DNA of 45,845 bases from Gemmatimonadota bacterium. GTDB taxonomy: Bacteria; Gemmatimonadota; Gemmatimonadetes; Gemmatimonadales; GWC2-71-9. Shown here in pieces: positions 1 to 45,845 of the stretch. Each line of letters opens with the position of its first letter. Within the stretch, counting starts at the first letter, position 1. Made by a program: the position numbers and the translations under genes. The DNA lies in the NCBI GenBank assembly GCA_016794805.1, contig JAEUJI010000073.1:1-45845 (forward strand), in the 5' to 3' direction. The notes beneath the pieces are model-generated. The model was not told where the DNA came from. It made no database searches and saw only the letters and a program-made list of their open reading frames with translations.

Positions 1-2
1 AT

Positions 3-77
3 GTGGACCCGAAGGAGATCCGTGACACGGCGCTGTTCACGACGTTCGACATCTGGGAGCGTTTGCGGGTCGGCTAG
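3..77 (+). pseudogene. C-terminal end of an N-terminal fragment of the Wzz/BY-kinase protein, cut by an amber codon
   Basis: The frame that carries the kinase gene is open from the window edge and reads DTALFTTFDIWERLRVG before a TAG at 75-77. It then continues without shift into YTLDVSEGGKEYTL and the rest of the kinase. The residues on both sides look like the continuous N-terminal Wzz-type domain of a Wzc-like protein, where homologues usually have a G-x-Y-x-L strand at this point. The stop therefore appears to replace a single sense codon inside one gene. The true start lies outside the window. It could be a real nonsense mutation, a sequencing error or, less likely, a programmed readthrough. 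Confidence 0.6.
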
Positions 78-152
78 TACACCCTGGATGTCTCGGAAGG
101 CGGGAAGGAATACACCCTGGTCCGCGGGGGACGCGAGACCGAGCAGGGCCAG

Positions 153-2024
153 GTGGGAGATTCCATCGGCCGCCGGCTGGGATGGCTATGGGCTCCGACC
201 GCTGCACAGCTCAAGGGACGGACCGAGGTCGAGTTCAAGCTCGTGGATCCGCGACGAGTGGTGCAGCAGTTGATGAAAGATCTCCGCGCCCAGATGCCCG
301 AGAAGGGATCATTCCTGAAAGTCGCGCTGCAAAGCAAGGACCGGCAGCGGGTGGCCGGCACCGTGAACGCGGTGTCGCAGGAGTTCACCGATGTCGCGGC
401 GGACCTCAAGCGCCGCAAGGCCACCGAGCTCCGCGTCGCCCTCGGCTCGCAGGTGACCACCGCCTACCAGAACCTCCGCGAGGCGGAGAGCCGGCTCAAG
501 AGCTTCCAGATCGCGACCATCACGGAACCGCGCAGCGGCGGCATTCCGATCACCCCGGGCCTGGCAGCGACCACCGGCCAGGCTACCAGTCTTTATACCC
601 AGCAGAAGGTGGATCTCGACCGCATCCAGCGGGACCGGCAGCAGCTTGAGGCCGTGCTCGAGCGGGCCCGGGGCGGCGCGATCACCGTGGACGCCTTCCA
701 GACGATTCCCTCGGCCAACCAGGCGCCGCAGCTCAAGCAGGCGCTGAGCGACCTGACCATCCGGGAAGCGGAACTCACGGCGCTGCTGCAGCGCTATACC
801 CCCGAGCATCCGCTGGTGAAGCAGGCCCAGACCCAGATCGACCTGCTGCGGAACACCCAGATCCCCACCTACGCGCAGGCGCTGGTGGACCAGCTCAAGT
901 ACCAGGAAACCGACCTCAATGGCCGGTTGCGGCAGGTGGCGACCGAGCTCGCCCGGGTGCCTGAGGTGACCATCACGGAAACCCGCCTGACGCGAGACAT
1001 GGACGCGGCCGATGGCCTGTACAAGATGCTGAGCCAGCGGCTGGAAGAGGCCAAGCTCTCCGAGCTGTCCGCCATCCCGGACGTGCGGGTGCTGGACTGG
1101 GCGGTGGCGCCGCAGCAGCCCTCCAGCAACTCCGCCCCGAAGATCATCCTGATGGCCGTGGGCGCGAGCATCGGCTTCGCCGTGGCCCTGGCGCTGCTGC
1201 TGGACCAGCTGGACAAGCGATTCCGGTATCCCGAGCAGGTTTCCAGCGAGCTCGGGCTCCCCATCCTGGGGGCGATCCCGGCCATCAAGAAGTCCCGCCG
1301 GGGAGAACTCGCCGCGGAACAGGCGGCACAGGTGGTGGAAGCGTTCCGAACGGTAAGGCTCAACCTCGCCCATTCCTACGGGGCGGCGGGCCCGGTGACC
1401 CTGACGATCTCGAGCCCGGGCGCCGGCGATGGCAAGTCCCTGGTCTCCTCCAACCTCGCCGTCTCGTTCGCGGAGGCGGGCTACCGCACCCTCCTGATCG
1501 ATGGCGATATCCGCCGGGGCGAGATCCACCGCATGTTCGGGGTGGACCGTCGGCCGGGGCTGCTGGACTACCTGACCGGTGAGGCGGCGCTGGAGGACCT
1601 GATCCGCCCGACCAGCCAGCGCGGGCTCTCGGTTATCCCGTGCGGCACCCGGCGGCACCAGGGTCCGGAGCTGTTGGGCTCCGCGGCCATGGCGGAGCTG
1701 ATGGGCGAGGTCAAGGCGCGCTACGACGTGATCATCGTGGACAGCCCGCCCCTCGGGGCCGGCATCGATCCCTTCGTGCTCGGCACCGCGACCGGCCACA
1801 TGGTCATGGTGTTCCGGTCGGGCGAAACCGATCGCCAGATGGCAGAAGCGAAGCTCCGGCTCCTGGACCGGCTACCGGTGCGGGTGCTGGGCGCGGTCTT
1901 GAACGAGATCCAGGCGGATGGGGTATACCGGTACTACTCGTACCTGTACGGCTATACGTCGGACGAGGAACAGCCGGCGCAGGTGGCGGCGCAGTCAAGC
2001 GCCACATCCGACCAGCCCGGCTGA
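153..2024 (+). CDS. Wzc-like polysaccharide chain-length determinant / bacterial tyrosine kinase (5'-truncated)
   Basis: An inner-membrane BY-kinase that would control polymer length and work with the Wza-like exporter at 3376. The visible part starts inside the Wzz domain. A long coiled-coil periplasmic region follows, then a membrane helix at about residues 330-350 (counted from the GTG at 153). The cytoplasmic kinase has Walker A GAGDGKS (Lys428), Walker A' LLIDGDIRRG (Asp450/452) and Walker B IIVDSPP (Asp530). A C-terminal tyrosine cluster has six Tyr between 592 and 601, the expected autophosphorylation tail. Walker A' has Gly-Asp-Ile where the family usually has Ala-Asp-Leu. The frame is open back to the TAG at 75-77, and the sequence before 153 still reads as the same domain, so the GTG at 153 is only the first usable start. 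The first transmembrane helix is not in the readable part. It ends 7 bp before a convergent gene. Confidence 0.85.
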   Translation: MGDSIGRRLGWLWAPTAAQLKGRTEVEFKLVDPRRVVQQLMKDLRAQMPEKGSFLKVALQSKDRQRVAGTVNAVSQEFTDVAADLKRRKATELRVALGSQVTTAYQNLREAESRLKSFQIATITEPRSGGIPITPGLAATTGQATSLYTQQKVDLDRIQRDRQQLEAVLERARGGAITVDAFQTIPSANQAPQLKQALSDLTIREAELTALLQRYTPEHPLVKQAQTQIDLLRNTQIPTYAQALVDQLKYQETDLNGRLRQVATELARVPEVTITETRLTRDMDAADGLYKMLSQRLEEAKLSELSAIPDVRVLDWAVAPQQPSSNSAPKIILMAVGASIGFAVALALLLDQLDKRFRYPEQVSSELGLPILGAIPAIKKSRRGELAAEQAAQVVEAFRTVRLNLAHSYGAAGPVTLTISSPGAGDGKSLVSSNLAVSFAEAGYRTLLIDGDIRRGEIHRMFGVDRRPGLLDYLTGEAALEDLIRPTSQRGLSVIPCGTRRHQGPELLGSAAMAELMGEVKARYDVIIVDSPPLGAGIDPFVLGTATGHMVMVFRSGETDRQMAEAKLRLLDRLPVRVLGAVLNEIQADGVYRYYSYLYGYTSDEEQPAQVAAQSSATSDQPG

Positions 2025-2031
2025 CGCGGCG

Positions 2032-2940
2032 TCAGCCGGCGGTAGTCTCGAAGGCCCGGATCCGGTCCGTGCCGGGGGCCGTCTGGAGCTGGCGGAGGGC
2101 GGAGGTGGCGCGGAGCAGCAGTTCCACCGCGTCCACGGGGGACGTGGCGAAGTCGGTGACGGCGCAGTAGCCGGCCTTGAGCGGGAGCCGGCCGCCTGCG
2201 CCGTTGCCGTTCTCCGTCTCGAGCAGCCGCTCGAGCCGCTCGAACAGCCGGACGGCCCCTGCCGACTCGGTGTCGGGGGCGATGACCGCGAATTCGCCTT
2301 CGCCCACGCGGCCGATGGCGTCGGAGGACCGGCCCTGGGCCCGGAGCGTCCGGCCGATCCGCTCGGCAACCTGGTCCACCGTACCTTCACCGGTCGGCGC
2401 GAAGACCACGCAGGCGAGGGACTGGTGCCGGCGGAAGACTTCGGCACCGATCTCCCGAGCCCGGCGCGAGAGGCCCCGCATGTTGTAGAGCCCGGTGAGC
2501 TGGTCGAGCAGGCTCTCCTCCCGGAGCCGGTCTGCTTCCAGCTTCGAGGCCAGGAAGGTCGAGAGCTTGAGCAGGAGGCTCTCGCCGTCCAGTGGCTGAC
2601 CCAGGAACTCCCAGGCGCCGGCCTTGTAGGCCTCCAGCCGCTGGGCACGGCCGGAGGGGCCGGCGGTGGTGATCAGGATGGGCGTGGTGGCGCTGAACCG
2701 GGGATCGTTGCGCAGCTGGCGGCAGACCTCGAAGCCATGCAGGTCCGGCATCTGGGCATCGAGGATCACGAGGTCGGGTCGGGCGGAACGGGCGCGCTCC
2801 AGAGCCTGCTGGCCGGTATAGGCCCGCAGCACGGCGTACCCGTTGGGCGCCAGGATGCTCTCCAGCGAGCGCGCCGACCATTCCTGGTCGTTGGCGACCA
2901 GGACCAGCGGCGGCGGTGTGAGCGGTGCGGAGTCTGTCAT
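2032..2940 (-). CDS. Response regulator with degenerate GGDEF output domain
   Basis: A two-domain signalling protein of 302 aa. The receiver domain (about 12-125) has the phosphoacceptor Asp61 in LVILDAQMPD and a Thr pair at 91-92, but the usual Lys-Pro switch reads Gln115-Pro116. After a helical linker comes DQLTGLYN (146-153), the standard entry to a GGDEF domain. The signature itself reads GEGEF (213-217) in GRVGEGEFAVIAPDT. A missing second Gly and an acidic-to-Gly change at position three suggest weak or no diguanylate cyclase activity, so a scaffold or nucleotide-sensing role is possible. It is divergent from the exporter operon across a 435-bp regulatory region and convergent with the kinase, a position typical of a local regulator. 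Both key-residue losses are seen directly; the loss of function is inference. Confidence 0.85.
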   Translation of the reverse strand: MTDSAPLTPPPLVLVANDQEWSARSLESILAPNGYAVLRAYTGQQALERARSARPDLVILDAQMPDLHGFEVCRQLRNDPRFSATTPILITTAGPSGRAQRLEAYKAGAWEFLGQPLDGESLLLKLSTFLASKLEADRLREESLLDQLTGLYNMRGLSRRAREIGAEVFRRHQSLACVVFAPTGEGTVDQVAERIGRTLRAQGRSSDAIGRVGEGEFAVIAPDTESAGAVRLFERLERLLETENGNGAGGRLPLKAGYCAVTDFATSPVDAVELLLRATSALRQLQTAPGTDRIRAFETTAG

Positions 2941-3293
2941 GCGTCCCCTGGCCCGGCTGCCAGCGGAGCGCGCCGTAGCGGCCGGGGGCAGGCGTGCGGC
3001 GGGCGATGCCGGATCTGGGTTGCCCGGGAGGCGTCGAACCGGCGTGCGGGTCGGATCTTCACGGCGGCAGGCTCCCGGTAACTGGTACGATACGCTTGCG
3101 CGAGGGCTGTGGCAATACGAAATCCGCGATCTGCCGGGCGCGCTTGCATGCCGCCACGAGCCGACCGAATGCGAATGCGACGCAGATCACATACCGCGGG
3201 CCACAGGTCGCCCGCATCCGTAGCGAAGACGCGGCACAGAGTGTAGCCTTGTGACCACATCCTTGCGGCTCCACGGGCCGGAAGCCGTTCCAC

Positions 3294-3307
3294 CCCAAGC
3301 GCTTGGG
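3294..3307. promoter_or_regulatory. 14-bp perfect palindrome, candidate operator
   Basis: CCCAAGCGCTTGGG is perfectly self-complementary. It lies 69 bp before the ATG of the Wza-like gene and is followed at once by ATTTGGGA, which repeats part of the right arm. The position fits an operator for the exporter operon. Which protein binds is unknown; the only regulator in the window has no visible DNA-binding domain. Confidence 0.4.
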
Positions 3308-3343
3308 ATTTGGGAACGGGATACACCGCCAGATCGGCACCTA

Positions 3344-3356
3344 GCACACAGTGTGC
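3344..3356. promoter_or_regulatory. 13-bp inverted repeat close to the start codon
   Basis: GCACAC-A-GTGTGC has 6-bp arms around a single base, ending 19 bp before the ATG at 3376. It could act as an operator or as an mRNA hairpin just upstream of the ribosome binding site GGAG at 3359-3362. Function is inferred from position only. Confidence 0.35.
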
Positions 3357-3375
3357 ACGGAGATACCCCGACTTT

Positions 3376-4212
3376 ATGAACTTCGCGCGTGAGCACTCCC
3401 CTGGAAGCACCCGCCGGCACTCGGTATGGGCCTTGCTCGTGGCCGCGGCACTGCTGGTCGCTCCCGGCCTGTCGGCACAGGATGGCGTGGCGGATCCCGG
3501 GGCAGATGGCCGGCAGCCCGTAGTCACCCGGGTCCAGCTCCAGCAGTCGCTGGAGCAGGCCGAGGCGCTGGCCAACTCCGAGGCCTACAGCGCGGGGTTC
3601 CGCGAGGGAAAGCGGGCCGAGGCGGCCCTGATCCGGGAGCGGTTGCTGGAAGGGGATTTCTACGTCGGGGATCAGTTGACCATCACGGTCACCGGCGACA
3701 GCGGCTTCAGCGGGACCAAGGCGATCGGTCCGGGCCGGGTGCTCTCGCTGCAGGGGTTGCCCGACATCCAGATGCGGGGAGTGCTCCGGTCGGAGGTCGA
3801 GGGGTACCTGACCGAGCAGATCGGCCGGTACATTCGGGACCCGCAGGTCAAGGCGCGGCCACTCATCCGGCTCACCTTCATGGGCGGGATCGGCAAGCCG
3901 GGGTTTCACCAGATGGACGCGGACATCATGCTGAGCGACGCGCTCATGCAGGCGGGCGGGATCGGCAACGTGACCGAGCTCAAGCGGTCCAAGGTGCTCC
4001 GCGGTGACGAGGAGATCATGGACGGCGAGGCCTTCAACAAGGCCGTGACCGATGGCGTGACGCTGGACCAGATGAACCTCCGGGCCGGCGATGTCATCGA
4101 GGTGGGGACCAAGCCCACCAAGGACTGGTTCACGACCCTGCGGACCTTTGCCATCATCCCGGCGCTGATCATCAGCACGTATGGCGTCGGCAAACTCTTT
4201 GGAATCTTCTAG
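3376..4212 (+). CDS. Wza-like polysaccharide export protein with SLBB-type domains
   Basis: A periplasmic/outer-membrane exporter of 278 aa for the polymer. The ATG at 3376 was chosen over the upstream in-frame start at 3310 because it gives a clean signal peptide: basic MNFAREHSPGSTRRH, then hydrophobic VWALLVAAALLVAPG, with a cleavage site at LSA-QD. The polysaccharide-export core begins at LLEGDFYVGDQL and runs through an SLBB-like part (GGIGKPGFHQMDADIMLSDALMQAGGIG). The usual Wza lipobox Cys is absent, so it is not a lipoprotein. The C-terminus ends in a hydrophobic helix (FAIIPALIISTYGVGKLFGIF), which may replace the Wza outer-membrane helix or anchor it. It leads an operon with the sugar transferase, exosortase and EpsI. 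Confidence 0.88.
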   Translation: MNFAREHSPGSTRRHSVWALLVAAALLVAPGLSAQDGVADPGADGRQPVVTRVQLQQSLEQAEALANSEAYSAGFREGKRAEAALIRERLLEGDFYVGDQLTITVTGDSGFSGTKAIGPGRVLSLQGLPDIQMRGVLRSEVEGYLTEQIGRYIRDPQVKARPLIRLTFMGGIGKPGFHQMDADIMLSDALMQAGGIGNVTELKRSKVLRGDEEIMDGEAFNKAVTDGVTLDQMNLRAGDVIEVGTKPTKDWFTTLRTFAIIPALIISTYGVGKLFGIF

Positions 4213-4214
4213 GC

Positions 4215-4991
4215 GTGAAGCATCCCCAGGCAGCGGAACGCGACATGGGCTCGGGCACCACATCCAGGACCGCACGTGCCACTCCCCGGGAGCGCTGGCT
4301 CCGGCTGGTGGAGGAAGTCGAGGATCCGGTCGTGCCCCGGGCACGGTCGGAAATCCTCGGGCGCGCGCTGAATTTCACCCTGGCCCTGCTGGCGCTGGCG
4401 CTGGTGTCCCCCCTGCTGCTCCTGATCGCCGTCGCCGTGAAGGTCACCAGCCGCGGCCCGATCTTCTACACCCAGACCCGGATCGGGCTGGACCGCCGGT
4501 GGAACCGCGCGCCGCCACCCGATGGCGAGACGCTGCGGACCCATGACCTCGGGGGCCAGGTCTTCACCATCTACAAGTTCCGGACGATGTGCGTCAACGC
4601 GGAACACCTCTCGGGGGCCGTCTGGGCCGCCAAGGAGGACCCCCGCGTGACGCCGGTCGGCAAGTTCCTGCGCCAGTACCGGCTCGACGAGCTGCCCCAG
4701 CTCTTCAATGTGCTGCTGGGCGACATGAACATTGTCGGCCCCCGGCCGGAGCGCCCCAGCATCTTCGCCCAGCTGCGCACCACCATCAGCGGCTACCACG
4801 CCCGCCAGCGGGTGAAGCCCGGCATCACCGGGCTGGCACAGGTCAACCAGCAGTACGACCAGTGCCTGGATGACGTCCGCAAGAAGCTCGAGTACGACCT
4901 CCAGTACCTGCACCGCCAGGGGTTCTGGGAGGACATCTGGATCATGCTCAAGACGGTCCCCGTCGTCCTGTTCCGCCGCGGAGGCTGGTGA
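4215..4991 (+). CDS. Undecaprenyl-phosphate sugar phosphotransferase (bacterial sugar transferase family)
   Basis: It transfers a sugar-1-phosphate to undecaprenyl phosphate at the inner face of the inner membrane, the first committed step of the glycan. The 258-aa protein has one N-terminal hydrophobic hairpin (about 52-75) and the catalytic core of the PF02397 family. Visible motifs are KFRTM, DELPQLFNVLLGDM, GPRPERP and KPGITGLAQV. It is shorter than WcaJ-type enzymes, lacking the extra N-terminal helices, so it is of the small PglC/EpsL-like class. Between the helix and KFRTM sits a Pro/Asp-rich insert (RAPPPDGETLRTHDL). The GTG at 4215 follows the upstream stop by 2 bp; an ATG at 4245 is the alternative start. 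Confidence 0.9.
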   Translation: MKHPQAAERDMGSGTTSRTARATPRERWLRLVEEVEDPVVPRARSEILGRALNFTLALLALALVSPLLLLIAVAVKVTSRGPIFYTQTRIGLDRRWNRAPPPDGETLRTHDLGGQVFTIYKFRTMCVNAEHLSGAVWAAKEDPRVTPVGKFLRQYRLDELPQLFNVLLGDMNIVGPRPERPSIFAQLRTTISGYHARQRVKPGITGLAQVNQQYDQCLDDVRKKLEYDLQYLHRQGFWEDIWIMLKTVPVVLFRRGGW

Positions 4992-4997
4992 CCCCTG

Positions 4998-5894
4998 GTG
5001 GCCACCACATCCCTTCCCGGCCCCGCTTCGCTCCCGCGGGACCCCCGCCGACTGGCCCCGCTCCTCCTCACCGCCGCCCTCTTCCTCCTCCTGTTCAGCA
5101 AGCCGCTGCTGCTGCTGGCCAGCGACTGGTGGAACGACCCGGACGCCGGCCATGGCCTGCTGCTGGCGCCGCTGGCACTCTGGCTGGGATGGAAGCGCGG
5201 CCTCGTCCCCGCACGGCCCCAGTGGGCGCTCGGGCTAGGGCTGCTGATCGTAGCGGTGCTGGTGCGGTACCTCTCCGGGCTCGCCGCCGAGCTGTTCACC
5301 ATGCGGGGCTCGATGGTCCTCGCGGCGCTGGCCCTGGTGCTCTGCTTCCGGGGCTGGCGGCAGGCGCTCCACTGGTGGCTGCCGATCGTGCTGATCGCGC
5401 TCTCCATCCCCATTCCCGACGTGCTCACCACCTCGCTTGCGCTGCCGCTGCAGCTCCGCGCGTCCCGCTGGGGCGCCGCGATGCTGGAAGTCCGGCACGT
5501 CCCGGTGACACTGTCGGGCAACATCATCCGGCTGCTCGATCCCGCGGGGCAGCCGCTGCGCGATCTCTTCGTCACCGAGGCGTGCAGCGGGCTCCGGTCG
5601 CTGACCGCGCTGCTGTCCCTGGGGGTGCTGGTGGGGGGGCTCTGGCTGCGCCACCCGGTGAGCCGCCTCCTGCTGGTGGCGCTCGCGATCCCGGTGGCCA
5701 TGGTGGTCAACGCCATTCGGGTGTTCCTGACCGGCTACCTGGTGTACTGGGTCGATCCCAAGCTGGGGGACGGCTTCATGCACCTGAGCGAAGGCTGGCT
5801 GATGTTCGTGATCGCGTTCCTGATCCTCGGGGCCTTCACCTGGGTGGTGGCGGCCATCGAGGCCCGGACCGGACCGAGGGCTGCCGATGCGTGA
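4998..5894 (+). CDS. Exosortase (EpsH/XrtA-like transpeptidase)
   Basis: A polytopic inner-membrane cysteine protease that cuts and re-anchors proteins with a C-terminal PEP-CTERM-type sorting signal. The 298-aa protein has about eight membrane helices and the complete catalytic triad in the expected order: Cys196 in EACSGLRSL, Arg241 in NAIRVFLTG and His262 in GFMHLSEGW. The start is a GTG at 4998, 6 bp after the sugar transferase stop. It overlaps the EpsI gene by 8 bp. In exosortase systems this pair sits in EPS loci while substrates are often elsewhere in the genome. None of the proteins in this window ends in a visible PEP-CTERM signal. Confidence 0.93.
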   Translation: MATTSLPGPASLPRDPRRLAPLLLTAALFLLLFSKPLLLLASDWWNDPDAGHGLLLAPLALWLGWKRGLVPARPQWALGLGLLIVAVLVRYLSGLAAELFTMRGSMVLAALALVLCFRGWRQALHWWLPIVLIALSIPIPDVLTTSLALPLQLRASRWGAAMLEVRHVPVTLSGNIIRLLDPAGQPLRDLFVTEACSGLRSLTALLSLGVLVGGLWLRHPVSRLLLVALAIPVAMVVNAIRVFLTGYLVYWVDPKLGDGFMHLSEGWLMFVIAFLILGAFTWVVAAIEARTGPRAADA

Positions 5895-6522
5895 GTGGCT
5901 GAACTGGATGCCTGGGGCCGTGCTGGCGCTTGGCTGCGTCTTTACGCTCGCGGTGGACCACCAGCAGCGCACCCCGCTGGTGCGCTCCCTGGACAGCATT
6001 CCGATGACGCTGGGCGGTCGGGAGGGTGTGACCGGGGAGATCCGGCCCCAGGAGGTCGCGGCCGCGGGGGTCTCGAACTATCTGCGGCGGGTCTTCCCCG
6101 CCGCCGCGGCCCAGTTCGAGATCTACGTCGGCTATTATGAGCACCAGACCCAGGGGCGCTCGATCCACTCACCCAAGAACTGCCTCCCCGGTTCGGGCTG
6201 GGAGGCGCTGCAGCAGCGCACCACCGAGGTCCCCGGCGCCGGCGCATCCTACACCGTGAACCGCTACCTGCTGCAGAACAAGGAACAGCGGGCGCTGGTG
6301 TTCTATTGGTATCAGGGGCGCGGCCGGGTGGCCGCCAGCGAGTACCGGGTTAAGTGGGAACTGCTGCGGGACGCCGCGACGCGGGGTCGTACCGAGGAGG
6401 CGCTGGTGCGGATCGTGGTGTTCCTCGATCCCCAGACGACAGAAGAGGCCGCCGAGGACCTTGCCCGTCGCGTGGCGGCGGACCTGATCCCGGCGGTGTT
6501 CCAGTCGCTGGCCCCCGCCTGA
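5887..6522 (+). CDS. EpsI family protein, exosortase partner
   Basis: A 211-aa protein with one N-terminal membrane helix (about 5-22, WLNWMPGAVLALGCVFTLAV) and a periplasmic domain. The hallmark HSPKNCLPGSGW is present, as is the family pattern of an aromatic-rich strand (ALVFYWYQGRGR). EpsI proteins co-occur with exosortases and in some phyla are fused to them; the biochemical role is not settled. The first codon overlaps the last codons of the exosortase gene, so the two are very likely translated together. The gene ends 14 bp before a convergent glycosyltransferase. Confidence 0.92.
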   Translation: MREWLNWMPGAVLALGCVFTLAVDHQQRTPLVRSLDSIPMTLGGREGVTGEIRPQEVAAAGVSNYLRRVFPAAAAQFEIYVGYYEHQTQGRSIHSPKNCLPGSGWEALQQRTTEVPGAGASYTVNRYLLQNKEQRALVFYWYQGRGRVAASEYRVKWELLRDAATRGRTEEALVRIVVFLDPQTTEEAAEDLARRVAADLIPAVFQSLAPA

Positions 6523-6536
6523 CCCCGTCTGCTCCG

Positions 6537-7709
6537 CTATACGGGCCGCCGGGTCGGCTCCCAGATCGGATTGAGCTCACCACGCAGCGCCCGGGTCCAC
6601 GCCAGGAAGCCCGCCAGGTGCGTTGCCAGCACGAAGCCGCAGAGCGCCACCGGGCGGGGGAGTCTCCGCCCTTCCGGTGACTGCAGCGCCACGATCCCCA
6701 GACCCACGCCCGTCAACGCCAGCCCAAGCGCCACGCGTGCCACCGGGTAATAGATGGCCAGCGCGCCGAGCGCCAGCAGTGCCACCGGCGCCACCAGGAA
6801 GACCAGCCAGCGAATCAGCTTGTGAGACCAGAGCATCCAGGCGAACCGCCCGTGCCGGAATGGGTTAAGGAGATGGCGCTTGAACCAGAGCGTCTCCAGG
6901 CCGCGGGCCATGGTCCGGACCTTCCGGTGGTATTCCCGCTGCAGTGAACTTGTCCGCGGCACCAGGCAGACGGCCTCGTCCACCGAGACGGCGCGATAGC
7001 CATGCTCCCGCGCCGTGAGGGCGGAGGCGAAGTCCCGGGACAGCGCCGCCGGAACCAGGGTCTCGTGCAGCTCCAGCCGGATGGCGTAGAAGCAGCCGCT
7101 CGCCCCGACGATTGAACCGACCCTGGTTTCCAGCGAGCGGACCCACATCTCGTAACCGACGTAGCCTGACTCCCCCTGGTTGGCTTCAAGGGTGAGCGCG
7201 CCGACGCTCACGTCCCGGCCGGACGCGACCCCGATGGCCGGATCCTGGAACACCCGGATGAGCGGCTTGAGCGCGGTGGGGAGGATGCGGATGGTGGCGT
7301 CGGTGTTGACCACGATGCCGCCGCGGAGGTGGGGCAGCGCCGCGTTCTCCGCCGCGGTCTTGCCCGACCGCTCCGGCAGGCGCAGCAGCTCGACGCCCCG
7401 GTGGGCGTACTCCCGGACGACGTCGTCGGTGCCGTCAGTGGAGGCGTCCGAGACGATGAGGATCTGGCGACGGTCGACCGGGTAGTCGAGCCCCAGCAGG
7501 GCCTCGATCGTGCGCCGGATGGCGTGCTCCTCGTTATACGCCGGCACCACGATCGAGATGAGCGGCCACTCCGCGGGATCGGCGAGGCGCGGCGGGTCTG
7601 GCCGGAGCGCGCCCCACACCTTGAGCAGGGCGGGATACACCAGGTAGGCATACCCGAACAGGAGTCCAGGCAGGAGGGCCAGCAGGATCCCCACATCCTT
7701 CAGGTACAT
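6537..7709 (-). CDS. Membrane GT2 glycosyltransferase
   Basis: A 390-aa processive-type family 2 glycosyltransferase. It has an N-terminal helix (VGILLALLPGLLFGYAYLVYPALL), a GT-A core with SIVVPAYNEEHAIRRTI, ASTDGTDD and TDATIRILP, then GASGCFYAIR, SRDFASA and a QREYHRKVR segment in place of Q-x-x-R-W. Three or four C-terminal helices follow. The frame is open far upstream, but the ATG at 7709 is chosen because the upstream part (to 8678) is Gly/Arg/Pro-rich antisense-like sequence lying inside the GT4 gene. The start overlaps the GT4 stop by 10 bp, so the two form an operon on the minus strand. Confidence 0.88.
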   Translation of the reverse strand: MYLKDVGILLALLPGLLFGYAYLVYPALLKVWGALRPDPPRLADPAEWPLISIVVPAYNEEHAIRRTIEALLGLDYPVDRRQILIVSDASTDGTDDVVREYAHRGVELLRLPERSGKTAAENAALPHLRGGIVVNTDATIRILPTALKPLIRVFQDPAIGVASGRDVSVGALTLEANQGESGYVGYEMWVRSLETRVGSIVGASGCFYAIRLELHETLVPAALSRDFASALTAREHGYRAVSVDEAVCLVPRTSSLQREYHRKVRTMARGLETLWFKRHLLNPFRHGRFAWMLWSHKLIRWLVFLVAPVALLALGALAIYYPVARVALGLALTGVGLGIVALQSPEGRRLPRPVALCGFVLATHLAGFLAWTRALRGELNPIWEPTRRPV

Positions 7710-8836
7710 GCCAGATCCTTGGAGCGGCGCGCCGCAATGGCGCGGTAGAGTGCCAGATGCTGTTCGAGCCAGGGCCCGGGGGCGAAACGCCGGGTGAGCA
7801 CCTCGCGGGCCCGGGCGGCCCGGGTCGCGGCCGCCGCAGGATCCCGGCGGACGGCGATGATCCCCTGGGCGAGCGCCGCCGGATCCTCCGACGGCACCAG
7901 CAGGGCCTCGGACTCGGTGATGACGTCCGGAACGCCGCCGACCCGCGTCGCCACGATCGGCACCCCGGCGGCCATGGCCTCGAAGAGCGCGATCGGTGTC
8001 CCCTCGGTGCGGGAGCTGAGGACGTAGCAATCGAAGCCCGGGAAGAGCGCGGCGGCCTGCGGCACCATCCCGGTCCAGCGCACCAAGCCGGCGAGCCCCA
8101 GGTCCGCCGCCTGCCGCTCGAGGGCGGGGCGCTCGTGGCCATCGCCGACGATCACCGGGACCGCATCCCGGCCGGCGCCGGCCGCCAGGGCCGCGAGGAA
8201 CACGTCCGCCCCCTTCTCCGCCGAGAGCCGCCCCACCCATCCGATCGCGAAGTCCGAGTCCGTCAACCCGAGCCGGGCCCGCGCCGGTCCGCGGGGGGTG
8301 GGGGGCGCGGGAGCCCACGCGTTGGGGATCACGGCGATCCGATCCGCCGGCAGGCCCTGGCGGACCAGCCGTTCCTCTAGAGGGCGGGAGACGGCGATCA
8401 CGGTAGCGAACCGCCGAAAGGCCCGCAGCTGCAGCCGCTCGTACAGGCGGTTCTTCCAGTCGCCACCGGTGAACCCGTGGACGGTGCTGACTCGAGGGAT
8501 ACCCAGCGCCCCCGCCGCCGACCCCGCGATCAGGTCCGCCCGGTAGCCGTGGGAGTGCACCACCGCCGGCCTGAATTCCCGAATCCACGCGAGGTACTGC
8601 GCCCGCTCCCGCAGGTAGGCCCGAGGGGGCAGCCGGTGCGAGAGAACCCGGACCCCGGCCCCCTGCAGCTCCTCCCACCCAGGAGGGAGCGGCGCGCCGG
8701 CATCAAGCATGAGCGCCACCGCCACCTCACCACCCAGTTCCGCCCAGCCCCGGGAGTGCATCTGGACGACGCTCTCGAGCCCGCCCGCAGGGCTGGGGGC
8801 CAGCGCGTGGAGAATCCTGGGGTATGGTGGAGTCAT
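7700..8836 (-). CDS. GT4 family glycosyltransferase
   Basis: A soluble or peripheral GT-B retaining glycosyltransferase of 378 aa, adding a sugar from a nucleotide donor to the lipid-linked glycan. The N-terminal half has the GGLE loop (SPAGGLESVVQMHSRG) and the HSHGYRADLIAG acceptor region. The C-terminal donor domain has VIPNAW, GWVGRLSAEKGADVFLAAL and the E-x7-E motif in SRTEGTPIALFEAMAAG, followed by PIVATRVGGVPDVI. Length and motifs are normal for the family. It starts at an ATG in the divergent region before the six-gene array. Confidence 0.92.
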   Translation of the reverse strand: MTPPYPRILHALAPSPAGGLESVVQMHSRGWAELGGEVAVALMLDAGAPLPPGWEELQGAGVRVLSHRLPPRAYLRERAQYLAWIREFRPAVVHSHGYRADLIAGSAAGALGIPRVSTVHGFTGGDWKNRLYERLQLRAFRRFATVIAVSRPLEERLVRQGLPADRIAVIPNAWAPAPPTPRGPARARLGLTDSDFAIGWVGRLSAEKGADVFLAALAAGAGRDAVPVIVGDGHERPALERQAADLGLAGLVRWTGMVPQAAALFPGFDCYVLSSRTEGTPIALFEAMAAGVPIVATRVGGVPDVITESEALLVPSEDPAALAQGIIAVRRDPAAAATRAARAREVLTRRFAPGPWLEQHLALYRAIAARRSKDLACT

Positions 8837-9083
8837 GTACGGACCGCTGGTGCAAGAGCTGTACTGCCCGACCGGGGCTCGGGCACGACGCCCGGGCGCG
8901 GAGTTGCGGCGGGAAAGCTACACTAGCGCGGTGACGGAACTACAGGACGGCCCCCCGGACCCGCGGGGAGGGATCCCACCCCCGGCCCCTGCCGTCAAAC
9001 CCAGCAGCCGACCAGATTCAGGACTCCACGGCAACCATGGGTCACCCCTCAATGACAGCACTGATGGCCGGCAGCGGGCGCGC
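8837..9083. promoter_or_regulatory. Divergent intergenic region before the six-gene array
   Basis: These 247 bp lie between the GT4 start (minus) and the first array gene (plus). A TACACT near 8919-8924 resembles a -10 box for the plus strand but has no good -35 at 16-18 bp. A second in-frame GTG at 8931 could also start the array gene. No gene is seen here. Confidence 0.3.
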
Positions 9084-10916
9084 GTGACACCACCTCGCAT
9101 CCCTCCCGCCCCGCCTCGGCTGGCCGACCTGCTTGGCCTCGGCGCGGTATTCGGGCTCGCCGCCGGCATTCTGGAACCGCTGGTCCTGCTCTCCAAGATC
9201 TCCTCCGCCAGTGAGGGGCGGCTGATGCTGGGCGACCACCTCTGGTGGATGCCGTCCGCGGCGCAGATCGCCCTGATGTCGCTGGTGGCGCTGGCGTGCT
9301 GGTGGCTGGCGCGCCGGTGGCCAGAGAGGGTTACCCTCCCGATCCTGGTGGGGGTCTTCACCGGCCTCGCGGCGCTCTCCCCGCTGCGCTTGCTCGACGG
9401 GCTACTGGGCGTCTGGACCGTCAACCTGATCGTGCTGGGGCTCGCGGTGCGCGGCGGGCAATGGCTGGCCCCGAGGCTGGCTGGGAGGCTGACGTTCATC
9501 CGCCGGATCGCCGGGGTGGGGATCGTGGCGGTGTCACTGCTGGCGGGCGGCATCACGCTGCGACACCATCGGGCGGAGGCCAGGGCCGTGGCCGGGCTCC
9601 CTCCAGCCCGCCCCGGGAGCCCCAACATCCTGCTGCTGGTCCTGGACACCGTCCGGGCAATGAACCTCTCGGTGTACGGCTACCAGCGCGCGACCACACC
9701 CGTGCTGGAGCGTCTGGCGGCCCGCGGGGTCGCCTTCGACCGGGCGATCAGCACCGCCCCCTGGACCAGGCCCTCGCACGCGAGCCTGTTCACCGGGCGC
9801 TGGGAGCACGAACTCACCGCCGATCACCTCGTGCCGCTGAACGGCGCCTACCCCACCCTCGCGGAGCAGCTCGCCGGCGTGGGCTACCGCACCGGCGGTT
9901 TCGTTGCCAACCTCACGCACGCCACCCCTGCCGCCGGCATCGCGCGCGGCTTCGCGCACTATGAGGCGCACCTGGTGACGCCGGAACAGGTCGCGGTGAG
10001 CGCCTGGTTTCCCGGGCACCTGTACAAGATGCTGCCCAAGGGTGGCCTGCTGCCCGAGGCCCGGATCAACTACGTGCGGAAGACGGCGGACGACATCAAC
10101 CGGGCGATCCTCGCCTGGGTGGACCGGAGCCCGGGGCGGCCGTTCTTCGCGTTCGCCAATTACATGGACGCGCACGATCCCTACCGGCCCCAGCCGCCGT
10201 TCGACACCCTCTTTGCCGAGCCGGCGTATCCGGCTCTGCCCCCCACGCGGGCGGACGGGCCAGGCCTCGACCGCCCGCGGGAGATGCGCCCGTACGACCA
10301 GGCGATCGCCTACCTCGACTACGAGATCGGCCGGCTGCTGGACGCGCTCGACGCGCGCGGACTGCTGGCGAACACGGTGGTGATCGTCACCTCCGACCAT
10401 GGCGAGGCGTTCGGCGAGCACGGCATCTATGGCCACGGCAGTACCCTCTACATGCCGATGCTGCACGTGCCCCTGCTGCTGGCCGGCCCCGGCGGCTGGC
10501 CGGAGGGAAAGCGAGTGGAGGAGTGGGTAAGCCTCCAGGCCCTAGCCCCCACGGTGATGGAACTGGCCGCCCCATCGGTGCGGCATCCGTTCCCGGGGCC
10601 CTCGCTCACGCGATTCTGGCGCGGGGACAGCATCGGGGCGGCCCCGCTGCTGGCGGGCTCGCGCTATGCCGCCAACAATCCCGCCTGGTACCCCACCTCC
10701 AAGGGCACGCTGCACGGCCTGATCGCGGAAGGGAAGCTGCTGGTGCGTGAAGCCGACGGGCGGCGCGAGCTGTTCGACCTGGGCAGCGATCCGATGCAGT
10801 TCACCGACCTGCTGCTCCGGAACCCCGACGACCCGACCGCCGCCCGCCTGGGGACCCAGCTGAACACGCTGGTCGGACCCGTCGTTCCCCACCCGGGGTG
10901 GCGGCCGGCGCGGTGA
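9084..10916 (+). CDS. Array protein 1: five-helix membrane protein of the alkaline phosphatase/sulfatase superfamily, Thr nucleophile
   Basis: A 610-aa inner-membrane protein with five N-terminal helices (Glu inside helix 1, in GLAAGILEPL) and a periplasmic alkaline-phosphatase-fold domain. Likely metal/catalytic residues are Asp188 (LLLVLDTVRA), Thr228 (PWTRPSH) and Asp438-His439 (TSDHGEAFGEHG); GHGSTLYMPMLHVPL follows. Sulfatases need a Cys or Ser in C-x-P-x-R for formylglycine; here the position is Thr, so a sulfate hydrolase is unlikely. A transferase or phosphodiesterase is more plausible. The GTG at 9084 is chosen because it puts helix 1 near the N-terminus as in the five paralogues; GTG 8931 is an alternative and no strong Shine-Dalgarno decides. 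It is the first gene of an operon running to 24720. Confidence 0.85.
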   Translation: MTPPRIPPAPPRLADLLGLGAVFGLAAGILEPLVLLSKISSASEGRLMLGDHLWWMPSAAQIALMSLVALACWWLARRWPERVTLPILVGVFTGLAALSPLRLLDGLLGVWTVNLIVLGLAVRGGQWLAPRLAGRLTFIRRIAGVGIVAVSLLAGGITLRHHRAEARAVAGLPPARPGSPNILLLVLDTVRAMNLSVYGYQRATTPVLERLAARGVAFDRAISTAPWTRPSHASLFTGRWEHELTADHLVPLNGAYPTLAEQLAGVGYRTGGFVANLTHATPAAGIARGFAHYEAHLVTPEQVAVSAWFPGHLYKMLPKGGLLPEARINYVRKTADDINRAILAWVDRSPGRPFFAFANYMDAHDPYRPQPPFDTLFAEPAYPALPPTRADGPGLDRPREMRPYDQAIAYLDYEIGRLLDALDARGLLANTVVIVTSDHGEAFGEHGIYGHGSTLYMPMLHVPLLLAGPGGWPEGKRVEEWVSLQALAPTVMELAAPSVRHPFPGPSLTRFWRGDSIGAAPLLAGSRYAANNPAWYPTSKGTLHGLIAEGKLLVREADGRRELFDLGSDPMQFTDLLLRNPDDPTAARLGTQLNTLVGPVVPHPGWRPAR

Positions 10917-10923
10917 GGCGAAA

Positions 10924-12720
10924 GTGAGTCCGCCGGTGCGCCCGCGCGAGATCCTGGCCCTGGCCCTCCTTAGTGGGGTGCTGGCAGGGCTGCTCGAGTC
11001 CCTGAGCCACTTCATCCGGTACTGGGGCTTCGAGGGGATGCTGCCGCTGGGCTGGTACATGTCGTGGATGCCGGCGGTCGCCAACGGCGCGGTGTTCCTG
11101 GCGCTGGGCCTGCTGCTGGCGGGGGCGGCACGACTCGCCCCGCGGCTCCTTACCCCCGCGCGGCTCGTGGGACTCCTGGTCTTCCTGACCGCGATGGCGG
11201 CGCTGCGGGTGCTCGACAACAGCCTCAGCGTCCTCACGGTGGACCTGATCGCGCTCGGCCTCGGGGTCCGGATCGGGAGCTGGGCGGGACCGCGATTCGA
11301 CGCGCTGCGCCGGTGGGCGCTGCCCGCGACAGCGGCCCTGGTCCTGCTCACGGCCGCGCTCGCGGCCGGAGTGGAGGTGGGCGAGCGACTGACGGAGCGA
11401 CGGGCGGCGCGACAGCCCGCGGCCCGGGAAGGCGCCCCGAATGTGCTCCTCCTGGTCCTGGACACGGTGCGGCGCCTCAACCTGAGCGTGTTCGGCTACG
11501 AGCGCCGCACCACCCCGGAGCTGGAGGCGCTGGCGGCGCGCGGGGTCCGCCTCGAGAACGCGCTCTCCACGGCGCCATGGACCCTCCCCTCCCACGCCGG
11601 CATGTTCACCGGCCGCTGGGCACACGAGCTGAGCGCCAGCTGGGCCACGCCGCTCGACGACTCCTTCCCGACACTGGCGGAGGTCCTCACCGCCCGGGGC
11701 TACCGCACCGCCGGGTTCGTGGCCAATGTCTCCTATGCCGGCCGGAGCGTCGGCCTCGGGCGCGGCTTCGGGTACTTCGAGGATGTGCCGGTTTCGCTGC
11801 TGCAGATTGCCCGGAGCGCGGCATACACCAGCTGGATCACCTCGCGACCGGCCATCAAGCGGCGGCTCCCTCCCTACTACAAGAGCTACCAGCGGAAGAG
11901 CGCGGTCGAGGTCAACGCCGCGCTGTTCCGCTGGCTCGACCGCGACCCGGGGCGGCCGTTCTTCGCGTTCCTCAACTACTTCGACGCCCACGATCCCTAC
12001 CGTCCGATCGCCCCGTTCGATACCGCGTTCTCCGCGCCGGCCTACCCGCCGACCCCGCCCTCCCGGCATGGCGGGAGCTTCGCCGATGACCGTCCCCGTT
12101 CCCCCCGTCCATATGACCAAGCCATCGCCTCGATCGACGCCGAGATCGGGCGGCTGCTCCGGGAACTGGAGCGGCGGGGGCAGCTGCACAACACGCTCGT
12201 GATCGTCACTTCGGATCATGGGGAGGAGTTTGGCGAGCATGGCATGTATGGGCATGGACACACGCTCAACCTGCAGGCGCTCAACGTCGGGGCGATCCTG
12301 GCCCTCCCCGAACGAATCCCGGCAGGGCTGCGGGTGACCCAGCGGGTCAGCCTCAGGGACCTGCCCGCCACAGTGCTGGACCTGACGGGTACGGACCCGG
12401 CGGGGACCTTTCCAGGCGCCTCGCTGGCCCGGTTCTGGCTGGAGCCAGCATCGGTGGCCGAGACGTTGTTTGCGGAGACCCGCCTGGCCCGGAACCGGCC
12501 GGCGTGGGATCCGACATCCGAAGGCGATCTGCAGAGCCTGTTCGCAGCCAACCTGCACTTCATCCGTCACCCGGACGCGACCACCCAGCTGTACGATATC
12601 GCCGGTGATTCACTGGAAAGCCGCAACCTTGCAACCGATCCCGCATTCAGCGGCACGGCCGGGCACCTGGGCAGCGTCCTGGATCGGGTGATGGGTGCGC
12701 CCAACCGGCGCAGCCCCTAG
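10924..12720 (+). CDS. Array protein 2: five-helix alkaline phosphatase-superfamily membrane protein
   Basis: A 598-aa paralogue of its neighbours, starting at a GTG 7 bp after the previous stop, with GAGG in the gap as ribosome site. Helix 1 again carries the GLLES glutamate. Asp180 (LDTVRR), Thr220 (PWTLPSHAG) and Asp431-His432 (TSDHGEEFGEHG) keep the superfamily metal site. It departs from the other copies after GHG: the usual LY-x4-HVPL stretch reads TLNLQALNVGAIL, so the conserved His-Val-Pro is lost. That may alter the substrate pocket. A 27-bp gap to the next gene is the largest inside the array. Confidence 0.85.
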   Translation: MSPPVRPREILALALLSGVLAGLLESLSHFIRYWGFEGMLPLGWYMSWMPAVANGAVFLALGLLLAGAARLAPRLLTPARLVGLLVFLTAMAALRVLDNSLSVLTVDLIALGLGVRIGSWAGPRFDALRRWALPATAALVLLTAALAAGVEVGERLTERRAARQPAAREGAPNVLLLVLDTVRRLNLSVFGYERRTTPELEALAARGVRLENALSTAPWTLPSHAGMFTGRWAHELSASWATPLDDSFPTLAEVLTARGYRTAGFVANVSYAGRSVGLGRGFGYFEDVPVSLLQIARSAAYTSWITSRPAIKRRLPPYYKSYQRKSAVEVNAALFRWLDRDPGRPFFAFLNYFDAHDPYRPIAPFDTAFSAPAYPPTPPSRHGGSFADDRPRSPRPYDQAIASIDAEIGRLLRELERRGQLHNTLVIVTSDHGEEFGEHGMYGHGHTLNLQALNVGAILALPERIPAGLRVTQRVSLRDLPATVLDLTGTDPAGTFPGASLARFWLEPASVAETLFAETRLARNRPAWDPTSEGDLQSLFAANLHFIRHPDATTQLYDIAGDSLESRNLATDPAFSGTAGHLGSVLDRVMGAPNRRSP

Positions 12721-12747
12721 GAGTGTTTCGCATGACCCCCTCCCTCC

Positions 12748-14562
12748 ATGGCTGAGGCGGTTTTTCCCCGGCACCCGCACCCAGTGGCCATCGCGGCGCT
12801 GGGCGGGCTCGCGGCCGGCGGCCTCGAGCTGGCGGGCTATGCCATCCGGCATGTCTTCCTGGGCGAGTTCCTGTTCCAGGGCCCGCACCTGATCTGGGCC
12901 GCGCCGGCGGCGAACCTGCTGGTGTACCTGATGCTGGGCCTGGGGCTGACACTAGGGGCGATGGTGCTGCCCCGGCTCTTCACCACCGGCGTGATCACCG
13001 GCAGCGTCGCCGGCCTGGCGATGTTCGGCCTGCTCTACATCTTCCCGCAGCTGCACCGGGTGGCGAGCCTCATCCTGGCGCTCGGGGTGGGGGTGCAGGC
13101 CGGACGGTGGGCCGCCGGGCACCCGGATGCCCTCGGCCGCGGTGTCCGACGACTGCTGCCGGCGGGCCTCGGCCTCGTGTTGCTGCTGGCGGCGGCCACC
13201 GGCGCCTGGCGGATGTATCGCGAGCACCGGGCGCTCCGCGCCATCGGCGAGGCCACCCCGGGGACCCCGAATGTCCTGCTGCTGGTGCTGGACACGGTGC
13301 GGGCGTTCAACCTGGGCATGTACGGCTACCCCCGCCCCACCAGTCCCAACCTGGACGCCTTCGCGGCGACCGGCGCGCGCTTCGAGCAGGCGTTCTCGAC
13401 CGCGCCGTGGACCCTGCCCAGCCATGCCAGTCTGTTCACCGGCCACCAGGCCCACGAGTCGCGCGCCGACTGGATGGTCCCGCTCGAGGACACGGTGGCG
13501 ACGGTCGCGGAGGTGCTCTCCCGCTACGGCTTCGTCACCGCGGGGTTCTCCGCCAACACCGACTACGCCAGCGAAGAGGTGGGGCTGGCGCGCGGCTTCA
13601 CGCGGTTCGAGGATTACACCCTTTCTCCGGCGCGACTGCTCCGCCACTCGCAGCTGGCCCTGGCGGTGGCACGCAACCGCACCCTGCGCCGCCTGCTCGG
13701 CGCGTACGACAATCTGGGCCGCAAGCATGCCCCGGAAGTCACCGCCCGCATCCTCGGCTGGCTGGACGATCGCCCGGCGGAGAAGCCGTTCTTCATCTTC
13801 GCCAACTACTACGACGCGCACCGGCCCTACCTGCCACCGGCGCCGTGGAACCGGAAGTTCGCCGCCGATGGCGGGAGCATCGACCCCCGGCTCGATCGCA
13901 CCGGGCGCCCGGGGGATGCGGCGCGGGCCGAGCGGACCCAGGGGGCGATCGACGCCTATGACGGCGCGATCGCCTACCTCGACGACGAGCTCGGCCGGCT
14001 GTTCGCGGAGCTGGGGCGGCGGAAACTCCTGACCAACACCCTGGTGATCATCACCTCGGACCATGGCGAGGAGTTCGGCGAGCATGGCATCTTCGATCAT
14101 GGCAACAGCCTGTACCGGCAATCGCTGCAGGTGCCGCTGGTGATCCGGCTCGACAACCGGATTCCCCCCGGCTCCGTGGTGGACGAGGCGGTCTCGCTGC
14201 GGGACATCCCCGCGACGATCACGGACCTCACCGGGCTCGGCTCCGGCATCCTCTTTCCCGGCCAGTCGCTGGCGGAGCGGGTGTTCGACCCCACCCGCCC
14301 GGCGGATACGATCTTCGCGACGGTGCGGAAGGCCATCCGCCAGCCCGCGTCCTATCCCGCGGCGCAGGGCGACCTCTCCTCGGTGGCGATCGACAGCCTG
14401 CGCCTGATCCGCAACCTCGGCACCGGGCGCGAGGAGCTGTTCGACTTCCTGCGCGACCCCCGCGAGGCTTCCGATCTGCGGCCATCGCCCCGTGGTGACA
14501 CCGCCGCGGCGCGGCTTGGCGCCCTCCTGCCCTCCCCTCCCAGCCACCAGGCCACGCCGTGA
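12748..14562 (+). CDS. Array protein 3: five-helix alkaline phosphatase-superfamily membrane protein
   Basis: A 604-aa paralogue. Catalytic positions are Asp182 (LDTVRA), Thr222 (PWTLPSH) and Asp438-His439 (TSDHGEEFGEHG). The paralogue motif HVP reads QVP. Helix 1 contains the conserved Glu (AAGGLELAGY). The start is uncertain: the good Shine-Dalgarno GGAG (12720-12723) serves an ATG at 12732 that stops after seven codons, and the ATG at 12748 overlaps that stop. Translation may be coupled through this tiny frame. The 3' end overlaps the next GTG by 4 bp. Confidence 0.83.
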   Translation: MAEAVFPRHPHPVAIAALGGLAAGGLELAGYAIRHVFLGEFLFQGPHLIWAAPAANLLVYLMLGLGLTLGAMVLPRLFTTGVITGSVAGLAMFGLLYIFPQLHRVASLILALGVGVQAGRWAAGHPDALGRGVRRLLPAGLGLVLLLAAATGAWRMYREHRALRAIGEATPGTPNVLLLVLDTVRAFNLGMYGYPRPTSPNLDAFAATGARFEQAFSTAPWTLPSHASLFTGHQAHESRADWMVPLEDTVATVAEVLSRYGFVTAGFSANTDYASEEVGLARGFTRFEDYTLSPARLLRHSQLALAVARNRTLRRLLGAYDNLGRKHAPEVTARILGWLDDRPAEKPFFIFANYYDAHRPYLPPAPWNRKFAADGGSIDPRLDRTGRPGDAARAERTQGAIDAYDGAIAYLDDELGRLFAELGRRKLLTNTLVIITSDHGEEFGEHGIFDHGNSLYRQSLQVPLVIRLDNRIPPGSVVDEAVSLRDIPATITDLTGLGSGILFPGQSLAERVFDPTRPADTIFATVRKAIRQPASYPAAQGDLSSVAIDSLRLIRNLGTGREELFDFLRDPREASDLRPSPRGDTAAARLGALLPSPPSHQATP

Positions 14563-16310
14563 GCGAGACCACCACCGACAGCCAGCCCCTTACCCTGCCG
14601 GGCCTGCTCTGGCATACCCTCTGGTTCGGCATGGTCGCCGGGCTGCTCGAGGCGCTGATCCTCTTCACCCGGCGCTTCGCGATGCACCAGACGGTGTGGG
14701 TGAGCGACGATTTCGTGTGGATTGCGCCGCTCTCCTACGCCCTCTTCTTCCTGGTGCCAGGGGCGGTGCTGCTGCCGCTCCGGCTGGCGCGCCCGGCCTG
14801 GGCCACGCCGCGGATCGTCGCCGGGCAGCTCACGGTACCCACCGCGATGATTGCCAGCCTGGTGCTGCTCGGCGGGACGCTGCACTGGGTGGCGCACCTG
14901 CTCCTCGCCACGGGGATCGCGGTGCAGGTGAGCCGGGTGGCAGGGCGCCCCAGCGCCCCGGTGGCGCGGCTGGTCCGGCGCACCGCCCCGGCACTGCTGG
15001 CCCTGCTGCTGGCCGTGGCGCTGGTGTTCCCGCCGGCCCGGCGCTGGCAGGAGCGGCGCGCCGCCGCCGGGCTCCCGGGCGCTCCCGCCGGCGCGCCAAA
15101 TGTCCTGCTCATCATCTGGGACACGGTGCGGGCGCAGAGCCTGAGCCTGTACGGCTACACCCGGGCCACGACGCCACTGCTGGATCGGCGCGCAGCGACC
15201 GGTGCGGTGTTCGACCTGGCACAATCCACCGCGCCGTGGACCGCCGCGTCCCATGGGAGCATGTTCACCGGGCGGCTCACCCAGGAGATGTCGATCGGCT
15301 GGCGGACCCCGCTCGACCGCTCGGACTCGACGCTGGCGGAGGCGCTGCAGCGCCGGGGGTACCGGACCGGCGGCTTCACCGCGAACCTGATCGCCACCAC
15401 CCGTGAATCGGGGCTGGCCCGCGGCTTCGGGCACTACGAAGACTTCGTCCTCTCCCGGGAGCTGTTCCTGCACTCCACGCTCGTGGGGCAGCGGATCAAG
15501 CGCTGGCGGCCCCTGGGCGGCGGTCCGCTCCGCTTCTATGACCACAAGCGGGCGGCCCAGGTCACCGATGCCTTCCTGGCCTGGAACGCGGAGAAACGGG
15601 ACCAGCCCTACTTCGCGTTCCTCAACTACTTCGATGCCCACGATCCGTACTTCGCCCCGCCTGACTGGCGGGAACGGTTCCCCACCGGCGACCGGCTGCA
15701 GAACAAGTACGACGCCGCCATCCAGCTGCTTGACGCCGAGGTGGACCGGCTGCTCGCGGAACTGGAGCGACGGGGCCAGCTGGGGAACACGATCGTGATC
15801 CTGACGGCGGACCATGGGGAGCTGTTCGGCGAGCATGGCTTGCACCAGCATGGGAACAGCCTGTACCAGCCGCTGCTGCACGTCCCGCTGGTCATCTGGG
15901 GAGCGCCCGGGCTGCCCGCGGGCAGCCGCATCCCGGCCCCGGTGAGTCTGCGGGACCTCCCCGCGACGATCCTGGCGATGGTGGCGCCGGCCGCCCCCCA
16001 CCCCTTCCCCGGCGCTTCGCTGAGTCGCGCGTGGGAGGCGGGGGCAGCGGCGGACACGCTGGTCGCCGGGGCGCCCAAGGGGATCGGGACTCCACCGCAC
16101 GAGCCGGTGACCCGGGGGAACATGAGCTCCCTCCTCGCGGGAACGATGCAATACATCCTCAATGGTGACGGGGTCGAAGAGTTGTACGACGTCGCGGCCG
16201 ACCCCGATCAGCTCACCAACCTCGCGGCCGACAGTTCCCGACTCGGTCCGTGGCGGTCGGCGCTCGGTGTCCGGGTGCCTGCCACCTGGCATCCGGAGCT
16301 CCGCCGATGA
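14559..16310 (+). CDS. Array protein 4: five-helix alkaline phosphatase-superfamily membrane protein, divergent active-site loop
   Basis: A 583-aa paralogue whose GTG start overlaps the previous TGA (GTGA). Asp188 lies in LIIWDTVRA and Thr228 in PWTAASHGSMFTG, so the loop has lost the Pro found in the other five (T-x-P-S-H becomes T-A-A-S-H). The Asp418-His419 pair lies in TADHGELFGEHG. It is the shortest copy: the stretch between DAHDPY and the DHG motif, longer and variable in the others, is compact here. The five N-terminal helices include FGMVAGLLEALILF with the shared Glu. It ends in an ATGA overlap with the next gene. Confidence 0.85.
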   Translation: MSETTTDSQPLTLPGLLWHTLWFGMVAGLLEALILFTRRFAMHQTVWVSDDFVWIAPLSYALFFLVPGAVLLPLRLARPAWATPRIVAGQLTVPTAMIASLVLLGGTLHWVAHLLLATGIAVQVSRVAGRPSAPVARLVRRTAPALLALLLAVALVFPPARRWQERRAAAGLPGAPAGAPNVLLIIWDTVRAQSLSLYGYTRATTPLLDRRAATGAVFDLAQSTAPWTAASHGSMFTGRLTQEMSIGWRTPLDRSDSTLAEALQRRGYRTGGFTANLIATTRESGLARGFGHYEDFVLSRELFLHSTLVGQRIKRWRPLGGGPLRFYDHKRAAQVTDAFLAWNAEKRDQPYFAFLNYFDAHDPYFAPPDWRERFPTGDRLQNKYDAAIQLLDAEVDRLLAELERRGQLGNTIVILTADHGELFGEHGLHQHGNSLYQPLLHVPLVIWGAPGLPAGSRIPAPVSLRDLPATILAMVAPAAPHPFPGASLSRAWEAGAAADTLVAGAPKGIGTPPHEPVTRGNMSSLLAGTMQYILNGDGVEELYDVAADPDQLTNLAADSSRLGPWRSALGVRVPATWHPELRR

Positions 16311-18112
16311 CCGAGCCATCGCGGGGGGTGGTGCCGCGCGCGGCCGCGCTCGGCGTCGTCAGCATTGCCCTCGCGAGCGGGCTGCTGGAAGCACTGATCC
16401 TGGTCCTGCTGCGCCAGTGGCATGGCTTCGCGTGGAGCGGCCCGGACGCATTCTGGATGGCGCCCCTGGCATACCTCGCCTTCTACTCGGTGGCGGCGGC
16501 GCCGCTGCTGCTGGCGGCCTGGCTCTGGCCCCGGGTCGCGCGGCTCCAGCTGCTTCTCGCCCCGTTCCTGGTGGCGTCTTCCTACTGCCTGCTGCTGGTG
16601 GCCTTCACCTCGAGCCTCCACTGGACTGCGCGGCTGCTGCTGGCGCTGGGGCTGGGCCTCACCGCGTCACGGCGGCTGGCCGCGAGCCTGGTCACGCCAC
16701 GCCAGTGGCTGCCGGTCGCGGGCTCGCTGCTCGGGGCGGTCGGGGTCGCGGCCGCCGTCGTGGTCGGGGTCCCGACGCTGCTGGAGCGAGCACGGCACGG
16801 GGGCGCGCGTCCTGGCGCCCCAAGCGTCCTGCTCATCATCCTCGACACCGTGCGGGCCAAGTCGCTGAGCCTCTACGGCTACTCGCGCCCCACCACGCCA
16901 AACCTCGAGCGGTGGGCCGCCCGGGCGGTGGTCTTCGACTCCGCCTACGCCCCATCCTCCTGGACCCTGCCCTCCCACGCCTCCTACTTCACCGGCCGGC
17001 CGCACCGGGAGTTGCGGGTGGACTGGCTGGAGCCGCTGGCGGATTCGGTGCCGGTGCTCGCCGAGGCGTTCGCGCAGGCGGGTTACCGCACGGGGGGCTT
17101 CGCCTCCAACTGGTTCTACACCACACGGGAGTCGGGGCTGGCCCGCGGGTTCGCGCACTACCAGGACTTCCGCCGGACCGCCAAGCAGCTGCTGCTCCAT
17201 TCGGCGCCGGGGCAGCTGCTGGTGAGCCGTCACCCCGGGCACTACGAACGGGAGCGTGATGTCCACCGGAAGGATGCGTCGGTGGTCAGTGAGGAGTTCC
17301 TGGCATGGGCCACACAGGACACCAGCAGGCCCTTCTTTGCATTCCTCAACTATTTCGACGCCCACAAGCCGTACGCCACCCCGCCGGGGGGGCACCCGGA
17401 TTTCGGGGGGACAAGGAAGGCCGTCGACGGCTACGACGTGAACGTCTGGTATCTCGACCGGGAGCTGGGGGCGCTGCTGGAGGAACTGGACCGGCGCGGG
17501 ACCCTCAAGGACACGTGGGTGGTCATTACCTCCGACCACGGCGAGCTCTTCGGCGAGCATGGCCTGCAGGGGCACGGCAACAGCCTCTATGGCCCATCCC
17601 TGCATGTCCCGATGATGATCCTGGGCCCGAACCTGCCCGAGGGCCGGCGGATCACTCATCCCGTGACGGTTGCCGATGTGGCCCGCACCCTGGTCGAAGT
17701 GGCGGATATCCCCGCGCCGGCCATCGAAGGCGAGTCCCTGGGGGACTGCTGGACCAGGCCGGCCTGCGGCGACACGGTGCCGCCGGTGATCGGCGCGGCG
17801 CTGACCGGGCCCGAGGAGGTTTCCCCGGGTGACACGCTCGGCGCGAAGCCGTGGGTGGCGGTGTTCAGCAACGGCTGGGAGTACCTCCGGCACGCCGACG
17901 GCGAGGAGGAGCTGTATCTCCTTCCCCGGGATTCCAGCGAGACGCAGAACCTGGCCGGCGACCCCGGACTCGCGGACACCCTCGAGCGCCTTCGGGAAGC
18001 GGCGCAGGAGTACGAACTGCCGGGCACGACCCCACCCGACACGATGCCGCCCGACGTGACGCCCCCGGATTCGGCGCCACCGGATTCGACGCCGCCGCCG
18101 GACCAGCCATGA
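16307..18112 (+). CDS. Array protein 5: five-helix alkaline phosphatase-superfamily membrane protein with Pro/Asp-rich tail
   Basis: A 601-aa paralogue. The ATG at 16307 overlaps the preceding stop (ATGA) and is preferred to the upstream in-frame start at 16250. Asp180 (LIILDTVRA), Thr220 (SWTLPSHASYFTG) and Asp410-His411 (TSDHGELFGEHG) form the expected site. The block STAPW before the Thr is changed to APSSW. After the last domain strand the protein carries an extra disordered tail of five PPDxx units not seen in the other copies, which might span peptidoglycan or bind a partner. The gene overlaps the next ATG by 4 bp. Confidence 0.86.
   Translation: MTEPSRGVVPRAAALGVVSIALASGLLEALILVLLRQWHGFAWSGPDAFWMAPLAYLAFYSVAAAPLLLAAWLWPRVARLQLLLAPFLVASSYCLLLVAFTSSLHWTARLLLALGLGLTASRRLAASLVTPRQWLPVAGSLLGAVGVAAAVVVGVPTLLERARHGGARPGAPSVLLIILDTVRAKSLSLYGYSRPTTPNLERWAARAVVFDSAYAPSSWTLPSHASYFTGRPHRELRVDWLEPLADSVPVLAEAFAQAGYRTGGFASNWFYTTRESGLARGFAHYQDFRRTAKQLLLHSAPGQLLVSRHPGHYERERDVHRKDASVVSEEFLAWATQDTSRPFFAFLNYFDAHKPYATPPGGHPDFGGTRKAVDGYDVNVWYLDRELGALLEELDRRGTLKDTWVVITSDHGELFGEHGLQGHGNSLYGPSLHVPMMILGPNLPEGRRITHPVTVADVARTLVEVADIPAPAIEGESLGDCWTRPACGDTVPPVIGAALTGPEEVSPGDTLGAKPWVAVFSNGWEYLRHADGEEELYLLPRDSSETQNLAGDPGLADTLERLREAAQEYELPGTTPPDTMPPDVTPPDSAPPDSTPPPDQP
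18032..18109 (+). repeat. 15-bp tandem repeat encoding PPDxx pentapeptides
   Basis: Five units encode PPDTM, PPDVT, PPDSA, PPDST and PPDQP, with one extra Pro codon before the last unit, at the very end of array gene 5. Units differ mainly at wobble bases and in the last two residues, so the peptide repeat looks selected rather than freshly duplicated. The same stretch carries the start of the next gene at 18109. Confidence 0.75.
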
Positions 18113-19959
18113 TGCCGGGAACCGAAACTTCGCCCCGGCCGGGCGCGCGACAGGTCCTGACCCTGGCGGTCTGGCTCGGCATCGTGGGCGGGCTGCTCGA
18201 GGTGGCGCTGGTCTTCTATCGCCGCGCGGCCGACGGGGAGTTCACCGGGCGCCCCCGGGACCTGCTGTGGCTGGCGCCCCTGACCTACGCGCTGCTCTAC
18301 CTGCTCTGGGCCGGAATGGTGTTGCTGGTGTCGGGGAAGTGGCGGCGGCTCTCTCCCATCCCCGTCGTCGGTTTCGGCTGCGGCGGCGCGATCGTGGCGA
18401 GCCTGCTCACCACCCACTTCGGCCCCCGGCTGCACCCCGCGGCGGTGCTGCTGCTTGGACTGGGCGCCGGGCTCCAGCTCGCCCGCATGCTGGGCCGGAA
18501 CGGCGGCCTGCTGCCGCTGGTCCGACGGACCACCCCCTGGCTCCTGCTCGTGCTGCTCCTGGTCGCGGCGGGGAGCGTGGGCCGGCGGGCCTGGCAGGAG
18601 CGGCGGGCGCGAGCCGCCCTCCCGGCCGCCACGGCCGGCGCCCCGAACGTCCTGCTGCTGGTGCTCGACACGGTGCGCGCCGCGAGCCTCAGTCTCTATG
18701 GGCACAACCGCCCCACCAGTCCCACGATGGAGCGGGTCGGGCACGAGGGCGTGGTGTTTGACCAGGCGCTCTCCACTGCCCCGTGGACCCTGCCGAGTCA
18801 CGCCAGCATGTTCACCGGCCGCTGGCCGCACGAGCAGACGACCAGCTGGTTCCGGCCCCTGGACAAGACGGACTCCACCCTGGCGGAGGCGCTCGCCGGG
18901 CGCGGCTACGCCACCGGCGGATTCGTCGCCAACCTGCTCTACACCGACTACGAGAAGGGCCTGGGGCGCGGCTTCCAGCGCTATACCGACTTCGGGTTCG
19001 GCCTGGCGACGATGCTCAACAGCTGCACCCTCACCCGCCGGCTCGCCGGGGCGCGGTCGCTGCGGGTCCTGCTGGGCACCGACGAGATGCTCACCCGGAA
19101 GCACGGCACCGACGTCAACGCCGAGTTCCTGGCGTGGCAGGCGGGGCTCGAAGGGCGGCCGTTCTTCGCGTTCCTCAACTACTTCGACGCCCACGACCCG
19201 TATATCCCGCCCCCGGAGTGGTTCCGCCGGATCGCCGGGTACGAGCGCCGCGACGAACTGAGCCCGCTCCGGCGGCTCGGCGTCCTGCAGCGCCGGGACG
19301 GGATGCGCCCGGAGGAGATCCTCTACGAGCGGGACGCCTACGAGGCGGCCATCGCCTGGCTGGACGCGATGATCGGGGAGCTGCTCACCGAGCTCGAGCG
19401 ACGCGGCGCCCTGGAGAACACCATCCTGGTGATCACGTCGGACCATGGCGAGGAGTTCGGTGAGCACGGAGTCTTCCTCCACGGGCACACGCTCTACCGG
19501 GACGCCATCCACGTCCCGCTCGTGATCCGGGCGCCGGGGCGGGTCCCGGCGGGAGTCCGGGTGACGCCGCCGGTGAGCCTCCGCGACCTGCCCGCCACGC
19601 TCCTCTCCCTGGCCACGGCCAGGCCGAACAAAACCTTTCCGGGCGGCAGCCTGGCGCGGTTCTGGAGCGGCGGCCTCCAGCAGGCCGAGCCGGTGCTGAG
19701 CGAAGTGCAGCAGGCGGTCCGCATGCCGGAGTGGTATCCGGCGGCCGGCGGCATGCTTCGCGCCCTGACCGACACCAGTCATCATTTCATCCTCAACCCC
19801 AAGGGGCCACCGCAGCTGTTCGACTGGCGGGCTGATCCAGAGGAACGGGTCAACCTGGCCGGCACGCCGTCCGGGGACTCGCTGGTGCCGCGCTATGAGG
19901 CGCCGCTCCGGGCGCTTCCCCCCTTTCCCAGTCCCGCGCGCAAGGTGGAGTTCCCGTGA
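18109..19959 (+). CDS. Array protein 6: five-helix alkaline phosphatase-superfamily membrane protein
   Basis: A 616-aa paralogue, starting at ATG 18109 (overlap ATGA; a second ATG follows directly at 18112). Helix 1 holds the shared Glu (VGGLLEVALVF) and helix 2 the WLAPLTYALLY motif common to the array. Asp187 (LLLVLDTVRA), Thr227 (PWTLPSHASMFTG) and Asp445-His446 (TSDHGEEFGEHG) are intact, and HVPLVI is present. It has the longest insert between DAHDPY and DHG (about residues 365-420, rich in Arg and Glu). The stop overlaps the start of the GT39-like gene. Confidence 0.86.
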   Translation: MMPGTETSPRPGARQVLTLAVWLGIVGGLLEVALVFYRRAADGEFTGRPRDLLWLAPLTYALLYLLWAGMVLLVSGKWRRLSPIPVVGFGCGGAIVASLLTTHFGPRLHPAAVLLLGLGAGLQLARMLGRNGGLLPLVRRTTPWLLLVLLLVAAGSVGRRAWQERRARAALPAATAGAPNVLLLVLDTVRAASLSLYGHNRPTSPTMERVGHEGVVFDQALSTAPWTLPSHASMFTGRWPHEQTTSWFRPLDKTDSTLAEALAGRGYATGGFVANLLYTDYEKGLGRGFQRYTDFGFGLATMLNSCTLTRRLAGARSLRVLLGTDEMLTRKHGTDVNAEFLAWQAGLEGRPFFAFLNYFDAHDPYIPPPEWFRRIAGYERRDELSPLRRLGVLQRRDGMRPEEILYERDAYEAAIAWLDAMIGELLTELERRGALENTILVITSDHGEEFGEHGVFLHGHTLYRDAIHVPLVIRAPGRVPAGVRVTPPVSLRDLPATLLSLATARPNKTFPGGSLARFWSGGLQQAEPVLSEVQQAVRMPEWYPAAGGMLRALTDTSHHFILNPKGPPQLFDWRADPEERVNLAGTPSGDSLVPRYEAPLRALPPFPSPARKVEFP

Positions 19960-21377
19960 CGCCGGAGCGGTGGAGCCGGGACCGGTGGTTCCTTGGGGTG
20001 CTGGCCGGCTCGGTCCTGCTCAAGCTCGTGCTCGCCTTCGTGGTGCGGCACGACGCCGCGATCCTCGACGAGGCCGCCTATCTGGAGCTGGCCCAGGGAC
20101 TGGCGGCGGGCCGCGGGTTTGACGGCACCTTCCGTCCACCCGGCTACCCCGCGTTCCTCGCCATCTGGCTCTGGCTCGGTGCCGGCACTCTGGGCGCCCG
20201 CCTGGCGCAGGTGGGACTGTCGGCGGTTTCGACGATCATCGTCTACCGGCTCGGAGCCCGCGCGGGCGGAATCCGGGTGGCACGGGTGGCGGCGGCGGTC
20301 GTCGCATTCGACCCGGTGCTGATCGCGTTCTCCCACCGGCTCTGGTCCGAGACCCTGTTCATCACCGTGCTGCTGCTGGCGGTGGACCTGCTGGTGCGTC
20401 CCTGGCAGGAGCGCTCGCTGGCCCGGACGGCCGCGGCTGGGGTGCTGTTCGGGCTGGGCGCGCTGATCCGTCCCATGCTGGTCACCGCCCTGCCGTTCCT
20501 GGCCCTCTGGCTGTTGTGGGAAGCGTGGCTGGGGCGGCGGGAGGGAGCCGGGATGCAGCTGGCGGGCCGGGGGCTGCACCTGGGGCTGCTGGCCGGGGTG
20601 ATGTTCGCGCTGATCCTGCCCTGGACCGCGCGCAACCAGCGCACCACCGGGACCTTCATCCTGATCGACAGCAACGGCCCGTTCAACATCCTGGTGGGGA
20701 GCCAGCCCGAGTCGCGCTTCGTGGACAAGGACGATCTCTGGTCGGATCGGTACGGCGTCGTCGATGGGCGCGCCTACACCGAACTGGTGCGGGAGGATGC
20801 GGCCCGGGCACAGGCCGGCGCCATGCGCGAGGCCCGGGCCAATATCGCCGCGGACCCCGTCGGGTTCCTGGCCAAGTGCCTCTGGGAGGCGGGCCACTTC
20901 TGGACCCTCGACTCCTTCCTGCTGCGCCACCTGCGCAACGACTGGTACGGGAAAGGCGTCCCGGGGTGGGTGACGCCGCTGGTCACGGTGCTCGCCGCCG
21001 GCTTCTTCGCGGCGCTGGCCCTCGCCGGGCTCGCGGGCCTGCTTACCGCGCTGGACGTTCCGGTCCTGCGGCTGGGGCTGCTGCTGCTGCTCCAGTCCCT
21101 GTTCCTCTTCGGCGCCACCTATGCCCTCTCCCGCTATTCGGTGCCGCTCCGGCCGTTCCTGGCGCTGGGAGCCGCCTTCCTGGTGGCGGGACCGGTCACT
21201 CCGGGGGAACGATGGCGCGCGCTCCGCGGCGGCCACCGCCTGGTGACGGCGCTCGCGCTGGCGCTGGTCTCCCTGAGCTGGGTGCGGGACCTGCCGCTCC
21301 TGGCTGACCTGCTCCGGAACGAAGGCGCCGGCCACCGCTTCCGCATGGAGCAGACCCCGCCGACCCCGGGCACCTGA
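19956..21377 (+). CDS. GT39-like (ArnT/PMT family) membrane glycosyltransferase
   Basis: A 473-aa GT-C fold enzyme expected to use a polyprenyl-phosphate sugar donor on the periplasmic side. After helix 1 the first loop has DEAAYLELAQGLAAGRGF with the acidic Asp-Glu expected for catalysis, then RPPGYPAFLAIWLWLG as in ArnT relatives. About ten to twelve helices follow and a positive C-terminal end. The GTG at 19956 overlaps the stop of array gene 6, so it belongs to the same transcript. Acceptor and donor cannot be told from the sequence. Confidence 0.82.
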   Translation: MTPERWSRDRWFLGVLAGSVLLKLVLAFVVRHDAAILDEAAYLELAQGLAAGRGFDGTFRPPGYPAFLAIWLWLGAGTLGARLAQVGLSAVSTIIVYRLGARAGGIRVARVAAAVVAFDPVLIAFSHRLWSETLFITVLLLAVDLLVRPWQERSLARTAAAGVLFGLGALIRPMLVTALPFLALWLLWEAWLGRREGAGMQLAGRGLHLGLLAGVMFALILPWTARNQRTTGTFILIDSNGPFNILVGSQPESRFVDKDDLWSDRYGVVDGRAYTELVREDAARAQAGAMREARANIAADPVGFLAKCLWEAGHFWTLDSFLLRHLRNDWYGKGVPGWVTPLVTVLAAGFFAALALAGLAGLLTALDVPVLRLGLLLLLQSLFLFGATYALSRYSVPLRPFLALGAAFLVAGPVTPGERWRALRGGHRLVTALALALVSLSWVRDLPLLADLLRNEGAGHRFRMEQTPPTPGT

Positions 21378-21380
21378 CCC

Positions 21381-23150
21381 ATGACCGCCATCCTCCTCGC
21401 CACCTTCCTGGCGCTGCTCGCCCTCGGGGCTCCCGGCCGCGGCCGGGGGCTCCTCGCCCTGCGCGACCTGACCCGCACCCTGTTTGCGTCCCGGATCGTG
21501 GTGCCCACGGTGGTGGTACTCGCGCTGGTCGCGGTCCTGGGCCGGCGCTACCTGGACGTGACGGCGTACGCCGAACGGGTGGCGGTCACCAGCGTCGGGT
21601 TCCTCGCACTCTATGTCCTGGCCGACCGGCTGGAGTGGGGCTCCAGCCGGATCGTGGCGTGGTGCGACCGGCGCACCCTGCCCCAGCTGCTTCTGGCCGG
21701 CAGCATCGCCAGCCTGCTGGCCGGATGGCGCCTGCTGGACTTCTTCCCCCATGTGAGCGACGAGGTCGCCTACCTCTTCCAGGCCAAGGCGATGTCGCAG
21801 GGCGCGCTGAGCTTTCCCGCCCCCGATCCCGCCGGGTCCTTCGTGTTCATTCACACCATGGTGGAGCACGGCCGCTGGTTCGGGATCATGAACCCGGGGT
21901 GGCCCGCCCTGCTCGCCCTCGGGGAGGCGATGCGCGCCCCATGGCTGATCAACCCGCTGCTCGGGGCGCTCGCGCTGTGGCTGTTCAACGGCTTCTTCCG
22001 CGAAGCGGGATTCACCAGCCGCACCCGGCGGCTGGCGCTGCTGCTGCTGGCGGTCTCGCCGTTCCTGCTGTTCATGAATGGCACCTTCATGGCCCACCCG
22101 GCCAACCTGGCGCTGTTCGGCGCGTTCTGCTGGAGCTGGGCCCGGCTGCTGCGCACCGAGTCCCGCCGCGATGCGGTCCTCGCGGGGCTGGCGCTGGGCC
22201 TCAACCTGCTGGTGCGGCCGATCGACGCGGTGGCGGTGAGCCTCCCCTTCGCCGTGCAGGGCCTGCTCCGGTTGCGGCGGAACCCGCGCCTGCTCCCGCT
22301 CTTCGCGATCACCACGATCGTGGCCAGCGGCGGCGTGCTGCTCACCCTGCTCTACAACCGGGCGCTCACCGGCGACGCGATGGTCATGCCGATGAGCCGG
22401 TACTTCGAGCTGCGGAACCCCCTCGAGCGCTTCGGGATGGGGTTCGGCGCGGATATGGGCACCAAGATCCACGGCGACGAATGGCCGGGGTTCTATCCTG
22501 CGGACGCGGTGGCGGTGAGCAGCTACCGGCTGGCGCAGCTCTTCCTGGATCTCTTCGGGCTCCCCATCCTGCCGGTGGCCGCGCTGGCCCTGGCCGTGGT
22601 GCGCCGCCGGGACTGGGACGAGTGGTTCACCGTCCTGCTCGGCACCATCGCCTCCCTGGTCGGCGTGTACTTCTTCCATTTCTACCATGGCATCGCGTAC
22701 GGGTCCCGCCACCTCTACCTCGCGGCGCCCGCCCTCGCCCTGGCGATGGCCCGGCCGGCCGCCGACTGGCTGGAGCGGGGCACCCCCGAGGTGACCCGGC
22801 GGGGGCGCGCGGTGGTGGTCGCGCTGCTGGCGTTCACGCTGCTCTTCGCCTATCCCCCGCTCTGTCACGAGTACGGGCGGCTGTACCGGAACGTGGATGG
22901 ACGGGTGCGAGACGCGGGCAGTGTGACGAAGCTCACCAACGCCCTGGTCTTCGTGGATGAAGCCCGGTGGGGCTGGAAATTCACCTTCCCGCTCAACGAT
23001 TACCCTCTGGAAGCCAACCGGGTACTCTTCGTCCGGGACTCGGCCGCGCTCAACCCCCGTGTGGCCGAACGCTTCCCCGGTCGTCAATCCTATCGCCTGA
23101 CGATCGAACGCGACGGCGGCGTCACCCTGACCCCGCTCGCAGGACCCTGA
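21381..23150 (+). CDS. Polytopic membrane glycosyltransferase, GT39-like
   Basis: A 589-aa integral membrane protein with about twelve helices and a short C-terminal soluble part. The loop FFPHVSDEVAYLFQAKAM contains the Asp-Glu seen in GT-C enzymes at the same place. GIMNPGWPALLALG and VRPIDAVAVSLPF are further conserved-looking loops. The C-terminal 100 residues form a small periplasmic domain (LNDYPLEANRVLFVRDSA). It starts 3 bp after the previous gene. Compared with the upstream GT39-like protein it has an extra N-terminal helix pair. It could be a protein or glycan glycosyltransferase; the exact substrate is unknown. Confidence 0.75.
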   Translation: MTAILLATFLALLALGAPGRGRGLLALRDLTRTLFASRIVVPTVVVLALVAVLGRRYLDVTAYAERVAVTSVGFLALYVLADRLEWGSSRIVAWCDRRTLPQLLLAGSIASLLAGWRLLDFFPHVSDEVAYLFQAKAMSQGALSFPAPDPAGSFVFIHTMVEHGRWFGIMNPGWPALLALGEAMRAPWLINPLLGALALWLFNGFFREAGFTSRTRRLALLLLAVSPFLLFMNGTFMAHPANLALFGAFCWSWARLLRTESRRDAVLAGLALGLNLLVRPIDAVAVSLPFAVQGLLRLRRNPRLLPLFAITTIVASGGVLLTLLYNRALTGDAMVMPMSRYFELRNPLERFGMGFGADMGTKIHGDEWPGFYPADAVAVSSYRLAQLFLDLFGLPILPVAALALAVVRRRDWDEWFTVLLGTIASLVGVYFFHFYHGIAYGSRHLYLAAPALALAMARPAADWLERGTPEVTRRGRAVVVALLAFTLLFAYPPLCHEYGRLYRNVDGRVRDAGSVTKLTNALVFVDEARWGWKFTFPLNDYPLEANRVLFVRDSAALNPRVAERFPGRQSYRLTIERDGGVTLTPLAGP

Positions 23151-23166
23151 GGATGAGCCCGCTCCG

Positions 23167-24720
23167 ATGCCCCAGCACTCCCGCCCCCGTCCGCTCCACG
23201 CCGCACTGACCCTCCTGGCCCTCGTTCTGAGCAGCTGGACCTGCAGCAATGCGTCTGGCCCGAACGGCGGCGGCGGGGGCGGCATTGATACCCTGCCGCC
23301 TCCCGCGCCATCGGAAAGCCTCGGGGTCGCCTTCTCGACGTACCTGGGCGGGACCCAGGAGGACATGGTGCGGGACGCGGCGGTGACGCCCCAGGGCAAC
23401 TTCGTGGTGGTTGGCAGCTCGCAGTCCACCGGGTTCCCGACGCCCGGCACCGGCTTCGACCACAGCTTCGCCACCGGCGGCGCCGCCGTGAGCGAGGCCT
23501 TCATCCTGGCGTTCACGCCGCAGGGCACCCCGCTCTGGTCCAACCTGATCGGGGGCCCGAACTTCGAACGCTTCTACGGGGTCGAGGTCAGCCCCGGCGG
23601 GAGCATCTTCACCTCCGGCCGCGCGGGGGCGTCGTTCCCGGTGACCGCCGGGGTGTTCCAGCCGGTGTTCGCCGGCGGGAACGCCGGCCCCAAGTACAGC
23701 ACCCAGGATGGCCTGGCCTGCCGCCTGGCCGGCGACGGCAGCGCGATGACCTGGTGCAGCTACTTCGGCGACAGCGACGACACCCCGGCACGGGACGTGG
23801 CCATCGACGCCGCGGAGAACCTCTACATCGTGACGTCCGATTCGATGGACGGCTATCCCTCCGCCTGGTTCGCCGGGAGCTACCAGCCGGTCCGGAGCGG
23901 GAAGGCGGACGCGGTGGTGGCAAAGCTCTCCAGCGACGGCACCCAGGTGCTCTGGGCCACCTACATCGGCGGCTCGCAGGACGAGAACCACGCCAATTCG
24001 GTGCGGGTGGACGCCACCGGGGTCTATGTCCTGACCTTTACCCATTCCGCCGACATGCCCACCACGGCGGGCGCCGCGAGCCGGACGCTCCGCGGCCCCA
24101 CCGACCTCTACGTCGCCAAGCTCAGCCTCGACGGCAAGACCCTGCTCTACGGCACCTACCTCGGCGGCTCCGCGGGTGAGGCGACGGAGACCCACCAGCT
24201 GGCGGTCGACGCCCAGGGGAACGCCTACGTCACGGGGATGACCAGCTCGAGCGATTTTCCCACCACGGCGGGCGCCGCGCAGCCGGGCTATGGCGGGGCC
24301 CCGCGCGACGGCTTCGTGGCCAAGCTCTCCCCGACCGGCGGGCTGATCGCGGCGACGTACATCGGTGGCAACAACGAGGATTTCGGGGAGGGCATCGGGA
24401 TCGACGCGGCGGGCAACGTGGTGCTGAGCGGCGCCACCAGCTCGCCGGACTTTGCCACCAACCAGTCCAGCGGCACGCCGGGCGGTGGGCAGGATGCCTT
24501 CCTGGTGCGCCTCACCCCGAACCTCGGCCGGGTGATCAACAGCCTCCGCTTCGGCGGATCCGGGAACGACATCGGCCGCGGCATCGCGACCGCGGCCGAC
24601 AGCTCGATCGTGTTCGTGGGGATGACGTCGTCGGCCAACTGGCCGATGAGCGGCGCCTACCAGCCGACCCACGGCGGGTCGAGCGACGGGTTCGTGGTGC
24701 GGCTGGCGCCGGTCAACTAG
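23167..24720 (+). CDS. Secreted SBBP-type beta-propeller repeat protein
   Basis: A 517-aa exported protein and the last gene of the array operon (16-bp gap). The signal peptide LHAALTLLALVLSSW ends at Cys26 (SSWTCSN), which hints at lipidation, but Trp-Thr before Cys is a poor lipobox. A glycine-rich linker is followed by about seven repeats of the form YIGG-x(n)-D-x-V-x-VD-x-x-GN-x-Y-x-TG-x-T-x-S-x-x-FP ending in F(V/L)x(K/R)L, the pattern of SBBP (beta-propeller) repeats. It may bind glycan or form an outer-surface layer. There is no PEP-CTERM tail; the protein ends in GFVVRLAPVN. Its TAG overlaps the convergent amidohydrolase stop by 3 bp. Confidence 0.8.
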   Translation: MPQHSRPRPLHAALTLLALVLSSWTCSNASGPNGGGGGGIDTLPPPAPSESLGVAFSTYLGGTQEDMVRDAAVTPQGNFVVVGSSQSTGFPTPGTGFDHSFATGGAAVSEAFILAFTPQGTPLWSNLIGGPNFERFYGVEVSPGGSIFTSGRAGASFPVTAGVFQPVFAGGNAGPKYSTQDGLACRLAGDGSAMTWCSYFGDSDDTPARDVAIDAAENLYIVTSDSMDGYPSAWFAGSYQPVRSGKADAVVAKLSSDGTQVLWATYIGGSQDENHANSVRVDATGVYVLTFTHSADMPTTAGAASRTLRGPTDLYVAKLSLDGKTLLYGTYLGGSAGEATETHQLAVDAQGNAYVTGMTSSSDFPTTAGAAQPGYGGAPRDGFVAKLSPTGGLIAATYIGGNNEDFGEGIGIDAAGNVVLSGATSSPDFATNQSSGTPGGGQDAFLVRLTPNLGRVINSLRFGGSGNDIGRGIATAADSSIVFVGMTSSANWPMSGAYQPTHGGSSDGFVVRLAPVN

Positions 24721-26180
24721 CGCGAGACGGCCCGGGCCCGGGCGCGGAGCCCCTCCAGCGCCGCGCCGTCGAGCCAGCGCCCGGCCCGCGCCACGCCGCT
24801 CACCCGGCGGACGTTGCCGATGTCCGCCAGCGGGTCGGCATCGAGCAGCACCAGGTCCGCCACCTTCCCCGCTTCCACCGTTCCCAGGGAGTCCAGCAGC
24901 CCGAGAAAGCGCGCCGGTTCCCGGGTGGCGGCCTGCAGCGCCTCGAGCGGCGTCATTCCGGCCGTGACCAGCAGTTCCAGCTCATCCTGCAGCGCGACGC
25001 CGGGGAGGCGGGTGCCACCTGGGCCGTCGGTACCCGCCATGATCGGGACCCCGGCCCGAATCATCCCTCCCAGGACAGCAAGTTCCCGCCGGTAGAGCGC
25101 GTGCGGGAGCGCGGTGTCCCCGGCCCAGCGGATGTCGGGCGGCGGCTCACCTCCGTCGGGCGTTGCGTATGCCGCCAGCGCCTCCGCCAGCGCCGCCGAG
25201 GGGGGAAGCAGGCGGATATCCCGGAGCAGGACCAGGGTGGGCACCTGCCAGGTCTCGTGCTGCCGCAGGGTGGCGATCACGCTGTCCGTCTTCGCGTCCT
25301 GCTGGGAAGCCAGCATCCGGCGGTAACGGTCGCGGAAATTCTCCTCGGGATCCGACAGCCCGATCCGCGTCAGCAGCCGCCGCCACCACCCGCCCTCGGC
25401 CACCGCGTCCGCGCGGATCCCGGACTCCTCCGAGGCGCACGCCAGCACCACCCCATCGAGGTGCTCCAGCGAGCGCTGCCCCATCCGCGCCGCCTCCACC
25501 ACGCCGAGATCGAGGGTCGAGTGGCCCACGACGTCGAGTCCGGCGGCGTTCGCCGCCTGGAACAGCAGGTAGAAGTACCGCCCTGGCAGCCCGTCCACCT
25601 TCACGAAGTCCGCGCCGCCCTGCTGCAGCAGTTCCACCGACCGGCGCACATCGGCGTCGGAGGCAATCGGGTACGGCGCTCCCGGCACTACCGGGTTCTT
25701 CCCCAGCTTCTTGCCGGTGATCACCAGGCGCGGGCCGAGCACCGCGCCCCGCGCGACCTCGTCCCGCCAGCGGGCGAGGACCGCGAGGTCCCCCGCCATG
25801 TCCCGCACCCCGGTGACGCCGGCCGCGAGCAGGAGCGAAAAGGTGTAGTCCCGGTTGCGCTCGAACCCGACGGCACGGTCTGCACCGGGAAAGAGCGGCC
25901 GGTTGGCCAGGTGGGTATGCATGTCCCAGAGGCCGGGAATGAGGAACTTGCCTCGACCGTCCACCAGCCGTGCGCCGCGGGGGAGCCTGGCCTGGCGGGC
26001 GGGGGTGACGGACTGAATGCGCCCGCCGCCCAGGACGACGGTCATCCCCGGAGCCGGGGGGGCGCCCGTCGCCGAAATGACCGTCACGTCCCGGATGACT
26101 ACAGGGACGACGGTGTCCTGCGCCTGAGCCGGGTCGGGAGTGAGCGATACCACGAGCGCGAACAGGGTCGAGAGAGCCAT
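24717..26180 (-). CDS. Secreted amidohydrolase-superfamily metal-dependent hydrolase
   Basis: A 487-aa exported hydrolase. The ATG at 26180 is preferred over an upstream in-frame start because it gives a short signal peptide ending AQA-QD (residues 18-22). The fold is the composite beta-sandwich plus TIM barrel: GKFLIPGLWDMHTHL with metal ligands His88 and His90, a candidate Lys in DFVKVDG, His in VVGHSTLDL and RSLEHLDG, and Asp in AGTDGPGG. The C-terminal LGTVEAGKVADLVLLDADPLADI is typical of imidazolonepropionase/prolidase-like members. It faces the rest of the locus and has no obvious glycan role. Substrate unknown. Confidence 0.87.
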   Translation of the reverse strand: MALSTLFALVVSLTPDPAQAQDTVVPVVIRDVTVISATGAPPAPGMTVVLGGGRIQSVTPARQARLPRGARLVDGRGKFLIPGLWDMHTHLANRPLFPGADRAVGFERNRDYTFSLLLAAGVTGVRDMAGDLAVLARWRDEVARGAVLGPRLVITGKKLGKNPVVPGAPYPIASDADVRRSVELLQQGGADFVKVDGLPGRYFYLLFQAANAAGLDVVGHSTLDLGVVEAARMGQRSLEHLDGVVLACASEESGIRADAVAEGGWWRRLLTRIGLSDPEENFRDRYRRMLASQQDAKTDSVIATLRQHETWQVPTLVLLRDIRLLPPSAALAEALAAYATPDGGEPPPDIRWAGDTALPHALYRRELAVLGGMIRAGVPIMAGTDGPGGTRLPGVALQDELELLVTAGMTPLEALQAATREPARFLGLLDSLGTVEAGKVADLVLLDADPLADIGNVRRVSGVARAGRWLDGAALEGLRARARAVSR

Positions 26181-26430
26181 CGTCACCGGGTCAGGAGGAT
26201 GAAGAAGGGTCGGGGCACATTCCAAGCCAGATGGCAGAGTGAGGGACCGGCTCCACGGTCCACCGGCCGGGGCCCATCCCGCGCTTTGGGCGTTGCCTGT
26301 AACATGTTACGCTGAAACAGGTTATCCTCTTGCCCCAGACTGGGGAACGAGCCGTTACCATGGGTGTCATTCTTGCCCCGATGGCTCAGCCCTTGCTGAG
26401 CAGGGGCCATCACCACTCACGCACAACCGG
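26181..26430. promoter_or_regulatory. Divergent promoter region between amidohydrolase and the GT39-like operon
   Basis: This 250-bp region is more AT-rich than its surroundings and has no gene. A perfect 12-bp palindrome lies at its centre (listed separately). A TTGCCT at 26293-26298 and TATCCT at 26323-26328 resemble promoter boxes but are 24 bp apart, too far for a standard sigma-70 promoter. Confidence 0.4.
26299..26310. promoter_or_regulatory. 12-bp perfect palindrome GTAACATGTTAC
   Basis: GTAACATGTTAC is fully self-complementary and lies 118 bp from the amidohydrolase start and 120 bp from the next gene start. Its almost exact central place between divergent genes fits an operator serving both. 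No cognate regulator is visible in the window. Confidence 0.4.
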
Positions 26431-28155
26431 ATGCCAGACAAGAAGTTACTCAGAATTCTCGGCCTCATCCTCATCCTCGCCGGCCTGGCCCTGGCCGCGG
26501 GGGGACTGGCCACGTGGCTCTCGCCGGGGAACCGGCACCATGCCGAGGATGTGACTCGGGGGCTCTGGCTCTTCAAGGGCCTGCTGGTCGTGCACGGGGT
26601 CTTCTTTCTGTTCTGGTACCGGATTCCCCACCTCACCAGTGGCGCGGCGCTGCTCTCGCCCCGGGTGCTGGCCCGCGGCGGCGCGGAACCGGCCTGGGCC
26701 CGGTGGGTGGCGTTCGCGCTGGTGCTCCTGGGCCTCGGCCTCCGGCTCCCGGGACTGAACCAGGGGCTCTGGTTCGACGAGATCCAGACCCTGGTCGAGT
26801 ATGTCCGGCTCCCGATGGGCCAGATCCTCACCACCTTCGACAGCCAGAATCAGCACGTCCTCTATTCCCTGGGCGCCCGGGCGGTCACCTCGCTCACGGG
26901 CGAGAGCGCGTGGGCGCTGCGGTTGCCGGCAGTCCTGTTCGGGACGGCGAGTCTCTGGGCCACCTGGTGGCTCGGGCGACAGGTGGCGGGCTGGCGCGAG
27001 GGCCTGCTGGCGACGGCGCTCCTGGCCGTGTCGTACCACCACGTCTGGTTCTCCCAGAATGCCCGCGGTTACACCGGATTGCTGCTCTGGACCGTGCTCG
27101 CCACCGGCTGCTTCCTTCGGCTCCTCTCCGGCAAGTACGAGGATGGCCGCCGCCTGGCGCTCGGCTACGGCATCATCATGGCGCTGGCGGTGTACACCCA
27201 CGCCACCGCGGCCCTGGTGGCGGTGGCCCACGCGATCCTGCTGCTGCTGCTGGTGATCAAGCGCTGGCCCGAGAGCCGGAGCGGGCCGGCCGCGGCCGCG
27301 CTGCTCGCCCTGGTGCTTTCCGGCAGCCTGTCGCTGTTGCTCTATGCCCCGGTGCTGCCGCAGTTCCTGGGCACCCTGACCGAGCCATCGGCCTTCCATG
27401 CGGAGACCGAGTGGCAGAGCCCGGCCTGGCTGGCGCTGGAGGTGATGCGCGGCCTGGCGCAGGGACTGCCCGGCGGGTGGGTCACCCTCGGAGCCGGCGT
27501 GGCCGTCCTGGGGACCGGCGTACTTAGCTACGCCCGGCAGAGCGCCGCCGTGCTCACTGCGTTGCTCCTGCCCGGGCTGGTCACCCTGGCCGCGGTGATC
27601 CTCCTCCGGCACAATCTCTGGCCCCGGTTCTTCTTCTTCTCCGCGACGTTCGCCGTGCTGATCGTGATCCGCGGCGGCTTCGTGCTGGCGCGCCGGGTCC
27701 TGGGGGAGCGCGGCCCGACGGCCGCCGTCGCCGGCACGGTGCTGGTATGCCTCGCGAGCGCCCTCACCGTGCCCCGCGCGTGGGGCCCCAAGCAGGATTT
27801 CGGGGGGGCGATCGGGTACGTCGAGACTCATCGCGCGGCCGCCGATGGCGTGGCGACGGTGGACCTCACCAGCTATCCGCTGACCCGCTATTATGCTCGC
27901 GACTGGGCCCAGGTGGAGCGGCTCGAGGAGCTGCAGGCCGTGGAGCGGGCGCACCCGCGCACCTGGCTGCTCTACACCTTTCCGGTCCGGCTGGCCGCCG
28001 CGTACCCGGAGATCTGGACCCACCTGCAGGCGGAGTACGATTCGGTCGCGACCTTTCCCGGCACCGTCGGCGGCGGGGCGATCGTCGTGCTGACCAGCCG
28101 GCCCGCCCCGGCCACCACCGCGGATTCCGCTTCCACCCCGAGGGCCCCCGAGTGA
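26431..28155 (+). CDS. GT39-like membrane glycosyltransferase
   Basis: A 574-aa polytopic protein. The ATG at 26431 is chosen because it precedes the first helix (LLRILGLILILAGLALAAGG); upstream in-frame residues from 26239 are low-complexity. Two extra N-terminal helices precede the GT-C core, which begins LGLRLPGLNQGLWFDEIQTLVEY with the expected Asp-Glu, then AWALRLPAVLFGTASLWATW and SYHHVWFSQNARGYTG, strongly reminiscent of ArnT/PMT-family proteins. A periplasmic tail of about 130 residues closes it. It overlaps the DPM1-like gene by 4 bp. That neighbour likely makes its polyprenyl-phosphate sugar donor. Confidence 0.82.
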   Translation: MPDKKLLRILGLILILAGLALAAGGLATWLSPGNRHHAEDVTRGLWLFKGLLVVHGVFFLFWYRIPHLTSGAALLSPRVLARGGAEPAWARWVAFALVLLGLGLRLPGLNQGLWFDEIQTLVEYVRLPMGQILTTFDSQNQHVLYSLGARAVTSLTGESAWALRLPAVLFGTASLWATWWLGRQVAGWREGLLATALLAVSYHHVWFSQNARGYTGLLLWTVLATGCFLRLLSGKYEDGRRLALGYGIIMALAVYTHATAALVAVAHAILLLLLVIKRWPESRSGPAAAALLALVLSGSLSLLLYAPVLPQFLGTLTEPSAFHAETEWQSPAWLALEVMRGLAQGLPGGWVTLGAGVAVLGTGVLSYARQSAAVLTALLLPGLVTLAAVILLRHNLWPRFFFFSATFAVLIVIRGGFVLARRVLGERGPTAAVAGTVLVCLASALTVPRAWGPKQDFGGAIGYVETHRAAADGVATVDLTSYPLTRYYARDWAQVERLEELQAVERAHPRTWLLYTFPVRLAAAYPEIWTHLQAEYDSVATFPGTVGGGAIVVLTSRPAPATTADSASTPRAPE

Positions 28156-29045
28156 TCGAGGACGTCTACGAGGACGCCGCCGGCGTCCTGCCCCACGCCG
28201 TCAGCGTGGTGATCCCCGCCTACAACGAGGGGGCCCACGTGGCGCAGCAGGTGCGGGACGTGGAGCAGGTCCTGCGGCAGACCGGCTGGACCTGGGAGAT
28301 CATCGTGGTGGATGACGGCAGCCGCGACAATACGGCCGAGGAGGCGAGCGGCACCGGCGCGCGGGTGCTGCGCCGCCGGCCCAACCGGGGCTACGGCGCG
28401 GCGCTCAAGCTCGGCATCCACCGGGCGAAGCACGACTGGATCCTGATCACCGACGCCGACGGCACCTATCCCGTGAGCGCCATTCCGGTGCTGCTCGCGG
28501 CCGCCGACCGGAACGCCATGGTGGTCGGCGCCCGCACCGGCCAGACTGTGCAGGTGCCCCTGCTCCGGCGGCCGGCCAAGGCCTTTCTCCGCTGGCTGGC
28601 AAGCTACCTGAGCGAGCGCCCTATTCCGGACATCAACTCCGGGCTCCGGCTCATGCGGCGGGACCTGATCGCGCGCTACGAGCACCTGCTGCCCAACGGG
28701 TTCTCGTTCACCACGACGATCACCCTGGCGGCCAACTGCAACGGCCATCCGGTCGAGTACATCGCGATCGACTACCATGCGCGGAAGGGCGAATCGAAGA
28801 TCCGCCCCCGCCATGCCTATGACTTCGCGCTGCTCACCTTCCGGACCATCGTCTACTTCAATCCGCTCAAGGTGTTCATCCCCATCGGGGCCGGCCTGGC
28901 CCTGGTCGGCCTGGGGAAGCTGGCGTACGACATCTGGAAGGACAATCTCTCCGAGACGGTGGTGCTCTGCTTCCTCGGCGCGCTGATCGTCTGGGCGGTG
29001 GGGCTGCTGGCGGACCAGAACGCCCGGATCGGCCTCAAGCGATGA
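28152..29045 (+). CDS. DPM1-type GT2: polyprenyl-phosphate sugar synthase
   Basis: A 297-aa family 2 glycosyltransferase with motifs VVIPAYNEGAHV, IIVVDDGSRDNT, NRGYGAALKLGI and TDADGTYP. These are the marks of dolichol/undecaprenyl-phosphate sugar synthases. Two C-terminal helices (VFIPIGAGLALVGLGKLAYDIW and VVLCFLGALIVWAVGLLA) anchor it. It would load a hexose or aminosugar onto a polyprenyl phosphate for the GT-C enzymes next door. The GTG start overlaps the previous TGA, and its own stop overlaps the next ATG, so the frame far upstream (27747) is not used. Confidence 0.9.
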   Translation: MIEDVYEDAAGVLPHAVSVVIPAYNEGAHVAQQVRDVEQVLRQTGWTWEIIVVDDGSRDNTAEEASGTGARVLRRRPNRGYGAALKLGIHRAKHDWILITDADGTYPVSAIPVLLAAADRNAMVVGARTGQTVQVPLLRRPAKAFLRWLASYLSERPIPDINSGLRLMRRDLIARYEHLLPNGFSFTTTITLAANCNGHPVEYIAIDYHARKGESKIRPRHAYDFALLTFRTIVYFNPLKVFIPIGAGLALVGLGKLAYDIWKDNLSETVVLCFLGALIVWAVGLLADQNARIGLKR

Positions 29046-30013
29046 AGGTCTGGCTCAAGGTCCTGGTCAGCGTCGGGCTGCTGGCGCTGCTCGCCTGGGT
29101 GCTGCCCTGGCACCAGGTCGAGGCGGCCATCGCCCGGCTCTCCGCCGGGACCTGGGCGCTGGTGCTGCTCGGCTTCGTGCTGGGCCACGCCCTCGGGGTC
29201 CTCAAGTGGCGGCTCTTCGTCAACGCCGGGCATGCGGCGCTCCGGGTGGGTGACGCGGCGCTCTGCTACGGCGCCGGCCTCTTCGCCAACCTCTGCCTGC
29301 CGAGCATCGTGGGGGGCGACGTGCTGCGGATGGCGCTGGCGGGGAAGTTCACCCGGCGCCCCGAGGCGGCGTTTCTCGGCGGCGTGCTGGACCGGCTCAC
29401 CGACATGATCGCGATGGCCCTCCTGGTCGCCGGGGGCGCGCTGTTCGCCCGCGGCGCGTTGCCCGACTGGGGCGAGGGGGTCTTCACCGTCGGGCTGGTG
29501 GTGGGGATCGCGGCGCTGGCGTTCGCGCTGCCCTTCGTGCTCCGCCGGCCGATCCGCCGCTGGCCCCGAAAGCTCCGCCGGCCCGTGGGGCGCACGCTCG
29601 TGGCCTTGCGCCGCCTGGTGCGAGATCCCGCCCACGGCCTGCAGGGCCTCGGCCTCTCGCTCACGATCCAGGGCAGCTTCGTGCTGCTCAACGCCTGGAT
29701 GGGCCGGGGGCTGGGCATCGACGTGCCGCTGGCCGTCTGGTTCCTGGTCTGGCCGCTGGCCAAGATCGCCGGGCTGATGCCGATCAGCCTGGGGGGGCTC
29801 GCGGTCCGGGAAGCCACGCTCGCGGCGCTGCTCACGCCCTTCGGGGTGCCATTCGCGCTCGGCGTGGTCTGCTCGCTGCTCTGGCAGACCGTGCTCATCG
29901 GCGGCGGCCTCATCGGCGGGCTGGTCTGGCTGGTCCTCAGCCGCACCCGCCAGGGGACGGTGGACCGCCCCGTCGCCATCATCCACCAGGTCACCCATCC
30001 CGAGCATGGCTGA
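29042..30013 (+). CDS. Lysylphosphatidylglycerol synthase TM-region (UPF0104) family membrane protein
   Basis: A 323-aa protein with about eight helices. Features of the LPG_synthase_TM family (PF03706) are FVLGHALGVLKWRLFV, the NLCLPSIVGGDVLRMALAGKFTRR loop and GLMPISLGGLAVREATL. Members without the synthase domain are often found next to DPM1-like GT2 genes and are proposed to move lipid-linked sugars or lipids across the membrane. Here the order GT-C, DPM1-like, this gene supports a flippase for the polyprenyl-phosphate sugar. That role is inference. It overlaps both neighbours by a few bases. Confidence 0.85.
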   Translation: MKVWLKVLVSVGLLALLAWVLPWHQVEAAIARLSAGTWALVLLGFVLGHALGVLKWRLFVNAGHAALRVGDAALCYGAGLFANLCLPSIVGGDVLRMALAGKFTRRPEAAFLGGVLDRLTDMIAMALLVAGGALFARGALPDWGEGVFTVGLVVGIAALAFALPFVLRRPIRRWPRKLRRPVGRTLVALRRLVRDPAHGLQGLGLSLTIQGSFVLLNAWMGRGLGIDVPLAVWFLVWPLAKIAGLMPISLGGLAVREATLAALLTPFGVPFALGVVCSLLWQTVLIGGGLIGGLVWLVLSRTRQGTVDRPVAIIHQVTHPEHG

Positions 30014-31430
30014 ACCGCATATCGTCATCCTCGGCGCCGGCCCAGCCGGCGTCGGCGCTGCCTGGAAGCTGCGCACCACCGGCAAGGCCCGCGTCACCGT
30101 CATCGAGCAGCAGGCGGTCGTGGGCGGCAACGCCGGCAGTTTCGACGGCACCTTCCAGCGCCTCGACTACGGCAGCCACCGGCTGCACCCCGCCTCCGAG
30201 CCCGAGATCCTGGCCGACATCAAGCGGCTGCTGGGGAGTGACCTGCTCGACCGTCCACGGCACGGCCGGATCCACCTGCGGGGCAAGTTCGTGCATTTTC
30301 CGCTCAAGCCGGTGGACCTGCTGCTCCGGCTGGACAAGGGATTCACGGTCGGCACGCTGGGAGACATGGCGCGGAAGGCCATCGGCGCCAAGCCGGATGA
30401 AGGAGACACCTTCGCCTCGGTGCTCTGGGCCAACCTCGGCCCGACCATCTGCCGCGAGTTCTACTTCCCCTACGCCGTGAAGCTCTGGGGGCGGCCCCCG
30501 GAGGAGTTGTCCGGCATCCAGGCCCGGCGGCGGGTCTCGGCCGGATCCTTCGGCAAGCTGGTGAAGAAGGTCCTCTCGTCCGTGCCCGGGCTCAAGCCGA
30601 AGGGCTCGGGGCGGTTCTTCTACCCGAAGCGCGGCTTCGGGCAGATCTGCGAGGCCTACGCCGACGCCGCCCGTCAGGCGGGGGCGGAATTCCGGATGGA
30701 GACCCGGGTGACGGGACTGGTCCCACCCGCCGCGGAGCCAGGCCGGTGGGCGGTGCAGGTGGAGGGGAAGGACGGTCCCCAGCACATCGAGGCGGACTAT
30801 GTCTGGTCCAGCATCCCGATCACCGTGCTGGCCCGGGCCATGGGCGAGCGGGTCCCCGCCGAGGTGCGCCAGGCCGCCGGCCAGATCAGCTACCGCGCCA
30901 TGCTCCTGATCTACCTGGACCTGCCGGTGGACCGCCTGACGGAGTACGACGCGCACTACTTCCCCGGCGCCGACATCCGGATCACGCGCCTGTCGGAACC
31001 GAAGCACTACGCCGACCGGACGGAGTTGAAGGGCCGGACCACGCTCTGCGCCGAGCTGCCGTGTGACCTGGACGACGCCACCTGGAAGCTGAGTGATGCG
31101 GCGCTGGGCGAGCTGGTGGCGCAGGACCTGGCCCGGGCGGGGCTGCCGCTGCCGGCGGCCCCGAGCGCGGTGTACACCCGCCGGCTGCGCCAGGCGTACC
31201 CGATCTACCTCAACGGGTACGAGGTGCCCTTCGGGGTGCTGGATCGGTGGGCGGAGGGGCTGCCCCGCCTGCTGAGCTACGGCCGGCAGGGGCTCTTCGC
31301 GCACGACAACACCCACCACGCCCTCTTCATGGCCTACTGCGCCACCGACTGCGTGGACGGGGAGCGATTCGACTGGGCCCGCTGGGCCGCGTTCCGCGAG
31401 GTCTTTCGCACCCACGTGGTGGAGGATTGA
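30006..31430 (+). CDS. FAD-dependent oxidoreductase (protoporphyrinogen oxidase / UDP-galactopyranose mutase-like)
   Basis: A 474-aa flavoprotein. The N-terminus is a Rossmann FAD site (IVILGAGPAGVGAAW, then VIEQQAVVGGNAGSF), followed by RLDYGSHRLHP, where UDP-galactopyranose mutase-like and amine oxidase family members bind the flavin. The C-terminal part has GLFAHDNTHHALFMAYCATD. In glycan loci such proteins are often annotated as protoporphyrinogen oxidase-like enzymes of unknown substrate. It is much longer than a typical galactopyranose mutase core. It overlaps the upstream gene by 8 bp and is followed by a hairpin, so it probably ends the operon. Confidence 0.83.
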   Translation: MAEPHIVILGAGPAGVGAAWKLRTTGKARVTVIEQQAVVGGNAGSFDGTFQRLDYGSHRLHPASEPEILADIKRLLGSDLLDRPRHGRIHLRGKFVHFPLKPVDLLLRLDKGFTVGTLGDMARKAIGAKPDEGDTFASVLWANLGPTICREFYFPYAVKLWGRPPEELSGIQARRRVSAGSFGKLVKKVLSSVPGLKPKGSGRFFYPKRGFGQICEAYADAARQAGAEFRMETRVTGLVPPAAEPGRWAVQVEGKDGPQHIEADYVWSSIPITVLARAMGERVPAEVRQAAGQISYRAMLLIYLDLPVDRLTEYDAHYFPGADIRITRLSEPKHYADRTELKGRTTLCAELPCDLDDATWKLSDAALGELVAQDLARAGLPLPAAPSAVYTRRLRQAYPIYLNGYEVPFGVLDRWAEGLPRLLSYGRQGLFAHDNTHHALFMAYCATDCVDGERFDWARWAAFREVFRTHVVED

Positions 31431-31460
31431 CCTACCTGTTGCGGCGACGCCACACCCGTA

Positions 31461-31484
31461 GCCCCTGGACGACGGTCCGGGGGC
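31461..31484 (+). terminator. Strong hairpin after the oxidoreductase gene
   Basis: GCCCCTGGAC and GTCCGGGGGC form a 10-bp stem with one G-U pair and a GACG loop, 30 bp after the stop at 31430. No T-run follows, so termination may be partial or Rho-assisted, or the hairpin may only stabilise the transcript end. Confidence 0.4.
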
Positions 31485-31636
31485 TCCGGGGGCCGTTCCG
31501 GGCGGTTGGAAGAATCGCGTGGCCGGGTGTCGGGCTTCCGGGTATCCTTCCGGTAAGCCTACGCAGGGCATGAGCTTTGCACCTTGAGCAGGCTTCCGAA
31601 CGCACGCCGTCCCGCAGCATCAAGCCAGGAGCTGGA

Positions 31637-32806
31637 ATGAACCCGCTCAAGCGCATCGTCCGCCACGCGCGCCTGACGAGCTACTCCTACCGTGACATGG
31701 ACAGTCCGCCCTTCCTGGTGCTGTTCATCAACAGCATCTGCAACATGAAGTGCGAGCACTGCTTCTACTGGACCAGCCTGAACAAGAAGGACGATCTCTC
31801 CAAGGAAGAGCTCTTTGCCCTGTCGGATTCGCTGGGGCCGATCGAGAATCTGAACCTCTCCGGCGGCGAACCGTTCCTGCGCAAGGAATTCGGCGAGATC
31901 TGCCGCAAGTTCATCCGGACCAACGGCGTCAAGCAGATCTACGTGCCGACCAACGGCTACTTCACCGAGCGCTGCATCGCGGCGATCCGGGAGACCCTGA
32001 AGGAGCCGGGGCTGGAGCTGTTCGTGGCGGAGATCTCGCTCGACGGGATGCCCGAGTTCCACGACAAGTTCCGGGTGGCCCGCCACGCCTTCAAGAAGGC
32101 CATGGAGACCTACGACGCCCTGATCGAGCTACAGAAGGAGGACCCCCGGGTCCGGGTGCACTCGATCTCCACGGCCACCGACGTCAACATGGACGAGATC
32201 AAGCGGCTCACCACCTACCTGTACGAGCGCTGCCCCCAGATGGACCACCACAACCTGGCCATCATCCGGGGCGACCGGAAGAACCCGACCCTCAAGGGCC
32301 CGAGCCTCAAGAACTACGAGGACCTGTATGAGTACATCCGCCGGCTGTGGGCGCCGCGGGAGCAGGGCCGGACGGGCTCCGCCGTGGAGCCGATGCTGCA
32401 GTGGGCCAAGGTCGAGACGGTGAAGCAGGAGCGGCAGGTGGTCCCCTGCAAGGCGGGGAAGATCTCCGGCGTGGTGTATGCCAACGGCGATGTGGGTGTC
32501 TGCGAGATCCACAAGCCGATCGGCAACCTCCGGCAGAAGACGTTCCCCGAGATCTGGCACTCGCCGGAGGCCAAGGCCCTGCGCGAGTCGATCGCCAAGA
32601 AGGAGTGCTACTGCACCACCGAGGTCTTCATGTGGTCCAGCATCGTGTACCAGCCGCTGCCGCTCCTCGAGGCGACCATCAAGGGCAAGGTGTGGAGCAA
32701 GCCGCTCCCGCTCCACCCCTCCGAGCGGCTGGAGGTGTCCCTGGCCGACGGGCCCCCGCCCGGCGGCGCCCCGGAGCCGGTCACCGCCGAGGAAGCGGCG
32801 TACTGA
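31637..32806 (+). CDS. Radical SAM protein with SPASM-like C-terminal cysteines
   Basis: A 389-aa cytosolic iron-sulfur enzyme. The SAM-binding cluster motif is CNMKCEHC (Cys35, Cys39, Cys42), followed by the glycine-rich [13 protein letters not shown] and the EISLDG strand. The C-terminal half has [29 protein letters not shown] and ECYCTTE, the Cys pattern of a SPASM or Twitch auxiliary cluster. ATG 31637 is selected by AGGAG at 31627-31631, five bases upstream; the earlier in-frame start at 31577 lacks this. Such proteins usually modify peptides or sugars; no peptide precursor is seen beside it. A role in making or modifying a sugar or lipid of this glycan is inferred from context only. Confidence 0.88.
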
Positions 32807-32813
32807 ACCCGGG

Positions 32814-34313
32814 ATGAGCGCGGATAGTCGAGCGGGTCGGCGGCCCGGGGGGCTTGGTCTCCCGGGCCGCCTGTTCCTGACGGTGGCGCTGGTCTACGCC
32901 ATCCACTTCGCGCCCAATGTGGTGCGGGAGACCTACCTCGCCATCGCGGTCGGGGAGAGCGGCTCGGTGCGGGTGGACCGCTATCTCGGGCTGCATCCCG
33001 ACCTGTTCGAGATTCCGGGCCGGGGCGCATACATCAACAACAACCCTGGCGTGTCCCTCCTCGCCGCGGTGCCGTACGCCGTCGCCTCACCGGCCATCGG
33101 CCTGGTGCTCAGGCTCAAGCCCGAACTCGCGGCGCCCAAGCCGCCGGCGACCTACGACGACCCCCGGCCCAACCGCACCCGTTTCATGAACGAGATGCGG
33201 GCCCGCGGGCTCGACGTGAAGCTGGGACTCGCCGCCGCCGCCATCCATCTCCTGTTCAACGTCCCCGTCGGCGCCCTCGCGGCGGTCATGATCTTCCTTT
33301 TCCTGCGCGGGCGCCTCGGCAGCGAGCGGCAGGCGCTCTGGCTCGCGCTGCTGTTTGCCGTCGGGACTCCCGTCTTTTTCCGCTCCGCCTTCCTCAACCA
33401 GAACCTGGCCCTGGCCTACTGCACCCTCGCCGCGTACCTGGCGCTGGTCTGGAAGGAGACGGGTCCGGGCCGGATCGGGTGGGCGGGATTCGCGCTCGGC
33501 GTGGGGCTCGTGTGTGACTATTCCGCCGCGCCGCTTCTGCTGGTGTTCGGGCTCTGGGTGGTGATCCGCGGCTGGCAGGCCGGGGGGCTCCCGTCAGGCC
33601 TCCGGGATGGTCTCCGCTTCACCCTGGGGGCGGCTGGGCCGATCGCCGTTCTGCTGCTGTACCAGCAGGTGGCCTTTGGCAGTCCCTGGTTCCCGGCGCA
33701 GCGCTACATGCCGGACACCGACCTGAGCGTGGCCGGGTGGAACGGGCTCAGCCTCCCCAGCGCCGATCTCCTCTGGCGCAATCTCTTTGATCTCCGCTAC
33801 GGACTCCTCGCCTTCTGCCCCATGCTGGTCGGCGCGCTGGCGGCGCCCAGGTACCGGAAACGGACGGGCGGGCTCCCCTGGCCGGAGCTGGGCCTGGTCT
33901 ACGGCGCGGCGCTCGGGCTCTACCTGTTCTGCTCCTCGATCTCGTTCGCGGCGCTGCAGTGGAACACCGGGGTCCGCTATCTGGTGCCGGCGGCCCCCCT
34001 GCTCTTCCTGGCGCTGGTGCCGGTGCTGCTCCATGCGCCGAGGCTCATCGTCTGGCTGCTCGTGGTCCCGACCCTGACGATCTCCTGGGCGGTGTCCATG
34101 GCCCGGGAGGACGTGTTCACCTCCCTTCTCCGGGTCTTCACCCTGGGACCGGAGCTTCCATGGCATACCGTCCTGGTGAAGACCGCCGCCGCCTACCTGC
34201 CGGCGCTCGCCGGGGGCGGCTCGCCGATCATGGTGCTGCTGCTCAGCGCCAGCGTGCTGTGGCTCATCTGGCGGGGGGCGGTGCCGCGGGGCCCTGCGGC
34301 GGGAACGGAATAG
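32814..34313 (+). CDS. Polytopic membrane protein, GT-C-like or Wzy-like
   Basis: A 499-aa protein with about ten to twelve helices. After helix 1 (LFLTVALVYAIHFAPNVV) the loop RETYLAIAVGESGSVRVDRYLGLHPDLFE and then YINNNPGVSLLAAVPYAV are conserved-looking. A second loop has PWFPAQRYMPDTDL and LRYGLLAFCPMLVG. I do not recognise a named family. The size, helix number and long periplasmic loops fit a GT-C glycosyltransferase or a polymerase. It begins 7 bp after the radical SAM gene and the next gene starts 3 bp after it. Confidence 0.7.
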   Translation: MSADSRAGRRPGGLGLPGRLFLTVALVYAIHFAPNVVRETYLAIAVGESGSVRVDRYLGLHPDLFEIPGRGAYINNNPGVSLLAAVPYAVASPAIGLVLRLKPELAAPKPPATYDDPRPNRTRFMNEMRARGLDVKLGLAAAAIHLLFNVPVGALAAVMIFLFLRGRLGSERQALWLALLFAVGTPVFFRSAFLNQNLALAYCTLAAYLALVWKETGPGRIGWAGFALGVGLVCDYSAAPLLLVFGLWVVIRGWQAGGLPSGLRDGLRFTLGAAGPIAVLLLYQQVAFGSPWFPAQRYMPDTDLSVAGWNGLSLPSADLLWRNLFDLRYGLLAFCPMLVGALAAPRYRKRTGGLPWPELGLVYGAALGLYLFCSSISFAALQWNTGVRYLVPAAPLLFLALVPVLLHAPRLIVWLLVVPTLTISWAVSMAREDVFTSLLRVFTLGPELPWHTVLVKTAAAYLPALAGGGSPIMVLLLSASVLWLIWRGAVPRGPAAGTE

Positions 34314-34316
34314 GCC

Positions 34317-35246
34317 ATGACCCCGCCGCGGGTGTCGGTGCTGGTCTGCGCCATCGCCGGGGTGGACCACCTGGCGCGCTGCCTCGACCTGATCCTCGGC
34401 CAGGAGGGGATCACCCCGGACGAGATCATCGCGGTGCTGGACCCCAACCTCCCCGGCAGCGAGGGGCTCGCCGCCCGCTTCCCCTCGGTGCGCATCCTCC
34501 GGAATGAAGGCCAGAGCACCCCGATCGAGATCGCCAGCCGGGCGCTCCGAGAGGCCACCGGCGACATCATCGTCCTGACCGAGGACCACTGCCGGCCCGC
34601 CGGTGACTGGCTCCGGCGGCTGGTGTCGGCGCACGGCGACGGGCGCGCCGCGGTAGGCGGCGCGGTGGAAACCGATCACACCGGCAGCACCGTGACCTGG
34701 GCGTTCTACCTCGTGGACTACTACCGCTACATGCGCCCCGCGACTGAAGGACCGGCTCCGGCGCTCACGGTCTGCAACGTGAGCTACCGCCGGGAGCAGC
34801 TGGAGGCGGTACGGGAGCTGTGGCGGGAGACCTTTCACGAGACCGCGGTAAACGCGGCGCTGGCGGAGCGGTTCGGGGTGCTCTGGCTGGTGCCGGAGGC
34901 GGAGGTGCGCACCCGGCGGAGCGTCACCTTCGGTGATGCGATGTATGAACGCTATGCCTTCGGGCGGATGTTCGCCTGCAACCGGAATCGCTTCGGCGGC
35001 TCGACGGCCCGCCGGCTCGCCTATGCCGCGCTCGCGCCGCTGCTGCCCGCGGTCATCATGGGGCGGATGGCGCGCCGTGCCTTCCGTTCCGGCGCCGCCG
35101 GGGCCATGTACCTTCGCTCGTTCCTGCCGCTCCTGGCGATGGTCCTGGCCTGGACCTGGGGCGAATGGCTCGGCTACGTGACCAACCGCCTCCCCGCGCA
35201 CGTCAACGCGGCGCCCGAGCTCCGCGCCGCGGCGCGCGGCGCCTGA
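34317..35246 (+). CDS. GT2 family glycosyltransferase with C-terminal membrane anchor
   Basis: A 309-aa protein. The GT-A core has VSVLVCAIAGVDHLARCLDLI, EIIAVLDPNLPGSEG, GDIIVLTEDHCRPAGDWL (with EDH at the metal-binding place) and a GGAVETDHTGS loop. A C-terminal hydrophobic region (LAPLLPAVIMG and YLRSFLPLLAMVLAWTWGEWLGY) anchors it to the inner membrane. It ends exactly back-to-back with the minus-strand gene: TGA is followed directly by TCA. Donor and acceptor are not readable from the sequence. Confidence 0.82.
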   Translation: MTPPRVSVLVCAIAGVDHLARCLDLILGQEGITPDEIIAVLDPNLPGSEGLAARFPSVRILRNEGQSTPIEIASRALREATGDIIVLTEDHCRPAGDWLRRLVSAHGDGRAAVGGAVETDHTGSTVTWAFYLVDYYRYMRPATEGPAPALTVCNVSYRREQLEAVRELWRETFHETAVNAALAERFGVLWLVPEAEVRTRRSVTFGDAMYERYAFGRMFACNRNRFGGSTARRLAYAALAPLLPAVIMGRMARRAFRSGAAGAMYLRSFLPLLAMVLAWTWGEWLGYVTNRLPAHVNAAPELRAAARGA

Positions 35247-36755
35247 TCAGCTGCCCCCGTCCCGCCGCCACACCCGAAGCTGCTGCGCCCGCCAGGGCTG
35301 TGGCGTCATGTCCGTGTAGCCGTTCGCCGAGAGCCATTCCGGCCAGCCCCACGGCTTGGCGCGGCCCAGCAGGATGATGTCCGGCAGCCGTCCGGCCGAG
35401 TCGGCGGGCACCCACGCCTCCGTGTTGCCGGTCCGCGCCTGCAGGTATTCATCCACGCCGCGGAAGAAGGAGTTGTACCGGCTCCAGTTGGTCGCCCGGT
35501 TGAGCGCCAGGAACTGGTGGGCGTTGACCGCATAGACGGTCTTCCCCTGGTCGAGCCATCGCTTGACCTCCGCCGTCACCGGCTGCTGGGCCGCCAGCCG
35601 GTACCCCGCCGTATCGCTCCGGCTCCGCCCCGTGATCGCGAGCCCCAGCAGGTAGAGCGAGACCAGCCCCACGCCGGCCAGCCGCAGCCGCCCGCCCGGG
35701 GGCAGCAGGAGCGCGAATCCGAGCCCGAGCGCCACGGCCGCGTAGGGAAACAGGAAGAAGAAGTCCGGCGGACCCTGGTGGTCGTAGATCGTGAACGTCA
35801 CCGTGGCGAGCAGCAGGCCCGTGAAGTAGAGCCAGGCCGGCTGGGCCAGGGTGGCCGGGACCAGCTCCCGGCGCCGGCGGAGGAGATGCACCACGAACAC
35901 CGCCAGGACGCCCAGGAACAGGAAGGGCAGCAGGTTGCTCTTCCCGAACCCCTCGCGCCAGGTCTGCATCACCCAGCGGAGGTGGGTCGGCAGCCCGGCC
36001 CATTCATGGGTCATGAAGTTGCCCGGGAAGACGTACTCCTGCTCGATCTGCTCCCCGGTGGCCCCCTTGAGCCAGAAGTAGAGCTGGTAGAGCGCCACCG
36101 GCACAACGAAGGCCACGATCACCCGCGCCACCGCCCGCCACCGGTCCCGGCTCAGGAGCGCCACCACGCCCGCCGCCGCCACGCAGAGGAGCCCGGGCTG
36201 CCAGGAGAGAAAGGCCAGGGTGCCGAAGAGCGCCGACCACCCCGCGCGGCCCTCGAACGCCAGCCACATGCCCAGCGCCATGAACATCGCCATGGTGATC
36301 TTGGGCTGGGAGCCGACGGCGCCCATGTAGTCGAGGTAGGAACAGGCCAGGAGCGCCAGCATGGCGAAGATCGCGGCCGGGAGGTTGCGGCCGGCTTTCC
36401 ATGCGGCGAGCCCGGTGACCCCGACGAACACGCCGAGCGTCAGCACGCTCATCAGGCGCGCGATCGCGAGCGGGGGGATGCCCACGAGGTCGCCCAGCGC
36501 GGTGGCCCACCCGACCAGGAGCAGCGGGACCACGGTCTTCGGATCGAAGCCGCTGGCATGCGGTGCCAGTCCGGCCGAGACCCGCTCGGCGATATAGAAA
36601 TAGTGCTGGTTGTCCCGCGGGAAGATCGGGAGATCCAGGACCCCGTACCAGAGACAGATGAGCGCGCTCGCGAGGAGGCCGGCCCCGAACAGCAGCCACT
36701 GTTCCCGCCTGGTGGGATCGCGCCGTGCCGCGAGCAGGGACATGTCGTCGGTCAT
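35247..36755 (-). CDS. Polytopic membrane protein, GT39/GT-C-like
   Basis: A 502-aa integral membrane protein with about ten or eleven helices and a C-terminal periplasmic part. The first loop IFPRDNQHYFYIAERVSAGLAPH has the acidic/aromatic character of GT-C enzymes. Further loops are GAVGSQPKITMAMFMALGMW and TFTIYDHQGPPDFFFLFP. The soluble end includes VKRWLDQGKTVYAVNAHQF and LPDIILLGRAKPWGW. The gene is last in the minus-strand operon, 16 bp after the Wzx-like gene. It could be the O-unit polymerase (Wzy) that this Wzx/Wza/Wzz locus otherwise lacks, or a late glycosyltransferase. Confidence 0.72.
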   Translation of the reverse strand: MTDDMSLLAARRDPTRREQWLLFGAGLLASALICLWYGVLDLPIFPRDNQHYFYIAERVSAGLAPHASGFDPKTVVPLLLVGWATALGDLVGIPPLAIARLMSVLTLGVFVGVTGLAAWKAGRNLPAAIFAMLALLACSYLDYMGAVGSQPKITMAMFMALGMWLAFEGRAGWSALFGTLAFLSWQPGLLCVAAAGVVALLSRDRWRAVARVIVAFVVPVALYQLYFWLKGATGEQIEQEYVFPGNFMTHEWAGLPTHLRWVMQTWREGFGKSNLLPFLFLGVLAVFVVHLLRRRRELVPATLAQPAWLYFTGLLLATVTFTIYDHQGPPDFFFLFPYAAVALGLGFALLLPPGGRLRLAGVGLVSLYLLGLAITGRSRSDTAGYRLAAQQPVTAEVKRWLDQGKTVYAVNAHQFLALNRATNWSRYNSFFRGVDEYLQARTGNTEAWVPADSAGRLPDIILLGRAKPWGWPEWLSANGYTDMTPQPWRAQQLRVWRRDGGS

Positions 36756-36771
36756 GGTCAGCAGTCCGGGG

Positions 36772-38211
36772 TCAGAGGGCGAGCGAGGGCCGGAGCCCAG
36801 CGCCGAGCCGGATGGCGCCGGTCAGGAGCAGGGCCCCGAGGTAGGCCAGGGCGCCGGCCAGGATCCGGAGCGGGGTCGCGAGGGGAAGCAGCAGGACCAC
36901 GCCGGCCATGACGCCGCCGGAGAGCGCCAGGCGCCACCAGCGGGTGAGCCCGGGCAGGACGAAGCCCTCCCGCCAGACGGTGGCCGCGGCGATCACGAGT
37001 CGGACGCCCTCGGTGATCACGCTGGCGGCGGCGGCGCCGGCCACCCCGTAGCGCGGGACCAGCGCGGCGTTGAGCGCCAGGTTGAGGATGGCGGCGTACG
37101 CGGTGACCCGCAGCACCACCGACTCCCGTCCCGCCGACTGCAGTACCATGAGCGGAAGGTCCCGCACCACGCAGAGGGGAATGCACCAGAGCAGCAGGGC
37201 GAAGGGCGGCCCGGCCGGCTGGTATCCCGGCCCGTACAGGAGCAGCACCACCTGGGTCGCGAGCAGGGCGCCCCCGAGCGCCACGGGCCACGCCAGCAGC
37301 GAGACGTGCAGTGCGGCGGTCTGGAACAGCGTCACCTGCCGGTCCCGGTCGCCCTGCAGCGCGGCCAGTGAGGGCAGCAGGCTCATGCTGTAGGCGGTCC
37401 CGACGTTCAGGAAGAAGGTGACCAGGGTGTACCCGGCGTTGTAGTAGCCCACCGCCGCCGAGCCTTCGAAGCCCCGGAGGAAGAGGAAGCCGGAGTTGTA
37501 GATCACAATGCCCAGCAGCGCGGAGAGCGCCAGCGCCCCGCCCCGGGGGACGAGCGGGTGGACCAGCGCCGGATCGCGGCGGAGCGGCAGCGTGAGCCCG
37601 TCCCGCCGGAGCGCGACCAGGACCAGCAGTGCCAGCAGCAGTTCGCCGGCCATGAGGGCGAGCGGCACCCGGGCGACGTCCCCCGGACCCCGCACCAGGG
37701 CCAGCAGCAGCACCGCCGTGAGCAGCTGCCCGGCGACCGTGGCAAGCCCCGCGACCCGGTGCTTGCCGAAGCCGAGCAGCGCCCAGCGTGCGCCGAGCCC
37801 GGTCCCGAGGAGGGACAGGGCGGAGACGGCGAGCGTGGCGCCGTCGGGCTGGGGCATCAGGAGGAGCCCGACCGGGATGGCGAGCCCCGCCACCGCGAGG
37901 GCCACCCCGAACCGCGCGAGCAGGATCGGGGGGATGAGGCGCGCCGCCCCTTCCGGCCGCGCGGCCACCTCCCGGACCCCGAGCCCGAGCTCGAGCCCCC
38001 AGTCCACGATGCGATTGAGATACAGGGTGATGGCGGTGGCCACGCCCACGACCCCGTACATCGAGGCGCCCAGCGCGCGGGCCACGACCACCATGGCCCC
38101 GAACGCGATCAGCCGGGCGACGGCCTCCCCCACGGCCAGGGCGAGGAACCGCCGCCCGACCGTGTGGCTCGCCAATGGCTCGGCGACGGCGGGAGGCGAA
38201 GGAGCGACCAC
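36772..38211 (-). CDS. Wzx-type polysaccharide flippase (MOP superfamily)
   Basis: A 479-aa protein with about fourteen helices, of the size expected for a lipid-linked oligosaccharide flippase. It starts with a GTG 14 bp after the MBOAT gene. Family marks include RFLALAVGEAVARLIAFGAMVVVARALG at the N-terminus (the conserved start of helix 1 with Arg/Leu), YNAGYTLVTFFLNVGTAYSMSLLPSLA in the middle and YGPGYQPAGPPFALLLWCIPL. It would move the undecaprenyl-linked repeat unit to the periplasm. Sequence support is at family level only; substrate is unknown. Confidence 0.9.
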   Translation of the reverse strand: MVAPSPPAVAEPLASHTVGRRFLALAVGEAVARLIAFGAMVVVARALGASMYGVVGVATAITLYLNRIVDWGLELGLGVREVAARPEGAARLIPPILLARFGVALAVAGLAIPVGLLLMPQPDGATLAVSALSLLGTGLGARWALLGFGKHRVAGLATVAGQLLTAVLLLALVRGPGDVARVPLALMAGELLLALLVLVALRRDGLTLPLRRDPALVHPLVPRGGALALSALLGIVIYNSGFLFLRGFEGSAAVGYYNAGYTLVTFFLNVGTAYSMSLLPSLAALQGDRDRQVTLFQTAALHVSLLAWPVALGGALLATQVVLLLYGPGYQPAGPPFALLLWCIPLCVVRDLPLMVLQSAGRESVVLRVTAYAAILNLALNAALVPRYGVAGAAAASVITEGVRLVIAAATVWREGFVLPGLTRWWRLALSGGVMAGVVLLLPLATPLRILAGALAYLGALLLTGAIRLGAGLRPSLAL

Positions 38212-38225
38212 CGGCGGCGGGCGCC

Positions 38226-40739
38226 TCAGGGCGCGCCGCTGAGGCCGAACACTCCGCGCGCGCGGAGCTGGGCGTGGAGGCTGTCGGCGACGATGGCGTG
38301 ACCGGCGGCGTTCATGTGCTTGTCCACCTCGGAGACCCGGAGCGGAGCTTCGTCCCCGCCCCCCCAGACCTGCTGGAAGTCGAGCACCTCGATCCCGGCG
38401 GCGCGGGCCGCCTCGAGGTCCTCGACGGGATAGGTGAGCGTCATGGTCGGGGGCCGCAGCACCAGCAGCACCGGCACCGCGCCCCGCGCCCGGACCACCT
38501 GGGCGAAGTGGGTGAAGTTCCAGCGCATCACCGAGGGCATGAGCTCATTGAGCGCCCGCTTCATGGCCGTCTCCGCCATCCCGGGGGCCGCCCCGCTGCC
38601 GGCCACCAGGCGCGCCAGCGAATCATAGGGGATCGGGATGCCGGTTTCCAAGCCGTACTGCAGCCACTCGAGGTTGAATTCCCGGTCCGTGGCGTGACTG
38701 ACCATGATCACCGCGTCCGGCGCGAAGCCGGCGACCTTCTCCTCGAACAGGGCGGTCTGCTGCAGGTGGGAGAAGTTGGGGATGCCGAAGTTGAGCACCT
38801 CCACCTTCCGGTGCCGCCCCGCCCCGCTCCCGGCGAAGCGCGCCTCGAGCCGCTCGTCGAAGGTCTCCTGATCGTGGACCCCGAGCCCCGCCACGTCCGA
38901 GGGGCCGAGCAGCGCGATCCGGTAGGTGCCGGATGGCTTGGCCCGGGTGTATTCACGGTCCCGCATGCCCCACTGGTTGGTGTGGAATTCCTTGCCGTCC
39001 AGCACCATGGCCAGGCCGGGCAGCATCTCCTTGCCGACGAAGTCATGCCTCCGCGAGAAGCCATGCTCGAAGAGGTCGCGGGCCACGCCCCGCATCCCCC
39101 ACAGCTCGGCGCTCCGGTTGGCGGCGCTCAGGTCCTCGTAGTAGCCCCGGTTCTGGCGCCGCTCGTCAAAGGCCGACAGCCGGCTCACCCGGAGCGAGCC
39201 GATGAAAGTGCCGGCCGTGCCGCCGAAGTACCCCCGGGCCGCCAGGAACCCGGTGCCCAGCAGCGCCACCAGCAGGGTGCCCTGGAAGACGCTCAGGCGA
39301 GTGAGGCCGGGCAGGGTCAGCGGCTCCGGCTTCTTGGCCCGCTCGAGCGCCGGGGGGTCCCAGTTCCACCCGGCGATGGCGAGCCAGGCGCCCCAGAATC
39401 CGAGCAGCAGGACGGCGTCCACCCAGGTGATGCGAAGCGCCAGCGGCCAGAGGGCCAGCCAGTCGGCCACGGTGTCGCTGCCCCACAGGGTCCACATCAC
39501 CGAGAGCAACGTGATGGTGAGGATGGTCGAGACGCCGCGGCGCCAGTCCCATCCGCTCGACGCCGGCCCGCGGCTGCGCGCGGCACCCTTCGCCGCCTCC
39601 CGGACCGAAGTCCACACCACCAGCGCGCCCACCACGGCCCAGAACCCCATGTCCTGCGGCGTGAACAGCCACTGGCCCCGGAGCCAGAACCACTGATAGG
39701 AGTGCAGCGCCCAGGTCAGGAACATGACCAGCACCATCGCCCAGGTCAGGGCGGAGAGCTGGCTGGTCTTCTTGCGGAACTCGAAGAAGCTCGGGTAGTA
39801 CACGAGCTTCATCATGGCGTCCTTCCAGTAGATGTTGTTGCGGCGCCAGAGTTCGGTGAAGCTGGAGGCGAGCCAGTAGCGGTGGTTGGTGGCCGGCAGC
39901 TGGAAGCCGAAGAGGTGCAGCAGCCCCACCGCGAAGTGGAAGGTGCCCGAGACCTTGAGGTAGAGGGCGAAGGACCCGTAGACGAAGAGGGCCAGGTCCC
40001 GGAAGCCGTGCAGTTCCGCCGGGTCAAAATTGAAGTAGTAGTAGATCAGGCGATAGCCGATGAGGTGCGTCAGCCCCCGCACCATCCACTGGATGCCGCG
40101 CTGGTGCAGCCGCCAGGCATCCTCCGCGTAGTACCCCCGCTCGAAGTTCTTGTAGTCCACCAGCGGGAAGAGCGGGAAGCAGGCGTTGGGCAGCATGAAG
40201 AAGTACGCCAGGGTGCGCGCCGGTCGCGCCGGCTCCTTCGCATGCTTCCGGTCGTACATGTAGATCGCGAGGCGGAACATGAACATCGAGGCCAGGATGG
40301 CCCAGATGGATCCCGGCCCGGGAAACGGCAGGAGGTTGGCCCGGTAGCTGCCCAGCAGCGCCGCCGCGCCAAGCAGCAGCCCGACGCGCAGCCCCCACCG
40401 CACCGGCAGGTGCGCGATCCCGAGCAACCCGAGCCCGAGCCCGAGCAGCCAGGCGCCGTCCCGCGGGCCGAACACCAGCCCCAGGCCGGCCACCGAGAGC
40501 GCGGCGAAGAACGGCAGCCGCCAGCGGAGCGGGAGCAGGGCATGCACCACGAACCCGGCCGCCGAGAGCAGGAAGATGCGGAAGAAGCTCTGGCTCTCGA
40601 TCTGGAAGTAGCGGATCACCAGGCCGAGCAGCAGGAGCTGGCCCGCGATGAGGGCCAGCTTGGGCAGGTCGGCAAGGAGGCTGCCGGTGGCCTCGCGGGC
40701 TCCCGCGGCCGTGGCGGTGTCCAGGCTGGCGGTTCCCAC
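38226..40739 (-). CDS. MBOAT O-acyltransferase fused to an SGNH-hydrolase-like domain (copy 1)
   Basis: An 837-aa fusion. Residues 1 to about 480 are a membrane-bound O-acyltransferase with ten or more helices; the two active-site positions are Asn302 in LWRRNNIYWKD and His346 in TWALHSYQ. In most bacterial MBOATs the first is His (WHIS). From about 600 the protein is SGNH-like: nucleophile Ser614 in LLGPSDVAGLGV, NFGIPN, and Asp806/His808 in EVDKHMNAAGH. This resembles DltB plus DltD (or AlgI plus AlgJ) in one chain. The GTG start lies 2 bp after the ligase stop. It is probably the transmembrane transfer step for an acyl or aminoacyl group loaded by the ligase and carrier protein next to it. 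A paralogue lies at 42581-45139. Confidence 0.87.
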   Translation of the reverse strand: MGTASLDTATAAGAREATGSLLADLPKLALIAGQLLLLGLVIRYFQIESQSFFRIFLLSAAGFVVHALLPLRWRLPFFAALSVAGLGLVFGPRDGAWLLGLGLGLLGIAHLPVRWGLRVGLLLGAAALLGSYRANLLPFPGPGSIWAILASMFMFRLAIYMYDRKHAKEPARPARTLAYFFMLPNACFPLFPLVDYKNFERGYYAEDAWRLHQRGIQWMVRGLTHLIGYRLIYYYFNFDPAELHGFRDLALFVYGSFALYLKVSGTFHFAVGLLHLFGFQLPATNHRYWLASSFTELWRRNNIYWKDAMMKLVYYPSFFEFRKKTSQLSALTWAMVLVMFLTWALHSYQWFWLRGQWLFTPQDMGFWAVVGALVVWTSVREAAKGAARSRGPASSGWDWRRGVSTILTITLLSVMWTLWGSDTVADWLALWPLALRITWVDAVLLLGFWGAWLAIAGWNWDPPALERAKKPEPLTLPGLTRLSVFQGTLLVALLGTGFLAARGYFGGTAGTFIGSLRVSRLSAFDERRQNRGYYEDLSAANRSAELWGMRGVARDLFEHGFSRRHDFVGKEMLPGLAMVLDGKEFHTNQWGMRDREYTRAKPSGTYRIALLGPSDVAGLGVHDQETFDERLEARFAGSGAGRHRKVEVLNFGIPNFSHLQQTALFEEKVAGFAPDAVIMVSHATDREFNLEWLQYGLETGIPIPYDSLARLVAGSGAAPGMAETAMKRALNELMPSVMRWNFTHFAQVVRARGAVPVLLVLRPPTMTLTYPVEDLEAARAAGIEVLDFQQVWGGGDEAPLRVSEVDKHMNAAGHAIVADSLHAQLRARGVFGLSGAP

Positions 40740-40741
40740 GG

Positions 40742-42301
40742 CTAGCCCAGCGCCTTGAGCGCCTGCAGGTCGGTCTTGTCGGTGGACGTGCGCGGCAGCG
40801 TCTCCAGGAACCCGAAGGCGTCCGGCACCATGTACTGCGGCAGGCGGTCCATGCAGAACTGCTTGAGCTCGATGATGGAGAGCCGGCCGCCGTTCCGCGA
40901 CGCCAGCCAGGCCTTGATCGTGACCTGGCCATCATGGCTAACCATCGCGACGCAGGCCGCTTCCCGCACCTGCGGATGCCCGGAGAGGGCGGCCTCGATC
41001 TCCCCCAGCTCCACCCGGTAGCCGCGGCGCTTGACCATCCGGTCCCGCCGCCCGTGGAAGAGGTACACCCCGCCCGGCTCCTCCACCACGAGGTCGCCGG
41101 TCTTGTACCAGGGCGTCCCGTCGGGATCGGTCAGGAACGCCGCCGCGTTCCGCTCCGGCAGGTTCCAGTATCCGGACATGATCCCGGGCCCCGCGATCAC
41201 CAGCTCGCCCTCCTCACCTCCGGTGAGGATGCTGCCGTCGAGATCCACCACCCGGCTCCGCAGGTGGGAGCAGCACCACCCGATCGGGTACGGGTCGGTG
41301 CGGTCCTCCGGCACCTGGTCGGGGATCTCGTAATAGGTGCAGACGTTGGTCTCGGTGGGCCCGTAGAGGTTCCAGTAGCGGGGGCCGTGCCACAGCGCCT
41401 TGATGGCGCGCAGCCGCGGCACGGGAAAGACCTCGCCGGCGAACAGCACGTGGCGCAGGGCCGAGTAGTCGTGGCGCTCGAGCCGGCCGTACTGCGCCAG
41501 CAGGCTCAGGATGGAAGGTGTCGAATACCAGATGCTGATCCGCTCGGCCGCGGCCAGCTCCGCCAGCCGCCCCGGGTCCTTGCCCAGTTCCTCGCCGATC
41601 AGCACCAGCCGGGCCCCGTGCTTGAGCGGCACGTAGATGTCGTGGACCGAGAGATCGAAGTGGAACGGCGCGTGGGATGAGAAGACGTCCGCTGCGGTGG
41701 GCTGGAACACCTCCGAACACCAGTCCACGAAGGTCGTGGCGGCCCGGTGGGTGAGCATGACCCCCTTGGGCTTCCCGGTGGAGCCGGAGGTGTACAGGAT
41801 GTACGCGAGGCCGTCGAGGCCGGGATCCGCGGTGGGCGTGACCGGCGCGACCCCGCCCCGGTCCGCCGCGTCGAGCGCGGCCGCCAGTCCCCGTCCCCCG
41901 CCGACTTCCTCCAGCACCACGCACCGGATGGTCTTCCCGAGCTTGGCGGCCTCCGCCTCGAGGGCCGCGACGAAGGCGCGCTCCACCACCGCCACCCGCA
42001 CGTCGCAATCGGTGAGGATGAACGCTGCCCGCCAGGGCGGTGACCCCGGGTCCACCGGTGTGTACGCCGCCCCGGTCTTCAGGATCCCGAAGATCGTGGC
42101 GACGGAGTCGATCGACTTCGAGAGGTACAGCCCGACCCGGTCCCCGGCGCCGACCCCCAGCACGCGCAGCCGGTCCCGCAGGCGATCGGTGAGCCGCCCG
42201 AGATCCCCATAGCCGATGCTCCCGCGCCCCGGATCGGTGAGGGCCACGGCCCCCGGCGCCCGGGCGACCGATGCGTCGAGCCAGTGGTGCAGACAGGGCA
42301 T
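40742..42301 (-). CDS. DltA-like adenylating ligase
   Basis: A 519-aa ANL-superfamily enzyme that adenylates a carboxylate and loads it onto the adjacent carrier protein. Core motifs are YTSGSTGKPKGVMLTH (A3), FHFDLSVHDIY (A4), NLYGPTETNVCTYYEI (A5), YKTGDLV (A7), GRRDRMVKRRGYRVELGEIE (A8) and a C-terminal Lys in PRTSTDKTDLQAL (A10). The Asp of FDLS corresponds to the residue that holds the amino group in amino-acid adenylation domains, and FDLSV-x-D-x-Y is shared with DltA, so an amino acid such as alanine is a likely substrate. It has no condensation or carrier domain. GAGG over the ACP stop codon is a good ribosome site. The substrate remains inference. Confidence 0.9.
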   Translation of the reverse strand: MPCLHHWLDASVARAPGAVALTDPGRGSIGYGDLGRLTDRLRDRLRVLGVGAGDRVGLYLSKSIDSVATIFGILKTGAAYTPVDPGSPPWRAAFILTDCDVRVAVVERAFVAALEAEAAKLGKTIRCVVLEEVGGGRGLAAALDAADRGGVAPVTPTADPGLDGLAYILYTSGSTGKPKGVMLTHRAATTFVDWCSEVFQPTAADVFSSHAPFHFDLSVHDIYVPLKHGARLVLIGEELGKDPGRLAELAAAERISIWYSTPSILSLLAQYGRLERHDYSALRHVLFAGEVFPVPRLRAIKALWHGPRYWNLYGPTETNVCTYYEIPDQVPEDRTDPYPIGWCCSHLRSRVVDLDGSILTGGEEGELVIAGPGIMSGYWNLPERNAAAFLTDPDGTPWYKTGDLVVEEPGGVYLFHGRRDRMVKRRGYRVELGEIEAALSGHPQVREAACVAMVSHDGQVTIKAWLASRNGGRLSIIELKQFCMDRLPQYMVPDAFGFLETLPRTSTDKTDLQALKALG

Positions 42302-42309
42302 GGCTGGCC

Positions 42310-42564
42310 TCAGACGGTGGCCGTCTTGCTCTTCACCAGGCTCCCGATGGCCTGGAGGGTATCGAGGCGCTCGGCGTCCACCTCATGGGCCTCGAGCTGG
42401 ATCCCGAAGCGCTGCTCCAGGAAGCTCACCAGCTCCAGGGTGCCCAGCGAATCCAGGATGCCCCCGGTGATGAGCGGCGTGGTGTCCTTGAGCGCCGACG
42501 GGTCCTCGCCCTTGAGATAGGTGGAGAGGATGTACTCCTTGACGGGCTGGATGATCTGGTCCAT
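42310..42564 (-). CDS. Acyl/aminoacyl carrier protein (DltC-like)
   Basis: An 84-aa acidic four-helix carrier. The phosphopantetheine site is Ser39 in ITGGILDSLGTLEL. The ATG at 42564 is preferred over the in-frame start at 42597 because GGAGA lies about ten bases upstream and the resulting N-terminus (MDQIIQPVKEYI) matches helix 1 of carrier proteins. The upstream MBOAT stop is 16 bp away and the ligase follows 8 bp after. Placement between ligase and MBOAT fits a dedicated carrier like DltC. A phosphopantetheinyl transferase is not in the window and would be a general host enzyme. Confidence 0.92.
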   Translation of the reverse strand: MDQIIQPVKEYILSTYLKGEDPSALKDTTPLITGGILDSLGTLELVSFLEQRFGIQLEAHEVDAERLDTLQAIGSLVKSKTATV

Positions 42565-42580
42565 CGGTGGTTCTCCGGAA

Positions 42581-45139
42581 TCAGGGGGTCGCGCCACCCG
42601 CGGAGGCCGCGGGCAAAGCTGGTGCAGGGCCGTCGTGCAGGCCCAGGTGGTCGGCCTTCCGCAGGATCTCGCGCAGCAGCGCGCGGGCGATCAGCTGGTT
42701 GCCTTCGATGTTGTAATGGTTGTCGAAGCTGGTCAGGCGATACCGCGCCTCGTCCTCCCCCGCGGGGAAGGGCTCGGAAATGTCCATCACCGGCCAGCCC
42801 AGCTCGGCGGCGCGGGCCGCGATGGTCCGCACGCTGTCGTTCGGCACCGTGGGCAGCCGCATGAGCACCAGCCCCGCCCGCCCCCCGGCCGCCCGCACCA
42901 GGCTGTCCACCCGGTCCACCGCGCTCCGCTTGAGCGAATCGAGGATGGGGGAGAGCCGCCGCGTCACCGTCGCCTTGTCCATGGTGGAGTCGAGTCCCGC
43001 CGCCTCCCCCGCCAGCCGGAGCCCCTCGTAGGGGATCGGCACATTCTCGCGCCACAGCACCCAGAGGTGCCGGGTGAGCAGCATGTCGTCCGGCGGCACG
43101 CTGGTCAGGAGCACCAGGTCGGGGTCGAACTGCATCCCGCGCTGCCGCACCAGCTCCATCTCCTGCAGGATGGAGGCGGCGGCCATGCCGAAGTTGAGCA
43201 CCTCGATCCGGTGCCGCTTCCCGAAACGCGCATTGAGCGAGTCCTCGAGGATGTTCTCGAAGGTCAGGTCATCCGGCACGCCGCCGGCCAGCACCTGGGA
43301 GGCGCCGAAGATGGCGATCCGGTAGGTGCCCTCCGGCTTGGCCCTGGTGTAGTCCCGGTCGTGCAGGCCATGCATGTTGGTCCGGAACGGCGCCCGCTTG
43401 AAGGTGATCGAGACGTTGGGGTGGAGCTCCTCGTAGAGGAAATTGTCCAGCAGCCGGTAGGCCTCGGTCATCTCCAGGTTGACCCAGTCCTTGGGCCGCT
43501 CGGTCTCCATTTCCCAGAGCTGGCTGCTGGGCCGGGCGGAGTTGCTGAGGTCCTCGTAATACCCCCGGACCTGCAGCGTCCGGTCCCGCTCATTGAGCGC
43601 GCCGCTGGTGACCCGCGAGACCACGGACCCCAGCTCCTGGCCCAGCGCGGCGTGCGTCGCCGGCCGGGCCGCCACCAGCATGACGCCCATCATGCCGGCC
43701 CGGATGGCGCCGTCCCGGAAATCGGCCGCGAGGGGGCGCTCCCGCTCCTCGAGCTTGGCGAGGGTCATCGCCCCCCAGGACCAGCCGGACACGAAGAGCC
43801 CGCCGCCCACCAGCGCCAGGAGCATCGCGATCCCGGCGCCGTCCACCTTGCGCGCGAGGCTCATGACCCGGACGAACTCCCCCGGGCTGTCGGAGTTCCA
43901 GAAGGTCCACATGATCGCCATGGTGCCGAACACCATGACCGTACCGAGGGCCTTCCGCAGGTTCCAGCCGCCCGCCCGGGGCCGCGCCCCCTTGGGCTGG
44001 TACTGCTCATACACGGTGCTGCCCAGCACCAGCAGGCCGAGCACGAACCAGAAGATCGTGTCCACCCGGGTGAAGGGGTCGTTGCCCACGATCCAGAACT
44101 TCTGGTACGCGTGGAGCAGCCAGGTCAGGAACATCACAATGGCGGTGCTGGCCAGGACGCCGGTGCGGTTGCCCAGCTTCCGCAGCCGGAAGAAGCTGGG
44201 GTAATACACCAGCTTCATCATGAAGTCCTTCCAGTAGATGTTGATCCGCCGCCAGAGGTCGGTGAAGCTCGAGGCCAGGTAGTAGAGGTGATGGGTCTCC
44301 GGCAGCCGGAAGCCGAACAGATGCAGCAGCCCGACGATCAGGTGGAACTGCCCCGACACTCGCAGGTACAGCAGATAGGCCTGCATCGAGAACTGCACCA
44401 CGCCGCTCAGCGATTCCACCTGGGAAGGGTCGATGACCCAGAAGTGGTAGATCACCCGGTACAGCAGCAGGTGCCAGAGGCCGCGGACCATCCACTGGCA
44501 GCCCCGGGCGTAGACCGGCCCCTCGGGCGCGTCGTAGTGGCTGCGGAGAAAGGTCTTGTAGTCGACGATCGGGTACAGGGGGAACGAGGCGTTCGGCACC
44601 ATGAACAGGTAGGCCACCGTCCCCCAGAGGTTCCGCGGCGGCCCCTCATGCTTGAGGCTGTAGAGGTAGAGCGCCAGGCGGAAGATGAACATCGAGCCGA
44701 GGATGGGCCAGACCGTGACCGGGATGGGGCTGGCCACGGCACCGGCCCGGAGGAATCCCAGGCCGACCGCGAGCACCACGAGGAGGGACACCCGGGCCGC
44801 CCAGGCCACCGGCAGGTGGCAGATGCCGATCAGCGCCAGGCCGATGGCGAGCACCCACAGCCCCTGAAGGCTCAGCGCCACCAGCACCCCCATGGCCGAC
44901 AGGAGCGCAAAGAACGGCAGCCGCCAGCGGAGCGGGAGCAGCGCGTTCACCACGAACCCGCCCAGCGCCAGGAGCAGCACCAGATAGAGCCCGCGGCTCT
45001 CCAGCTCGAGCCCGCGGACCACCAGCGCCACGAGCGCCAATTGCCCCGCGACCAGCGCGATGCGCCAGGCCCGGGTGGCGGTCAGCGTCCCGGTCTCTGC
45101 CTGCCCCTCGACATCGTTCGCAATGCTGCTCGCACCCAT
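42581..45139 (-). CDS. MBOAT O-acyltransferase fused to an SGNH-hydrolase-like domain (copy 2)
   Basis: An 852-aa paralogue of copy 1 and first gene of the minus-strand operon. ATG 45139 is chosen over the TTG at 45166 because GAGG lies seven bases upstream. MBOAT positions are Asn300 in LWRRINIYWKD and His343 in TWLLHAYQ. The SGNH part has Ser614 in IFGASQVLAGG, NFGM, and Asp806/His808 in SFDNHYNIEG. Copies 1 and 2 share the residue numbers of the SGNH triad exactly, so domain spacing is under constraint. The N-terminal halves are similar throughout (VVNALLPLRWRLPFF versus VVHALLPLRWRLPFF), while the SGNH halves differ more, consistent with different acceptors. Confidence 0.87.
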   Translation of the reverse strand: MGASSIANDVEGQAETGTLTATRAWRIALVAGQLALVALVVRGLELESRGLYLVLLLALGGFVVNALLPLRWRLPFFALLSAMGVLVALSLQGLWVLAIGLALIGICHLPVAWAARVSLLVVLAVGLGFLRAGAVASPIPVTVWPILGSMFIFRLALYLYSLKHEGPPRNLWGTVAYLFMVPNASFPLYPIVDYKTFLRSHYDAPEGPVYARGCQWMVRGLWHLLLYRVIYHFWVIDPSQVESLSGVVQFSMQAYLLYLRVSGQFHLIVGLLHLFGFRLPETHHLYYLASSFTDLWRRINIYWKDFMMKLVYYPSFFRLRKLGNRTGVLASTAIVMFLTWLLHAYQKFWIVGNDPFTRVDTIFWFVLGLLVLGSTVYEQYQPKGARPRAGGWNLRKALGTVMVFGTMAIMWTFWNSDSPGEFVRVMSLARKVDGAGIAMLLALVGGGLFVSGWSWGAMTLAKLEERERPLAADFRDGAIRAGMMGVMLVAARPATHAALGQELGSVVSRVTSGALNERDRTLQVRGYYEDLSNSARPSSQLWEMETERPKDWVNLEMTEAYRLLDNFLYEELHPNVSITFKRAPFRTNMHGLHDRDYTRAKPEGTYRIAIFGASQVLAGGVPDDLTFENILEDSLNARFGKRHRIEVLNFGMAAASILQEMELVRQRGMQFDPDLVLLTSVPPDDMLLTRHLWVLWRENVPIPYEGLRLAGEAAGLDSTMDKATVTRRLSPILDSLKRSAVDRVDSLVRAAGGRAGLVLMRLPTVPNDSVRTIAARAAELGWPVMDISEPFPAGEDEARYRLTSFDNHYNIEGNQLIARALLREILRKADHLGLHDGPAPALPAASAGGATP

Positions 45140-45845
45140 CCTGATCCTCGGTGGGGGATGGCACAACAGCCGGGGCGGTAAGGCCCTGGCGGCGGCTGGT
45201 GATAGTCTTGGAGGACCGGGCCCTGGCCCGTGGCGCGGGTCAAGACGGTTCAGGGGGTTGGGGTAGCCAAGATCATGCCACCCCCGATGGCCCCAGAACC
45301 GAGGGTATCACGGGTCGGTCGACGGGTTGACGCAACAATCTAAGCCATTGTATCAGATAGCATTAGCGTTTCATTGATGGCCAAAATGCCTAGGTGTTGC
45401 GTGGGCGCACACCCCGGCGGCCATGCGCGACAACCTCGCCCTGCCTTCTCCTCCGCGAGGTGCCTGAAGCGGCCGGTTTCGGCCGTGTACATGGCGGGAA
45501 GTCCACAGGTGGCGGGGAGCCCCAGCGTCACCCGGATCTGCTGGCCGACCGCCGGTCGAGGGCCCGCCTGACCCGATCCGGGAGCCGGCGCGGTCCCGGG
45601 CGACCCGCTCCACTATGGCAGGTGCTTGCGCACCATGCGGTTACGGACCAGATCCTGGTGCCCGGGGAAGGGCGGCCGGAGACCGTCTCTGCCTGAGGGA
45701 CGAGAGGCCCCTGCAGGCCCCCTCATCGGCGTCCAATGTTATGCAGCGGCATGGTTACTGCACTTCCATGGGCCCGCCATCTCGCTCGACCTCTCAATAA
45801 CCGTCGCTGGCACCCCCCGCCCCACCGGGTACCCCCGGTTGAGGG
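45140..45845. other. Non-coding stretch at the right edge
   Basis: About 700 bp upstream of the minus-strand operon. No convincing gene is seen on either strand: short open frames are Arg/Gly/Pro-rich and have no start signals. The section 45320-45400 is clearly more AT-rich and probably contains the operon promoter. A TTGACG at 45327-45332 with GTATCA 17 bp later could be a plus-strand promoter but has nothing obvious to transcribe. The last 80 bp contain a small GGGTACCC palindrome. Confidence 0.5.
45347..45355 (-). promoter_or_regulatory. Extended -10 promoter candidate for the Dlt-like operon
   Basis: On the minus strand the bases read TGATACAAT, a TG-N-TACAAT extended -10 element, in the AT-rich patch about 200 bp before the ATG at 45139. 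No good -35 is seen at 17 bp, which extended -10 promoters can do without. The call rests on the motif and position only. Confidence 0.35.

Follow-up and report, generated by a model that had tools for sequence, protein, structure and literature searches.

Tandem five-helix, threonine-type proteins of sulfatase fold in an exopolysaccharide locus of Gemmatimonadota: candidate headgroup transferases

The window considered here, a stretch of 45,845 nucleotides from a Gemmatimonadota bacterium (contig JAEUJI010000073.1), carries six consecutive genes, S1 to S6, between positions 9084 and 19959:

9084-10916, + strand: S1, five-helix Thr-type PF00884 protein, GTG start, 610 amino acids (D188, T228, H364, D438-H439, H451)
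10924-12720, + strand: S2, 598 amino acids (D180, T220, H224, N268, N351, H356, D431-H432, E434, H444), for which an AlphaFold model was made
12748-14562, + strand: S3, 604 amino acids (D182, T222, H358, D438-H439, H451)
14559-16310, + strand: S4, 583 amino acids (D188, T228, H361, D418-H419, H431), 4-bp overlap with S3
16307-18112, + strand: S5, 601 amino acids (D180, T220, H353, D410-H411, H423), 4-bp overlap with S4
18109-19959, + strand: S6, 616 amino acids (D187, T227, H362, D445-H446, H458), 4-bp overlap with S5

The first gaps are 7 and 27 bp, and from there on every junction is a 4-bp overlap, including that of S6 with the gene at 19956. The array is not an assembly duplicate, since S2 to S6 are only 36-47% identical to S1. 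Around it lie the following genes:

153-2024, + strand: polysaccharide chain-length/ATPase protein
3310-4212, + strand: Poly_export export protein
4215-4991, + strand: bacterial sugar transferase
4998-5894, + strand: exosortase, a marker of exosortase-type exopolysaccharide
5887-6522, + strand: EpsI, another such marker
19956-21377, + strand: PMT_2 membrane glycosyltransferase-like protein, probably in the same operon as S6
21381-23150, + strand: multi-helix membrane protein, 3 bp after the preceding gene, glycosyltransferase-like by context, with no Pfam match
38226-40739, - strand: large membrane protein, MBOAT-plus-SGNH by eye only, with no library match (model pLDDT 64, too low for the fold to be read)
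40742-42301, - strand: amino-acid-adenylating enzyme
42310-42564, - strand: carrier protein
42581-45139, - strand: large membrane protein related to that at 38226-40739, likewise MBOAT-plus-SGNH by eye only and with no library match

Relatives of the genes between 38226 and 45139 also flank arrays in genomes G055, G130 and G271; in G059 only the carrier has such a relative there.

The original prediction of six tandem paralogues, each with five N-terminal helices and one superfamily domain, has held up in the open reading frames, in the Pfam matches (one PF00884 domain per protein, E 3e-43 to 4e-49) and in the S2 model (pLDDT 93). The model places helices at residues 7-37, 49-71, 78-97 and 103-162, the last segment comprising two helices, and helix 5 leads almost straight into the catalytic domain. 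(Hydropathy alone finds three to five helices in S1 to S6.) Loop charges favor an N-in, domain-out orientation, and the catalytic domain is probably periplasmic. The layout is that of the five-helix periplasmic AP-superfamily enzymes (five N-terminal helices with the domain outside), the orientation being judged by loop charges only.

What kind of domain is it? The sulfatase fold with its C-terminal subdomain is present in the profile alignment, the S2 model and the Foldseek search, and the family profile matches sulfatases and phosphonate monoester hydrolases over its full length (E=2e-60). The best structural matches are phosphonate monoester hydrolases and phosphodiesterases; arylsulfatases are among the nearest folds, and neither EptA nor MCR occurs among the best 50 Foldseek matches listed. 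The predicted kinship with the EptA/LtaS family was not borne out, since sulfatases and phosphonate monoester hydrolases match far better in both fold and profile. Over its full length the protein is sulfatase/phosphonate-hydrolase-like, and it carries an EptA/MCR-like metal site. Sulfatases of type S1 (not the protein S1) and phosphonate monoester hydrolases (for example PDB 4UPH, 4UPI, 3ED4) resemble the present proteins in fold, domain order and C-terminal part, and they give the best matches in both the Foldseek and the PDB profile search. However, the five-helix family has Thr or Ser for Cys and His for Arg, lacks the second metal Asp and the GKWH motif, has an invariant His in place of the C-terminal Lys region, and adds the five N-terminal helices.

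Could the automatic label nevertheless be right, and these proteins be true formylglycine-dependent sulfatases? The PF00884 match exceeds its cut-off and arylsulfatases are near in fold, but there is next to no chance of this, and the label, which had been called misleading, is already contradicted. Cys is absent from the nucleophile column in 110 aligned five-helix members (Thr 104, Ser 6) and in a wider set (114 Thr, 7 Ser), where the Arg position is His in 121 of 121. The nucleophile motif is T-x-P-S-H in the window proteins (T-A-A-S-H in S4), and the C/S-x-P-x-R maturation motif is missing from the five-helix proteins. Gone, too, is the Lys/His sulfate pocket, the K-W position of G-K-x-H being A/G/S-N in all members. 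A profile search of the genome, whose assembly is 97% complete, found no formylglycine-generating enzyme (PF03781), and the anaerobic maturase model (anSME, TIGR03942), whose cut-off is 349, was matched with no more than 33 bits. On that score the radical-SAM gene at 31637-32806 was rejected as a sulfatase maturase; in NCBIfam it comes closest to models for heme-pathway and other radical-SAM proteins, without reaching the cut-off of any. Oxidation of Thr would in any case yield a ketone, not formylglycine, and Thr takes the Cys place in 30 of the 59 PF00884 seed sequences, with function unassigned (PMC5066984). That the five-helix proteins are not formylglycine sulfatases is well supported.

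The metal-site residues of MCR-1 and EptA, predicted to recur here (an acidic residue, Thr and Asp-His), are indeed present and, apart from the exchange of Thr for Ser, invariant. Asp and Thr are exactly 40 residues apart in all six proteins, as claimed (188/228, 180/220, 182/222, 188/228, 180/220 and 187/227 in S1 to S6), and the Asp-His pair follows at 438, 431, 438, 418, 410 and 445. The spacing has no diagnostic value, however, because the whole superfamily branch has it (116/120 five-helix proteins, 68/79 other Thr-type proteins and 18/31 Cys-type sulfatases), and it was dropped as evidence. In S2 numbering, D180, H224, N268, N351, H356, D431, H432 and H444 are invariant in the 110 members, and E434 is kept in 109. 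MCR-1 has the Zn1 ligands Glu246, Thr285, Asp465 and His466, the second-site His395 and His478, and Glu468 (PMC5216409), all of which correspond to invariant or near-invariant five-helix positions, with Asp where EptA and MCR have Glu. An hhalign comparison with EptA aligned D180, N268, H356, D431-H432, E434 and H444; the nucleophile column is ambiguous, EptA Thr280 falling four residues off on the non-conserved Thr216, so the nucleophile was assigned from its match to the sulfatase Cys in the alignment, together with the conservation of Thr/Ser. MCR-1 Lys333 is without an invariant counterpart, and Arg280 (103/110) in that role is a guess.

EptA, EptB, EptC and MCR also share the five helices before the catalytic domain, and have the two extra His and the Glu in corresponding places. 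They differ in that only the catalytic core aligns (33-47 bits, E=5.9e-16), and in that the five-helix family has the extra sulfatase-type C-terminal part and the nearly straight passage from helix 5. No homology of the membrane part to EptA, OpgE or OpgB was detected, and among curated models the best scores were 53 bits for EptA (cut-off 561) and 49 bits for the domain model NF028537 (cut-off 500). Against the family profile, E. coli EptA scores 47, OpgE 13, OpgB 7 and YejM 48 bits. OpgE and OpgB, which are similar in layout (the membrane segments of OpgE lie within its first 162 residues), move phosphoethanolamine or phosphoglycerol from phospholipids onto periplasmic glucan (PMC3818809). 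They offer a precedent in that they too couple membrane helices to a sulfatase-type domain that modifies a glycan in the periplasm, but they share almost no sequence similarity with the present proteins and are single genes rather than arrays. Five helices and a Thr-based extracellular domain are also found in LtaS, against whose NCBIfam model S1 to S6 score at most 14 bits (cut-off 970). A separate LtaS-like protein is encoded on contig C192 (L004) of the same genome. The membrane layout is also that of YejM/LapC, and YejM scores close to EptA; still, a non-catalytic role as membrane sensor or chaperone, which has been suggested for YejM/LapC, is very improbable for all or even some of the members, given that every catalytic and metal position is fully or almost fully conserved in the 110 members and that Thr gives way only to Ser.

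Thr replaces Cys also in the Thr-type PF00884 proteins noted by SulfAtlas, and within this broad group the tree sets the five-helix proteins apart as a separate clade. What sets them apart from other Thr-type proteins is the five-helix part, the tandem arrays, the polysaccharide loci and the linkage to sulfate activation. Literature searches found no named five-helix Thr-type polysaccharide enzyme. A count of similar arrays, which had been proposed, found them recurring in Gemmatimonadota, with 6, 5, 4, 3 and so on tandem copies. Recent local duplication was rejected except for S1/S2, the other four scattering among paralogues of other genomes. Identity between paralogues is 56-58% in the core and only 21-23% in residues 283-330 and 361-394; the paralogues are old, and while their cores have been kept, these two stretches, which probably face the substrate, have diverged. 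Since the paralogues differ there, S1 to S6 probably also differ in the acceptor position or the headgroup that they handle. The recurrent array, the age of the paralogues and their repeated linkage to PAPS synthesis are new here.

What, then, do these proteins do? Judging from the array, the fold, the conserved residues, the missing formylglycine machinery and the locus, we put at roughly even chances that S1 to S6 are periplasmic, metal- and Thr-dependent headgroup transferases, presumably phosphotransferases, that decorate the exosortase-type exopolysaccharide. The catalytic domain, directly after the fifth helix, would work at the periplasmic face, where a presumed metal held by Asp180, Asp431 and His432 (S2 numbering) would activate Thr220 to attack a membrane lipid that donates its headgroup, at the phosphodiester bond. 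The phosphate would be held by His356, His444 and Glu434, and the covalent phospho-Thr intermediate would then hand its group on to a hydroxyl on either the exopolysaccharide or its lipid-linked repeat unit, each paralogue perhaps with its own substrate. Counting against this proposal are the hydrolytic nature of the closest folds, those of sulfatases and phosphonate monoester hydrolases, and the distance from EptA, OpgE and OpgB. The proteins might instead be Thr-dependent hydrolases that cleave phosphodiesters, phosphonates or lipid-linked phosphate at the periplasmic face, in polymer trimming or donor recycling. This would fit the structural matches, the sulfatase-type C-terminal part and the matches of all six proteins to the phosphodiesterase family PF01663. 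It is unlikely, though worth keeping in mind: the matched hydrolases depend on formylglycine, which is absent here, the catalytic set agrees with phosphoethanolamine transferases, and the array lies within a polysaccharide assembly locus, overlapping glycosyltransferase-like genes.

The transferase proposal must also accommodate the linkage to PAPS synthesis, which suggests that the pathway also involves sulfur chemistry and counts against a phospho-group. In 11 of 29 genomes, where 0.37 would be expected, a five-helix gene has APS kinase no more than 10 kb away. The present genome has a seventh paralogue embedded in cysN-X-cysQC-cysD, where the gene ends overlap. The linked genes belong to several lineages (three separate ones for cysND, and at least 10 label changes on the tree, forced by supported branches, for the Sat-CysC set), and a single cys-linked orthologous subfamily was rejected. 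Genes for Sat-CysC, PHP and a sodium:sulfate symporter accompany arrays, and sulfotransferase matches lie near them in four genomes (G134, G147, G161 and G316). The exopolysaccharide of the array locus is probably also sulfated. Could the Thr enzymes themselves move or remove sulfate on it, as trans-sulfatases or editing enzymes that dispense with formylglycine? A Ser variant of choline sulfatase does retain weak activity, but its K102L variant falls below detection (PMC5870055), and the corresponding GKWH Lys is gone in all five-helix members. Moreover, PAPS is cytosolic whereas the catalytic domain is probably periplasmic, ordinary sulfotransferases could use the PAPS, and the linkage may only mean a shared polymer target or joint inheritance of loci. 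Sulfur chemistry of this kind is thus distinctly unlikely. A long shot is its specific form, a formylglycine-free Thr-nucleophile class acting on exopolysaccharide sulfate esters by periplasmic sulfo-transfer or editing and co-selected with PAPS synthesis in Gemmatimonadota; if true, the array would be a multi-enzyme writer and editor of the sulfation pattern.

The misleading sulfatase label on many related genes can now be corrected, and a widespread but poorly studied phylum appears to possess an uncharacterized membrane enzyme kit that probably decorates exopolysaccharide. Among bacteria, sulfated exopolysaccharide has been called a cyanobacterial peculiarity (PMC8205485), but with sulfate-activation genes repeatedly linked to the five-helix genes, these non-phototrophic Gemmatimonadota may make it as well, and the linkage provides a testable coupling between the two polymer modifications.

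The run of six paralogues S1-S6 at 9084-19959 (+) is present as originally described, with one PF00884 domain per protein and 36-47% identity between S2-S6 and S1. Because S3/S4, S4/S5, S5/S6 and S6 and the next gene overlap by 4 bp, S1-S6 very likely form one operon that continues into membrane glycosyltransferase-like genes. The five N-terminal helices are borne out by an AlphaFold2 model of S2 (built from a 110-sequence alignment; pLDDT 93.4, pTM 0.93), from which the count is taken; hydropathy by itself gave 3-5. Helices are predicted at 7-37, 49-71, 78-97 and 103-162, the last making two membrane passes, and the catalytic domain begins at the strand at residue 173. Loop charges weakly favor a cytoplasmic N-terminus and an external catalytic domain.

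Are these proteins sulfatases? The claim that they are not is well supported. The nucleophile position is Thr in 114, Ser in 7 and Cys in none of 124 non-redundant five-helix sequences, which also lack the G-K-W-H sulfate pocket. Where sulfatases have their second metal Asp, they carry Thr, Ala or Val, and the maturation Arg is replaced by His. The Cys-type proteins analyzed alongside them do have the Cys and the Arg, in most cases Asp-Asp, and GKWH wherever that region could be aligned. The K102L variant of choline sulfatase, which lacks the GKWH Lys, had undetectable activity, and Cys54Ser retained weak activity (PMC5870055). No formylglycine-generating enzyme was found in the window's genome (3.9 Mb assembly, 97% complete), nor did any radical-SAM sulfatase maturase match there above cut-off. 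(A radical SAM/SPASM protein at 31637-32806 (+) sits within the polysaccharide locus; its nearest NCBIfam models, far below cut-off, are heme-pathway radical SAM enzymes, and relatives occur in loci of two other genomes, G342 (L149) and G118 (L145).) Mislabelling of Thr proteins by PF00884 has been published already (PMC5066984).

The EptA-like catalytic set holds up as a catalytic analogy. Invariant where aligned (S1 numbers) are Asp188, His232, Asn276, Asn359, His364, Asp438, His439 and His451. MCR-1 binds Zn1 through Glu246, Thr285, Asp465 and His466, and its activity also depends on His395, His478 and Glu468 (PMC5216409); in hhalign, D180, H356, D431-H432, E434 and H444 of S2 match EptA counterparts. 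EptA Thr280 falls on S2 Thr216, which is non-conserved (59/110). Thr220, being Thr or Ser in 110/110 aligned sequences and aligned with the sulfatase Cys, is taken as the predicted nucleophile. A few members (L027, L115, L144, L176 and other loci) have Ser instead (W-S-L-P-S-H), a swap consistent with a hydroxyl nucleophile.

Kinship with EptA or LtaS, on the other hand, is not supported. The five-helix profile matches Cys sulfatases along the entire domain, C-terminal part included (E=2e-60), but EptA/B/C over the core only (E=5.9e-16). Among E. coli proteins, the family profile scores YidJ at 170 bits, EptA at 47, OpgE at 13 and OpgB at 7, and the top-ranked Foldseek matches are phosphonate monoester hydrolases and sulfatases. 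In the tree, Thr-type proteins are separate from Cys-type ones (SH-aLRT 91) and the five-helix clade is nested within the Thr-type (support 91; 96 without its deepest member), while EptA, EptB, EptC, YejM and OpgB lie outside on long branches. The catalytic domain is thus sulfatase-like, and the family, despite its EptA-like catalytic set, belongs to neither the EptA nor the LtaS family. A separate LtaS-like PF00884 protein is encoded in the same genome (L004:3761-5821 (-), contig C192); its metal position is occupied by Glu, and the region around the nucleophile is divergent.

A profile search (E<=1e-60) of a 395-genome sample of the phylum found five-helix members in 32 genomes, with 112 genes in total, the window's genome included, and tandem runs of 6 (the window), 5, 4, 3, 3 and several of 2. 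S1 pairs with S2 as its sister; S3-S6 are scattered among other genomes' genes, so most of the paralogues are old. Core stretches of S1-S6 are 56-58% identical, and residues 283-330 and 361-394 only 21-23%, a divergence that would be expected if substrates differ.

The window also encodes an exosortase, EpsI, chain-length and export proteins, a sugar transferase, several glycosyltransferases and a flippase. An amidohydrolase gene at 24717-26225 (-) breaks up the run of + strand polysaccharide genes. Further along lies another gene set:

38226-45139 (-): genes for an amino-acid-adenylating enzyme, a small carrier protein and a pair of large membrane proteins

With 105 bits, the carrier stays below the 130-bit cut-off of the OlsHI ACP model, and the membrane proteins have no Pfam or NCBIfam match; the set has the look of a system for aminoacyl or acyl decoration. 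In other genomes, arrays are flanked by relatives of these genes, and this recurrence, together with the polysaccharide genes, supports a role for the five-helix proteins in exopolysaccharide decoration.

A seventh five-helix Thr-type paralogue in the window's genome is part of a sulfate-activation operon, whose neighbors include a gene for a UbiA-family prenyltransferase along with other glycan genes:

L108:6433-12300 (contig C307): cysN-X-cysQC-cysD operon, X being the five-helix gene (8271-10085)

Of the 29 genomes that have both an APS kinase and a five-helix gene, 11 have the two within 10 kb of each other (expected 0.37; tail probability 1.5e-14, a figure that ignores relatedness among genomes). 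Linked genes of the cysND type fall in three lineages of the tree, and for the Sat-CysC type supported branches force at least 10 label changes. Inheritance of whole loci with gene replacement could account for part of the linkage. In genomes of the same order, a cassette of a Sat-CysC fusion, a PHP protein and a sodium:sulfate symporter lies beside Thr-type arrays (L111, L142, L167, L179, L239-L244); several of them also have a second APS kinase, together with a divergent gene of the PF01663 phosphodiesterase-like kind. Sulfotransferases are close to arrays in four genomes (G134, G147, G161 and G316). Such linkage might mean that the Thr enzymes themselves take a direct part in sulfur chemistry. 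The simplest reading is that ordinary PAPS enzymes sulfate the polymer and the Thr enzymes decorate it separately. For the Thr enzymes, phospho-group transfer, the function originally proposed, is the likeliest putative activity, at about even odds.
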